From the NCBI GenBank assembly GCA_949128115.1, contig OX421966.1, positions 6,696,001-6,760,000 on the forward strand: a stretch of 64,000 nt of DNA, in the 5' to 3' direction. Each line of letters starts with the position of its first letter. Position 1 is the first letter of the stretch. Positions 1-64,000 of the stretch are shown here, one piece after another. The notes beneath the pieces are model-generated. The model searched no databases, was not told the DNA's origin, and saw only the letters and a program-made list of their open reading frames with translations. The DNA is from Anaspis maculata (taxonomy: Eukaryota > Arthropoda > Insecta > Coleoptera > Scraptiidae). The translations under genes were made by a program, and so were the position numbers.

Positions 1-1848
1 TTTCCGGAATCCACTCTGTACTTCTAGTAATGTAGGGTCTATTATTGTTCTTAATCTCTTCTCTAGTATCTGTTCATAAATTTTCATCGGTATGCTTAAT
101 AATGTGATTCCCCTATAGTTCTCGCATTTCTTGTTATCATTTTTTTTGTAAATTGGCACCATCTTTCCTACTTCCCAGTCAGTTGGTATCTTTTCTTCCT
201 TCCATATTTTGTTAAATAATTCCAGCATCAATCTTGTTCCTTCTTCACCTAAATTCTTCATCATTTCTGGTGTAATCTTGTCATGTCCCGGTGCCTTTCC
301 ATTTTTCATCCTTCCCAATGCCTCCTTCAGCTCCTCTTCTGTTATCGCTTCTTCATTTCCATCGTTATCGTCTTCCTTCTCTTCAATTGTTGTTTCTTCA
401 TCTGTATGTCTAATCTGCTGTGTATTTAGTAACTCCTGGAAGTACTCTTTCCATCTTGCCATGATATCATTTTTCTCAATCAATAGTACTCCTTCTTTAT
501 TTTTTATTGTATTCACCTTTGCTCTTTTTCCCGTTCTTAGTGTTTTCAATATCCTGTAGAATAGTTTTTGGTTTTCCTTACTATTTACTTCCATTTTCTC
601 TCCGAACTCTTTCCACGATTTTTCTTTGGCCTCTAATATGATTTTCTTTACTTTATTTCTTTGTTCTTTGTATTTCCCAAATGCTTCTTCTGTTCTTTGT
701 CCCAAGTACTCCTTCCATTTTTTCTTCTTCAGTTTTACTTGTATTTTTATTTCTTCTGTCCACCATGATGTGCATTTCTGTTGATTATTTGTTTTGCATA
801 CTCCGCATGTATCTCTGGCTGCGTCCATTATTATTTGCTTGAATCTCAGCCATGTCTGTTCTGCATTCATCTTTTTTAGTTTTCTTTTCTCAGTTTGGAT
901 TCTGTGGCTAATCAGTTGTTCATATGCTTCTGCTGTCTCTCTCTCTTGTAGTTTGTATGTTCTTAGGGTTTCTTGTTGTACTTTATCTTCTTTCTTGTAT
1001 GTGTCTTTGTGTTGTCCATTAATATTTTTTATCTTTGCTACCACCAGAAAGTGGTCGCTGTCGATCTCCGCTCCTCTTCTCACTCTGACGTCTGTGATAA
1101 GTTTTCTGTTGGTTTTTTCGACCAGAATATAGTCTATTATTGAGTTTTCTTCTTTGTTTGGTGCTTCTCTGGTATATTTATGTATCTGTTTATGTTCATA
1201 GAATGTATTTGCCACTATAAAGTTATGTACCATACAATAATCAATTAGTCTTTCTCCGTTGTTGTTTCTTTTCTTTTCTCCGTGCTTCCCTATTGTTTCT
1301 GCCGTTTCGTTGTCTTTTATTCCAACCCTGCCATTGAAGTCTCCTGCAACGAAAATTATTCCTTTGCTAATTTCCGTCACTCTTTCCAGTTCATCCCAAA
1401 ATGTGTCCTTGATTTCCCTACCATCATCGTCGTTTGGTCCGTAAACTGCTATTATTGTTAATCGATTTTCTCCGTCTAATGATATTTCTACTGTTACTAT
1501 TCTTTCTGACCATGCTTTCCAGTGTGATATATTTCTTGCAATTTTCCTACTGATAATACATCCCACACCTGCTCTTGCTCTTTCATTTTCTGGTACGCCG
1601 CTATATAGTAAAATGTGTCCATTGTCGAGTTCTACTTCGCCTTCTCCTTTCTTCTTTGTCTCCGTAATTACCAATATGTCCAGTCCTTCCTTTTCAAATT
1701 CGTATTCTAAATCCTTTTCTTTGCCATTTACACTTCGTATATTCCATGTAGCCAGTTTCCATTTGCCTCTGTCGCGTTTTTTTATTTCCAGTAATTCATT
1801 CTTCCCCTTTATTAGTTTCTTGTGTTTGTTCCTTGCTAGTGTCGCCAT
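1..1848 (-). CDS. LINE ORF2: APE endonuclease and start of reverse transcriptase (open at left edge)
   Basis: The frame starting at the ATG at 1848 stays open for 616 codons to the window edge. The N-terminal half is an apurinic-type endonuclease: ATWNIRS, VITETK, VYGPN, AGDFNGRVG, DYILV and SDHFLVV motifs occur in the usual order. After a basic linker (about residues 290-470) the reverse transcriptase begins with NGKAPGHDKITPE and NYRGITLLS. The catalytic FADD-type box lies outside the window. The start lies 35 nt after the ORF1 stop and in another frame, so translation probably depends on reinitiation. A stretch CGVCKTNNQQKCTSWW sits between endonuclease and RT. No stop was found when I read the whole frame by codons. 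Its role would be nicking the target and priming reverse transcription. Confidence 0.85.
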   Translation of the reverse strand, partial: MATLARNKHKKLIKGKNELLEIKKRDRGKWKLATWNIRSVNGKEKDLEYEFEKEGLDILVITETKKKGEGEVELDNGHILLYSGVPENERARAGVGCIISRKIARNISHWKAWSERIVTVEISLDGENRLTIIAVYGPNDDDGREIKDTFWDELERVTEISKGIIFVAGDFNGRVGIKDNETAETIGKHGEKKRNNNGERLIDYCMVHNFIVANTFYEHKQIHKYTREAPNKEENSIIDYILVEKTNRKLITDVRVRRGAEIDSDHFLVVAKIKNINGQHKDTYKKEDKVQQETLRTYKLQERETAEAYEQLISHRIQTEKRKLKKMNAEQTWLRFKQIIMDAARDTCGVCKTNNQQKCTSWWTEEIKIQVKLKKKKWKEYLGQRTEEAFGKYKEQRNKVKKIILEAKEKSWKEFGEKMEVNSKENQKLFYRILKTLRTGKRAKVNTIKNKEGVLLIEKNDIMARWKEYFQELLNTQQIRHTDEETTIEEKEDDNDGNEEAITEEELKEALGRMKNGKAPGHDKITPEMMKNLGEEGTRLMLELFNKIWKEEKIPTDWEVGKMVPIYKKNDNKKCENYRGITLLSIPMKIYEQILEKRLRTIIDPTLLEVQSGFRK

Positions 1849-1883
1849 TGTTCGTCCATGTTTGTGTGTTTTGTTTTCTTCTT

Positions 1884-2693
1884 CTACTCCATTGGCTGTT
1901 CCCTTCTCCATTCGTTTTTTGCGACCTCCATCTCAATTTCGTGTTTCTTGTTGTTCCAAATCCATTTTTTCCCATTTATTATCAATTTTTGATATCCGAT
2001 TTTGACAGTGTGACCCATATTTCTTTCTTCTTGTGCCTTTCTCGAAAGTGCTTTCTGTATTTCCATCTCTTGCTTTGTCAAATCATTATTTATGTAAATT
2101 CTCTGATCTTGTAGTTCGCTTAATTTTATTTTGGTTTTCATTATTTCCATTTTCTTGTCAAAGCTTTCTGTTTCACCAATACATATTCTCTCATTTATTT
2201 TGTACGCTTTCACCATGTTGACATCGATTTTTAGATTTTGCTTGATAAATTCCGTCATTTCTCTCGCCACCTGTTGATTGGTTTCTCCACGGATCTTCAA
2301 TCCATTTATACAGATGTTATTCCTCTTTCTGTCCCTTTCCATTTTTTCAAGTTTATATTCCATTAACTCTATTTCCTGCATTTCCTGACTCATGTTCTCT
2401 ATTTTCTCTTTAAGTTCTTTATTTTCTTGTCTGAGCTCCGCTATTTCATCTTTAAATTCTTTATTTTCCCTTCTTATCTCTTTTATTTCTGCCATTATCT
2501 GTTTCAACATTCCTTTCATGTCATCCATTTCGTTATCGCTTTTTTTATGTTCTTTTTCTTTTATCGGTGTTCGTCCGGTCTTTTTGTGTTTTATTCTCTG
2601 TCTCAGTTCTTCTGTATCGTCTTCCCTTTTTCTTTTATTTTCATCCGTTGAATATCCTTCGCTTTCCTCTTGTGTTCTCTTTATTTTATTCAT
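1884..2693 (-). CDS. LINE ORF1: coiled-coil RNA-binding type protein
   Basis: 269 residues, highly charged. Residues about 55-120 are a lysine/glutamate-rich heptad region with strong coiled-coil character. Residues about 122-200 start with RKRNNICINGLK, which resembles the RNN-hydrophobic-GL motif at the start of the RNA-recognition-like domain of L1-type ORF1 proteins. A basic C-terminus (WIWNNKKHEIEMEVAKNEW) follows. No CCHC zinc knuckle is visible. By analogy it would coat LINE RNA. It is intact and lies directly upstream of ORF2. Family assignment rests on layout and the RNN motif only. Confidence 0.7.
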   Translation of the reverse strand: MNKIKRTQEESEGYSTDENKRKREDDTEELRQRIKHKKTGRTPIKEKEHKKSDNEMDDMKGMLKQIMAEIKEIRRENKEFKDEIAELRQENKELKEKIENMSQEMQEIELMEYKLEKMERDRKRNNICINGLKIRGETNQQVAREMTEFIKQNLKIDVNMVKAYKINERICIGETESFDKKMEIMKTKIKLSELQDQRIYINNDLTKQEMEIQKALSRKAQEERNMGHTVKIGYQKLIINGKKWIWNNKKHEIEMEVAKNEWRREQPME

Positions 2694-2985
2694 TAATAAG
2701 GTGAGCGTAAAGAAAAACCGCCCGGGTCTGCCCCTCGGAGGCGATAAGCCTTATCTCGTGTTGTTTACTTGACCAGCTAGTTTCTAAAACAGAGTAAATT
2801 AATTCGTATTTATACCAATTTGATGTTATCCAGATGTCCGCAAATATTTCCCATGTACAATTTCCTTCTATCTTGGCAGGTATTTGTACTTCTTGGGCCT
2901 CTTTATTCTCTTTATTCTCAATTCGCAATGGTTTGTTTTGATCGCGACGGAGCGCATAAATGTGCGTGTTCACGTCGGCGTGTCG

Positions 2986-3081
2986 AAGCAAACTCAATGA
3001 TGTGACAAAAAAAGACAGCTATCCACTGCCTCGGATCGATGACACCTTGAGCACACTGTCCGGATCAAAATGGTTCTCAAC
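2986..3081 (+). pseudogene. Gypsy reverse transcriptase fragment, N-terminal side of the split
   Basis: Frame encodes LNDVTKKDSYPLPRIDDTL and SGSKWFST, the conserved fingers/palm start of Gypsy (Ty3) reverse transcriptase. It stops at TTCTCAAC (3074-3081) and the RT resumes at the second copy of TTCTCAAC (11,395-11,402) with FSTLDLKS. The two pieces belong to one element interrupted by the 8.3-kb transposon between them. On its left the reading breaks near 2,986, where the LINE leader starts. Confidence 0.85.
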
Positions 3082-3416
3082 CATAGACAAGGACAAAAGT
3101 AGAAGAAGGAAGAACCACTGCGCATCCATTTCAGCCGATATCGCATGGGGTCCGCCATAGGGTCCGCCGCGTTTTTAGGTCATAACGGCTTTCCCAAGGC
3201 GGCAATTCAAATGGGGGAGTACGCGCGAGTCAAAACCATAGACAGACGTCAAAGCAGATGACAGTCATAAGACAATTTGTAGGCTATACTTTGTAAATGA
3301 AGCAAATAACTCAAGAATTTCTGCTCACGGCCTTGACTAATCCTCAAAGTCAATACTTCGCTCGATCTCCGACTTCGCATCTCTTAAGTCCTTCGGACAA
3401 TTATAACAATTGTTGC

Positions 3417-3768
3417 TGAACGAATGGAAACAAGGAAAAATGTGCGAACTTACCACTTGTTGATCGAACCAATGCACCAGTGCAGCAGTTCACGAGGCGA
3501 CGATGACTTTTCAGCAACCCGTGTGGGTCGCGGATGATTTGCGACGACTTTTTCGAATTTTATTACACTTTTCGCGGACGGCCGTCGTTTCGCGATTTGA
3601 ACACGGAAAAGCTTGTTCCGACCATTTTTGACAGTACTTTCGCGCTACTCGCAGGACGCCATCATAACCCCAAAATCCCCTTGTTCGCACTTTAGGAGTG
3701 GGAAGGAAAATGTTGGTACTTTAAACACGGCGACTGGCGCGAAATTTAAAAGTTGGCAAGATCAAACA
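3417..3768 (-). repeat. BEL 3' LTR
   Basis: Downstream LTR of the minus-strand BEL element, 352 bp, bounded by TG...CA. It appears identical to the upstream LTR. The stretch just upstream (minus strand, ending at 3769, GGTCGGCGGCA) is only weakly purine-rich and is the only candidate for the polypurine tract. Confidence 0.95.
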
Positions 3769-3951
3769 TGCCGCCGACCAAAAATGCCTATGTCATTTTT
3801 AGCCAATGATCATAAATGTAAAAGGAAATAAAACAAAATGAACAAAAAAACAAGTTCACAAATTTTTTTTGCATGATGTGAATCAATGCATTCACCTCAC
3901 AAACTCGAACAAAAAAACAACAAAAAAGAGCAATAATCAACAGATATTTCT

Positions 3952-5526
3952 CTATTGATTAGGGAGGGGACAGAGTTTCACCAACGGGCGTAACACTTTC
4001 CCATGTAAGGTTTTTAATTCTGCGACACGAGATATTCCATCTCGCCCTGGAAACAATTGAGTAATTCGTCCTAACCGCCAATGTAATGGCGGGACATTAT
4101 CGTCTTTTATTAGTACCAACGTACCCAATGCCACAGATGATTTGGTGACAGTCCACTTTGATTTTTGTTGCAATGTATGGAGATATTCCATATGCCAACG
4201 TTTCCATAAATCTTGCAACATACGCTGTATAAGTTGCCATCTGGACAAACGCGATAATTTTAAATGTGACAAATCAGGGTCTGGTATGGCACTTGGTGGA
4301 GATGCAAACAGAAAATGCCCTGGGGTCAGTGCGGTTGGATCATTTGGATCGCTACTTACAGAGCACAATGGGCGTGAATTTAACACAGCTTCCACCTGAA
4401 CCAACAGGGTATAAAGTTCTTCGTAGGTCATTACTTGATCGCCAACGACGCGAGTCAAGTGAGCTTTCACGGACTTGACGCCAGCCTCCCACAAGCCTCC
4501 AAAATGAGGAGCGGATGGAGGATTGAATGACCATTCAATGTTTTCTGCTTCCGCAGCTTGCCTCATGAAAGTTTGCAGTTGACGGGAAGCCCCGACAAAA
4601 TTTGTTCCACAGTCACTGTACAACTTAGTACAACTCCCTCTTCGAGCGACAAATCGCCGGAGAGCTGCCAAAAAAGCGTCGGTCGTTAGATCAGATGCAA
4701 GTTCCAAGTGGATCGCTTTTGTCGAGAAACACACGAACAAACAGAGATAAGCCTTCAAACGTTTGCTTCCTCTAACTTTCGCCATTGTAATCATAAACGG
4801 TCCAGCGTAATCAACACCAGTTGACTGAAATGGTTTGATTTGTGATATACGACTGGATGGTAATTGACCCATCGTTGGTTCTACACCAACAGGTCGACAA
4901 CGAAAACACCGGTTGCATGATGAAACGACTGATCTGATCGTGCGCTTGGCCGACAAGATCCAAAAATGTTGGATAAGAAGTGCATGCAATGTACGAAGAC
5001 CAGGGTGTAGGTATTTTTTATGAAAATGCTCAATAATCAAAATTGTCAAATGGTGGTTGCTCGGTAAAAGCAACGGGTGCTTGGCTTCAAATTGAAGACT
5101 AGAGTTGGCCAGTCGGCCGCCGATCCTGAGAAACCCGTCTTCATCAAGAAAGGGTGACAACTTTCTGAACGACTTCGAAGGCAGATCACCTCCCCTTAGC
5201 TTGAGAATCTCTTCCGAAAAAGCCGAATCCTGCACGCTCTTTACCAACACCAGTAAAGCCTGATGTAACTCGCCCTTTGTTAGGTGAGAACAATTAATTT
5301 GTTTCCTGCGACATTTCGCTATAAAACGCAGACAATATGCGATAACTCGCTGCAATTTCGTCAAAGATGAAAACCTCTTGATCTGACCCTCGAGCACATT
5401 TAACTCAACAGTTGCAGCGATTGCCACAGGTCTCTGTCTCTGCTCGTCGCCTGTGTTAACCTGCGAAAAATCAATTTTACTCTGAGGCCAGTGATCTGAG
5501 CCCATTGACAACCATGTGGGCCCCTT
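3952..5526 (-). CDS. BEL integrase part of pol, downstream of the in-frame TGA
   Basis: Same frame as the upstream part, separated only by the TGA. It starts with the tail of RNase H, then a zinc-binding H-H-C-C region (HFHKKYLHPG ... CNRCFRC) and the integrase core with D (GVDYAGPF), D (LYSDCGTNF) and E (FGGLWEAGV). The last ~100 residues match the BEL C-terminal DUF5641 type (WKRWHMEYLHTLQQKSKW, then VLIKDDNVPPLHWRLGRI). The stop at 3952 lies 183 bp from the 3' LTR. It is otherwise intact. Without stop-codon readthrough this copy could make gag, protease and RT but no integrase. Confidence 0.95.
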   Translation of the reverse strand, partial: KGPTWLSMGSDHWPQSKIDFSQVNTGDEQRQRPVAIAATVELNVLEGQIKRFSSLTKLQRVIAYCLRFIAKCRRKQINCSHLTKGELHQALLVLVKSVQDSAFSEEILKLRGGDLPSKSFRKLSPFLDEDGFLRIGGRLANSSLQFEAKHPLLLPSNHHLTILIIEHFHKKYLHPGLRTLHALLIQHFWILSAKRTIRSVVSSCNRCFRCRPVGVEPTMGQLPSSRISQIKPFQSTGVDYAGPFMITMAKVRGSKRLKAYLCLFVCFSTKAIHLELASDLTTDAFLAALRRFVARRGSCTKLYSDCGTNFVGASRQLQTFMRQAAEAENIEWSFNPPSAPHFGGLWEAGVKSVKAHLTRVVGDQVMTYEELYTLLVQVEAVLNSRPLCSVSSDPNDPTALTPGHFLFASPPSAIPDPDLSHLKLSRLSRWQLIQRMLQDLWKRWHMEYLHTLQQKSKWTVTKSSVALGTLVLIKDDNVPPLHWRLGRITQLFPGRDGISRVAELKTLHGKVLRPLVKLCPLPNQ

Positions 5527-8500
5527 TCACCAAAGTGGATGTTCAACAAGAGCTGACGGCAAAAGACCACGTGATGCGCAATCAGCTGCATTGTCCTCAG
5601 ACCGTACATGTCTCCAACAATCCGTAGACAATTTATCTTGGATGTAGCTGACTCTATTAGCGACAAATGTCTTCCAACGATAGGAAGGCGAACTCAACCA
5701 AGCAAGCACAATTGTAGAGTCAGTCCAAGCAACAATTTGCTCGAATTTGATTGTCTCAGAATACACTGCCACGAGATAAGAGATCAACTTGGCCAACAGA
5801 TGAGCAGCGCACAACTCGAGCTGCGGCAATGAGCGACGTTTCAAAGGCGCAACCTTGGATTTTGCCAACAACAAATTGACCCGAATGTTTCCAGAACTAT
5901 CTTCAGAGCGCAAGTAAACGACTGCAGCAAAACCAGCCTCCGATGCATCACAAAACCCGTGCAAGGTCAATCTATTGTTCACCACTGAAAGGCTTCGTCC
6001 AATCCTGACACCTTCGATCATGTGGATCTCGTCACAGTAAAGTTTCCATTTTTCCAAAATGTGATCAGAAGGGACGTCATCCCAGTCAAGTCCTGAACAC
6101 CACAAATCTTGAATCAACCTTTTTGCAAAAAACAATAAAGGTGCAAGAAATCCCAAGGGATCAAAAGTTCGAGCAATTGCCGATAAAATTTGTCTTTTTG
6201 TACAAGAACGATCAACGTGACCGATCTTGTAAGTAAATACATCCGAAGAAGGGGACCACTGAAGTCCCAGAATTTTCACCATATTAGTCTCGTCGTCAAA
6301 AGACAAAGTACTTTCCTGAAGTTCAGGCGGTAAATGTTCAATCAATTCCGGCGCATTACTAACCCATTTCCGCAAAATGAATCCACCAGCTGCAAAAATC
6401 TTCATGAGTTGCGATTGCTTCTCAAAAGCCTCAGCAATAGTGTTGGCTCCGGTGACCACATCATCAACATACACTTCCTTTTCCAAAACCTCAGCCGCCA
6501 GCGGAAAAGCCTTGCCTTCATCCTGAGCAAGCTGTTTGATCGTACGGATAGCAAGATATGGAGCAGACGAGACCCCATAAGTGACCGTATTCAGAGTGTA
6601 CTGTTGAATCGGATCTTTCGGTGAAAATCGCCAAAGAATTTTTTGATATTTTCGATGATCTTGAGTGATCAATATCTGCCGATACATCTGCTGTATATCG
6701 GCGACAAGAACAATTTCATGTTGTCTAACACCAAGTAAGACATCAACTACGTTCGGTTGTAATTTTGCACCTGAATACAAAGTGTCATTCAAGCTAAGCC
6801 CATTCTTGGACTTCGTGGAACCATCAAAAACAACCCGAATCTTGGTTGTTGTACTGTCTGGTTTGAGTACACAATGATGAGGAAGAAAATATTCCTCCGA
6901 AGAATTTTCAGAATTGAAATCGCAAAGACTCATATGACCTTGTTTCAAGTAATCATTCATGAATTCAGAATATGCCTTTTTGAGAGAAGGGTCTCGAGCT
7001 AACCGTTTCTCTAACATCAAAAACCTGCGTTCGGCCACAGCTTGCGATTCTTCAAATTCAACAACTTTGTCCTTGATGAAGGGCAAAGAAACCACGTATC
7101 GACCATCACTTCGTGACACAGTTGAGCGGTACAACTCTTCACACTCGATATCTTCAGGAGATTGAGATTTAGAATTAGGAGGCTCCTCAAGTTCCCAAAA
7201 ACTGCGTAGTGCACCGTCCAATGACACGTCAGCAGTTGCACACAACGAATGAGCAACAACCGGAGCAGGAAGCTGAATTTGGCCCATGAGGACCCATCCA
7301 AAAACAGTATTCAAAGCAACAGGTTGTCCAGAACTACCTCGAATTTGACCATTTTTCAATACCAAAGGAAAAACATCAGCTCCCAATAGAACATCAACTT
7401 GTCCCGGTACATTAAATGACGGATCAGCAAGAGAAGCATTGTTCAGATACTCCCAATCTGAAGTATTTATGAACGAACTTGGCATTGAAGAGCATATCTC
7501 TTTCAACACAACGAAATTTACTTTCAAACCCGGCCCCGAACCAGAGCAACTCTTGACTGAACAAACTGCAGAACCGCGCGAAGCAGTTGTCGAATTTCCA
7601 AGTCCAGAAACTGAAATCGAAGCTTTGCTACGGGGTAGCCTTGCACGAATTGAACACTTTTCAGTTATGCAACTAACTTGCGAAGCACTGTCTAACAGTG
7701 CACGAACAATTGTGACTTCACCTGCCTGATTAATCAAACTGATCTGTGCTGTACTCAACAACACCGCTGTGCCGTTTGTCGAAGCACTGAGAGAGACGCC
7801 TCCATCAGTCTTTGGTGGCGTGACCTTGTCCGGAGCAACTTCCTTGGCCGGAGGAGGTGGTTTGGGCTTAGCAGAGTCCGAAAAATGAAGCATTGAGTGA
7901 TGATTGGCGGCACAATGCCGACATGTCGACTTTGAAGTGCATTTCACCATTGAATGCCCAACACTCAAACAGTTGATGCAAAGACCTTTATCTTTTGCAA
8001 GCTGATAGCGTTCTCGCGGAGATTTAGGCACAAAAATTGCACAATCGTAAATTTTGTGAGTGCCGCTGCACAAAACACAACCTTCCGATTTGGCTGTGAC
8101 CAACGATCGAGGTTTTGAAACGTTTGCAGAACGTGAATCACGAACCGGTTTTCCCGACGGAGCAGAAAACTGCAGAGCGTTGGCTCGACCCTCAACGAAT
8201 GCTTTTAACTCGCCAAAAGTTGGAAGATCGACATTACTAACTTCCAATTCAAACGCCGACTTTGTTTTTTCGTCGAGTTTACTAAGCAACAAATTGAAAA
8301 TTGGGAAATCCCATTCATCAACTGAAAATTGTAGCTTTTTTAAAGCTGCCAAATTTTGCGAAAATGTATCCACCACATTTCGCAAAGATTTCGAACAATC
8401 TGGAACTGCAGGGCGCAAATTAACCATTTCCGAGTAATAACAATTAGCGAGCCTTCTGGTATTTTGATACCTTTTATCCAAAGTGTCATAGGCAATTTCA

Positions 8501-9057
8501 TAATTCGCTGCCGTAAGCGATATGGATTTTACCAGAGCGAGCGGTTCACCCTGTAAAGCGGATAGCAAATAATGGAATTTTTCAACATTCGACAATTCCC
8601 GATTAGAATGAATCAGAGTTGAAAACGTATCAACAAAAGTTGGCCAAACCTTCAAATCACCGTCAAATTTTACCAAATCCAGTTTGGGCAACCTTACCCT
8701 ATTTTGCGATGACGACGCTATTACAGGCGCAGATCCCCCAGCCGCTGTAACGACGGGCGCAGGCGGGGGAAATAATTCGCGAAATGTTACTTGTATGCTG
8801 AAATACATATCCGAATAAGTCTTTCTAAAAGCTTCTTCGGACTCAAAATCAGCTTGCTTTGCCTCTGCCAATAATGCAATAATTTGCGAGTGACACTGTT
8901 GAAACTCCTGATCTAAACTTTTCACAGCTTGAAAGCGACATTCGAAAAGCAAACGCAGTGACGAATCTGCACTTGCCTTTTGACCAATTTCGTACGTTTC
9001 TTTTATTTGATTGTAAATCATGTTGCGCAATGCACGAAGTTCCCGAAGTTTAGCCAT
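5527..9057 (-). CDS. BEL gag-protease-RT-RNase H, up to an in-frame TGA
   Basis: 1,176 residues. Residues about 120-300 are the gag-like DUF1759 region (LPKLDLVKFDGDLKVWPTF). Cys/His knuckles lie at about 327-382 (CVLC, CINCLSVGH, CRHC). A retropepsin-like aspartic protease follows with LLDSASQ at 454. The reverse transcriptase spans about 730-900 with FDGSTKS, ADIQQMYRQI and catalytic YVDD at 863-866. RNase H has FCDASEAGF and AWTDSTIVLAWL. The frame ends at a TGA (5527-5529) just after EHPLW, where a tryptophan would continue the conserved pattern. The downstream frame runs on in the same register, so this is one point nonsense change, not a frameshift. The start ATG at 9057 lies 189 bp from the 5' LTR. 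Confidence 0.95.
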   Translation of the reverse strand: MAKLRELRALRNMIYNQIKETYEIGQKASADSSLRLLFECRFQAVKSLDQEFQQCHSQIIALLAEAKQADFESEEAFRKTYSDMYFSIQVTFRELFPPPAPVVTAAGGSAPVIASSSQNRVRLPKLDLVKFDGDLKVWPTFVDTFSTLIHSNRELSNVEKFHYLLSALQGEPLALVKSISLTAANYEIAYDTLDKRYQNTRRLANCYYSEMVNLRPAVPDCSKSLRNVVDTFSQNLAALKKLQFSVDEWDFPIFNLLLSKLDEKTKSAFELEVSNVDLPTFGELKAFVEGRANALQFSAPSGKPVRDSRSANVSKPRSLVTAKSEGCVLCSGTHKIYDCAIFVPKSPRERYQLAKDKGLCINCLSVGHSMVKCTSKSTCRHCAANHHSMLHFSDSAKPKPPPPAKEVAPDKVTPPKTDGGVSLSASTNGTAVLLSTAQISLINQAGEVTIVRALLDSASQVSCITEKCSIRARLPRSKASISVSGLGNSTTASRGSAVCSVKSCSGSGPGLKVNFVVLKEICSSMPSSFINTSDWEYLNNASLADPSFNVPGQVDVLLGADVFPLVLKNGQIRGSSGQPVALNTVFGWVLMGQIQLPAPVVAHSLCATADVSLDGALRSFWELEEPPNSKSQSPEDIECEELYRSTVSRSDGRYVVSLPFIKDKVVEFEESQAVAERRFLMLEKRLARDPSLKKAYSEFMNDYLKQGHMSLCDFNSENSSEEYFLPHHCVLKPDSTTTKIRVVFDGSTKSKNGLSLNDTLYSGAKLQPNVVDVLLGVRQHEIVLVADIQQMYRQILITQDHRKYQKILWRFSPKDPIQQYTLNTVTYGVSSAPYLAIRTIKQLAQDEGKAFPLAAEVLEKEVYVDDVVTGANTIAEAFEKQSQLMKIFAAGGFILRKWVSNAPELIEHLPPELQESTLSFDDETNMVKILGLQWSPSSDVFTYKIGHVDRSCTKRQILSAIARTFDPLGFLAPLLFFAKRLIQDLWCSGLDWDDVPSDHILEKWKLYCDEIHMIEGVRIGRSLSVVNNRLTLHGFCDASEAGFAAVVYLRSEDSSGNIRVNLLLAKSKVAPLKRRSLPQLELCAAHLLAKLISYLVAVYSETIKFEQIVAWTDSTIVLAWLSSPSYRWKTFVANRVSYIQDKLSTDCWRHVRSEDNAADCASRGLLPSALVEHPLW

Positions 9058-9224
9058 GATTCACAACAATGCTATGTGAACGCAAATCTACGAACTACAA
9101 CAAAAGGGGGAACGAAAATGATCATTAACTATATAATGACACGGAAAACTTGTTGAATTCGACCTGCGCAACCAATCGCCAGGTTAAAGGATGAAAACAA
9201 GTAAAACAACAACGAAAGGATCAA

Positions 9225-9242
9225 AATCCGCTTGAAGGACCA
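9225..9242 (-). promoter_or_regulatory. BEL primer binding site
   Basis: Three bases after the 5' LTR on the minus strand comes TGGTCCTTCAAGCGGA, beginning with the TGG expected opposite a tRNA CCA end. A similar TGATCCTTCGTCACCGGA follows the relic BEL LTR near 27.3 kb, which supports the call. The tRNA was not identified. Confidence 0.7.
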
Positions 9243-9245
9243 AAA

Positions 9246-9597
9246 TGAACGAATGGAAACAAGGAAAAATGTGCGAACTTACCACTTGTTGATCGAACCA
9301 ATGCACCAGTGCAGCAGTTCACGAGGCGACGATGACTTTTCAGCAACCCGTGTGGGTCGCGGATGATTTGCGACGACTTTTTCGAATTTTATTACACTTT
9401 TCGCGGACGGCCGTCGTTTCGCGATTTGAACACGGAAAAGCTTGTTCCGACCATTTTTGACAGTACTTTCGCGCTACTCGCAGGACGCCATCATAACCCC
9501 AAAATCCCCTTGTTCGCACTTTAGGAGTGGGAAGGAAAATGTTGGTACTTTAAACACGGCGACTGGCGCGAAATTTAAAAGTTGGCAAGATCAAACA
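9246..9597 (-). repeat. BEL 5' LTR
   Basis: Upstream LTR of the minus-strand BEL element, 352 bp, followed on the right by the 5-bp target duplication GTTGC. It should hold the promoter of the element; no clear TATA box was picked out. Confidence 0.95.
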
Positions 9598-9748
9598 GTT
9601 GCCATAGTCGGATTGTGCTTAAATCGGAGACCGACTGCGAGTATGGGCCATAGACGTATGGGCATAAGGCCCACGATATGTGCTTAATTTGAGCTACAGA
9701 ATAAAATTTCAAGAAAAATATTCAATGTTTTACTTGTGATAAAATAAT

Positions 9749-10377
9749 TAGGGTTGCACGATGTCAATTGACCGGTCAAATGAGCCGTCAATTGACCGGT
9801 CATTTGACCGCGTCAAATACTCTGGTCAATTGACTGGTCAAATACGAGGCCCCGGCCCTCGTTTGGCACGATTTATAATAATTTAAATTTAATGAAGTCT
9901 AAAAATAAAACCAAATATTAGTTTTATTCTTGGAACATGTTATATCATATACCATATTATTATATTTGTATGAGTACCTGAACTGAGTTAGTTACCTATA
10001 ATTACCAAAAATTAAAACTGAAATATATTTTTAATCAAATTTATTTGTTTTGGAATAGAATAAAAAATCGAGTAAAATATAGTACCGTAACCGTATGATC
10101 AAAACACTTTCCTCCTCTAGACAGGCCGTGGTCTGGTCATTGGCAGGCAAACAAGGGTGATTTTGGCCAGGCCACAGCCTGCCTAGAGGAGGAAAGTTTT
10201 TAATCATACGGTACTTACTTAACAAAATATCCAAATTGTTGTCTAATTTCAATAAATAATGTTGAATGATAGTAACACCTGTTATTAGCGTATTTTTTTA
10301 ATATTTGACCGTCAATTGACCGTCAATTGACCGGTCAATTGACCAAATCTTATTTGACCGGTCAAAATGCAACCCTA
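9749..10377. mobile_element. hAT-like MITE
   Basis: The ends TAGGGTTGCA and TGCAACCCTA are inverted repeats. The next 70 bp on each side are built from copies of GTCAATTGACCGGTCAA-like palindromes. Flanks are AAAATAAT and GAAATAAT, an 8-bp duplication with one mismatch. Ends and target size fit hAT. There is no coding capacity. It sits in the 8.3-kb TIR transposon and contains the palindromic MITE at 10,083-10,213. Confidence 0.85.
10083..10213. mobile_element. Short palindromic MITE, copy 1
   Basis: About 131 bp that fold back almost completely: TACCGTA ... CTTTCCTCCTCTAGACAGGC at the left, and the complement with CCTAGAGGAGGAAAG at the right. A second copy is at 25,927-26,050, so it is a dispersed family. 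No coding capacity; the target duplication was not resolved. Confidence 0.85.
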
Positions 10378-11394
10378 GAAATAATACAAGTTTGAAAGTG
10401 TTCGTTGAACATCACACTGAATCAGCTCTTCGCTTTACGTTTTGGCTAGATTGTGCACCTAATCTTATTTTCAAATAGCATCTTACAGCTCTTCCAATTA
10501 AGATAGAATTGTGTGTTTCAAAATATCATTGTCCGAAACGAGGTTCTGAATCGGGTCCTGGGAATCTGGAGAAAATTTTGTTCACATTACCTACTTCGAA
10601 ATGCCTCGGACAAATCAGCAGCACTGAGCCTTTCTCATTAGACGTTTCCAAGTTATTCTTTTATCATTCCACTTGCCTTGAGCCACAATCGAAGCCCATC
10701 ACCCCGTGAAAAACTAAAAACAAAACTTAGTTACCGGAGTGAAATTTGATTATTTAAATTCAGTGTTACGTATGAAAGGATATCTTCCCATCTCTGGGTT
10801 CATCAATCGCTTGATATTCTTGCAAATTTCGATAGGTATAACAAGACATCCTGTATTGATGCATTTGCTAAGTTCGATCAGGTTCGATCAAACTTATTAC
10901 ACAGGAAATTCGCCAAACGAACACTTCACACAGAGGCCTCGATATCTGTTTCACAGCTTCCAAGTGGAGATTGAACTGCGGACCCCATTCTCCATACTTC
11001 TATAGCGGCTTTCTTGCTTCACTTTCTTAACAAAAAGTCATCAAGTACAATGCACTCGACAATGCATTAATAATGCAATGCATCCCAGGAATATAAATAA
11101 TATCCGGTCAAAAAGTAGAATTCGTGGAAACTAACATTGAATAACACTCAACATTCAATTCTATTGTTATGTTTCACACAAAACCAAATATCGGCGCCGA
11201 GGAAAGTTCGATCACAACAAATCAATCTAGCCTAAAACTCCGTAGCTGTCATCAAGTACACTCTCAGTACTGTCACCCACCTGTCATAATTAGAATTGCC
11301 GCCAGGAAAAACCGTTATGTAATCAAAATGGCCGGCTTACAAATTACACAGCCGCGCAGGTATCTTGCCTCTTCTACTTTTGTCCTTGTCTATG
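10378..11394. other. Non-coding body and right end of the 8.3-kb TIR transposon
   Basis: About 1 kb between the hAT-like MITE and the right TIR. Short open frames here show no recognizable domain. The last ~120 bp mirror the left end. I see no transposase. Confidence 0.6.
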
Positions 11395-13830
11395 TTCTCA
11401 ACGTTGGACCTGAAGAGTATGGCTACTGGCAAGTCGGACTCCGCCATGAGGACAAGGAAAAGACCGCATTCTCAGCGGGCAGCGGTCTTCACCAGTTTAC
11501 GATGATGCCTTTTGGGCTTTGTAACGCACCGGCCACGTTCGAACGCCTGATGAAGTGCGTTTTGCGAGGTCTTACATAGGAGACTTGCCTGGTCCACCTT
11601 GACGACGTGATGGTCATCGGTCGGACGTTTGAAGAACATCTGAAGAACCTCCGCGAGGTGTTTCGACGACTTCAAGGTGCTCACCCAAAGCTGAATCCGA
11701 GGAAGTGCGTGCTTTTCCAGAAGCAGGTCAAATTTCTAGGACACGTCGTATCAGTCAAGGGAATCGAAACCGACCCATCGAAGTTGGAAGCTGTTCGAGA
11801 ATGGCCACGACCGAAGAATCAACATGAAGTCAGGAGTTTCTTGGGCTTATGCACATACTACAGGAGATTTGTGGAGAAGTTCGCAGACATTGCTAAGCCC
11901 ATACACAAATTGACTGAGGACCGTACTCCATTCTTGTGGACCAAATAATGTGAGAATGCTTTCAAGACTTTGAAGATCGCGTTGTGTTCGAGTCCCATCC
12001 TGGCGTATCCTCAACTGCATGGACAATACATCTTGGACACTGATGCCAGCAACACCGGAATTGAAGCAGTGCTGTCGCAATATCATCAGGGCCAAGAGCG
12101 GGTTGTGGAGTACTACAGCAATGTGTTGTCCAAACCGGAAAGAAACTACTGCGTCACACGCAAGGAACTGCTGGCCATAGTAAAAGCTGTCCATCACTTC
12201 CACCAATACCTCTACGGCCGAAAATTTCTGGTGAGGACTGACCACGCTGCGCTGAAGTGGTTGCTGCAGCTCAAGACACCCGAAGGTCAGCTGGCACGGT
12301 GGATCGAGAAATTGCAGCAGTACGACTTTAAAATCCAACACCGTCCTGGGAAAAGTCACGGAAATGCAGATGCTCCTTCTCGAAGACCGTGCAAAGAGGA
12401 TTGCAAGCATTGCAAAAGAGTGGACCAGCAGAATGGAAACGTTGGCGTCAAAGCAATCGTTGTTGCGACTCCAAGAAATTGGACTACAGCTGAACTCAGG
12501 AAAGAGCAACGAGAAGACCCGGCGATTGGTGCACTTGCTGAACGCAAGGAGAATGGTCAGGACAGACCAAAGTGGGCTGAAATCTCTGACGAAGGGCCCG
12601 AATTTAAAGCTCTCTGGGCCCAATGGAAATCTCTGAAAATAGAGAGCGGTCCGCTGAAGCGAGTGTGGGAGAGCCCTGTTGGGAAGAGGGAGATGGTTCA
12701 ATTGGTGCTCCCCAAGACACGAGTGAAGGAGGTCCTAAAAGAGATGCACGACGGCGTCACCGGAGGACACCTTGGGGTGAACAAGACGTTGGCAAAGGTG
12801 CGCGAGCGGTTCTATTGGGTAAACTGCCGGAACGACGTGGAAGCATGGTGCCGTAAATGTGAAGTTTGTGCGGCCAGCAAGGGACCAAGGACTTGTACCC
12901 GAGCGGAACTGAAGACCTACAATGTTGGAGCACCCTTTGAACGCATCGCGATTGATGTGGCCGGACCGTTCCCGACAACAGAGAATGGCAACAAGTACAT
13001 CCTGGTTGCCATGGACTACTTCGGCAAGTGGCCAGAAGCATACGCCTTACCAAACCAAGAGGCTACCACAGTGGCGGGTGTGCTGGTCCAGGATAACCTG
13101 ATCAGTCGTTTCGGTGTACCACTGGAGTTGCACTCGGATCAAGTACGCAACTTTGAATCCAACGTGTTCCAGGGTGTCTGCGATTTGCTTGGGATCAAGA
13201 AAACAAGGACTACGCCTCTTCACCCACGGTCCGGCGGAATGGTGGAGCGATTCAACAGGACGATGGAGCAGCATTTGTCAAAGGTAGTTGACGAACATCA
13301 GCGAAATTGGGACCGTCATTTGCCATTGTTTTTGATGGCATATCGAGCGGCCATTCATGACACAACGGGCGAAACACCAGCCCGGGTTATGTTTGGTCGG
13401 GAGATACGTCTCCCTTGCGATTTGCAATTTGGCACGCCAGAGGACGACCTCAAAGCTGTTCCGGAGTATATCAACGACTTAAGACAGCGGATGCATTAGT
13501 CATGTGACGTCCATGAATTAGTGCGGGACCGGATTCGACTCTCCACCGACCGGATAAAGACACGCTACGACCTGAAGGCGAATTCAGGAAGATTTCAAGC
13601 TGGTGATCTTGTCTGGTTATAAAATCCTTAACGGAGAAAGGGGAGGTTACCGAAGTTACACCCCGCCTGGGAAGGACCTTACACGGTGGTCAAGAGAATC
13701 AACGACGTTGTTTATGGGATCCAGCGAGCCCCGGAAACCAAAATGAAAGTTGTTCACCTTTATCGTCTCGCACGTTACGCGGGGAGTAATGTTCAGCCTA
13801 TTCGGGACGAACAGGTTCAAGAGGGGGGCA
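11395..13830 (+). pseudogene. Gypsy pol: RT, RNase H and integrase, broken
   Basis: Continuation of the Gypsy RT split at 3,081. After FSTLDLKS there is a 2-nt insertion (near 11,420), then GYWQV, MMPFGLCNAPATFERLM, a TAG in place of the expected tryptophan codon (11,577), the catalytic HLDDVMV box, LGHVVS and FLGLCTYYRRFV. A TAA at 11,946 interrupts before RNase H (DTDASNTGIEAVLSQ, VRTDHAALKWLL). The integrase has an H-H-C-C domain (CRKCEVC), D (IAIDVAGPF), D (LHSDQVRNF) and E (SGGMVERFNR). A further TAG at 13,497 and stops around 13,620 break the C-terminus. The lesions show an inactive copy. A purine run AAGAGGGGGGCA just before the LTR is the polypurine tract. Confidence 0.93.
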
Positions 13831-13831
13831 G

Positions 13832-14256
13832 TGTTATGAAGCTCGCGACCATCCCGGCTCTTTCTAGAGAAATCTAGAATTACGCTTTGCATTCGGGAAG
13901 CATCGAGAGACTTCAGCGGTAGGTCACGACACGTCGAGACTTCTGGCGGAGGTGCCGTAGAAAGTGCGTGTATATTCTCGACGCAGATACCAGAAGAATC
14001 CTTGTGTGCTGTAAACACCATCAGGAAGCATCCAGAACCTTCGATGCCACTATAAGAGAGGAACTCGACCTGGCATCGAGAGAGTTTGAATCGAACGATC
14101 GTGGCGTCAACACCTTAAGCGACATTGTGAATTTCCAAGCGATTAATAATTCTGTGCGTTATTTAGTTGTGTCGGTAGTAGCTAATAAAGTGCAGTTTGT
14201 TTACAAGTAAATCAGCGCATTTAATTTCGAGATAGGCGAACCCGAATATCGTAACA
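13832..14256 (+). repeat. Gypsy 3' LTR
   Basis: 425 bp starting TGTTATGAAG right after the polypurine tract and ending CGTAACA. It matches the LTR at 23,785-24,208 with scattered substitutions, so both Gypsy relics belong to one family. The matching 5' LTR would lie left of the window. Confidence 0.9.
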
Positions 14257-14751
14257 AAACTTACATCCATCGGTTATGGTTTATGATTCACGATTTTTCA
14301 ATAATTTTTTTCTACTTCACCCTGTATAAAGTGTCTGCACGATTTGCGCCGATGTCCCCACATCCAGACTGGTTCAGGGTGGTCTCAGTAACAGGCATGC
14401 AAAGTGACAATGCTTGATATAAAAGTGCAAGGTACCCAGACAGCACATAAACATTTTCAAAATGTTTGTGAAATATTAAAAGCCAAATATTATAATATTT
14501 ATAAAATATTGGAATTCATTCAGTAAATATTGTATAAATATTTATTGAATGTTTTGATGTCCCGCTTTTTAATATTTGTACAATATTTGCCAAAAATATT
14601 TTGAAAACATTTAGAACCGGGTATTTTTAGAAATTTTAAAAAAAGTTTGTTTTTCTTCTTATCGGACTTTTTTGGTCATAGGAGCTCGCCTTTATTTCAT
14701 ATACAATTGATTTAGCTGAAAAATTGCCTTTCAAAGACGACACAACGCCCA

Positions 14752-14821
14752 GGCAACAGCAGGAATCGAACCCGCAATCTCCGCACCACAGGCAGATACT
14801 GACCACCTGTGCTACGGGGCC
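14752..14821 (-). repeat. tRNA-derived SINE head / pseudo-tRNA
   Basis: Read on the minus strand, 70 nt resemble a tRNA. An A-box TAGCACAGGTGG and a perfect B-box GGTTCGATTCC are present. The T-stem GCGGG/CCTGC pairs. The anticodon stem TCTGC/GCGGA encloses a 7-nt loop CTGTGGT with anticodon GTG. The acceptor stem (GGCCCCG against TGTTGCC) has two mismatches and the D-stem is poor, so I read it as a SINE or decayed tRNA rather than a working tRNA-His. Confidence 0.6.
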
Positions 14822-15235
14822 GTTGAGAAGATTCAGTGGTTCTAGGTAAACTACTATGTGAACACGCAGATTTCCGCTATATGAATTTTGCTAACTATAT
14901 ATCTGAAAGATTCAGCGGCTCATCCACTTTTAGGGATACTCGGCTACCGCCTCGTCCCTAAACACACGGATTTATCCCCGTACTTGCTACATAAGTTACC
15001 AATTGGTGTCGAAATAAATTAAAGTGACATATTTGTACGAAACAAATAAAACAACGGATGTATTTCACGACATTATGAATCATTTCAACCGTAACATAGA
15101 AAAAACCTATTGTAGGCCGTTGAAAAGGCAATTTCAGGACCGCAAACCGAGTTTTGCTAATTTAAGGCAAACTACACTTGAAGTCAAAGGGATGTGAAAC
15201 GCTATCTCTTCAACACAAAACACAACACAACTATA

Positions 15236-15809
15236 CAGGGTGATTCAAAAATGGCGCATTTCCTTTCGGGCACGTTATAGTGGACGTTAACGGAGCATGG
15301 GAAAAATAATTGAAAAAATTAATCGGTTTCGATTTGCAAGTTATTAACAAAAACAAATCTGTCCAATCTGGCAGCATCGCATTAGTACCTACCTGGCACC
15401 TTTGGATCAAACCGGTACATCACAACAGGGATCACGCCATCACAATAGCATTATTGTATTGTTTCCCTGGAAACTCCGTAGAACCTGCCAGACCATACCA
15501 AACATACTTGCCACATGTATTTCCACAGCACTTTTCAGGTGAAAGACGAATTTTGAAATTTGAAAATACGACTCAAATCTCAATTGCAAGAAAAAATTTC
15601 AATCGGGAACTACTAACGACATGTGACTGTTCGCAAGTAACAATGCTTTGCTTTAAAATCATGCAAACTGAAGAAGTTGAATTCTCAACTTCACCTCTTC
15701 ATAACTCGAAGGATAAATGAGCCAATTTTTTTTTACTATTTTTTCCGTGCTCCCTCAACGTCTCCCACAACGTACACGGGAGGAAATGCGTCATTTTTGA
15801 ATCACCCTG
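15236..15809. mobile_element. TA-target MITE with CAGGGTGATTC ends
   Basis: Ends CAGGGTGATTCAAAAATG and the complement are inverted over about 75 bp and flanked by TA. The TA target and ends suggest Tc1/mariner-type mobilization. The ~135-codon open frame inside shows no domain. It lies in the element at 14,435-16,087. Confidence 0.85.
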
Positions 15810-16087
15810 TATATTTTAAAGCTCCGTGCAAATGACCAAAACAAAAACCGGAAACCACATTGCCTAGAATACTGAATATATTAGAGAAATTAGTTCACTA
15901 AATATTTTGATAATATTTATTGCTAAATATTCAATAAATGTTCAAAATATTTGCTGAATGTTGGTACAATATTTCACCTTAATATTTCTGTAATATTTGT
16001 GACGAATATTTTGTAAACATTTATAGAATGTTGTAAATATTCATCAACTACTACCAAATATTTTCAAAACATTTCGTGTTGTCTAGG

Positions 16088-17036
16088 TATCCTTATTTTC
16101 TCCCCTTATCGTCCAAACTATACCTATACCAACTTTTTGACTGTTAGGATGCGCCTGTTCAATCAGTTTCGCGTGCGCTGCCTGTTGAGATGGCGCCACA
16201 GGTATCAAAGAATCGATTTATTTGAATTCAAGATCCAAAACATTACAGTATCACGTAGGTGCTCAATAAAAAAACTCCCATCGATAAACAGGAAATTTCA
16301 CTTTAATAATTATCGACTCCACTACGAGCTCATAATGCATCCATTCTTGATGCTTGTTCATTTTGAATTGATACAGAATAATTGTAATTAACTTTCCTCC
16401 GATAATAAATGATATATCTCAAGGTGGCAATATTTGCCTAGCTTACCTTACGATGGAAGTTTGATGAAGTTCCTATGAATCTGAAATATTTTCATGACAT
16501 AATGTTTGGGTTTTAGTTGTTATTGCTTTGGACAAGTAGTAGGTACTTCTTGTTCAGAGATCGTTCTTGAACGACTAGAGTTTTTCTGAGCGTTAGCTAT
16601 TGACATTTTGTACTATCTGAGGAATTTAAATTTGATCTTACAGGGCATTTCGGCGATTCGCTCATCGTAAAAGTTTCCGGAAATTGATACCGTCCCGGCC
16701 AGCTCAGTACAGGACTGATGGAGCATTTTAAAAAACGTTGGAATATACACATCCGCGCAGAAAACGAATAGGTAGGTATTTCTTGGAATTGAGCAGAGAT
16801 CATTTCCCCTATTCTTCGAATTTTTTTTATTGATAAACCCATGTGCAATCAACTCTCTATGAGTTCCTGTTATAGGTAGTCAATGATATAATGTTGACAA
16901 GGACTCAAACGTCGATAAGATAAGATTGGGTGCGAGCCTAACAAAATATATTTATAACCGAAATTTTTTACGTTTTCCGCCAAATCTATTATTGTACATT
17001 CACAGACAGGTGCCCGATACATATTGGAAATACAAG
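16088..17036. other. Non-coding region upstream of the Ly6 genes
   Basis: No gene or repeat recognized. Short open frames on either strand have no domain. It probably holds the promoter and 5' exon(s) of the first Ly6 gene. A candidate TATA (TATATTTATAA, about 16,947-16,957) and adjoining GATAAG motifs (about 16,914-16,924) lie just upstream of the first ATG but are not tested. Confidence 0.4.
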
Positions 17037-17554
17037 ATGAAGCTGTTATTTGTGACGCTGTGCTTGACCGTCGCCGTTTCGGAAGTCTATTCCTACCAGT
17101 GTTACAACTGCGCAGGACAATTGGGCAAAGGCGACGAGTGCGAAAAAGACGTCAAAAAGTCTCCGACCAACGAATGCTACAACGGCGGGGTTTGCAGTAT
17201 TGTCGTAACCAAAAGTGAGTTATTCCAAATGTTTACTTCTTTCACTCATTTCACGATCTATCTCATCGATTATTATTTTCATTCAATTTTTTCAAAGCAA
17301 GAATGATTCAACTACCTGAATATTTTTTTCCAGAATCGGACAACGTCAAAGTGCTAACCAGGGCGTGTCAAGCGAAAGACATCTGCAACATTCTCAAAAA
17401 CCGTTTCGACAAGAACCAAGACGAATCCTTGGAGAAGTGCGAGACTTGCGAGAGCGAACTGTGCAACAAAGAAGCCTCCGGTGCAGCAGTCCTTCCGTCG
17501 TTTATTTTAACTGTTTGTGTTTTAATATTGGTATCACTGCGTTCGTATCACTGA
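17037..17554 (+). CDS. Ly6/uPAR-type GPI-anchored protein, gene 1 (two coding exons)
   Basis: Exon 17,037-17,214 and exon 17,334-17,554, joined across a 119-bp intron with donor AAAA/GTGAGT and acceptor TTTTTTCCAG, phase 1, giving 132 residues. Residues 1-19 are a signal peptide ending around VYSY. The mature part starts QCYNCAG and ends with the Ly6 signature CETCESELCNKEAS, with ten cysteines in the three-finger pattern. The last ~20 residues are hydrophobic (LPSFILTVCVLILVSL), as expected of a GPI-attachment signal. Insect relatives are small membrane-anchored extracellular proteins of the Quiver/Boudin type that act on septate junctions or ion channels; the specific role here is unknown. 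A near-identical layout follows 83 bp downstream. Confidence 0.88.
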
Positions 17555-17576
17555 TTTGTATCGCGATAAGTGGAAA

Positions 17577-17582
17577 AATAAA
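17577..17582 (+). terminator. Candidate polyadenylation signal of Ly6 gene 1
   Basis: AATAAA 22 bp after the stop codon of the first Ly6 gene and 55 bp before the ATG of the second. The very short spacing leaves little room for a separate promoter of gene 2. Confidence 0.6.
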
Positions 17583-17637
17583 AATCCTACCGTCACGTAC
17601 ATCCAGTTGTCGTCAGGTATTCATTCAGTTTTGCAAT

Positions 17638-18335
17638 ATGTTTTCCTTGATGTTTTCTTTTGTCCTGTCTTTGTTGCTTTGCTTCCCTCTTGCCGCCTTG
17701 GCGGCCACGAAGTGCTACAGCTGTTCGACTTCTTTGGACGTCAAGTGCGGCGAACCGTTCAGCAGTACCAACGTTCAAGAATGCGTCACGAATACCAACG
17801 AGCAATTCAACTGTTTGACCTACAGCTACGTTTATAATTGTGAGTCGACGAGCTAAATATTTCAAGCAACACGAGCGTGGAGCTACCGTTAGTACGCTCG
17901 TGGTGTTTACAACCTAGCTTGCAACAATTTATGTACGACTGGGAAATTTTATTTAGCCACCTACTTACTAGGAAGTAGATAGCTATCGACAGCTATACAT
18001 AGCCTCATATAACGCTAGTATACATGTCTATGTAGCGGCTCTAGAAGATTCTTTTATTAGCTCAACCGTACATGAAGTATTTATCAATTAACAACCATTT
18101 TAGAGTGTGTTTTTTTATAGCTGTGAAGAATATGACATTCAGAGGCTGCAGGATCAAATCGGATGACTGTGAGGTTATAAAAGAAATGGTGGCAGTTGAA
18201 CATCGAAAGCTGCTCTCCTGTAAATTCTGTTCCGATAACTTGTGCAATTCCGTAATGACGATTCGTCTATCAAATCGATTTTTGTTATTATTTACACTAT
18301 TCACAGGGCTAGTCTGGTATTTTATTGTGAAATAA
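17638..18335 (+). CDS. Ly6/uPAR-type GPI-anchored protein, gene 2 (two coding exons)
   Basis: Exon 17,638-17,839 and exon 18,121-18,335 with a 281-bp intron (donor AATT/GTGAGT, acceptor TTTTTTATAG), phase 1 at the same place as gene 1, giving 138 residues. Signal peptide about residues 1-22 (VLSLLLCFPLAALA), mature start TKCYSCS, C-terminal signature CKFCSDNLCN and a hydrophobic tail (LLLFTLFTGLVWYFIV) for GPI attachment. Shared exon structure and adjacency to gene 1 indicate tandem duplication, though the two are divergent. An AG (TTCATTCAG) just before the ATG might be an acceptor from an upstream untranslated exon. Confidence 0.88.
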
Positions 18336-18839
18336 TTTTGTAATAACTCATGGCCATAATACAAACAGTTTTGTTATACTTTTACAGGTACTTTTTTGTG
18401 ATTTGCATGATCTCATTGAGAGGTGTGTATATGTTATCTTTGATCGAATTCCATCAGTTATCGGGTTATCGCTCAAAGAGCAGTAACGAATAAAGCATTA
18501 TCAGAAAATTCAAAATCATTCAAACATCTCCAGCCGAGTCTCCAGCTATTGCCTCCATCCACTGTTTACACTATTTTTTCACTAACTTCTTACCTCAACA
18601 GAGGCCTCGTCTAGTGGTTGGTTTGTTGGTTGAAACCGAGGTTAAAACCCATTGGAGGACAACGTCCATTTAAAGGGACGGCGCCATTTGTTTTGATAAC
18701 TTCAATAAATGGGGGCATATCAGAGCGCACGCCTCCGAATATCATTGTCCAGACTTGTGACAAGTGTTTTCAGCGGTTTTACAAGTGTTTTCAGCGGTTT
18801 TTTGTTGTAAACAAGTGTAACTGGTGTTTCAGCAATAAA
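18336..18839. other. Non-coding spacer between Ly6 gene 2 and the piggyBac relic
   Basis: About 500 bp with no recognized gene. It contains a short imperfect duplication (ACAAGTGTTTTCAGCGGTTT twice near 18,763-18,800). Confidence 0.5.
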
Positions 18840-19985
18840 ATGGATTCTGAACTTTATTTCTCGCAACGTCGAGGGTAAGTATCTTGCTTTATAGGCTAAT
18901 CTCATGCTACTTTTGGCCGTATTTTCATATAAATTCGAGTATAAATTACTTGAAAATAACTATATTGAGTCGATTCGGTTGATTTGACGGTTATTCAGAC
19001 GTACAGTTTTCACAAAATATTAGGAATAATGTGATGTCCCTTATAAGGGACGCCGCCCACCGTGACTACTATTTGAAGTCTACATTTTCTCAGGTTGACA
19101 CTCGCATAACTGTTGAACATTATAGATGACGACGATGTGGTACCTCCTTATCAAGTTTTTATTCTGCTACCTGAAAATAGTGATGAAACAGAAGTTGATA
19201 GTGATCATTCCGACGATGAACATGCTGGAAATATCAACCACTTACCACGCGGTATTTTGATCAGCCTTGTGGAATTGATGAACAAAGAAGAAGAAAAAGA
19301 TGATCATGACGATGACTATGACAATAAAGACTTATTGCTATAATCTGAACAACAAGGGCGCCTAGAAGGTAGCCTAACAATAAAATCGGAGTACATATTT
19401 TTCCTATGTATACTTTTCCCCTAGTTTTTTCTCTTTGTAGGTAACTTACAACACAAATGAATCTTGTGAAAATAAAATGGACAAAATCCTACGGAAGTGC
19501 CAGATAATGAAATATGCATAGAGTGCGATTCCAAACTACCATCTTTGGACCAGCTCCAATGCCTCTACTCTAGTCTCCAGTTGAATATTCCAATTTTTTT
19601 TATGAAGAGCTGCTCAGCTTGATTATTGAGAGAATAACAGATATGCTCAACAAAGAAACGACAACTTGGACTTGACTGACAACTTGGACTAAATGTGTTA
19701 TATGTATTTTCAGGAATCCTCCTTCTATCAGGGTGTGGAAAATATCCAAACAGAAGGCTGTTTTGGTCCAGCGGAGATGACGTCCAGAAAATAGTGCAGA
19801 ACAGCATGCGGCTAAAAAGATTGTATTTTTTCCATACCTATGTTTATTTATTCCAATTCAGAGAAAATTGGCTTCACAAAATTAGGCTCCTCATCGAGAA
19901 ACTCAACAAGAATTTCAAAAAACATGAAGGTTTGAGCGGTTGCACCCCAAGCAGTGCTTCAAGGATAATAATGGACCAAATTGAT
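18840..19985 (+). pseudogene. piggyBac-type transposase gene, broken
   Basis: Pieces in piggyBac order on the plus strand: a possible first exon MDSELYFSQRRG with donor GGGTAAGT (about 18,840-18,876); acidic N-terminus DDDVVPPYQVFILLPEN then DSDHSDDEHAGNINHLPRG (19,110-19,250); KIKWTKSYGSA (about 19,468); FFYEELLSLIIERITDMLNK (about 19,590, frameshifted); then LLSGCGKYPNRRLFW, DDVQKIVQNSMRLKR and HKIRLLIEKLNKNFKKHEGLS (19,713-19,940). These match the N-terminal half of piggyBac transposase (LS-GY--P-RR-YW, DK--K-RPL---LN--F). The catalytic aspartates should follow but are absent; the sequence stops at an element with a CAGGGTGATTC end. Stops and frameshifts make it non-functional. Confidence 0.75.
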
Positions 19986-20003
19986 TATTGCTAGCACCCC
20001 ATA

Positions 20004-21297
20004 CAGGGTGATTCATGAGTGACCTTACATAGGCTAATGAGAGATAGAGGACTTCGAGGCGAGTCAGGATCCACTGAGGAAATTTTGTTTTCTCCATTGG
20101 TTACGAAGATACAGGGTGTCTTGTGTGTTTCGTGTGAAACTTGGATCAGCGATATTTCTGAAACGGCTAAAGATATTGTGTTGAAATTTACCAGTAATAT
20201 TTCTCTGCTGGAACTTATCCAGAAGTAATACCGGATGAGTCAAAATCCAGGGCCGAAATTGAAAAAATGTGCCCCTTTTTTATTTGATCAAAAAGTACAT
20301 TTTCTGACCGTTTTTCTGAAAAACTGTTATCGGATTCGAAAAGCTCAGGAAAAATGCTTCAAGAATCACTCTTCAATTTAGATGGCACACCTAGACCGTT
20401 TCGACAAAAAAAATAAAAGTAATATTTGTGGGTAAGTTTCCATTTTTGACCGGACATAATCGACTCATTGTTTGATTGAATTCATTGAAATTCATTTTTT
20501 AGCTTGTCTCTGTGGAACAGAAGGGCTTGGTAGTAAGAAAAATTTCATAGCCGGAATTTTTTTTTTGACGATCAAATCGAGTCTAATTTTGGTTTCGCTC
20601 TCGATTTTGTTATAAAAAAAAATTGTCAGCTCTGTCAGCTTAAAAATAATTCAAAAAGCTATATGGTTTACGAGGAAAAAAATTATGAAAATTTGCCAAA
20701 CATATGTGGGACTAATGGGTTTATTTTTCTATCTGTTGATGAGACATACGGTTCAACAATAGTTTAACGATAAGTGAAAATGTTTCTATGTAAGCACTCC
20801 TCCTTTAGCAATAATCGGAGGTAAAAATAAATAATTTGTCAGTGTCAACCTCAACTGATGATGCCTCGACTAACTCCCTTTCCTCGTCTCTTTGTCCATT
20901 ACATAAGGTAAGGACCCTTATGTTTGGTTAATGGTCGCAATTATCCACTCGGGTTACCTATCTAACTGTATTTGTACCCGCTACTTGTTGAATAGGTAAT
21001 AAATAAATAAATAATAATAATAATAGGTAATAATAATGGTCAACTAACGTCATTCTTGACAATAATACCTTATTATCGATCAACCATTATTGAGTATGTT
21101 GTTTCCATAGTACCAGATTAGAATTATCCACGTGAGGCATTGCATCGGCGATCCCCAAAATTTTCTTCGATGTTGAGTTCAAATAAGTCATTATTTCAGG
21201 ATTTTTTTTTCAACTTTTCTCCCTCAGAAATAGTTTTTCTGGCACATCCTGAGCTCACCCGTGAAAGGAAAGTCACAAGTTGTGAATCACCCCACTA
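20004..21297. mobile_element. Possible old TIR element with CAGGGTGATTCA end
   Basis: Left end CAGGGTGATTCATGAGTGAC after TA; right end, read in complement, GGGGTGATTCACAACTTGTGAC. The ends agree only in patches, so boundaries are uncertain. The left end cuts off the piggyBac relic. An ATA-rich microsatellite lies inside (about 20,998-21,036). Confidence 0.35.
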
Positions 21298-22679
21298 TAT
21301 TGAAAAATGTCAAAGTTCATAACTTTGTCATTCAATTATTCAAGATTTTCCATCAAACATTTCATCCTGTGAACCGATTTTCACAATTTCTTTTACTTTT
21401 GGCAGTCTTGGTCATAGCTATAACCAATATACGTCTCTTTCCGCATCTATCTATCGTTTTGGTTCAGTTTTACCCAATACAAACTGACCTGTGGATAACG
21501 AAATCATGGCAATGTACATTGGAGATAAGTTAAAATAATCAAGTCATTTCAAACAATTCACGGAACATTTCTGGTCAAATAGTGGGACAACTTGGAGAAA
21601 AGTAAGATATCTTACAAACGCATGAGGGTATGTTTTGTGCAATAGTGAGTTAAAATGAAATATCTGAAGACTTTCATTGACTCAGTTGGTTTTTTGGTAT
21701 AAGAGTGAGATATCTTTCACAGTAAAATACTGAGATAACATGAAAAACAAGGACAACTTGAAATTTCCAAATCAGATTTGTTGTAAAATTGGGACATGTT
21801 GAAATGTCTTCGTATTATACCAGAAAGCAAGGTCAAATTCGATCTATTTTTCAGTAGAAGAAATAGAACATTTTGAGATGTCCGAGTATTAGACCAAAAC
21901 TGTTTGAAAAACAGATAATTATAACAGTGAGATATTCATTTTTCATGTACTTCCATGATGATTCCGAGTAATTCGATTTTTTTACCAGGTAGAGAATAGC
22001 TTGGAGCTATAGATTTTGAATTAATCCGAAAATCCGAAATTTGAAGTTATCTTACTATCATTCTAGCACAGCGATGTTTTTTATCTGCATTGTTGATTTG
22101 TTGATTTGTTGATTTATTATGCATTGTTTACTGATGTGTTTTGCATTTGTTTACTGATGTTTCTGTGATTTTGTTTTACTAATTTCACTTACACTGAATA
22201 CCGGAATTTATCAGTGAGTTTTTGTCATTCATTTGTCATGTATGTGTGAGAGTTCTCTTATCAGGGCTTAACTCAGGGTTTTCTTTGACTGGGTTTTTTC
22301 CCTGAGTGCCTTTTTCCGAATCCGTCACTCTTCACTTTTTCTTTGACAGACTGTATGACATATTCTGTTGTTGATTTTTGTTCATTTTGTCTTTGTGTGT
22401 CATTTTGCAACTCTGCCAGTCCTGTTAGGTGTTTTATGAAAAGAAACTGATTTCATTCACATTTTGCTGATGATTTCAATAAAAATTCATTTTGTTTGCT
22501 GTTGATTCGTGTTTTTGTTCGACTTTTAATACAATCCTCATCCCCAAAGTTCCGTTCTCGTCGCGAGTATAGAGCCTGCGTGAATCGAACAACGTAAGCA
22601 AAACGTAAGTAAGAGGTCCAAGGTAAGGAGGGGGGGGGGGTGACGACAATCATAGCCAGGGGTCCAGAAGGGGGGAGCA
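21298..22679. other. Non-coding AT-rich region
   Basis: No gene recognized. It contains a GTTGATTT short repeat (about 22,091-22,120) and a run of ten or more G (22,628-22,640) next to the truncated end of the BEL gag relic. Confidence 0.5.
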
Positions 22680-22964
22680 GTACACCACCCTGTAGAATTT
22701 ACTCTCAAATTCCCGCATTGTCTGACTCTCAGCCTCCAAATGTTCACCGGCCGTGTGGCTCTCAATTTCCAATTGGAGATCCTCGAACTGAGACAAGATA
22801 GGATTAGTGTCCTCAAGTCGCTTTCGCAACTGCAAGGTATCAGCCTGACTAACAGTATTTTCAGCATTACGAGTAGCTATCAATTCGTTTACGAAATCGG
22901 TAAATCGAGTAAGCTTTGCCTTTATGGCACTCCGCTTTCTAACTAGCTCTGCCCGCTCTGCCAT
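22680..22964 (-). pseudogene. BEL/Pao gag N-terminal fragment
   Basis: Minus-strand frame from ATG 22,964: MAERAELVRKRSAIKAKL, then FTDFVNEL, QLRKRLEDTNPILSQFEDL and FESKFYRV. This is the helical N-terminus typical of BEL gag, upstream of a DUF1759 domain that is missing here. The fragment ends in a G-run. Its 5' leader and LTR are probably those at 26,647-27,498, moved apart by the TIR element at 23,236-26,646. Confidence 0.7.
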
Positions 22965-23784
22965 TCTCTCGAATTTGGAATGTGAAATGAGCAAAGTGTG
23001 TGCTACGCCACTGGAAATATGCTAAATGTGCATAGAATGAAGCTGTAGGCTTGTAACTACTATTCACCGAAGTGTTTCTCAGTCATTTATTATTTTTAAC
23101 ACGCAAGCAAATCTGAAATGTCGTACAAATTGACAGGAAAAAACACGGTACTCGCGGGTGAAAATGAAATGCACTGACAAACTTAGTACCTTATTTGCAA
23201 TGAAATGCAAAGTGGAAGTGAAATTTACAAAACTCATAGTACGTCGGGTACACATTAAATTGAACCAAAAAGCTGCACATTTTGATTGGAATATGCCACT
23301 TGCTATGATTATAGATAAGGTCATAACAAAGTTTTTTGGCAACAGCGCCACTTGAAAATCCGTGCAGGAAACAAGATGGCGGCCTTCAAAGATGAACACT
23401 ACCTGTCTCTTGTAATTTGTTGTATTTCAGCTTCTAGCGGTCCGATTTCAATTTTTTTTTTCTGTTCAGAAGCCCTGCTGAAGGCAAAGCATACCTGCTA
23501 TCACCCATTTCCCTTTTGACATTTACAGTTTCGTAATATTTGGAAAAAGAAATATTTTTTCTCACTTATTGAAATAGTCAACATGTGTGTATTTTTCGTG
23601 AATTTTATCGCTTTCTGATCATTGCATAAAAGAAAGGACAGTTTTTGATTTTTGAAACTCTTCCCTCATCAAGTAAAGCAAAAATTAAGATAGACCTTAG
23701 GTTATTCAATCGGGTAGACGTGTTTTTGATGTCGAAACAATTTTATGGAATTTGGAATAGGTTTTAATGAAAATAAATACATAG

Positions 23785-24208
23785 TGTTACGAAACTTGCG
23801 ACCATCCCGGCTCTTTCTAGAGAAATCTAGATTTCCGCGTTGCATTCGGGAAGCATCGAGAGACTTCAGCGGTCGGTCACGACACGTCGAGACTTCTGGC
23901 GGAGGTGCCGTAGAAGGTACGCGTATATTCTCGACGCAGATACCGGAAAAATCCTCGTGTGCTGGAAACACCATCAGGAAGCATCCAGAACCTTCGATGC
24001 CACTATAAGAAAAGAACTCGACCTGGCATCGGGAGAGTTGGAATCGAGCGATCGTGGCGTTAACATCTCAGCGACATTGTGAATTTTTAAGCGATTAATA
24101 ATTCTGTGCGTTATATAGTTGTATCGGTAGAAGCTTATAAAGTGCAGTTTGTTTACAAGTAAATCAGCACGTTCAATTTCAAAATAGGCGAGCCCGAATA
24201 CCGTAACA
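23785..24208 (+). repeat. Gypsy 5' LTR of the truncated copy
   Basis: 424 bp from TGTTACGAAAC to CGTAACA, homologous to the LTR at 13,832-14,256. It is followed by a primer binding site and gag, so it is the 5' LTR. Confidence 0.9.
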
Positions 24209-24210
24209 GC

Positions 24211-24225
24211 TGGTGGCAGAAGTGG
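24211..24225 (+). promoter_or_regulatory. Gypsy primer binding site
   Basis: TGGTGGCAGAAGTGG two bases after the LTR. It resembles the complement of a tRNA-Leu 3' end with one mismatch; the tRNA assignment is inference. Confidence 0.65.
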
Positions 24226-24288
24226 ATATTTCGGAATTTGGGAATTTCAACTGCTGATTTCGAGGTAATCGATTAGTGACTGCGCCGA

Positions 24289-25325
24289 TTGTCGGAACAT
24301 TCGAGAAATCGTTTGATGATCAGAAGCATTACACAAAAAGAAACAGAAAAGGTTTTAGCGAGCATCATGGCGATGATGCAAGAACAAAAAAAGGAACGTC
24401 TCGAAGAGAAGGAAGAATTGAAGAAAGTTCTGGAAGCCCAGGAGCAGAAGCAAAAAAGAATTCTCGAACAGCAGGAGCAGAGACGGCTCGAAGAAAAGAT
24501 GGAATTGAAGAAAGTTCTGGAAGCCCAAGAGCAGAGACGGCTTGAGGAGAAAGAAGAATTTAAGAAAGCTCTCGAAGAGCAGAAAACAGAGCTCAGAGAA
24601 GTACTGGAGGGTCAAATGCATTATCCAGAGAAGAAACAAGAGAAATTGAAAGCTGACATTCTAGATAATGTACACGAACAAATACAAACGGTCCAGGGAT
24701 TTGTCCATGAGAAGGTGGCAGCGATGGAGGCAAACATCTTGCTACTGGAACAACGTGTTGGAAGAACTGCCATTTCCAGTTCAGCGACGAGCACAGGCGG
24801 GATCCATCGCGTGAAGCTGCCGAATTTTGATGGACAAAGCTCATGGTCCACTTACAAAAGGCAATTCGACGCAGCGGCAGAAGCTAACGGATGGACGGAC
24901 GAGGAAAAGGCTACTGCACTGGTTTTTGCATTATTAATGGACTGAGGGACAGCGACTTGCGCCAGATGGTCACAATCAGCAACCCAGCGACGCTCACCGA
25001 TGCCTTAATCTACGCGATTCGCATCGAAGCAGCCAAGGATTCTTCACGTCACTTCAAAATCAGAGAAGCGACATCGGAAGCACCCGAGAATCCAACAGTC
25101 AGGAAGGTCAGCGATTCACAGTCCCCGTCAGTCCAGGAGATGTTCCAGAAGATTCTCATCGCTTTGGAAAATAAAGAAGCAAAGATAGGGGGCAGGCCGC
25201 GTTGCTTCGGCTGTGGGAAACCGGGACATCTGCGCCGGGATTGCAGGCAAGGGTCGAGTTCAAGTGACCGTTCCGCGCCGGGGCGAAGAACTCCCAGCCC
25301 AGTTAGACGCAACCAGGAAAACTGA
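24289..25325 (+). pseudogene. Gypsy gag, frameshifted
   Basis: Two overlapping frames (24,289-24,945 and 24,891-25,325) join near 24,935. The N-terminal part is a long coiled coil made of a repeated 22-residue block (ELKKVLEAQEQ three times). A capsid-like region follows (HRVKLPNFDGQSSW, TYKRQFDAAAEANGW). The second frame ends in a CCHC knuckle CFGCGKPGHLRRDC at about 25,202-25,244. It is the gag of the same family whose pol is at 11,395-13,830. Confidence 0.88.
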
Positions 25326-25393
25326 TTCCAGCTAGCGCTGAGGGGCGCACGCTGGCTGGCAGTCCCCAATGCGCCAGGAGCTACTTCGTCTCG

Positions 25394-25585
25394 TTGTTGA
25401 GGAAGTCACCTAACAGCCTTCTTCTGAGTGGGAAGCTTGATGAAGACGATTGCGTTTTGGTTATTGACACCGGAGCCACAAAGTCGATCGTTCGACGTGG
25501 AATGCTTCGAAAACAACGGATCGTTCCTTCAAGTCTTTTATATGAATTGACGACCAACGAGCATAGTGGGGATGATACATTATGA
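25394..25585 (+). pseudogene. Gypsy protease start, truncated
   Basis: The frame contains VIDTGATKSIVRRGML, the D-T-G-A catalytic motif of a retropepsin. Sequence homology stops near 25,585, so RT, RNase H, integrase and 3' LTR of this copy are missing. Confidence 0.8.
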
Positions 25586-25926
25586 AAAACCACGGTGTCA
25601 ACTTTTTCAGTGTATGAATGAACAGTTCATCCTTCCATCTCTGATGGACCGAACAAACGCCAGAAGAACTATCTCCAAATTCAATACTGAAAACTAGAAA
25701 CGGAAACTTGGATAGTTTGAACGTTTCTTTTCAACCCACTCGTCAAATGAGATATCTAAATGAATCTAATTTGAATCTTATCAATCTGATGAAATCTGAT
25801 GAATTGCTTTTGACTTAGTTACATGAGTAACTTTGAGACACGCCTCGGCCCCCGCTAATGTGTCAATTCCAGAGTTTGCCCCCACTCCATTCTAACCATC
25901 TACCTTTGAGAACTTGGCCGAGTACC

Positions 25927-26050
25927 TACCGTATAATCAAAAACTTCCCTCCTCTAGGCAGGCTGTGGCCTGGTGAAAATCAGCCTCGTTTGCCTGCCAA
26001 CGACCAGACTACAGCCTGCCTAGAGGAGGAAAGTTTTGGATCATGCGGTA
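25927..26050. mobile_element. Short palindromic MITE, copy 2
   Basis: About 124 bp folding back on itself, with TCCCTCCTCTAGGCAGGCTG at the left and CAGCCTGCCTAGAGGAGGAA at the right, closely matching the copy at 10,083-10,213. Confidence 0.88.
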
Positions 26051-26646
26051 CCTATCTTCAGGAAAGTCTGCTCAATATGGAAAGCTGCAAAAATGGCTAC
26101 TAAATTCGATTCGTGTATTCTTTGTTCCAAAAGTGTGAACAATTACAAAATCTTTTTACAGTGTTGCTCTTATTTTCGGTGTGTTTTCAACAAATGTACC
26201 GCCGTTTTGCGAGACTTTTTATATAGGTGGAAAGTAGAACCTGTTTTTTCATCCGTGAAGTGATTAGGAAACTGATATTGTCAATATATTAAAGCCGTGT
26301 TCAATAAATGAAATGAATTGAAACTAAGAGTTGAATATTAAGATTTTTCAAAGTTCTACAAAACTATCGATGTCAAGAAAAAACTATGATGGCAGAATAA
26401 GCTTTATCATAAGCAGGGCTCTCAAATGAAAAAAAGAAAATTGAAATCGGACCGCTGGAAGCTGAAATACAACAAATTCCAAGAAAAAGATGGCGCCCAT
26501 CTTTGAAGGCCGCCATCTTGTTTCCTGCACGGATTTTTAGGTGGCGCTCTTACCAAAACGCTTTGCTATGAACCCATCTATGATCATAGTGAGTGGCATA
26601 GTCCAATCAAAATGTGCAGCTTTTTTTTGCTTACCCAACGTACTAT

Positions 26647-27348
26647 CCTATCACGTGAAATCCAACAAATGCCGCCGAACGTCAATGTCAGAGCGCAACG
26701 AAACAAAGAGAAAAATGCGTAACCGCTGTGGTTTACAAAATATGAACGCGTGCAGATTGAGCAACAAACAAATCCCGAAAGGAAAAATGGAAATTGAAAG
26801 GAAAACCTGGTCAAATCCTGAAGGTAATCTGCGATGGATATCAGCTGTTACTGTAGATGGGCGTTGTCCCGCTCCCGCTGATAGCAGCTGACAGTCTTGA
26901 CTTTTGCGTCACAATGACAACAAATTGGCGAAGGGCCGCGACCTCTGGCGGCTGCTGCTGCTAGCGTCGTTGAGGGTAGACAGCTGCTCAAGAATGTCGG
27001 TAACGTAGGTCGCTGTTGATCGAAAGCGCTGGGCGTGTTGATCGCTGGACGAATCGGAACCAGACAGGAAAATGGCGGACACATTCGCGCCAAACAAATA
27101 AATCGATTTTTCAGACGAATTGATCGATTTAAGGAAAGAATGTACCGGTGAAAACTACACAGGCACAGATTTCACAAAGCACAGTCTTGCAATTAAGGAC
27201 CACTCACAAAGCACGTGAGATCGCGTCACAACGTCGTTACTACGAATGGCGGCGTCGCGAGCGAGGTATTCGATTACTCAGTTCAAGCAGCAAGCACGGT
27301 TCTTCATGATCCGGTGACGAAGGATCAATGTTTGCGTTTAGGAAAGAA
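26647..27348 (-). other. Probable BEL leader region next to the relic LTR
   Basis: Lies between the LTR candidate and the long-TIR element. Read on the minus strand, the sequence shortly after the LTR has TTGATCCTTCGTCACCGGAT, similar to the primer-binding region of the intact BEL copy. The remaining 600 bp have no recognized protein. Confidence 0.4.
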
Positions 27349-27498
27349 TGTAGGATAATTACTATACTTTTTGGTCCTAGCTCGCGTTTATTTACAGTTT
27401 TACATTTAATTACAATAAGGAACGACCGCGAACCCGTCTTGTCGCGGGTGCCATATTGCTCTCACTCCCTTCCGGGTGGCACCCCACCACTCATTACA
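27349..27498 (-). repeat. Candidate LTR of the relic BEL element
   Basis: On the minus strand it begins TGTAATGAGTGG, contains AATAAA, and ends ATCCTACA. The 3' boundary is supported by the primer-site-like sequence that follows. The 5' boundary is uncertain; 150 bp is short for a BEL LTR. Confidence 0.45.
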
Positions 27499-27564
27499 AT
27501 AATTGTGCGTTCTTGCATAGCTGGAAACCCTAGTGTAAGTAGTCCTTTGTGCCTTCATGTAATA

Positions 27565-28325
27565 TAGGTACGGAGCTCTATCGGACCCCGTTGCGTCCGC
27601 AAGTATAGTTTGGGACCCTAGTGAGCCCCCTTGTGTTTATCTTTCAGCTATTAAAATTCCAGTAGGTACCTACATCCCCTTTGCTTTTTTCGGTTATCCA
27701 GAGCTTCATTAGGCCCCCTTGTTCCTTCAACGTCTTTTGAAGCTCTGCTGAGCCCCCTCACATCCGTTTCTGGGGCAGTCATGAGCACCTTCTGCTTTGG
27801 TGATATTTGGAGTCCTATCGGACCTCCTTGGGTCCGTAAGTGTAGTGGAGCCCTAATGAGCCGCTTTATGTTTTTTTCTTGGCTATCAGAATTTCAGTAA
27901 GCTTCCTGTTGCCTTCTTGTGTGTATCCAGAGCTTCATTGGGCCCACTTGTTTTTCCAACGTCTTTTAAAGCTCCGCTGGGCCCCCTTACATATTTTCGT
28001 GGCTTTCAAAGCAGTAGTAAGCAGCTTGTGTCTTCATGTGGTATTCAAAGCCCTATCGGGCCCCCTTGATCCTCAAGTATAGTATGAAGCCATGATTAGC
28101 CTGCCACTCAGACTATTATTGGTTTACCGAGTAGCAGTAGGCCCCATTTGTATTTCCTTGTTATATGAAGCTTTATAAGGCCCCCTTTGTGTCTTCAATA
28201 TCGTTTGTAGCCCTGCTGAGCCCCTTGCATTCTTGCATGATTTTTGGAACTCAATCGAACCTCTTTGTGTTTGATAATGTTTTTGAGAGCCCTTTATTGA
28301 GCCCCATTGTGGTTCCATTTGTAAT
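27565..28325. repeat. Higher-order tandem repeat, ~237-bp unit of four ~60-bp monomers
   Basis: Monomers share GAGC-C--TGAGCCCCCTTGTG-like cores. Four distinct monomers follow each other (CCTAATGAGCC, TTCATTGGGCC, CTCTGCTGAGCC, CCTATCGGACC) and the set recurs: CCTAGTGAGCC at about 27,616, CCTAATGAGCC at about 27,852, CATGATTAGCC at about 28,090. That is just over three sets with strong divergence. No coding meaning is seen. Confidence 0.75.
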
Positions 28326-28394
28326 AAGCCCCCTTACGCTCCTCGCTTGCGACCTCACTTGCGACTAATTGTCCGCAACGAATTGTTTTAGCAC

Positions 28395-28590
28395 CGTTTA
28401 TTTCGGGGGCCTTTTTTTCCATATGCGGTTTTTCTGGGGGCTTTTTTCTGGGGGCGATTTTTCCGAGGGCGTTTTTCCAGAGGTGTCTTTTCCCGGGGCT
28501 ATTTTTTCTCAGGGGTGTTTTTTCCGGGGGGTGATTATTCCGGGTGCGTTTTTTCCGGGGGTGTTTAGCTGGGGGCGTTTTATCCGGAGA
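28395..28590. repeat. G-rich minisatellite (TTTTTTCCGGGGGCG type)
   Basis: About ten alternating T-runs and G-runs of 4-6 G spaced 15-22 bp apart (TTTTTCTGGGGGC, TTTTTCCGAGGGCG, TTTTTTCCGGGGGG). Closely spaced G-runs could form a G-quadruplex on the plus strand. Confidence 0.75.
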
Positions 28591-28725
28591 CCAGATTTTA
28601 TACGACCTTGAGTTTGAATGAAATTTCTTTGTTCTTCCTTCAATTGGAAAAAATCAAGAAATCTATTCCAGGACAAATCATAATCAAGGCAAATTATGCG
28701 GAGGAAATAATAACTTGCTTTTGAT

Positions 28726-28778
28726 CAAGCTTTTGATCGAGCTTTTGATCGAGCTTTTGATCGAGCTTTTGATCTTCT
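28726..28778. repeat. 12-bp tandem repeat GAGCTTTTGATC
   Basis: Four to five head-to-tail copies of GCTTTTGATCGA, each with the GATC core. It lies about 200 bp past the PITRM1 stop codon, in the probable 3' flank. Confidence 0.85.
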
Positions 28779-28982
28779 CATCAACGCAGGTATCCATTGG
28801 TCAGACACTGAAAAGAATTTAAGCGCAGGGAGGTATTAATGCTATCGATACATTTGATTAATTAAGGAGATAATGAAGCGGATTAAGTAACAAAATATAA
28901 GACAAAACCTAAACAAAATTAAACAACAGAGCAAGCAATAATATTTCATTGAACAATATCTATTAAAGGATTATAAAACGTA

Positions 28983-29721
28983 TCAATCTCTATCTATTAC
29001 AGTCCACAATTCATTGTCTCTGCCGGTGGTAGTCAATCCGTCGCTTTTGGGGCCCAGGATAACTTTGCCAATCAATGCCTTGTTTTTGGCTGCCAGATAT
29101 TTCTCCGCCATCTCCCTCAACCCGGCTTTGTCGACGCTTATGACCTGAGCTCTGTGTCTCTTCAGAATGTCGGGCGTCAGTCGCCTCAGAAATTCATCGT
29201 CTCCTTTGGAGCTGGGTGGAACGGGCTTGTCTACGAACTTGAAGACTCGGAGTTTGGCCTCCAGGATCTCTTGGTCCGTCACCTCATCCAACTCTTGCCG
29301 CAGCCATTTGTGCGAGTTGTCAAAAACGTCCAAGGTCTGCAGGTGTCTCGGATCGTGGTAACTGTAGAAGGTGAACACGCCGTCTTTGGTCATCTTGGCG
29401 CCTGCACCGTAAGCCCCGCGCTTCTCGCGCAGCACAGGGTGCAGATATTTGATGGAAAGCAAACCGGCCAGCACGCGCAGTTTGGCGTGATCTTTGTCCG
29501 AAAATGGCGCCGTCAAAATGGCCTTGCTGCAATAATAAACGGGTATGCTCAACACGTAATGTTGGCAGTTGACGGCGTCCTTGGGGGCCCATATTTTGCC
29601 TTCGACGTACGTGTGGTCCGGTTTCTGGTATGGGTTGTGCGACTTGAGGTCACAGAGGAATCTTTGCAAAGATTTCATCACGTCCTGCTGATGCTTGTCC
29701 GGAGTCAAGTTTATGGAACAT
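28983..29721 (-). CDS. PITRM1: Presequence protease PITRM1-like, last exon
   Basis: C-terminal 246 codons of an M16C metalloprotease that degrades cleaved mitochondrial presequences and other peptides in the matrix. Read across the junction, the residues MRCSINLTPDK match the human MRCSVNATPQQ region. The acceptor TTCTGTTGTAG lies at 29,722-29,732. Conserved features are PFSDKDHAKLRVLAGLL, LHPVLREKRGAYGAGAK (the Arg/Tyr-containing loop of M16 C-terminal domains), FTFYSYHDPRHLQTL and VFKFVDKPVPPSSKG. The stop is at 28,983. The exon has no frame break and the junction phase fits the upstream exon, so the gene looks functional despite the giant intron. Confidence 0.95.
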
Positions 29722-29811
29722 CTACAACAGAAGTTACAAGAATCAAATTGAGTCTGAAATTAGAGAGAAGGCGCTTTTTTTGCACTTTCTGATTAAAAAT
29801 GTACGATTACG

Positions 29812-32037
29812 TAAGCCCTACACTCTAGTAGGTTTTCTTATGGTATCCCGTGTGCAAGTTGAGACTAGAGTATAGTGGTTGGTGCCAAATTGTTTCTTGG
29901 ATCATGCTGAACTAGGATCGCGATGGCGAACATCTGAGACCCGTGACTGGGCAGCAAGAGGGGGGGTGAAATGTGATGGAGAAAAGACATAAAAAATGTT
30001 AAATTATGAACAGAAAGAGGTACGGTTATGAAAGTTACCATGTACGTATTCACCATTTTACGCTATTGAAGGTTCAGCAAACCGATTTCAAAAATATCAA
30101 TCATTCTCAGAGATATTTTCAAAAATATAATTTTTTGTCAACATTTTATTGATAGAAAAATCGAAGAAAGATGGAAAGATGAAACTCTAGATTTTGACAA
30201 TTGGTGATGTTAGAAATAGGTTTAGTCTTGATTGGCGGAAATTCTCCGGCCTACTATTTTGGGAAACAAAACCGTCAACTGTTTTCACCAGCTTGGCCAT
30301 CTTGGATTTTCTTTCAGTGCAGTAGTCACAAAAACGACAGGGGACTCTGAGTATGGTAGAGTTAGATCATTTCAATACGAAAAGTAACTCCCCAGAGAGG
30401 ATTCGTTGCTTCTTTAGCGAGAAAAATTGCTATTTCATTATCTCCGGCTCCTGCGCGAATCCAGTATCAATGATGGCTGATTTGAAGCTGGAAGTGGCAC
30501 AATACATTTTGTACCATAAAACTTGATAGTTTGTGGAGTCAACCACCAAAATTTTTGATCATGAATCGGATGGTTTATTGTTGGTGATTGGTTGAAGCAA
30601 AGTGTGCTCATTTTTGGCAGAAAATTCATAAAAACTGTGTTTTTAGTGGGCAGTACAAAGCTCTGGAGGAAGACCTGCGGCCAAGATTGGCGGCAAAAGT
30701 CATGTAACTAGTTAAAGTGAGTATGCTATGCTCCATAACAAGTAGCTGTCATGAATGGTGTGGGTTTCTTGAAGATCTCTAGGGAGGTCGGCAAAGATTG
30801 TTTTTCATGATAATATTTTCAAGTAGGTACAGTCCCTTCCAAAAGTTTCTCTCTTCTCTAGGGACCAACTCTTTCAACCACGGAACATTTGCAACACTCG
30901 AACAATTCATTTGTTCGGTTTTTTCGAGATCACCGCGGTTCACGGATCTGAAAGATGTGTGGTGGTATTTTTTTCACAAACTCACAGACTTTTGGGGGGG
31001 ATAGTACTTGAGAATATTATCATGAAAAAACATCTTTGTCGACTTCCCTAGAGGTCTTTAAGCGACCTACACGATTCATTATAGCTACTTGTTGTGGAGC
31101 ATACTCACTTCAACTAGTTACATGACTTTCGCCTCCAATCTTGGCCGCAGGTCTCTCTCCAGAGCTTTGTAATGTCCACTAAAAACTCAGTTTTCATGCA
31201 TTTTCTGCCAAAGATGAGCACACTTTGCTTCAACCAATCACCAACAATGAACCATTTGATTCATGATCATGAATTTTGGTGGTTGACTCCACAAACTATC
31301 AAGTCTTATGGTACAAAACGTATTGTGCCGCTTCCATCTCCGAATCAGCCATCATTGGTACTGGATTCGGCAGAAGCCGGAGATAACAAAGTGACAATTT
31401 TTTTTGACAAAGAAGTAATTTCCCCCTTCTGGGGAGTTACTTTTCATATTGAAATGATCTAATGCTACCATACCCACAGTCCCCTGTCGTTTTTGCGACT
31501 TCTGCACCAAAAGGAAATCCCGAGGGAAATCCAAGATGGCGGCCAAGCTGGTGAAACAGTTGACGGTCTTGTTTTCTAAAATAGTAGGCCGAGGAGTTTT
31601 TGTCAATCACGACTATATTTCTAACATCCCTAATAACAATATATCAATTTTTATCTTTCCATCTTCAAAATTCTTCGATTTTCTTTAACAATAAAATGTC
31701 CACAAAAAGAATTATATTTTTCAAAATATCTCTGAAAACGATAGATATTTTTGAAATCGGTTTGTTGAACCTTCATTGGCGTAAAATGGCGATTACGTAC
31801 GGTAACTTTCATTACTGTCCCTTTTTCGGTTCATGATTTCACATTTTTTATGAATTCATCACATTTTACCCCCCCTCCCGCTGCCCAGTCGCGGGTCTTA
31901 GATGTTCGCCATCGCGATCCTAGTTCAGCATGATCTAAGGAACAATTTGGCACCAACCACTATACTCTAGTCTCAACTTGCACACGGGCCTCAAAAAATG
32001 AACATAAAAAACCCACTACTCTGGTGAATGGGCCTTA
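29812..32037. mobile_element. 2.2-kb foldback element
   Basis: Left arm about 29,812-30,828 and right arm about 31,005-32,037 are inverted copies (shared CCCGTGTGCAAGTTGAGACT, TAGGATCGCGATGGCGAACA, CAAGATGG, AACTATCAAGT and TAGTTACATGACTTT in complement) around a ~176-bp loop. Outer ends TAAGCCC / GGGCCTTA. There is no coding capacity and no clear target duplication. Confidence 0.85.
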
Positions 32038-32917
32038 TGCGTCCTTGGTGGAATAGATGTCAAATTTATATTTTTACTTTCACATTTACTTTTCGAAAAT
32101 GGCTAATAGGCAAGTCAACAGGGAATTTGGAATGGCAAAACGTATACTCTGGCTGAATTTTTGCATACACCTAGGGAATCCCCCACAGAGCCCCGAACCG
32201 CGAAAATCCACCAAAATTCCCTTGAGCTTTCCGAGATAAGGGTGTTTTTCTATATCTCGGTTGGTATTGGTTGAATTTCGATTTTCTTTTTTTTTGAAAT
32301 GTTCTGAAAAATATTTCGAATAATAATAGTCCAGGAGCTTATGTAATCCCGTGGGATTTTAAATGAAAGAGCATAGCGACTATGTGGAACACATTACTTA
32401 GATGGCCAGCAATCACACCTCACCGGGTGTTTTGCTTGAATTTCTTGCAGGAAATTTATACAGGGTGAAACAGAAAAAATGAATAAAAATTCGTAGCTCC
32501 AGACTGGAGAAAGATGGAAAGCTTAAACTGCATTCGTGTTTTGATTCTGTTGTTGTGTTGATTTCTGTCGAATTTGGTCCAAATCTATTGGATAAATTTT
32601 GAAGAATTAAATGACAAAGCTCTGAACTTTGACATTTTTTAATATTTGACAAATGTCATGCAGAGCAGTACTTGCAACAATTTTGAATGCAGTTTTTTAA
32701 GGGCTTTCAAAAAACATATTGCGAGTCAAGTTTCCTGACATAATGCCTTCTGTCATCTTTGATGGTGACATTTCCGTTTGACAGATGACAACCAAAATGT
32801 AACAGACTCATTCGACGGCAAAATCATGTCCGCATACCGAATTTCAAGTCGATCGAATCAACGTTGCGGCTGTTATCGTGGAAGATTACGGACACAGACA
32901 CACACAGCTCTGTAATC

Positions 32918-33395
32918 GGGTTTGGTACATTTCACCGACAACCAACTCACCGACAGGACATTTCACCGACAACCATTTCACCGAACGGACATTTCACCGA
33001 CACGCCGTTTCGCCGACAGGACATTTCACCGACTCGCCGATTCACCGACAGGACATTTCACCGACAAGACAATTCGCCGACTCGCCATTTCGCCGACAAG
33101 ACATTTAACCGACACGCCGATTCACCGACAGGACATTTCACCGACAGGACACTTCGCCGACACGCCATTTCACCGACAGGACATTTCACCGACACGCCCT
33201 TTCACCGACAGGACATTTCACCGACACGCCATCTCACCGACAGGACATTTCACCGACACGCCGATTTACCGACAGGACATTTCACCGACACGCCATTTCA
33301 CCGACACGTCATTTCACCGACAGGACATTTCACCGGCACGCCGATTCACCGACAAGACAATTCACCGACGGAAAACTCCACCGACTCGCCGATTT
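32918..33395 (+). repeat. Left terminal array of 16-bp minisatellite (copy 1)
   Basis: About 28 head-to-tail 16-mers, consensus CATTTCACCGACAGGA, alternating with CATTTCACCGACACGC and CGATTCACCGACACGC variants. All three forward frames are mostly free of stops because 16 is not a multiple of 3, giving repetitive 16-residue translations that are not genes. Confidence 0.95.
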
Positions 33396-33404
33396 AGGAA
33401 ACTT

Positions 33405-34895
33405 TGCTTCGGAATGAGTTTTCGGAAAATGCTGCAAAATGTCACCATATCATGTTTGGTATTGGCGAATGCGGGATAAAAACTTTTTTGTGTAGGTTTC
33501 ATGTTTCCACATTGACCCTGTATACTGTACATTGCTAAAAGCTCAAACAAGGAAAGGAGATTCTTGCCTGTATCTTTTTCCTGGGAAATTCGAGGCAAAA
33601 AAATATGGTATGACAAAATGCAAAAGTTGATCATCAGTTCTAAGACACCAACCAATCTCGATTCAGAAGTACGTTTACCAAGTTACAAAATTTTCAGTGT
33701 CTGGGGTCACCAAACATTAGGAATTTCTTATGGATCAATGAAAATTCACTGTAATTCACTGAACTACGTTGAACATTTACGTAAATGGTTATCGTCGTTA
33801 ACCGCTGTTTTCTAGGTCTTGTTCAGGGTCAATCAAAAATAAAGTTCTGGAAAATTAAATTTCCACTTTTCCCGCGAAAAATCCAAGAAGCCATAATGAT
33901 ATAGGATCGTTTGCGATGAAATTACTGAAGTGGTCATTTTTATTTTTGTTGGGGAAATCCAAATTTCGAAAAAACTTTTTCACAAATTTCCTTCACAGGG
34001 AAAGGGTATAGGCTGTCTGGCCTATGGTCACAGGCCTTGAGTATAGGCTGTCTGATTTCTACATGAGTCTAGTGGGCTGTGTTTCTGGTCGTCATCGGCC
34101 GATCGCGGCCTAAATCGCAGCCGACTAGAATCATGTAGAAATCCTATACCTGCACTTTTGCATTTTCGCGTAAAAATGAGTTTCCGGGAAATGCCGCAAC
34201 GTAACCATATCGTGTTTGGTGTTGGCGAATGCGGAAAAAAATACTCTATGTTTTGGTGTAGGTTCCATGTTTTTACAAACTGACCCTGTACATTATTGCG
34301 TACATAAGCTCAAACGTGGAAAACAAATTCTTGCCTGTATCTTTTTTCTGAAAAATTTAGGAAGAATGAAACTGGTATGATAAAATACAAAAATTTATCA
34401 TCAATTCTAAGACATCAACTAATCTGGATTCGGACGTACGGTTACCGAGTTACAAGTTTTTCCGTGTCTTGGATCTCCAAACATCCCGGATTTCCTATGG
34501 ATTCGAGAAAATGCACCGTCACCGAACAACGTTGGGAAATTCACGTAAATGGTTGTGGTCATTAACCGTTGTTTTCTACGTCTTATTCACGGTCAGTTAG
34601 GAAAAAAAGTGGAAAATTGTGAAAAACTGAATTTCCACATTTCCCGCGGAAAATCCAAGAAACGAACCAATGATATGGTATCGTTCGAAATGAATTCACT
34701 GAAGTGGTTATTTCATTTTTGTTGGAAAAATCCAAATTTCGAAAAAATTTCCCATTTCCTTCATGAGTGAGTACCCCCTCAAATTTTGCATTTTCGCGTA
34801 TAAATGAGTTTCCGGAAAATGCCGCAACGTAACCATATCGTGTTTGATGTTGGCGAATGCGGAAAAAAAAACTCTATGTTTGCTGTAGTCTGCTT
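33405..34895 (+). repeat. Two and a half diverged copies of a ~700-bp unit (copy 1 interior)
   Basis: Starts recur at about 33,407, 34,168 and 34,803 with GAGTTTYCGGRAAATGC, then ACCATATC and TGGCGAATGCGG. Inside the first copies are GACCCTGTA and AAGCTCAAACG. A ~110-bp palindromic MITE (TATAGGCTGTCTGATTTC, about 34,042-34,150) sits between the first and second copies. The same layout recurs in copy 2 at 40,140-40,283 and 53,994-55,170. Confidence 0.8.
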
Positions 34896-34904
34896 TAGCC
34901 ATTT

Positions 34905-36420
34905 TTTATGCTAAGAAATGCCGTCCTTGAGTGAAGAATGGATTTATTATATGACAAGCCTGGAAAGAAAGAGGATGCCAGACTGCTAGAGTAAAAAATT
35001 CGGAAATGGACTGTGTATCTGGTGAGTCTGAAAAAAAAGGATACTCGAGTCAAACATAAACTCCTCAACTGGCATGTCTGAAGAAGGAAGATTGCTTGAG
35101 TCAAAAATAGACTTCAGCTATGTAGTGAGTCCGGAAAAAAGAATGATACTTAAGCCAAAAATCATGAGGTGGGTCTGGAAAGCAGGACGATACTTGAGTG
35201 GATAAATCAGTACTTATCTTGTCGGTGGTGAGTGTGAGAAGAAGGATGATACTTGGATCGAAAATAAACTCCTTATCTGATATGCCTGAGGATACTTAAT
35301 TGAAAAAAAACTTACAGTAGGTCTAGAATTAAGGACAATACTTGACTAGAAAATTGATTGGTTATCTTGCGAGTCTAAAAAGAAGGATGATACTTGAATA
35401 AAAATGAACTTCTTATCTGGCGAGTCTGAAAAGGAAAAGGATGCTTGAATTAAACATTCAAATATAAGCTCGGTATCTGGTGAGTCTAAAAAAAAGGATG
35501 ATGCTCGATCAAAAATGAACTTTTGAGCTAGCAGGTAAAGAAAACAAGAATGTTTGGATCAAAAATAGACTCCATCGATCCCTGTCGTGAGTTTGAAAAG
35601 AAATATGGTACTTTAATCTAAAATCAATTCCTTATCTGGTGAGTTTCAAAAGAAGGATGATACTTGAGTCAAAAATCAATTTTTTATCTGATAAGTCTGA
35701 AAAAAATTATACTTGAGTTGAAAATAATAGTATATTATTCAACCTCGTATTCAACAAACGGGAATTGATTGCTTCTTACTCATGAGGATGCAGTTGACGA
35801 GTGTCGTAATAGTCGTAAAGCATCCGAATGAGTAATAGCCATTACCCGCGAGTAGAATACTATGCTTTATCCAGTCTTATTGAAAAATGCAGGCATATAT
35901 GCGCGTGATAATGCGTGCACTATTCAATAGGATAAACTTGGATGAACTTCTTATTTGGTGGGTCTGAAAAGAAAGATGATACTTGAGCAAAAATCAATTA
36001 CTCATCTGTTGAGTCCGAGAATAATGATAATTATTATTGAGATTATTATACTTGAGTTAAAAATAAAAATTTTTCATGGGTCTGAAAAGAAGGAAGATGC
36101 TCGAGTCAAAAATTTAGAAATTGACTGTGTATCTCGCAGGTCCAAAAAGAAGGATGATATTCGGGTCAAAAATGAACTCCTAAACTGGCAGGTCTAAGAA
36201 AAAAGGAAGATAAGCCGAGAATCAATAACTCATTAGGTGGGTCTGGGAAGAAGGACGATACTTGAGCAAAAATTAAACTCTCATCTGGTTTTTTACTTGT
36301 GTGGGTCTGAAAAGAAGGATGAACTCGAGTTGAAAATCAGATTCTTATCCGGTGAGTCTAGAAAGGAGTTTGATAGAGTCTGAAAAGAAGGATGTTACTT
36401 GAGTCAACAATCAGTTTGTG
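34905..36420 (+). repeat. ~50-60-bp tandem array, interior of copy 1
   Basis: About 25 diverged units of the form GGTCTGAAAAGAAGGATGAT + ACTTGAGTCAAAAATCAATT + CTTATCTGGTGA. The paralogous array in copy 2 spans about 55,165-55,370 and 56,918-58,560. It is non-coding. Confidence 0.85.
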
Positions 36421-36784
36421 AAATGTCTTGTCAAAATCAGCGTGTCGGTGAATGGTCCAATAACCAAAATCACACATAACGTTGAAAACCAGACAAAATA
36501 TTTGTGTATGTGATCAATAATAAAAATATAATTCACACAATGTGTTGGTGAAATAAGATCTGGAAAAACTGTGGTAAATTCATATAATTTCTGATCACCA
36601 AAGAAATACTAACAATTCATTAGAAATTGATTTCAAGTGTAGGTATCTGGAAGTTTGTGGATCTTGTTTCAGAACCAAGCTGATTTGACTTCCTAGTCAC
36701 CCCTGATACATCTACACGCGCCTTTATTCTTTATTTCTGATCTTTTTCTTAGACTCGTGCCTCATGAGATGACCTTTTGCCTTC

Positions 36785-37000
36785 ATGGCTTCTACCGCTT
36801 ACGTGGAGAATTTATTTCAGATGTCTACTTTATCAAATGGAAAATTCCAAATTTCAACTGACTCAAATGCATGGTGCACCCAAGGGAAACTTGCCTTTGT
36901 CGTAAAAACAATTTTCCTCGACTTTTTTGCCAAAAATGGCCAGAAAAAAAAGACCGTAGCTGTCAACCCATCCCTCACTTTTGGCGCTGACTGGCGCTGA
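36785..37000 (+). CDS. Small ORF of the minisatellite-ended transposon (71 codons), doubtful
   Basis: Begins MASTAYVENLFQMSTLSNGK and ends FGADWR. The copy at 58,925-59,140 keeps the same length, start and stop. Between them a one-base insertion and a one-base deletion compensate, changing a block of about a dozen residues. There is no signal peptide or domain. It may be chance, since both copies are alike overall at the DNA level. Confidence 0.25.
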   Translation: MASTAYVENLFQMSTLSNGKFQISTDSNAWCTQGKLAFVVKTIFLDFFAKNGQKKKTVAVNPSLTFGADWR

Positions 37001-37127
37001 CCAGCAACCATGGTGTTCGGAAACGCGCCGTCAAATGGCGCCAACGGTAGGGAATCAAGCATATCAATCTTTCAAATGTAGGTCACTTTCGCTCATAGAT
37101 TTTGCTCAAAAACTCAAAACGCTACAG

Positions 37128-37599
37128 TCCTGTCGGTGAAATGTCCTGTCGGCGAAATGGCGTGTCGGTGAAATGTCCCGTCGGTGAAATGTCCCGTCGG
37201 TGAAATGGCGTGTCGGTGAAAGGTCCTGTCGGTGAAATGGCGTGTCGGTGAAATGTCCTGTCGGTGAAATGGCGTGTCGGTGAAATGTCCTGTCGGTGGA
37301 ATGGCGTGTCGGTGAAATGTCCTGTCGGTGAATCGGCGATTCGGTGAAATGTCCTGTCGGTGAAATGGCGAGTCGGTGAATCGGCGAGTCGGTGAATTGT
37401 CCTGTCGGTGAATCGGCGTGTCGGTGAAATGTCCTGTCGGTGAATTGTCCTGTCGGTGAATCGGCGTGTCGGTGAGATGTCCTGTCGGCGAAACGGCGAG
37501 TCGGTGAAATGTCCTGTCGGTGAATCGGCGATTCGGTGAGTTGGATGTCGGTGAAATGTCCTGTCGGTGAGTTGGTTGTCGGTGAAATGTCCGTATCCC
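37128..37599 (-). repeat. Right terminal array of 16-bp minisatellite (copy 1)
   Basis: Inverted counterpart of the left array (TGTCGGTGAAATGTCC type), about 29 units. The order of unit variants differs from the left arm, so the arms have evolved by unit turnover as well as point change. Confidence 0.95.
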
Positions 37600-38772
37600 C
37601 TGTAATCTTCTCTAGAAAACTTTGCCATTTAATTATTCAATACCTATCAGATGGATTGGAGCCAAATTTAGAAGGAACCAACAAAACAAAATCATCAAAC
37701 TAAGCTCGCAATTGCAGCTTCCCATCAATTCCCAGTTGGACGTTACGAGGTTTTGAATTTTCTCCTGGCCATTACCACCGGAGACGGCCGCTCGTTTGGA
37801 TTTTGACCAGGACGACCTATGTTTGGTGTAGGACTCAACTCATCTGTCTTTTCCTGGTGGGAGATTGACTTTTTTCGAAAAATTTCAACTGATATCGGAA
37901 GTAGATTGCATTGGGCGTCGTGTAAGTCCATTTTCAAATCCGACACGGTTTCGCTTTTCCGACGATGATTTTTTAAAAATAATAAATTTAATTTTCAAGT
38001 TTTCTTGTTTTTCACTCTATTTACCACGGATGTCAATTTTTCAAGCAACACCTTTCAAGGCATCAAGTCGGGCATCCACCTGGTGATTTGTACCGCTCCA
38101 CCTTCTATAGTTCACGAAATATAATTTTTTTCTTTTTTTCTTCTGTTTCACCCTGTATTAATCCCGTGCAAGAAATTCAAGCAAAACACCCGGTGAGGTT
38201 TGATTGCTGCCCATTCAAGGAATGTTTTCCACATAGTCTCTATGCTCTTTGATTCAAAATCCTACGGAATGCTTTTCATTTACATATGCTCCTGGACTAT
38301 AAGTTGTGTTCAGAACTATACAATAACTTGTCGAGAAAAAGTGCAAGAAGCCGAAAACTGTCGTTTTTTAGGGGGTGTTTTTTTTTACAATTTTCTATCT
38401 GCTCTTCTATGATAGTTATGGAAAAAATTCTCTATAAAAGTTGTAGCTCCCTTAAGTCCCTACAAGTTTCAACCGAAAAAATTTTTGTGCCGCGAAAATT
38501 ACCCGCCCCAGGGGGCGCTAAAGTCAACCTCGTTTGGAAAATATTTCCAGGTGTAGGGGGCATCGATTCCAACTCTATCGTGTGAGGATCTGGAGGCCAA
38601 ATTCTGATTTGTGTTCGTACTAACTTTACTGATAATTGATGAATAACAAAACTTTTGTACAGGTGACTTTTTTGAAAAGGACCTTGAATTGTACACCCCC
38701 GATATTTCGCTGGACAAATTTCTCCTGGGAAAAAACCGGAACAGGTCGATTTTTATTTCGAGAGGGACATCT

Positions 38773-38906
38773 AGTAGCTGTATTACACTACACAATTTCT
38801 TGTACAACTTTTTGTACAATCTGTCAGTTAAACAATTAAGTTCGTTGTTTTTTTACACTATTTTGGCAGATTGTACAAGAAATTGTGTAGTGTAATACAG
38901 CTATAA
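38773..38906. mobile_element. Small TA-target MITE
   Basis: TAGCTGTATTACACTACACA at the left and its complement at the right, about 50 bp of perfect stem around a short loop. The paired arm near 61,430-61,445 lacks it (empty site ATCTAAGACACGTG), which proves insertion. Confidence 0.88.
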
Positions 38907-39734
38907 GACACGTGATCACAAATTTTCATCTTCAACACTTTGTCTCCACCCCACCCTATTTTAAAATTTCAAATGGCATCACTTACCTTGTAATACATCA
39001 AATAAAAGGAAATAAAATTTCCTTTCTGTCAAACATTGTTTAAATTCTCTCGAATCACCTCTCCAACCTCTTTTAAAATTCTCTTATTGTTGATGCGGGA
39101 AAGTTTCTCCCTCATTACCCAACTCCCGATTCTTGAGTATCAGTTTTTCCAGTGAAAACAAATCGATTTTTCAACCTCTTCGCCCCCACCCTACCCTTCT
39201 TCCAAATTTCAAATGGCATTATCTATCTTGTTATTCTTGTGATGAAGATAATAAAATTCTCATCCTGCGCAAAAGTATTTCAAATATTCTAAACCACCCC
39301 CTATTCCTCTACACTTCGTTGGAGATGAAAATTTGGCAATACGTGTCCTGAATGTCCTATCCGAAATAGAATTCCAGAATTGGAAGTTGAAAAAAGAAAA
39401 AACTTTAATTTATAAACAGAAATCATTTTGAGAAGGGTTAAAAGTGACTTGATAAAAACTTTCCAGACTTTTTTGGCAGAAAGACTATTCTATTACCTTT
39501 ATTTTGATGTATCACATATAGGTAAGCTATTTGAAATTCCAAAGTGGGGAGGAGTCCAGGCGAGGGGGTTGAAGGTAAAAATCTGACACCACGTGTTGTA
39601 GGTGGGCCCTTCAAAATAAAATCGACCTGATTTTTACTGGAAAATCTGATAGGGGAAGAGAGGCGAATATCGACCGGTGGTCTAATATCGACCACACCAC
39701 TGTGGCCCACCCTGTGAGTTTTTTTAAATCATGA

Positions 39735-40130
39735 GGTTTGGTACATTTCACCGACAACCAACTCACCGACAGGACATTTCACCGACAACCATTTCACCGA
39801 ACGGACATTTCACCGACACGCCGTTTCGCCGACAGGACATTTCACCGACTCGCCGATTCACCGACAGGACATTTCACCGACAAGACAATTCGCCGACACG
39901 CCATTTCGCCAACAAGACATTTAACCAACACGCCGATTCACCGACACGCCCTTTCACCGACAGGACATTTCACCGACACGCCAATTCACCGACAGGACAT
40001 TTCACCGACACGCCATTTCACCGACAGGACATTTCACCGACACGCCGATTTACCGACAAGACATTTCACCGACAAGACAACTCATCGACAAGACAATTCA
40101 CCGACAGGAAATTCCACCGACTGACTCACC
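39735..40130 (+). repeat. Left terminal array of 16-bp minisatellite (copy 2)
   Basis: Same 16-bp unit. The first ~12 units match copy 1 almost exactly, then it is about five units shorter. It ends in GATTTAGAAAACTTTGCTTC as copy 1 does. Confidence 0.95.
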
Positions 40131-40284
40131 GATTTAGAAAACTTTGCTTCAGAATGAGTTTTCGGAAAATGCTGCAAAATGTCACCATATCATGTTTGGT
40201 ATTGGCCTTGGTATTGGCGAATGCGGGATAAAAACTTTTTTGTGTAGGTTTCATGTTTCCACATTGACCCTGTACTGTACATTA

Positions 40285-40973
40285 CGATACCTCCTAATAA
40301 AAACATTGTAACTAACAAAACGCAATTTTACAGGAGAGCGGTTTGAAAGTTTTCGGAGATTTGAAATCGATCTCCTTTGACTATTGTCTGAAATAGCGAC
40401 ACGGTTATTGTTTTGTAAGATTCTGGATTGTCTAAAGAAAAGGTTGTGAGCCGTCTTTTCTGAAAATATAGCTTTTTGAGGAATTTAATGTCACTTACAA
40501 TGGAGAAATCTTCCATCTGCAAGGGTAAAAGCAATGTAAGTGCCTTTACAATGTTTTCACTCGGATGTTATAGAAAAGTCATAATTGTAAGGGACATTAC
40601 AATTACTCCTCAGTTACTTGTTACAGTGTAGCAATCGTTGAGAATATCCAAGCAATAACATTGTATTGGACTTTACCATGATTTCACCGCAAATTGCATC
40701 CGTATGAAGAAAAGTAAAGGACGATACAATGCAAAGTACAACAATATCAAAATTGTATTGGCTTTTACCTCGGCTTTTACAATGTTTTCAACGCAGAATT
40801 ACTCCTAACTGGTAGATACAATTTTCAAGAAATCGTACTTTTGGCACATTTTGGAATTTTTTACGGCCGCAAATTATTTTTTTCCTAAAACTTCTACACT
40901 CTTAGGTACCAAATCTGCTAAAAAGTGAAAATGGCCAAAATGTCAGTTACAATGTTTTTATTAGGAGGTATCG
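40285..40973. mobile_element. MITE with 33-bp TIRs and ATTA target duplication
   Basis: Ends CGATACCTCCTAATAAAAAC and the complement GTTTTTATTAGGAGGTATCG, flanked by ATTA on both sides (40,281-40,284 and 40,974-40,977). 689 bp, non-coding, containing several further ACAATG / CATTGTA inverted motifs. Confidence 0.85.
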
Positions 40974-43271
40974 ATTAGTCTAGGCCACTTTTCTCAAAAG
41001 GCGTCTAGAAACCGGTCCTAGAAGCAAATCATATAACATTTTGGCAACAAGCGGTTTTTTACTGAATGGACCCTGCTGAATCTGAAAATTTATGTTGCCA
41101 CCCCGAAATTTGAACCGTTAGGCCCCCAGGGCCCCATTTCCGACATTTCGGGGCATTTTGGTTTTCCCCGGTTTTTTCAGTTCAACAGGTCATATCTCGG
41201 AGACCGTAACAGATAAAATGAAAAATTTTCCACTGTTGCCTTGCCTCATGATTACTGAAAGCCTTATATGCACTTTCCGATCTTACTTTTTGACAATTAC
41301 ATCTACAGATCATCAAGATCAGAAGAGATGCAAAAACATAACACAAAAACTTCGACCTATGGGGAGCTATGTGAAATGTTGAGAATAAGTCCATATATAT
41401 GCGAGACCATATGTAGAGAAAGCTTCGAATAAGTTTTTGGCGAAGTTACGTTACAACAGGCCTTTAGGTTCAGGAGTTATGATTCTTAGAAAATCGAGGT
41501 AGGAAAAGTGCGCGCTGTTTTGGGGGAGAAGTAGAGGAAAATATGAAGCGAAATGTGCTTATTTGAGAAGTTCGTGTGCACGGAAAGGTAAAAAGCTGGG
41601 GTGCATTTTTTATGGTGTAGTATGGCTTGGGGATGAAGAATCCACTTGTCGTCAAAAAATCGTCCAGTGTGGGGGCGGTATGGGGGCGGTTTTGTGAAAA
41701 AACAGTTTTTTTTTTAAATGTTCTACAGTTTGTCAGCTTTTGGCTGATATCAGCTTGGAACAAATCCGTCATTTGGAAGTTGTTGTAAATAATTTATGAA
41801 TAAAAAGGTGATCATTTACTTTGCCATGAGAATACATGTGAAACTTGACTGCCTCGTGCGCAAAGAACGTTGAATATCTCAGTAACGTGTTGAATGACAT
41901 TTTTCATTCCACTCCCACTCGATTATCTCCGTAACCACTAGTTCAATCAAAAAAGTTCCTTCTGTAAACCATGTTACCTATTCCATTGCGATTCTTGCGG
42001 TTTTTTCAGATTTGATTTATCTTGAATAGTAACTGAGCTAGGGACGGAATTGTAATGTACTGCATGCAGCGGACAACTGCAGCGCTGTGGCCCTCGCGTA
42101 CCCCTGCCACCCGCGCACCCCCGTGAAGGCCATGGTGTATTTAGGCGGGAAATCTGCAGACTTATTATTGTGGCTGATGATCGAAACATTGTAAAAGTGT
42201 AGTCGGTAAATTTGCAATATAAATAAATATATACCCCTTGAATTACGACGTACGTCTTCACATATTATAATAGTCCAGTCAAAATAGGTTTTAACCGGAA
42301 ATAAATTCGGAAGTTGACGAAATTTGGTGGATCGATGCAGAATTGAACGTGGAATGATATACTGAAATTCCCAAAAGGCTTGTTTTTTTTAGGATCAATA
42401 AAAAGCACCATCCTTGAAAATTTTCTTTTTTTCTGAATGGCTTGTGAACTATTATCTCTCCAGAACACAGCACCAGCACGAGCAAAGCAAATGTAGCCCG
42501 TTAAATTCCCAAGAGATTGTACAAAACTCATCACTTTTTGGTCAATAGCCTCTGTGATATCGCGTCTACAAAAACGCAGTGAAAATTACTCAAAATATAT
42601 TTCCGGATTTTATGTAAAAATATGCATGGTGTCAATTCAGGGGCTGTAACCTGGACAACGAATGTGCGAATTTCGATGTGTTTCACATGCGGAAAAAGGT
42701 AATTCAACATTCGGTATCACACTTTTGTCTAGAAGTCAAGAAGTCGCCAACTTCAAAATGGTACTTTTCCTCGACCTGTGAAATCGATACTTGATGTCTC
42801 GAAGAATCCCCAAAAATCGATTTTTTTCATACCATACTATTTGCCTCATTTTTCACTTAGGTAGAGCAAAACCATCCAGGGAAAATATGAAGAATTGAAT
42901 ACAGAAAAAATAACATGTTTCGGAATATTTATCCTATAGTGATGGTTTCTGAGTTGTATGGGTTGAAAGACTAAAACGACCTATTCAGAAAAAAAAAGGT
43001 AGTCCGGACACTAACTGCTGAATATTGTACTTGCATTTGATGATTGTTTTTAAATTCTTCAGATGTCAATATAACATATTTGTGATGTTGTCGTGAAAGA
43101 ACGGACAAAAGAACTTGATTGAAATGTATGGAATAATAGAGCTAATAATAATGGTACAAGGTGGGTGATAAATAATGAAAGCAGGATGGTTGACTAAGAG
43201 AAAAAATTATTTGAATCAAAGGCGTTGTAAAAATGTTTAAAAGGGAAATCTATACAATCATTTAGGCAATT

Positions 43272-43490
43272 TTGGAAAGAATTATTGATCATAATCATCT
43301 AATCATCAAAATCATCTCAGAAAATCATAACTTCGTCCTTGGAACTAATTTTGAAATTTTACATGTTTGTAAAAAAGGACAGCTTTTAGATAGTATAGAG
43401 GTTCTTGAAATTTGTAAAGCAACTAATAATTCTGTCCGAAATTGCCTAAAAGATTGTATAGATTTCTTTTTTAAACATTTTTACAACGCC
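43272..43490 (+). pseudogene. Penelope-like element C-terminal fragment (GIY-YIG region)
   Basis: The frame holds SENHNFVLGTNFEILHVCKK then GQLLDSIEVLEICKA, resembling the end of Penelope-like elements, where a H-N-F ... L ... E-I/E-A stretch closes the GIY-YIG endonuclease. The RT and the GIY-YIG core are absent. It is flanked by inverted repeats (about 43,010-43,260 and 43,470-43,690, sharing AATGGTACAAGGTGG), so it sits in the loop of a small palindrome. Confidence 0.5.
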
Positions 43491-43848
43491 TTTTATTTTA
43501 ATAAGCTTCTTTCTTTCCATTCAACCATCCTTTAATTAATTCATCAACCACCTTGTACCATTATTATTAGCTCTATTATTATTTCATACATTTCCTTCAA
43601 GTTCTTTTGTCCGTTCTTCCATGACAACATCACAAATGTTATACTGACATCTGAAGAATTTAAAAACAATTCACTTATCATTTATACAAACTTTATCTTC
43701 ACCATTCATACAATGTCGGTGATTCGGTGTGTTATCATTCACCTTTTATGTACCTACCTACTTGTTTTATGTATTTTATTTTAGACTCCACACTTTGATG
43801 AAGAAGGGCCAGAGACCTGCGAAACCGGTCAGAAATAAAAACAATCAA

Positions 43849-44506
43849 TAGGGTAGTGACCGATTTTTTTTTATTATTTTTTTTTAAAGTTCACTTCTTG
43901 ATAAGTGACGCTATATAGTTAACAGATTTTTTTTCGTAAGTTTTCTTGGTAAAAAAAATTCATGAAAGTTTTCGATCATTTCAAATTTGGCGCGATGACG
44001 TCGCAATCTTTCATAGGCGGAGAAGCAGGCTTGACCACATTATACAGAACTTACTACAAAAAGCACTAGCGTCAACCCGTCAACGCTCATAACAGCTGAT
44101 TGTTATATTGTTAACGCTTTGTGTATCTGTGCGATGATTCGTGTTGTTTAGTTGTTTTGCTTGAAAATATGGAAAGTTGGTAAAATCTTTCATGATTTAT
44201 GGATATTTCAAGACTACATCAGACTTCAATGGTTATGTTATGCTGGCAAACGTCAACGTCAACACTGACACACAGGCAACGGAGGTGTGGTCATCCCCAC
44301 TACTGTCAAAAGATTGAAACGTCACAGCCCGCCTTACAGCTCGGTAGATTTGAAATCGTTCGCAAAAGTAGCCACTTTCAAGGCAGATTTTGAGACACTT
44401 GGAACTTTTTTTTTCGAATTTTCACGAAACGTAGTCTTGTTATTAAGGCTCTACATTCGATTAGTATGATTTTTTTCTATATTTTTGGATGGTGGTCACT
44501 ACCCTA
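43849..44506. mobile_element. MITE with TAGGGTAGTGACC ends
   Basis: Left TAGGGTAGTGACC and right GGTCACTACCCTA bound 658 bp in the loop of the 13.7-kb foldback. No coding potential recognized. No target duplication resolved. Confidence 0.6.
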
Positions 44507-45116
44507 TTTGAAGGAAGACTGCGTGCAGATCATTTTATTTATGGAAAAAATCGATTTTTGCGGATTCTTCGGGACATCAAGTATCGATTTCAAAGGTCGA
44601 GAAAAAGTACCATTTTGAAGTTGTTGACTTCTAAACAAAAGTGTGATACCGAATGTAGAAAAAGCACATTGAAATTCGCACATTCGCTGTCCACGTTACA
44701 GCCCCTGAATTGACACTATGCAAATTGTTACATAAAATTCGGAAATATATTTCAAGTAATTTTCACTGCGTTTTTGCAGACGCGGTATCTCAGAGGCTAT
44801 TGACTGAACAGTAATGAGTTTTATACTGATTTCTTGGGAATTTAACGGCCTACATTTGCTTTGTTGGTGCTGTGTTCTAAAGGTAATAGTTTACAAGTTA
44901 TTCAGAAAAAAAAACGAAAATTTTCAAGGATGGTGCTTTTTATTGGTCCTAAAAAAAACCAAGCCTTTTGGGAATTTCAGTATATCATTCCACGTTCAAT
45001 TCTGCATCGATCCACCAAATTTCGTCAACTTCCGAATTTATTTCCGGTTAAAACCTATTTTGACTGGACTATTATTCTAATATGTGAAGACGTACGTCGT
45101 AATTCAAGGGGTATAT

Positions 45117-48053
45117 TGAAACGACCCCAGCTATCGTCTTGTACCCCTGAATGGGTAGACAACCCATTATAATGGCATTTAATTCAACTTATTTGAATTA
45201 AATCACTTCTCCCGCTTTTGGAACCGCTTGGCCGATGATCATCTAGTATCAGGACGACATCCCGTTGTGCCTCTCTTCTTGTTGTTCGATTATAGAGTTC
45301 TCGAGATTGTTGAGACAGGTCTGACTACGAGTTTGAACGCAATAAGACACAGTTAAAGTTTTAACATAACATCAATCTATTGACTTCTATGTACAATTCA
45401 AAATGTTTAAATAATGGCTCGCTCCTATACCTAGTCCTACCTTCACAGCGCAGGCTAAATTATCTGAAAGATCTAACCTATTCCCGAAGAGATAACTTTC
45501 CCCTAATTATTTCAGACGTCCCAACACCTCAACCCTCCGACGAACACCTGACTCTACACCTTGACCGACATTTAATTCTGACTGGCTTTCGCGGTTCAAA
45601 GTTCCTTTTGTGGTTACATCAGATCCAACATTTATGTTGGTGTTAGAGGTTATGTTAGGGTTAGGCCCGGCTTCTAGACACTGAAAAGAGAAGAGTGACT
45701 TCGACCACGAGTGCTATCCAAGATTTGTGGGCCGGTGTGTGTATGGTAGCCCACCTAGTTGTGGCATTCTTTTCAAAGGCTGTTGCTTCTTTTTGGGCCA
45801 TGGTCTCTTTTGCCCGTTTGGAAAGGATTGGATATGGCTACCTTTGTGGGGGCCTATTCCCTTTTTTCACCGTGAGTCGCCCCCAACGCTTAGAAAGATT
45901 CCCGCGGTCGCGCGTGTCTATAACCGGAAATGTTGAACCAAATTTCGCCCTTCCAAAAACTTTCAAACCGATGGTGAGCGCGAAACAATTACTCTAGTCA
46001 AGATACAAATTTAATTTGGAGAACGTTTTGAGCACGCCCCGTATACGCGCTAGTTCGTTGTTGTTCAGCCATTTGTGAGAGAAGGCCGCAGCCAGGAAAA
46101 ACAAAACGCAGAGAATAGACTACACAGGGTGTTCGTCGAAAAGCCGATGCGGAGAGGCGTCGAAATAATCTTTGCCCTAACACGAAATAATCGCCGTCTA
46201 CACTATTCCTGATCGAGCCCTAATAACAACTCATTTTTACAAAGTCCCTATCTGAACGATGGCGTCGTTGGGTACCGGATTGAATTCATCAGTTTCGAAT
46301 AAGAACGTCTTCATTCCCGTAACAAGCTCTATATGGAAATATCAGGAACGGTCGTGGCGCTAAAACAAAATCATTAGTTTCAAGGAGGGGGGGGGGGGGG
46401 TGTCCATCAATCCGATCAACAATTACAACTCTACGGCAGGGTCCGAACCCCGATACAAACACGATTCTATTTTATTTCAATTACTTGATTTTTCACGTAG
46501 TTCTCAAAATTTACATTTTCCGAATAACTAGGAGCTTCAGAAACGCAGAGGAAGCTCACCCGCGAGTTTCCAGATCGAACCCACTAGGTCCGGTACTCTG
46601 AGTACCGCAGTCACAAAGCCAAGTCCAGAGGGCCCAAGAGCGCAAATACCTTTCTATGAAGGTATCCAACAAAGGACGAGGCTTGAAAGTGGCTGTACCT
46701 GACGGCAGACAGTAACGCAGATACCAGCACGTGCAGGCAGATTCAGAACGCACGCGTGAGCCCCATCATACATTTTCCCGACAAAGCCTAACCGTAAGCA
46801 ACTATCCCAACTCACCAAGACTAACCTCCCGCCCGTCGAGGTCATCACTCCGCCACACGAGATACCGAAACGAGAGACCTCATTTCTATCGGGCCTGGAT
46901 CATTTAGGGGTTTCAACTCGACATCCTCGAGGTGAGCTAGAACTCATCGTGGAGGGAACGCGACTCAGCATCCTGGAGGGGGTTCGAAACACTTCGTCAA
47001 CGGGTCCCAACTCTACGACTTGGAGAAGGGTCGAAACTCAACACCGGAAGGGCCTTGGCACATCGACCTGGAGAAGGGCTGGAACTGGTCGCCGGAGGGC
47101 TCTGACTCGACACCTGGAGGCGGATCAAGACTCAACGTCCAAGGGCTCTGACACGACATCCTAGAGACGGGTTGCAACTCAACGGGGGAAGCAACTCATC
47201 GGTCTCTCGGAGGGTCAAAACTCAACCTGGAGGGTTCTCGACTCAGCGTGCCCCCAAGGGGACCAAAACACGACTCCGAAGGGTTCCAACTCGGCTTTCT
47301 CCAGGGGGCCTTTGAGACACATCAGCCGGGGGAAATCGACTCGTCATTTTCCAAGTGGGCTGGGGCTCATCATTGGGGCTTCGACGCTTCGGCCTCTAGG
47401 AGGGTCGCGACGCAACATAAACGGGTTCTAACTCAGCTTCCTCGAAGGGGACTAAAACTCTTCGCTAACAGGCCCGCAGAAGCACTCGGCAGCGGGCGTG
47501 ACAAGTCGGGAGCGGACGGCAGCCCAGGAGGATTGGTCCAGGTACCACGGTCAATCTCCGGCGATATCCTCCATTCCCAGCAATTCGGAATAATTTTTCG
47601 CATCCAAAACGACCGCGAACGGCGTATAGCCGTGTAAAAATTCCGATAGGTAATTTGAGAACAGAGCGCACCGGTGTACGGTGCCAGCGAGTCGGCGACG
47701 TGGCTGGCCAGCGGGTGGCGGGTGGCCGAGCGCGGACCACGGGGCTCCGATGCAGCAGGAGCAGGAGTGCGCCAGCACTCTAGCCGGTTGTTGAAGCGCG
47801 GGTGCGTTACTTAATGCGCACTTCTTTTCACCATTTCATCGGACGCCGTGCAGGAACTGATATTGAATGTCGACGAGGGGCCAGTAAATTATGTTATAGA
47901 GCTTCGCGGGATTTACACGAATGAATTAAATAGCTAGCGACATCTTTTAATGATGCCTTGACTCTGAATATTTACATTCTCATACCTCGATTTCACGGCT
48001 TTGAATTATTTTCCTCCGGAATATTTTCGGCCCGCCAAATGCGGGTGGCTTCA
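45117..48053. mobile_element. 2.9-kb GC-rich insertion with TGAA...TTCA ends and ATAT target duplication
   Basis: It interrupts the right arm of the foldback exactly between GGGGTATAT and ATATATTTATTT, leaving a 4-bp duplication ATAT (45,113-45,116 and 48,054-48,057). The ends are TG...CA as in an LTR retroelement, but no internal LTR pair, gag or pol could be seen. It is much richer in GC than its surroundings and contains a poly-G run (46,387-46,400) and a degenerate tandem repeat (46,900-47,470). It may be a very long solo LTR or a non-autonomous LTR-type element. Confidence 0.6.
46900..47470. repeat. Degenerate ~30-bp GC-rich tandem repeat
   Basis: Roughly 18 units of ACTCGACACCTGGAGGAGGG type (AACTCAACACCGGAAGGGCC, GACTCGACACCTGGAGGCGG, AAAACTCAACCTGGAGGGTT). 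The unit period is about 28-33 bp and not strictly a multiple of 3, so no protein is implied. Confidence 0.75.
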
Positions 48054-48747
48054 ATATATTTATTTATATTGCAAATTCACCGACTACACTTTTACAATGT
48101 TTCGATCATCAGCCACAATAATAAGTCTGCAGATTTCCCGCCTAAATACACCATGGCCTTCGCGGGGATGCGCGGGTGGCAGGAGTACGCGAGGGCCTCA
48201 GCGCTGCAGTTGTCCGCTGCATGCAGTACATTACAATTCCGTCCCTAGCTCAGTTACTATTCAAGATAAATCAAATCTGAAAAAACCGCAATAATCGCAA
48301 TGGAATAGGTAACATGGTTTACAGAAGGAACTCTTTTTATTGAACTAGTGGTTACGGAGATAATCGAGTGGGAGTGGAATGAAAAATGTCATTCAACACG
48401 TTACTGAGATATTCAACGTTCTTTGCGCACGAGGCAGTCAAGTTTTACATGTATTCTTATAGCAAAGTAAATGATCACCTTTTTATTCATAAATTATTCA
48501 CGACATTTTACAAATGACGGATTTGTTCCAAGCTGATATCAGCCAAAAGCTGACAAACTGTAGAACATTTTTTAAAAAAACTGTTTTTTTACAAAACCGC
48601 CCCCATACCGCCCCCACACTGGACGATTTTTTGACGACAAGTGGATTCTTCATCCCCAAGCCATATTACACCATAAAAAATGCACCCCAGCTTTTTACCT
48701 TTCCGTGCACACGAAAGTCACAATAGAGTCTCATTTTTCCTCTACTA

Positions 48748-49444
48748 CACCTTTTCCAGCTGTAGTTTAGAAAACTTCAGATGTATTTGAGAAAATATGA
48801 AATGTATTTAAGATTAACCAAATGTAGTTCAGAAATCGCCAATGCATTTTAGAAAAGTTTAGATGTACTTTAGAAAATATGAAATGTATTTTAGATTAAC
48901 GAAATGTATTCGAGATATTACCAAATGTATTTTAGAAAAAATTAAATGCATTTCAGATCCACGAAGTTCAATGGAGAAATTGCCAATTGTATTTTCGAAA
49001 ACGTTAGATGTATTTACGATAATATGAGATGTATTTGAGATATTATGAAATGTATTTCAGATTCAGATATTTTGTTTTAGGGTAGAACAGTGATGAAAAA
49101 GCAAACGTTGTTGAGGAAAACGAACTTCAAATTCACAACTACAATTGGCGGTTTCTCACTTACAATTCACGTTTTCTGAACTACATATCCTTATTCTGAA
49201 ATTCATTTGGTACTTTCTCAACTACATTTGAATATTCAATTATACAACTGGCATATTCCAAACTACATTTCCCAAATCTAAAATACATTTGGCAATTTCT
49301 AAACTACATTTCTCATAATTAAAATACATTTGGCAAATTCTAAACTACATTTCTCATATTCAAAATACAATTGGTGTTTTCTCAAATACATATCGCTAAT
49401 CTGAAATACATTTGATATTATCGCAAATACAGTTGGAAATGGTG
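48748..49444. mobile_element. TA-target MITE with tandem-repeat arms
   Basis: Ends CACCTTTTCCAGCTGTAG and, in complement, CACCATTTCCAACTGT, flanked by TA. The left half is a run of ~30-bp units with AGAAAATATGAAATGTATTT; the right half is the same units inverted (AAATACATTTGGCAATTTCT). The turning point is near 49,090. Same architecture as the element at 14,435-16,087 with another unit sequence. Confidence 0.85.
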
Positions 49445-49446
49445 TA

Positions 49447-51596
49447 GAGTGTCGGTCATTTGACCGAATAAGCTGACATCGGCCCGCAGTACAGCGGCGA
49501 GGCTAGCAGTTCGTTCTCTCACTCTCAAAATTTGCTCTGTATGGATATTACTGAATTACTGATCATTTCACTATGTTTGATTACGAATATGAATATGTAC
49601 CTACCTATATGTATGCGAACCAAAGCACAAAGATCCATGGCCCATAATCTATCGCTGGTTTAGGTACTCTCATGACCGGGCCGGGCTGAATGGCACATCG
49701 CACTATTTTGAGCAATAAGCGGTCTTCGGGTAGGTAGTCTTATTGATATTATTGCGACATCTACAAGAACGCTTGATTCAGCCGGTTTTTCATCCACAAG
49801 ACAAGATGTTGATCTATACTTTCGGTTAGGGGTCTAGCGTCGTCAATAAGGATCAAGTTCCGTACTCCGTTTTTTTCCAACCACAGTTTTTAGGAAGTAG
49901 TAAGACTGAGTCGCAGATATTCGCGTTGTACCACACTGCTGCCTGCCAGTGACTTCGCTGGATATGAAGTCGGGCTGCATAACTTGTTGGGATAGAGCTT
50001 CAGGCTTTTTGACTGTCCCAGAAAGAACATGCCTGGCGATATCAGTCCTTATTTCAACTGAATCTTTTACCCAAAAAAAAGATTCCCAGTCAGTAATTTG
50101 GAAGACCTTTTGAATTTAGTTTCACTTTAAAATGCTTTGTGAGGAATCTCTCTGCATCAAAGATGTCATCTTCCGTTAGTGGCATAGCCCCCAAATTCGA
50201 AAGTAACGTGCGTGATAGGTACTTGGTACCTACATTGCAAATATTTTTAGGGCTGCTGTCCCCGTAATTATTGCCGTAATAAATGATGTCACATCACATC
50301 TCGTGAGTGCGTGCGAAGCAAGTAGATATACTTTGTTTTTCTTCCAGCGATAAAGTTTTCCGGTCATTCCTGCCAAAGATATTGTCACAGGTAACAGGCT
50401 CATGTTTTGAAATTTGTGATAGATAAATTTCTCTGCCTGCTTTGTATGCCATCGGAAGCGCCGCTGTAAGATATTTCTATGGCCTTGCTGAACTATTTTG
50501 TTGGTATTTTTCGATACAACATTCTTTCGTCAGTCGCCGAGGATGAATGGATGATTCTTTTGCAAAGGTGGCCACTGTTGGGCTTTTGAGTTCAGTTATT
50601 CGATATCTGTGCAAGACGATCTTGAACTAAGCTCTTCACTTGCTCTAGTCCTTGTCGGTGTGCTTCCAACATGAGCCTGTTACTTGTTCCAATATCTTTG
50701 GCAGAAATCACCGGAAAACTTTATCGCTGGGAGAAAAACAAAGTATATCTACCTACTTGCTTCGCACGCATTCACGAGATGTGATGTGACATCATTTATT
50801 ACGACAATCACGGAGACAAGTGCCCTTGAAATATTTGCTAAGTATCACGGACGTTATTTTCGAACTTGGGGGCTATGCCACTAACGGAAGATGACATCTC
50901 TGAGGCATAGAGATTTATCACAAAGCTTTATAAAGTAAAACTAAATTCAAAAGGTCTTCCAAATCACTGACTGGAAATCTTTTTTAGGTAAAAGATTCAG
51001 TTGAAATAAGGACTGATATCGTCAGGCATGTCCTTTCTGGGACAGTCAAAAAGCCTGAAGCTCTATCCCAACAAGTTTTGCAGCCCGACTTCATATCCAG
51101 CGAAGTCACTGGCAGGCAGCAGTGTGGTACAACGCGAATATCTGCGACTCAGTCTTACTACTTCCTAAAAACTGTGGCTGGAAAAAAACGAAGCACGGAA
51201 CTTGATCCTTATTGACGACGCTAGACCCCTAACCGAAAGTATAGATCAACATCTTGTCTTGTGGATGGGAAATCGGCTGTATCAACCGTTCTTGTAGATG
51301 CCGCAATAATATCAATAAAACTACCTACCCGAAGACCGCTTATTGCTCAAAATAGTGCGATGTGCCATTCAGCCCGGCCCGGTCATGAGAGTACCTAAAC
51401 CAGCGATAGATTATGGGCCATGGATCTTTGTGCTCTGGTTCGCATACATATAGGTAGGTACATATTCATATTCCTAATCAAACATAGTGAAATGATCAGT
51501 AATATCCATATACAGAGCAAATTTTGAGAGTGAGAGAACGAACTCGCCGCTGTACTGCGGGCCGATGTCAGCTTATTCGGTCAAATGACCGACACT
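49447..51596. mobile_element. 2.1-kb foldback with a protein relic in both arms
   Basis: Left arm from GAGTGTCGGTCATTTGACCG and right arm ending CGGTCAAATGACCGACACTC are inverted over about 950 bp each around a ~250-bp loop (about 50,415-50,665). Divergence is only a few percent. Both arms carry the coding relic described at 50,684-50,950. Confidence 0.88.
50684..50950 (+). pseudogene. Transposon-derived protein fragment (HAFT-CD-TSF motif)
   Basis: The frame holds LLASHAFTRCDVTSFITTIT, then GLCH. With a frame change it runs on as MPLTEDDISEA, a stop, and RFITKLYK. This resembles the HAxTGCDTTS ... EDDI-EAE-F---LY region seen in many metazoan hypothetical proteins tied to repeats; I do not know its catalytic role. 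The inverted arm holds the same piece on the minus strand around 50,100-50,330. Confidence 0.45.
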
Positions 51597-52136
51597 CCCC
51601 CAAAACAGCGCGTACTTTCCCTACATCGATTTTCAAAAAATCATAACTCCTGAACCAAAAGGCCTGTTGTAACGTTGCTTCGCCAAAAACTTATTCGAAG
51701 CTTCCTCTACATATGGTCTCGCATATATATGGACTTATTTTCAACATTTCACAAAGCTCCCCATAGGTCGAAGTTTTTGTGTTGTGTTTTTGCATCTCTT
51801 CTGATCTTGATGATCTGTAGATGTAATTGTCAAAAATTAGGAACGGAAAGTGCATAGGAGGCTTTCAGTAATCATGAGGCAAGGCAACAGTGGAAGAATT
51901 TTTATTATATCTGTTACGGTCTCCGAGATATGACCTGTTGAACTGAAAAAACCGTAGAGAACCAAAATGCCCCGAAATGTCGAAAATGGGGCCTTGGGGG
52001 CCTAACGGTCCAAATTTCGGGGTGGCAACATGGATTTTTAGATTCAGCAGGGTCCATTTAGTAAAAAACCGCTTGTTGCCAAAATGTTATATGATTTACT
52101 TCTAGGCCCAGAGAAAACTGGAAAGTGTCCTAGTTA

Positions 52137-53981
52137 GCCCAGGCATTTTAGTCGGAAAATCGTGGTAACCCGTAACAAATTCCCTCAAAGCTGAATTTTG
52201 GTATATATGTTCTATTGGACCTACGGAACAACATATCAAAATACTCGGACTTACACCCTCGTGCGTCCTTTGATTTTCATCCTCAAAGGTCAAGTTCTAA
52301 GAATTAGAGAGATACCAATCTCCAAGCTGTTCTTGCAAGTGAACGGAGTATCCGATCGATATAAGATATGTTTCAAATGAACAAGAGAGATTTGTTGTTA
52401 GTGCTTAAGTGTGTGAGGGAGCCTTTATAGCTCTTCCGATTGGTTAGTTCTGCGGGAAAGGCGGCTGAGTGTTAATTTGTCGCCCGGATATTTCAGGAAA
52501 AACCATGTGAGAATTTAAAGCCTCAAGCAATGTCGCACAAAGTTGAATATTGATATATAACTGGTATGATCCCTAAGGAAGAACATATCAAAATATTTGG
52601 ACTTACACCTCTGTGCCTCCTACGATTTTGGGGCGTTGAATATCTAGTCAAAAAATTCACCCAGACACTTTTCTCTAAAACTGTTTCTGTGGACGAACCA
52701 ATCATTTTAACAATATAAGGTGGGTCTCAAAGGAAACACGGTATATTGTTGCCTATGAAGTGGACTCCGGTAGCCATGAAACATCTCTGCTTGATAGTGA
52801 ATTTCTCTCCTGGATCTTCAAATGAGAAACATGTAAGAATATTTTGTGATGGCCAATATAGCTGAGCATTGTTAATAGGTTCTTCTTCCCATCTTCGAAA
52901 CAGACCCAAGTGATGAGACTGATAAGTGAACAGTTGATAATCACAGTGCTCATCCCGAAAATAATGAACCCTCTACAAAAAAATTGTGGTTTCTTCATTT
53001 AGGGGCATCATTGTCTGAAGCTGTCAAAAATAAAAATTACCGACAAATCCTATATTTATGTTTATCTTGGACAAAAACAGCATCAATTGCTCACGCCTAT
53101 TTATATTACAAAGTCAGAGCATCAATTTTTTATTAAACAAGTTACACCCACTTTTTTTTCTGAAAATGGAATAACGGCTACAGAAAAAATGATTTTATGT
53201 TCCTATTGCCCAATAGATACAATAGCTTTTGGTATTTTCTGATAGAGGAAGAACTTCGCTTAGTATTACACACAAAAACAGTGGAACCACTCCATCATTC
53301 ATCAGTAAAAAAAAAGAACTGCAAAAATTGTATGCATTTTCGGGAGAAAATTGGGCATATAATCACTTTCACAACAGATCAATTTTCTGATCTTGTAATT
53401 ATACAGGCACATTGGTTTTATCGTTTTCAGGTGTAAAATGGTTAGGAACAATGAATTCTGTTGGAAATACTCAATTGAGATGATTCTGACCATACGGAAA
53501 CCGAAATTACAAAACGACAATTTCAGGTGGCAAAAATCGTCGTTTTTTCAGTAAAACTTGTTTAATCGTGTTTCAATGCAATTTTAAACACCATATTTGA
53601 TATCAGAGGCCAAGATTTAGTTAGAAACGATACCACACTTGCCGATATCAATTCGAGGTTTTTGAGAGACAAACAAAATAAATTTTGCCGATCTTCTTTT
53701 TTTTTCCAGGCAACCCAAACTACTTATCAACAATTCAAACGTCAAGCAAATATTGTGAAGCCTTGAGGCATCTAATTATGATTTTTTTCATTTATATAAG
53801 CTACAGGGTGTCATTTATGCATTTGAAATAGAAATATTCACCCCTCCCCCCACAATCAATGACGCACAAGGGTGTGCCACCGAGTATTTTGATATGTTAT
53901 TCCTTAGGTCTTACAAGGCCCGTATACCAAATTTCAGCTTTGTGGGAATTTGTTGCGGGTTAAAACCTAATATGCCTGGGC
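52137..53981. mobile_element. TA-target TIR element with GCCCAGGCAT ends
   Basis: Left GCCCAGGCATTTTAG and right ATGCCTGGGC, flanked by TA (52,135-52,136 and 53,982-53,983). Arms of ~125-140 bp share CGTAACAAATTCC / GGAATTTGTTGCG and CATATCAAAATACTCGG. 1.85 kb, non-coding. It sits at the outer edge of the right arm of the 13.7-kb foldback. Confidence 0.85.
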
Positions 53982-55375
53982 TAAGTCTACATTGCTAAAA
54001 GCTCAAACGAGGGAAGGAGATTCTTGCCTTCAACTTTTTCCTGGAAAATTCGAGGCAAAAAAAAATTGGTATGACAAAATGCAAAAATTGATCATCAGGG
54101 ATCAATGAAAATTCACCGTAATTCACTGAACTACGTTGAACATTTACCGAGACATTTACGTAAATGGTTATCGTCGTTATCGCTGTTTTCTAGGTCTTGT
54201 TTAGGGTCAATTGAAAATAAAGTTCTGGAAAATTGAATTTCCACTTTTCCCGCGAAAAATCCAACAAGTCATAATGATATAGGATCGTTTGCAATGAAAT
54301 TACTGGAGTGGTCATTTTTATTTTTGTTCGGGAAATTCAAATTTCGAAAAAACTTTTCCACAAACTTCCTTCACAAGTGAGTATAGGCTGTCTGATTTCT
54401 ACATGAGTCTAGTGGGCTGTGTTTCTGGTCGTCATCGGCCGATCGCGGCCCGAATCGCAGCCGACTAGAATCATGTAGAAATCAGACAGCCTATACCTGC
54501 ACTTTTGCATTTTCGCGTAAAAATGAGTTTCCGGGAAATGCCGCAACGTAACCATATCGTGTTTGGTATTGGCGAATGCGGAAAAAAATACTCTATGTTT
54601 TGGTGTAGGTTCCATGTTTTTACAAACTGACCCTGTACATTGTTGCGTACATAAGCTCAAACGTGGAAAACAAATTCTTGCCTGTATCTTTTTTCTAAAA
54701 AAATTAAGGAGATGAAACTGGTATGATAAAATGCAAAAATTTATCATCAATCCTAAGACATCAACTAATCTGGATTCGGACGTACGGTTACCGAGTTACA
54801 AGTTTTTCCGTGTCTTGGATCTCCAAACATCCCGGAGTTCCTATGGGATTCGAGAAAATTCACCGTTATTCACCGAACAACGTTGGGAAATTCACGTAAA
54901 TGGTTTTCGTCATTAACTTTTGTTTTCTACGTCTTATTCGCGGCAGTTAGGAAAAAAAGTGGAAAATTGTGAAAAAACTGAGTTTCCACATTTCCCGCTA
55001 AAAATCCAAGAAACGAACCAATGATATGCGATCGTTCAAAATGAATCCACTGAAGTATTATTTAATTTTTGTTGGAAAAATTCAAATTTTGAAAAAAAAA
55101 TCCCATTTCCTTCATGAGTGAGTACCTCCTCAAATTTTGCATTTTCGCGTATAAATGAGTTTCCGGAAAATGCCGTCCTTGAGTGAAGAATGGATTCATT
55201 ATATGACAAGCTTGGGAAGAAAGAGGATGCTAGACTGCTAGAGTAAAAAATTCGGAAATGGACTGTGTATCTGGTAAGTCTGAAAAAAAAGGATACTCGA
55301 GTCAAACATAAACTCCTCAACTGGCATGTCTGAAGAAGGAAGATTGCTTGAGCCAAAAAAGACTTCAACTATGTA

Positions 55376-56917
55376 CAGGGTGGTCCATTCTAGCGTAATT
55401 ATCCCATAGCGGTCTTACCGTTCAAGATAGAGAAAAAGATGTGAGAAAGAAGTTATATGATTTGATGAGACCTATAACCTTAAATTATTTTCAGCTATAC
55501 AGGATGTCCCATTTTGACGGGATCAACAAAACGTCAATTTTTTTAAATAGGACACCCTATATTTTTTTGCATTTTCGGATTTAGCTTTTTCAACTGTCTC
55601 ATGCCTGTATTTTTGTTTTCCAATTGTGTGGCAGTGTTACCAACTAAAAATTGAAAACTGAAAAAAATCGCATTTCCACAGCTATCTTGAAAAAATCGTA
55701 GCGGCCTTGCTTTTCAAAACTAAGAGATGAAACTTGACATGGTGATAGTCAAGTCAAAGACCAATATCCCAATGTCAAAAAATTGCGATTTCTTGATACA
55801 GGGCGTTCGCAAAAAAAAATCAAACTTTTTAATTTTCAAAGTCTCATAACTCATTTTTTTCAAATAGCATGCCCCTAATTTTATAACGTTATCGGATAGC
55901 TTTTTACATCCTCTTTCATTTTTACTGGGGTCACCCTACCCTTAAACTTCATTTTTTTCGAGATAATCGGAAATTTTCACAAAACTTGTGATTTTTTAAT
56001 TTTTTTTTCACAAATTTAGTTGGCCGTGATGAATGACAGACAAGCCAAATGGTACGCAACTCTCAGTTAGTCAGTCTGAATATTGTCGAACAAAAAAAAA
56101 TGACTTGACGCGAGAGAAAATGATTGATATGATATTCTGGTAATGATCCCGATATCCAGGATCCCAATTTGTTTTTTTCTGCGTTGAAGCCATTTTCTTT
56201 TGTTCGACAATATTCAGACTGACTAATTGAGCGTTGCGTACTATCTGGCTTGTCTGTCATTCATCACCGCCAACTCAATTTGTGGAAAAAAATTAAAAAA
56301 ATCACAAATTTTGTGAAAATTTCCGATTATCTCAAAAAAAATGAGGTTTAAGGGTAGGGTACCCCTAGTAAAAATGAAAGAGGATAAAAAAAGCTATCAG
56401 ATAACGTTATAAAATTAGGGGCATGCTATTTGAAATAAATGAGTTATGAGACTTTGAAAATTATACAGTTTGATTTTTTTTTGTGAACGCCCTGTATCAA
56501 GAAATCACAAATTTTTGACATTGGTATATTGGTCTGTGACTTGACTATCATCATGTCAAGTTTCATCTCTTAGTTTTGAAAAGCAAGAACGCTACGATTT
56601 TTTCAAGATAACTGTGGTAATGCGATGTTTTTCAGTTTTTAATTTTTAGTTGGTAGCACTGCCACACAATTCAAAAACAAAAATACAGGCATAAAACAGT
56701 TGAAGAAGCTGAATCCGAAAATGCAAAAAAATATAGAGTGTTCCATTTAAAAAAATTGACGTTTTGTTGATCCCGTCAAAATGGGACACCCTGTATAGCT
56801 GAAAATAATTTTAGGTTATAGGTCTCATCAAACCATATAGCTTCTTCTTCACATCTTTTTCTCTATCTTAAAGGATAAGACCGCTATGGGATAATTACGC
56901 TAGGATGGACCACCCTG
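55376..56917. mobile_element. 1.5-kb palindromic TA-target MITE with CAGGGTGGTCC ends
   Basis: The arms of ~770 bp are inverted copies with a few percent divergence and almost no loop (turning point near 56,150). Flanking TA is duplicated; copy 1 shows the empty site at 35,121-35,130 (TATGTAGTGAGT). Each arm carries an inner ACAGGATGTCCCATTTTGAC motif, itself an old MITE-like end. Confidence 0.93.
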
Positions 56918-58560
56918 TATGAGTCCGGAAAAAAGAATGATACTTGAGCCAAAAATCATGGGGTGGGTCTGGAAAGCAGGACGATACTTGAGTGAATAAA
57001 TTAGTTCTTATCTTGTGGGTGGTGAGTGTGAGAAGAAGGATGATACTTGGATCGAAAATAAACTCCTTATCTGATATGCCTGAGGATACTTAATTAAAAA
57101 AAAACTACAGTAGGTCTAAAATTAAGGACAATACTTGACTAGAAAATTGATCAGTTATCTTGCGAGTCTAAAAAGAAGGATGATACTTGAATGAAAAATG
57201 AACTTCTTATCTGGCGAGTCTGAGAAGGATGCTTGAATTAAACATCCAAATTCGCTCATCATAAACTCAGCTTTGGCGGGTAAAAAAGTACTTGAATAAA
57301 AAAAGACTTCATCTTTGTACTAAGTTCAGAAAGAAGGATGTTACCTGAGTCAAAAATAAAATCTTTATCGGCTGGATCTGGAAAAAAGGATGATACTCGA
57401 CTCAAAAATCAATTTCTTACCTGGCGGCAATTAAAAAAAAAGTGGTACTTGAATGAAAAATGACCTTATTATTTGGTGAATCTAAAAGGAAGAAGGATGC
57501 TTGAGTCAATAAATCAGTTCTGTATCAGGTGAATTTGGGAGGAAGGATGATACTTGGGTGAAAAAGTAACTTATCTGGCGGGTCTGGGAAGAAATAAGGA
57601 TGCTTCAATCAAAGACGAAAAAATAGGTCCTGCATCAGGTTAATCTAAAGAAAGGATGATACTCGTCAAAGATAAACGTCTGAACTAGCGTGTGAAGAAA
57701 ACAAGAATGTCGAGTCAAAAATAGACTCCACCTTTGTAGTGAGTTGAAAAAGAAAGATGGGACCTACTTGAGTCAAAAATCAATTATTTATCTGGTGGGT
57801 CTGGATATAAGGATGATACTTGAGTTGGAAATAAGCTCCATATATCTGGTGGGGTAGGCCTAAGAATACTTGACTCGAAAATTGAATCCTTATCTGGTGG
57901 CGCTAAAAAGAAGGACATAACTTGAGTGAAGAGTCATGGCTCTATCTGGTAAGTCTTAGCAGGATACTTGAGCAAAGAATGAACTTATCTCATCTGGAGG
58001 GTCCGAGAAGAATAATACTCGAGTCAAACATCTATTCCTCATCTGGTGAGTCTCAAAAGAAAAATGATACTCGAATAGAAGAAAAAACTTATTATCTGGT
58101 GGGTCTGAAAAGAAGGATGATACTTGAGCAAAAATTTATTACTCATCTGTTGAGTCCGAGAATGATGATAATTATTATTGAGATTATTATACTTGAGTTA
58201 AAAATAAATTTTTTTCATGGGTCTGAAAAGAAGGAAGATGCTCAAGTCAAAAATTTAAAAATTGACTGTGTATCTCGCAGGTCCAAAAAGAAGGATGATA
58301 CTCGGGTCAAAAATAAACTCCTCAACTGGCAGGTCTAAGAAAAAAGGAAGATAAGCCGAAAATCAATAACTCATTAGGTGGGTCTGGGAAGAAGGACGAT
58401 ACTTGAGCAAAAGTGAACTCTTATCTGGTTTTTTACTTGTGTGGGTCTGAAAAGAAGGATGAACTCGAGTTACAAATCAGGTTCTTATCCGGTGAGTCTA
58501 GAAAGGAGTTTGATAGAGTCTGAGAAGAAGGATGTTACTTGAGTCAACAATCAGTTCTTA
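56918..58560 (+). repeat. ~50-60-bp tandem array, interior of copy 2
   Basis: Same unit family as 34,905-36,420 (GGTCTGAAAAGAAGGATGAT, ACTTGAGTCAAAAATC). Copy 2 has several more units in the middle (about 57,280-58,060), so unit number changed after the two copies separated. Confidence 0.85.
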
Positions 58561-58924
58561 AAATGTCTTGTCAGAACCAGCGTGTCGGTGAATGGTCCAG
58601 TAACCAAAATCACACATAACGTTGAAAACCAGACAAAATATTTGTGTATGTGATCAATAATAAAAATATAATTTACACAATGTGTTGGTGAAATAAGATC
58701 TGGAAAAACTGTGGTAAATTCATTCAATTTCTGATCACCAAAGAAATACTAACAATTTATTAAAAATTGATTTTAAGTGTAGGTATCTGGGAGTTTGTGG
58801 ACCTTGTTTCAGAACCAAGCTGATTTGACTTCCTAGTCACCCCTGATACATCTACACGCGCCTTCATTCTTTATTTCTCATCTTTTTCTTAGACTCGTGC
58901 CTCATGAGATGACCTTTTGCCTTC

Positions 58925-59140
58925 ATGGCTTCTACCGCTTACGTGGAAAATTTATTTCAGATGTCTACTTTATCAAATGGAAAATTCCCAATTTCAACTA
59001 ACTCAAATGCATGGTGCACCCAAGGGAAACTTGCCTTTGTCGTAAAAACATTTTTCCTCGACTTTTATTGCCAAAAATGGCCAGAAAAAAAGACCGTAGC
59101 TGTCAACCCATCCCTCACTTTTGGCGCTGACTGGCGCTGA
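58925..59140 (+). CDS. Small ORF of the minisatellite-ended transposon, copy 2, doubtful
   Basis: 71 codons, same start and end as the ORF at 36,785-37,000 but with a shifted block near residues 48-55 (FYCQKWPEKK against FFAKNGQKKK). No domain. The retained frame is the only hint of coding. Confidence 0.25.
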   Translation: MASTAYVENLFQMSTLSNGKFPISTNSNAWCTQGKLAFVVKTFFLDFYCQKWPEKKTVAVNPSLTFGADWR

Positions 59141-59267
59141 CCAGCAACCATGGTGTTCGGAAACGCGCCGTCAAATGGCGCCAACGGTAGGGAATCAAGC
59201 ATATCAATCTTTCAAATGTCTCTTTCACTTTCGCTCATAGATTTCGCTCCAAAACTCAAAACGCTAC

Positions 59268-59710
59268 AGTTCTGTCGGTGAAATGTCCTGTCGGCGAAAT
59301 GGCGTGTCGGTGAAATGTCCTGTCGGTGAAATGGCGTGTCGGTGAAATGTCCTGTCGGTGAAATGGCGTGTCGGTGAAATGTCCTGTCGGTGAAATGGCG
59401 TGTCGGTGAAATGTCCTGTCGGTGAAATGGTGTGTCGGTGAAATGTCCTGTCGGTGAAATGGCGTGTCGGTGAAGTGTCCTGTCGGCGAATCGGCGATTC
59501 GGTGAAATGTCCTGTCGGTAAAATGGCGAGTCGGTGAATTGGCGAGTCGGTGAATTGTCCTGTCGGTGAATCGGCGTGTCGGTGAAATGTCCTGTCGGCA
59601 GAACGGCGAGTCGGTGAAGTATCCTGTCGGTGAATCGGCGATTCGGTGAGTTGGGTGTCGGTGAAATGTTCAGTCGGTGAGTTGGTTGTCGGTGATATGT
59701 CCGTATCACC
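59268..59710 (-). repeat. Right terminal array of 16-bp minisatellite (copy 2)
   Basis: About 27 units of the inverted 16-mer. A stretch at 59,275-59,470 is nearly a perfect 32-bp dimer repeat (ATGTCCTGTCGGTGAA then ATGGCGTGTCGGTGAA), suggesting recent homogenization. Confidence 0.95.
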
Positions 59711-60758
59711 AATCATGACATAGAGTGCCATCTAGCATTTTGCAAGTGAACTCCAGCACAGCTGTCGGTCAGCCATTTATTCGAAGTGCTTGACTGACAT
59801 AAACTGATTATTGTTTCGAGCCGATATGATTTAAGTTCAGGAGTGTTCATGATAAGGTATTGCGGACTTTCCATTGTAGTTAGACTTGGGTCTCCTGGTG
59901 CAATGTATCAAGAATTATTGATAGTAACTTTGTGTAGTAGGCCTAGTTCCATGATCTAACCATGTTCTTTATCATCAGAGAATTGTTTTTTGCTTTTGTT
60001 GTCGGCCAATATCGATCACGATGGTCGATATTGTACAAATGGAGTTTTATACATCATTTTAGATGCCTTGCAAGAAATATCGGCGAAGAACGAATCGTGC
60101 CTCGTGTGGTGCGAAGATGACCTGATGAGGTTCTTGAGAATACTTACACAAGAATTATTTTCAATTTTCTCTGTTATTCTTTTAGGTTCCTATCATGGGC
60201 GCCGTTCTTGGTAAATATTAGGAATAGAGAGGCAAAATCAAAATAAAACTAGATTTTTTTCAAAAACAGATGTTTCGACTTGTATTTTTGCGCTTTTGCT
60301 AAGCATGCAGACTACAAAATGGCAAAGAAAACGTGCGATCGATATTATCCGACCTGGTGGTCGGTTTTATCCCACTGGTCGATATTACTCGCTGAAATTT
60401 TAACTTTGCTTTCGAATTTTTTTCGCAAAAATGTTTTAACTTAGTGACTGACTATGCAAGGTTTTGGGTAGTTGAATGATTGGGGAATATGGTACAAAAC
60501 GTACAGCCCGACAGTGCACATGACGACTGGTTTTGAATTTTTTGCCTTAAGTGGTCGATATTCACCTGCTCTCCCCTACTCAAGAATCGGGAGTTATGTA
60601 ATGATGAGGGAGAAACTTTCCTGCATTAACAATGAGAGAATTTTGAAAGGAGCTGGAGGGGTGATTCGAGACAATTTGAAATATGTTTGACAGAAAGGAA
60701 ATTTGATCACCTTCAATTTGATGTATCACAAGGTAGGTGATGCCGTTTGAAATTTTAA

Positions 60759-61364
60759 CCCTTAGATACCCAAGCTACGAAAATCTACGTCCAAACCCAA
60801 GCGGGGTCACTAGGGTCCCCTGCCAATTTTTCGCAAATTTCACGTGCCAGATTATTCAAAACACTTGATAAGTTCATAATAACCACTTAGACGTATTTTA
60901 GTGGAAGATTTCACTGGATATTGAGAAGAAATGAAATACATTTTTATAAATTTGGAAATAGTCTCAACACACTGACTGTCCACTTATAAAGAAGAGAATA
61001 TGACTGGAAATGAGCCAAAAATAGATTATTCTCTCATAGCACAATCAATAGACATGAAAGCAGTAATGTTTTGCCGATGGGCATCGCAAATTTCTTTTCG
61101 ACAAGTATCACAGGCCATTTTGCATGCTAAATTAATTAAATCACATAGATACTCAAGTGGGGTACTTTGGGGGCCCACTCACCTTATTTATCCAAGTTAT
61201 TTTACACCTGTGCTGAAATTTCCAAAATTTGACATTGAGACTGAAGCCCACATTCCATTTGACAAATAGCTGTGAATTGGATTGCCTACTCCCACATACG
61301 AAAAAGTTACAGCCAATTATCCGAATGTGGGGGACCCAGGTTACCCCGCTTGGGCATCTAAGGG
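60759..61364. mobile_element. piggyBac-type MITE (TTAA target)
   Basis: Ends CCCTTAGATACCCAAGC and GCTTGGGCATCTAAGGG, flanked by TTAA on both sides (60,755-60,758 and 61,365-61,368). TTAA with CCC ends is diagnostic of piggyBac. The partner arm near 38,960 lacks it. 606 bp, no transposase. Confidence 0.92.
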
Positions 61365-62371
61365 TTAAAATAGAGGAAAAAAGGTTAAAATGGAGTTGGG
61401 TGGGGGCGGAGGGTATAAGAGAAAAAAAATTGTCATCACGTGTCTTAGATATCCCTCTCAACATAAAAATCGACCTGCTCCGGTTTTTTCCCATGAATAA
61501 TTTGTGCAGCGAAATATTGGGGGTGCATGGGTCCTTTTCAAAAAAGTCACCCTGTACAGAGGTTTTGTTATTCATCAATTATTAGTGGAGTTAGTACGAA
61601 CATAAATGAGAATTTGGTTTTTTGATCCCCACAAGATGGAGTTGGAATCGATGCTCCCTACACCTGGGAATATTTTCGAAACGAGGTTGACTTCAGCGCT
61701 CTCTGGGTTGAAAATTTTCGCGGCACAAAAAAAATTTCGGTTGAAACTTGTAGGGACTTACAGGAGCTACAACTTTTGTTGGGAATTTTTCCCATAACTG
61801 TCATAGAAAAGCGGATGAAAAATTGTAAAAAAACTACCCCCTAAAAAACGATGGTTTTCGGCTTCTGGCACTTTTTCTTGACAAGTTATTGAAAAGTTCT
61901 GAACATAACTTGTTCCAAATATTTTCCCAAACATTTCAAAAAAAAGAAAATCGAAATCCAACCAATAGCAACCGAGATATAGAAAAACACCCTTATCTCG
62001 GAAAGCTCAAGGAAATTTTGGTGGACTTTCGCGGTTCGGGGCTCTGTGGGGGATTCCCTAGGTGTATGCAAAAATTCAGCCAGAGTATACGTTTTGTGAA
62101 TATAAGACACTTTTTGAGCCAGGTTGACTGGCCTATAATTGATCCAAACTGCAGTCAAAAGAAGAAGTTTCACTGTTGGAGACGACAATTTACAACTTTT
62201 TTCAATATAATGGTAGGATATGTGACACCTCAACTGGAAGATTTATATGGATCTTTGCAAGAAATCCAGAAGAATGTGCTCAGCAACTTCTGCAAAATCG
62301 GAGCATGAGCAGATACGTCCTTTTCACGTATATGGCCCAGTGACAGTGACAAGAAAGGATGCAAGTCTCAC

Positions 62372-64000
62372 CTCATTTTACTTTTCCTCAACGTATTTTT
62401 GGCAACCTTCAGGATCTCATCCAGCATTGCCCTGTAATTGGAAGTTTTCATGAGCCTTCTCATGTAAGTGATGTAGTCCAAGCCGCTCAGCAATTCCTTC
62501 TGGTACGACGTACCAGAAACCAAACCTGCAGCAGCCGTCATTGCGTGAAAATGTCCTGAGCTGGTCAGTCCGTCGGTTAAATTGGCCATGTAGAGCTGCA
62601 CTAGTATTTTGAAACGGTCAACATTCTCCAGTTTTGTTAAATTGAAAATCTGCGACCAAGCAGCAAACATGCTCGACAAGTTCTTCTCCAGGCAATAGCT
62701 GCTCAACAAAAGGCTTGGTTCATATGAGTGCAGCTGGGACATACTTTCTCCGATGAAAGGCTTCACAGACAACCCACCGGTTGTGGTTTTGACCATACTG
62801 TCAAAATCTCTGTAATTCAGCTCGTCCGTTCCCAGCTTGGTTATGACAGAGCTCAACAAAGGCAGAAGCATCTGTTCTTCAGGAGACAAGTCGATGGTGC
62901 TCAGCAGTGCTTTAAAGTACACTATGCCGTTAGTATTGACTTTGTTGATCTGGATTGGAACTGCATCCCTGACCACTTCTTCGGTTGGAACCGCATCTAT
63001 ATTTGCACTTATGTCATTTATTGTTAACGTTGGTAAAATGTCAGTATTCTGTTTCGCGCTCTGCGCCTTTCGCAATTCTTGAGATTTCTGGAAAATTGCT
63101 TCTTTATCGGTATCGGACATCTTTTTGGCGATTAGATCTCTTTCGAGATCCTCTTGCTTTTGTTGGAAGCCTTTGTCCGCCGATGCAGTTAAAATTAGAC
63201 GGTGGCGATTGTCCCGGAAGTGTTTACTAACCACATCTTGCAAGTACTTGGGATTCTTCAACATTTCACTGTTCAGACGTGCGATTAAGCGATCAACTTG
63301 CAAGGCGGATATTATATCGCCGTTGTGATTCCAAACGGAGAAATTGCTGATGAGCATTTTCAAACCAAAATCGCTGCATTCGTGCCTGATACCCAGTTCG
63401 TGGCTGTGGAGGGCCGACTTGACGTGTCTTGTATCAAAACCTTTGTTAATTACATCATCAAGGGTACGATCAAACATTACCGCCACTTTGTCTTGATCCT
63501 CTTGATTAACCCCTTGTAGCCCCACAGTGAAAATGCTCTCTCTGAGCTCTGTATTGTAACCAATGAATGGGATGTATCCTCCAGAAAAGTTGAGCTCAAT
63601 CATCGATTTGTAGAACGGAGAATTGGGGCCGGAAATCAGCAGCTCACATACAAGCTTCATCAAAAACGTATCGTAAACATCAGTAACATCAGAGAGCAGC
63701 AAAGAAATTGATACGGCATTCTGTTTTTCAATTGGTTCACCCAATTTATCGAAACGCCAATTGATATGTTCTTTTTTGGGTTCCGGCCACCTCACTTGTT
63801 TTGGAACTTGAGTATGTGAAGGTGACTGGTAATCAAAACGGGAAAGATATTCCGTGTTTATGTATCCCAGTGAAGGTTCAAGAGGAAAATTACCATATGA
63901 ATACAAACGTGAGTTACTTGGATGATAGTGTTCTTTGTGGAAGTTTTTGAGGTCATCCAAAGTCGAGTTCGGAATTTCCAAAGGATCACCTCCGGATACG
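62372..64000 (-). CDS. PITRM1: Presequence protease PITRM1-like, internal exon (open at right edge)
   Basis: A single open exon of at least 543 codons, beginning off the window with VSGGDPLEIPNSTLDDL. It covers the end of the first M16 domain pair (HKEHYHPSNSRLYSYGNFPL), the middle domain (SGPNSPFYKSMIE, GGYIPFIGYN) and a long helical linker (about residues 275-320 of the exon), then TTTGGLSVKPFIGE. It ends ...LRKSKMR at donor ATGAG/GTGAGA (62,371). AG plus the first A of the last exon makes the arginine codon at the junction. The zinc-binding HxxEH motif should be in an upstream exon to the right. Together the two exons give about 789 of roughly 1,000 residues. Confidence 0.95.

Follow-up and report, generated by a model that had tools for sequence, protein, structure and literature searches.

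Terminal inverted repeats (TIRs) that are long and internally repetitive are a feature of the Drosophila Foldback elements. The systems closest to the elements studied here are Mutator-like elements (MULEs). The Phantom group of MULEs includes some members with FLYWCH domains and has TIRs of 18-613 bp and target duplications of 8-10 bp; in aphid Phantom elements a mini-satellite was noted after the transposase open reading frame (PMC6446971). Muta1 and Muta5 of Aedes aegypti encode FLYWCH and DDE transposases of 504 aa (two exons) and 554 aa (three exons), a FLYWCH domain being predicted in 13 of 14 Muta families. At their ends a terminal motif of 10 or 8 bp leads into tandem repeats with a unit of 12 bp (plus 3-4-bp spacers) or 15 bp, their target duplications are 8 or 9 bp, and their non-autonomous derivatives, variable in repeat number, are present in hundreds (PMC5225508). 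Tm1 of Meloidogyne, whose copies are mostly non-autonomous, has a FLYWCH-MULE transposase gene that is thought to contain introns. It ends in asymmetric 7-bp tips followed by a 3-bp GGA and then short tandem repeats (1-9 units of 14 bp), with a purine-rich motif at the end of the TIR and duplications of 8-10 bp, most often 9 (PMC3169594).

Two array-bounded elements in the window

The window (the whole 64,000-nucleotide stretch analysed) contains two elements, copy A (32,918-37,599) and copy B (39,735-59,710), each with inverted arrays of a 16-bp unit at both ends. With slashes marking the element boundaries, copy A reads CTGTAATC/GGGTTTGGTA...TCCGTATCCC/CTGTAATC on the forward strand. Its 8-bp target duplication, CTGTAATC, lies at 32,910-32,917 and 37,600-37,607. 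Within these flanks are a left-type or T tip, GGGTTTGGTA (32,918-32,927, plus strand), a T-side array of the 16-bp unit with a 32-bp dimer period (32,928-33,395, plus), a non-coding interior with internal repeats and no frame outside the arrays longer than 106 aa (33,396-37,126, plus), an A-side array of the 16-bp unit (37,127-37,589, minus) and a right-type or A tip that reads GGGATACGGA from the outside in (37,590-37,599, minus). Copy B has the corresponding layout AATCATGA/GGTTTGGTA...CCGTATCACC/AATCATGA, the duplication AATCATGA occupying 39,727-39,734 and 59,711-59,718, the T tip GGTTTGGTA and its array 39,735-40,121 (plus), and the A-side array together with the A tip, GGTGATACGGA when read from outside, 59,272-59,710 (minus). 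It is the same element as copy A, with 90-96% identity over matching blocks, enlarged by two nested insertions that copy A lacks. One is a 13.7-kb segment foreign to the element (40,284-53,987), with TACATT on either side and a longest listed frame of 161 aa; the other is a 1.5-kb long-inverted-repeat element (55,376-56,917; ends CAGGGTGGTCC, TA-flanked), which splits the remaining interior homologous to copy A (53,988-59,271, plus).

Copies A and B are separate insertions because their target duplications differ. The first-pass annotation had placed both copies exactly to the base, and its perfect 8-bp duplications, different for each copy, are confirmed; its proposal of a family with minisatellite TIRs that moved by transposition is supported. 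Its figure of about 28 units per array holds for copy A (27.8 and 29.2 units in Tandem Repeats Finder) and is too high for the left arm of copy B (23.8, with 27.1 on the right); a looser scan gave 29 and 29 units in copy A and 24 and 27 in copy B. Scoring favours a period of 32 bp, in which two 16-mers form a dimer. The non-repeated tip, put at some 15 bp in that annotation, measures about 10 bp.

Tips, arrays and target duplications across the genome

A tip search of the 758-Mb source genome, allowing at most one mismatch, returned 210 T and 259 A tips. The two ends of one copy differ, GGGTTTG-GTA at the T end and GGRATAC-GGA at the A end (10-bp tips, made up of 7 bp plus GTA or GGA). Over the stretch covered by both tip listings, at least 47 of 74 exact T tips are faced by an exact A tip no more than 30 kb away, a lower bound since only exact tips are paired and mismatched partners go uncounted. 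Directly after the tip, arms across the family carry about 8-36 units of 16 bp, arranged head to tail and directed towards the interior, and a count over the 30 arms of 15 copies gave 728 units, the long tandem-repeat TIRs of a foldback-type structure.

An exact 8-bp duplication flanks 28 of the 44 copies tabulated (shuffled mean 0.69) and one with at most one mismatch flanks 34. Ten copies depart from an 8-bp match by at least two mismatches; of these, four have exact 9-bp duplications (4/44 overall), two have 9-bp duplications with one mismatch, and four have neither. Six further copies, namely the full-length copy described below and five others (four exact at 8 bp, one with a single mismatch), bring the figures to 33/50 exact, 40/50 with at most one mismatch and 4/50 exact at 9 bp. 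These lengths fall within the 8-10 bp typical of the Phantom group. Chance can be set aside for both arrays and duplications, because the genome contains the exact 16-mer 608 + 641 times and its reversed control not at all, and because exact 8-bp duplications so far exceed the shuffled mean.

A full-length copy and its candidate transposase

The tip search, the duplication table and the hunt for a full-length relative had all been proposed in the first-pass annotation, and the last of these located, on contig C6, a copy of 11,536 bp that has the two tips, the two arrays (26-32 units per arm) and a perfect 8-bp flanking duplication, TCTGATTT. Between the arrays lies a predicted gene of five exons and four GT-AG introns, encoding 478 aa with no internal stops. 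The protein has an N-terminal FLYWCH finger (PF04500, E 1.7e-12, residues 10-71) and a MULE domain (PF10551, E 8.5e-20, profile positions 2-98 of 99), both as found in Phantom elements. In an alignment of 11 sequences D192 and D262 are invariant and E395 near-invariant, with C283/H286 and W377 also conserved. There are 227 homologues at E <= 0.001, the top one 48% identical over 100%; no relative was found in viral contigs. Judged by its FLYWCH and MULE domains and its DDE triad, the predicted product is a Phantom-class Mutator-like transposase. Only this one complete copy, with gene and both ends, was seen. A second copy, C1, pairs the coding part with the A arm, lacks the T end and has an exon 2 that is short by 10 bases.

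Copy A and two other non-autonomous reference copies (L089 and L091) are all missing one and the same 6.6-kb stretch that the C6 copy has, with a single common junction and a 5-bp overlap. Three copies of 5.5-5.6 kb, taken as autonomous candidates because of their common size, contained no visible transposase gene (frames outside the arrays of at most 135-154 aa), and four larger ones (6.5-7.6 kb) had 1.4-2.2 kb unmatched by the references and no frame above 168 aa. The family, its ends and duplications, the gene between the same ends and the common deletion junction are all read directly from the sequence, and internal deletion is the most likely origin of the window copies. We hold with high confidence that both belong to a Phantom-class Mutator-like family as non-autonomous members with internal deletions, probably cut and pasted by a transposase of the C6 type. 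Rare full-length copies would encode the 478-aa FLYWCH-MULE protein, which would move the family by cut and paste and leave 8-bp, sometimes 9-bp, duplications. The FLYWCH finger may bind the repeated unit, making the array a multi-site landing platform, while the DDE core would cleave at the tip; array length probably changes through unequal exchange or slippage.

Other explanations for these features can be weighed against the same data. One is a foldback element of the P superfamily (Galileo-like) or of the hAT kind. 8-bp duplications are made by hAT and P elements, and Galileo, a P-type element, likewise has long, internally repetitive TIRs, partly in tandem repeats (PMC3573991). Galileo differs, however, in its P-type transposase and its 7-bp duplications (PMC3573991). 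Here an exact 7-bp duplication was found in 1 of 44 copies, that one a T-run, and the gene between the arrays of the C6 copy is a FLYWCH-MULE, so that the first-pass annotation was right to set Galileo aside and a P or hAT origin is scarcely credible. The GG ends suggested a Merlin superfamily element as a working idea. GG ends and 8-9-bp duplications agree with the Merlin paper, internal tandem repeats are known in some Merlin families, and the genome does contain Merlin-domain matches (n = 34, with frames of 316-359 aa at five of nine loci fetched). This idea was dropped after the genome search and inspection of the nine loci. The 32 of 34 matches on contigs with listed exact tips come no nearer than 85 kb to a listed tip, the tips listed for C6 covering its first part; the nine loci (3.0-3.2 kb, including flanks of about 1-1.5 kb) contain CACCGAC/GTCGGTG once at most and arrays in none; and one Merlin family seems to begin otherwise (GGTAACAGTTCCGTATG...). 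No DDE_Tnp_IS1595 domain was found inside an element among the 34 matches and the 9/34 loci inspected over 3 kb. With the complete copy holding a MULE gene instead, a Merlin origin is highly improbable.

It could also be argued that the transposase gene merely rides along, having become nested in a copy that owes its mobility to another source: the derivatives rejoin at one point, where the 5-bp overlap is readable as an insertion duplication, and the complete gene-bearing copy is a single one. Yet family-like sequence runs on inside the 6.6-kb segment beyond its left junction, at 1,270-1,533 of the C6 copy, the same gene is joined to the same A arm in the C1 copy, and the published Muta1 and Tm1 join FLYWCH-MULE genes to similar ends. 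We therefore consider a nested gene very unlikely.

Comparison with other Phantom-like loci and known systems

Three of four further Phantom-like loci in the same genome bear arrays whose 15-16-bp units have a different sequence, a hint that arrays may evolve in step with their transposases; three Phantom transposase lineages share no more than 31-32% identity with a close homologue of the C6 protein. L111, a MULE fragment (67% identical), has no such array across its 5.3 kb. The arrays of L114 do not frame the open reading frame cleanly and no duplication was found there; at L113 the GGCTCTGT tips match, yet the bases directly flanking them show no duplication. When hand-anchored consensus units of C6, L112 and L114 were compared (L113, whose unit is less clear, was left out), 7 of 16 columns were common, a value reached in 2 of 400 shuffles. 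This gives a hint of a fixed-spacing frame, GGACA ... CG, that the units may share while the intervening letters vary. We suggest, tentatively and as the less probable case, that several Phantom lineages each possess a private 15-16-bp array (31-32-bp dimers), a lock cut to its own FLYWCH finger. If so, one genome would naturally contain a series of FLYWCH fingers, each matched to its own site, and if unit and finger co-vary, a FLYWCH DNA code could be read from sequence and tested.

The analysis points to the likeliest transposase for a foldback family of at least about 200 copies plus a gene-carrying copy, and adds to the Phantom, Muta and Tm1 cases one whose arrays are unusually long, reaching about 30 units in an arm. 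The first-pass annotation had known of no described family with this sequence. That stands for the sequence: the literature searched did not contain a 23-base string from the array, and the exact 26-base array pattern was absent from two contig collections, viral and prokaryote. It does not extend to the kind, since Phantom-class Mutator-like elements are already known. The layout of the C6 copy matches that of the published Muta1 (Aedes) and Tm1 (Meloidogyne). With Muta1 and Muta5 it shares a FLYWCH and DDE transposase, 8-9-bp duplications and a short tip followed by tandem repeats, whereas the unit sequence differs, the repeat copies number 9 there compared with about 8-36 in the present family, the length is 3.2 kb for Muta1 and 11.5 kb for the C6 copy, and the two tips of one copy differ from each other here. 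With Tm1 it shares a FLYWCH-MULE transposase, mostly non-autonomous copies, asymmetric 7-bp tips, GGA and then short repeats (here GGGATAC-GGA-CATTTC), but the Tm1 unit is 14 bp, of different sequence, and the present one 16 bp. Set against the Phantom group as a whole, the tip and unit sequences are specific to the family of copies A and B.

Copies of the family and their two ends

The two copies of the transposon family in the window, copy A (32,918-37,599) and copy B (39,735-59,710), are flanked by the duplications CTGTAATC and AATCATGA, respectively, and re-reading of their ends together with these duplications bore out the coordinates of the first-pass annotation. The 16-bp minisatellite that it described was recovered in the arms of both copies, where a 32-bp period outscores the 16-bp one, and the single-copy tip outside the first array unit, put there at ~15 bp, measures 10 bp. 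The copies are 89.8-96.2% identical across matching blocks, and copy B is longer by two nested insertions, at 40,284-53,987 (flanked by TACATT) and 55,376-56,917 (flanked by TA). Within the former, of 13.7 kb, inverted arrays of a ~21-bp minisatellite with a 41-bp dimer (48761-49062 and 49173-49414, ~110 bp apart) look like another, different foldback-type element.

Elsewhere in the window, a presequence-protease-like gene frame (28983-29759, minus strand; PF22516, E 8.2e-20) lies 3-4 kb left of copy A, and a 2.1-kb palindrome (29847-31988) matches its own reverse complement at 81%. Identical 352-bp direct repeats (3417-3768 and 9246-9597) bracket long gag-pol-like frames (3,952-9,060, minus strand); this is a young LTR retroelement, which we take to be BEL/Pao. 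The window corresponds to C6:6,696,001-6,760,000 of the source genome; the retroelements and genes appear to be of animal type.

Copies of the family end in two distinct motifs, the T tip (GGTTTGGTACATTTCACCGAC) and the A tip (GGRATACGGACATTTCACCGAC), each adjoining an inward-pointing array. The genome-wide tip search suggested by the first-pass annotation found, at up to one mismatch in the 758-Mb genome, 210 T tips (108 + 102) and 259 A tips (132 + 127). Pairing was assessed on 100 listed places per tip, using exact matches in contig order and the stretch common to both lists. Among the matches listed, at least 47 of 74 exact T tips face an exact A tip no more than 30 kb away, and the 48 facing T/A pairs span 0.75-25 kb; T-T and A-A pairs facing within 30 kb number one each, both from a single place on contig C4 with two interlocked T/A pairs. 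Since the pairs are almost all T/A, with like-like pairs only at that one place, a copy has two different ends, each of which is retained.

The unit consensus, from 728 units in 30 arms of 15 copies, is C A T T T C A C C G A C A G/C G A/C, with T5, C6, C8, C9, G10 and A11 conserved at 96-99%, figures somewhat biased towards the consensus because units were picked by likeness to it. The exact 16-mer occurs 608 + 641 times in the genome (50 contigs) and its reversed control not once. Array length differs from arm to arm and from copy to copy, at 8-32 cores when counted strictly and 9-36 when counted loosely.

Target duplications were tabulated for 44 copies, namely 30 of the 48 pairs (as pairs of 66-base stretches), copies A and B, and 12 of 20 loci, the other 8 being excluded because two recognisable tips were not present. 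An 8-bp duplication is exact in 28 of the 44 (one case being a T run) and has at most one mismatch in 34; exact duplications of 9 bp occur in 4 and of 10 bp in 0, and a control with shuffled partners gave a mean of 0.69 exact at 8 bp (maximum 4). Six later copies (the gene-bearing C6 copy, L090, L092, L093, L094 and L095) added five exact cases and one with a single mismatch, so that the 8-bp duplication proposed from the two window copies is exact in 33 of 50 copies and within one mismatch in 40. Base counts of the duplications gave no obvious target motif. Loci L067/068 and L069/070 probably reflect a single event that was copied, since their flanks are shared. Two family copies 86 kb apart (C3:98929217-98932913 and C3:99015484-99019116 in the source genome) have identical near flanks and duplication; the element was probably carried along in a segmental duplication.

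A transposase gene between the arrays

Merlin was tried first as the source of transposase because the family ends in GG. The nearest of 34 Merlin domain matches in the genome lies 85 kb from a tip, among the tips listed, and the family arrays are absent from nine Merlin loci over the 3.0-3.2 kb fetched for each (arrays beyond that range would escape); Merlin was rejected on these grounds. Open frames 323-351 aa long accompany the Merlin transposase matches at C2:14660201, C6:74939967, C7:42046116, C7:37135433 and C2:27743067, and one Merlin family appears to start GGTAACAGTTCCGTATGCGGTGAAACGCC.

The MULE domain has 67 matches in the genome. Two of them, on C6 and C1, sit 4.4 and 13.0 kb from a listed exact tip, on its inner side; among the matches listed, the nearest of the remainder is at least 16.6 kb from a listed tip, on its outer side. 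The C6 copy (C6:1,519,677-1,531,212, reverse strand; 89-11,624 in the reversed L107+L105 sequence) supplies the full-length, transposase-bearing relative that the first-pass annotation had proposed to look for: a T array (~100-590), a FLYWCH-MULE gene (3,250-5,170) and an A array (~11,120-11,610), flanked by the perfect duplication TCTGATTT. The predicted gene has five exons, four GT-AG introns of 53-249 bp and no internal stops, and encodes 478 residues with Pfam domains FLYWCH (10-71) and MULE (189-289). The protein has 227 protein matches at E <=0.001, the best of which shares 48% identity across its full length. Alignment of 11 sequences shows D192, D262, C283 and H286 to be invariant and W377 and E395 nearly so, with spacings that resemble those reported for D214, D283, H307, W401 and E419 in Muta1 of Aedes (PMC5225508).

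The C1 copy retains the A arm and lacks the T end; its exons are 94-99% identical to those of the C6 copy, exon 2 being short by 10 bases. Copy A, L089 and L091 each rejoin C6-copy position 1,269 to 7,865 with a 5-bp overlap, the intervening DNA missing. Either a full element lost its interior or the gene was inserted later; the former is more likely, because family-like sequence goes on at C6-copy 1,270-1,533, inside the missing part. The interiors of two non-autonomous copies, L018 and L019, hold coding-like sequence with a common stretch (e.g. ...GLLTGHCEVRYHL...), and L018 also has a frame that is presumably RNase-H-like; these are probably captured retroelement fragments.

Further MULE-like loci

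Four more loci were drawn from the MULE-like matches (L111-L114), and three of them hold open FLYWCH-MULE frames by Pfam (501, 461 and 482 aa). Inverted 15-16-bp arrays lie on both sides of L112; its tips are GGCTCTGTTACTAAA and its duplication, of 9 bp, is CGATCATAA. L113 has arrays and GGCTCTGTGTAAAAA tips on both sides, with no duplication found immediately outside the tips, and L114 has a GCTCTGT tip adjoining an array and a mixed-orientation array past the 3' end of the frame, with no target duplication found; no comparable array was found at L111 over its 5.3 kb. The L112, L113 and L114 proteins are 31-32% identical to P0042, which in turn shares 48% identity with the C6 protein. Of eight arms measured, seven show autocorrelation maxima at 15-16 and 31-32; the exception, the short right arm of L114, peaks at 16 (0.49) and is weak at 31. 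The array units of C6, L112 and L114 give only a hint of a common frame. In the window, an array of a ~15-bp unit (CGTTTTTTCCGGGGG; 28395-28587) with a 29-30-bp dimer, whose reverse-complemented unit resembles by eye that of L113, is possibly a remnant of another array-ended family.

Mechanism and relation to known elements

Given the anatomy of the element and the activity of Muta1 in yeast reported in PMC5225508, the FLYWCH-MULE protein would most likely cut and paste the family, joining at an 8- or 9-bp stagger. Its FLYWCH finger would bind the repeated 16-bp unit. According to a Galileo paper (PMC3573991), tandem repeats in terminal inverted repeats have been proposed to contain secondary transposase sites; for one Galileo it reports sites of this sort, from a study at that time in submission.

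The first-pass annotation knew of no described family of this sequence. That much stands, in that a 23-base array string has no match in the literature text searched; the kind of element is nonetheless known. With this string unmatched and the layout shared with Muta1 and Tm1 (of Meloidogyne), the family is, as judged from its sequence, a new one of a known kind, the Phantom class of Mutator-like elements, an assignment made via papers citing the Phantom description. In Muta1 a terminal motif of 10 bp is accompanied by nine repeats of 12 bp, set apart by spacers of 3-4 bp and so with a period of ~15-16, and among 12 Muta families with long terminal inverted repeats 10 carry short tandem repeats (9-15 bp) in a subterminal position (PMC5225508); Tm1 has asymmetric 7-bp tips, GGA and then 14-bp repeats, the layout of the A tip described here, GGGATAC-GGA-CATTTC (PMC3169594).
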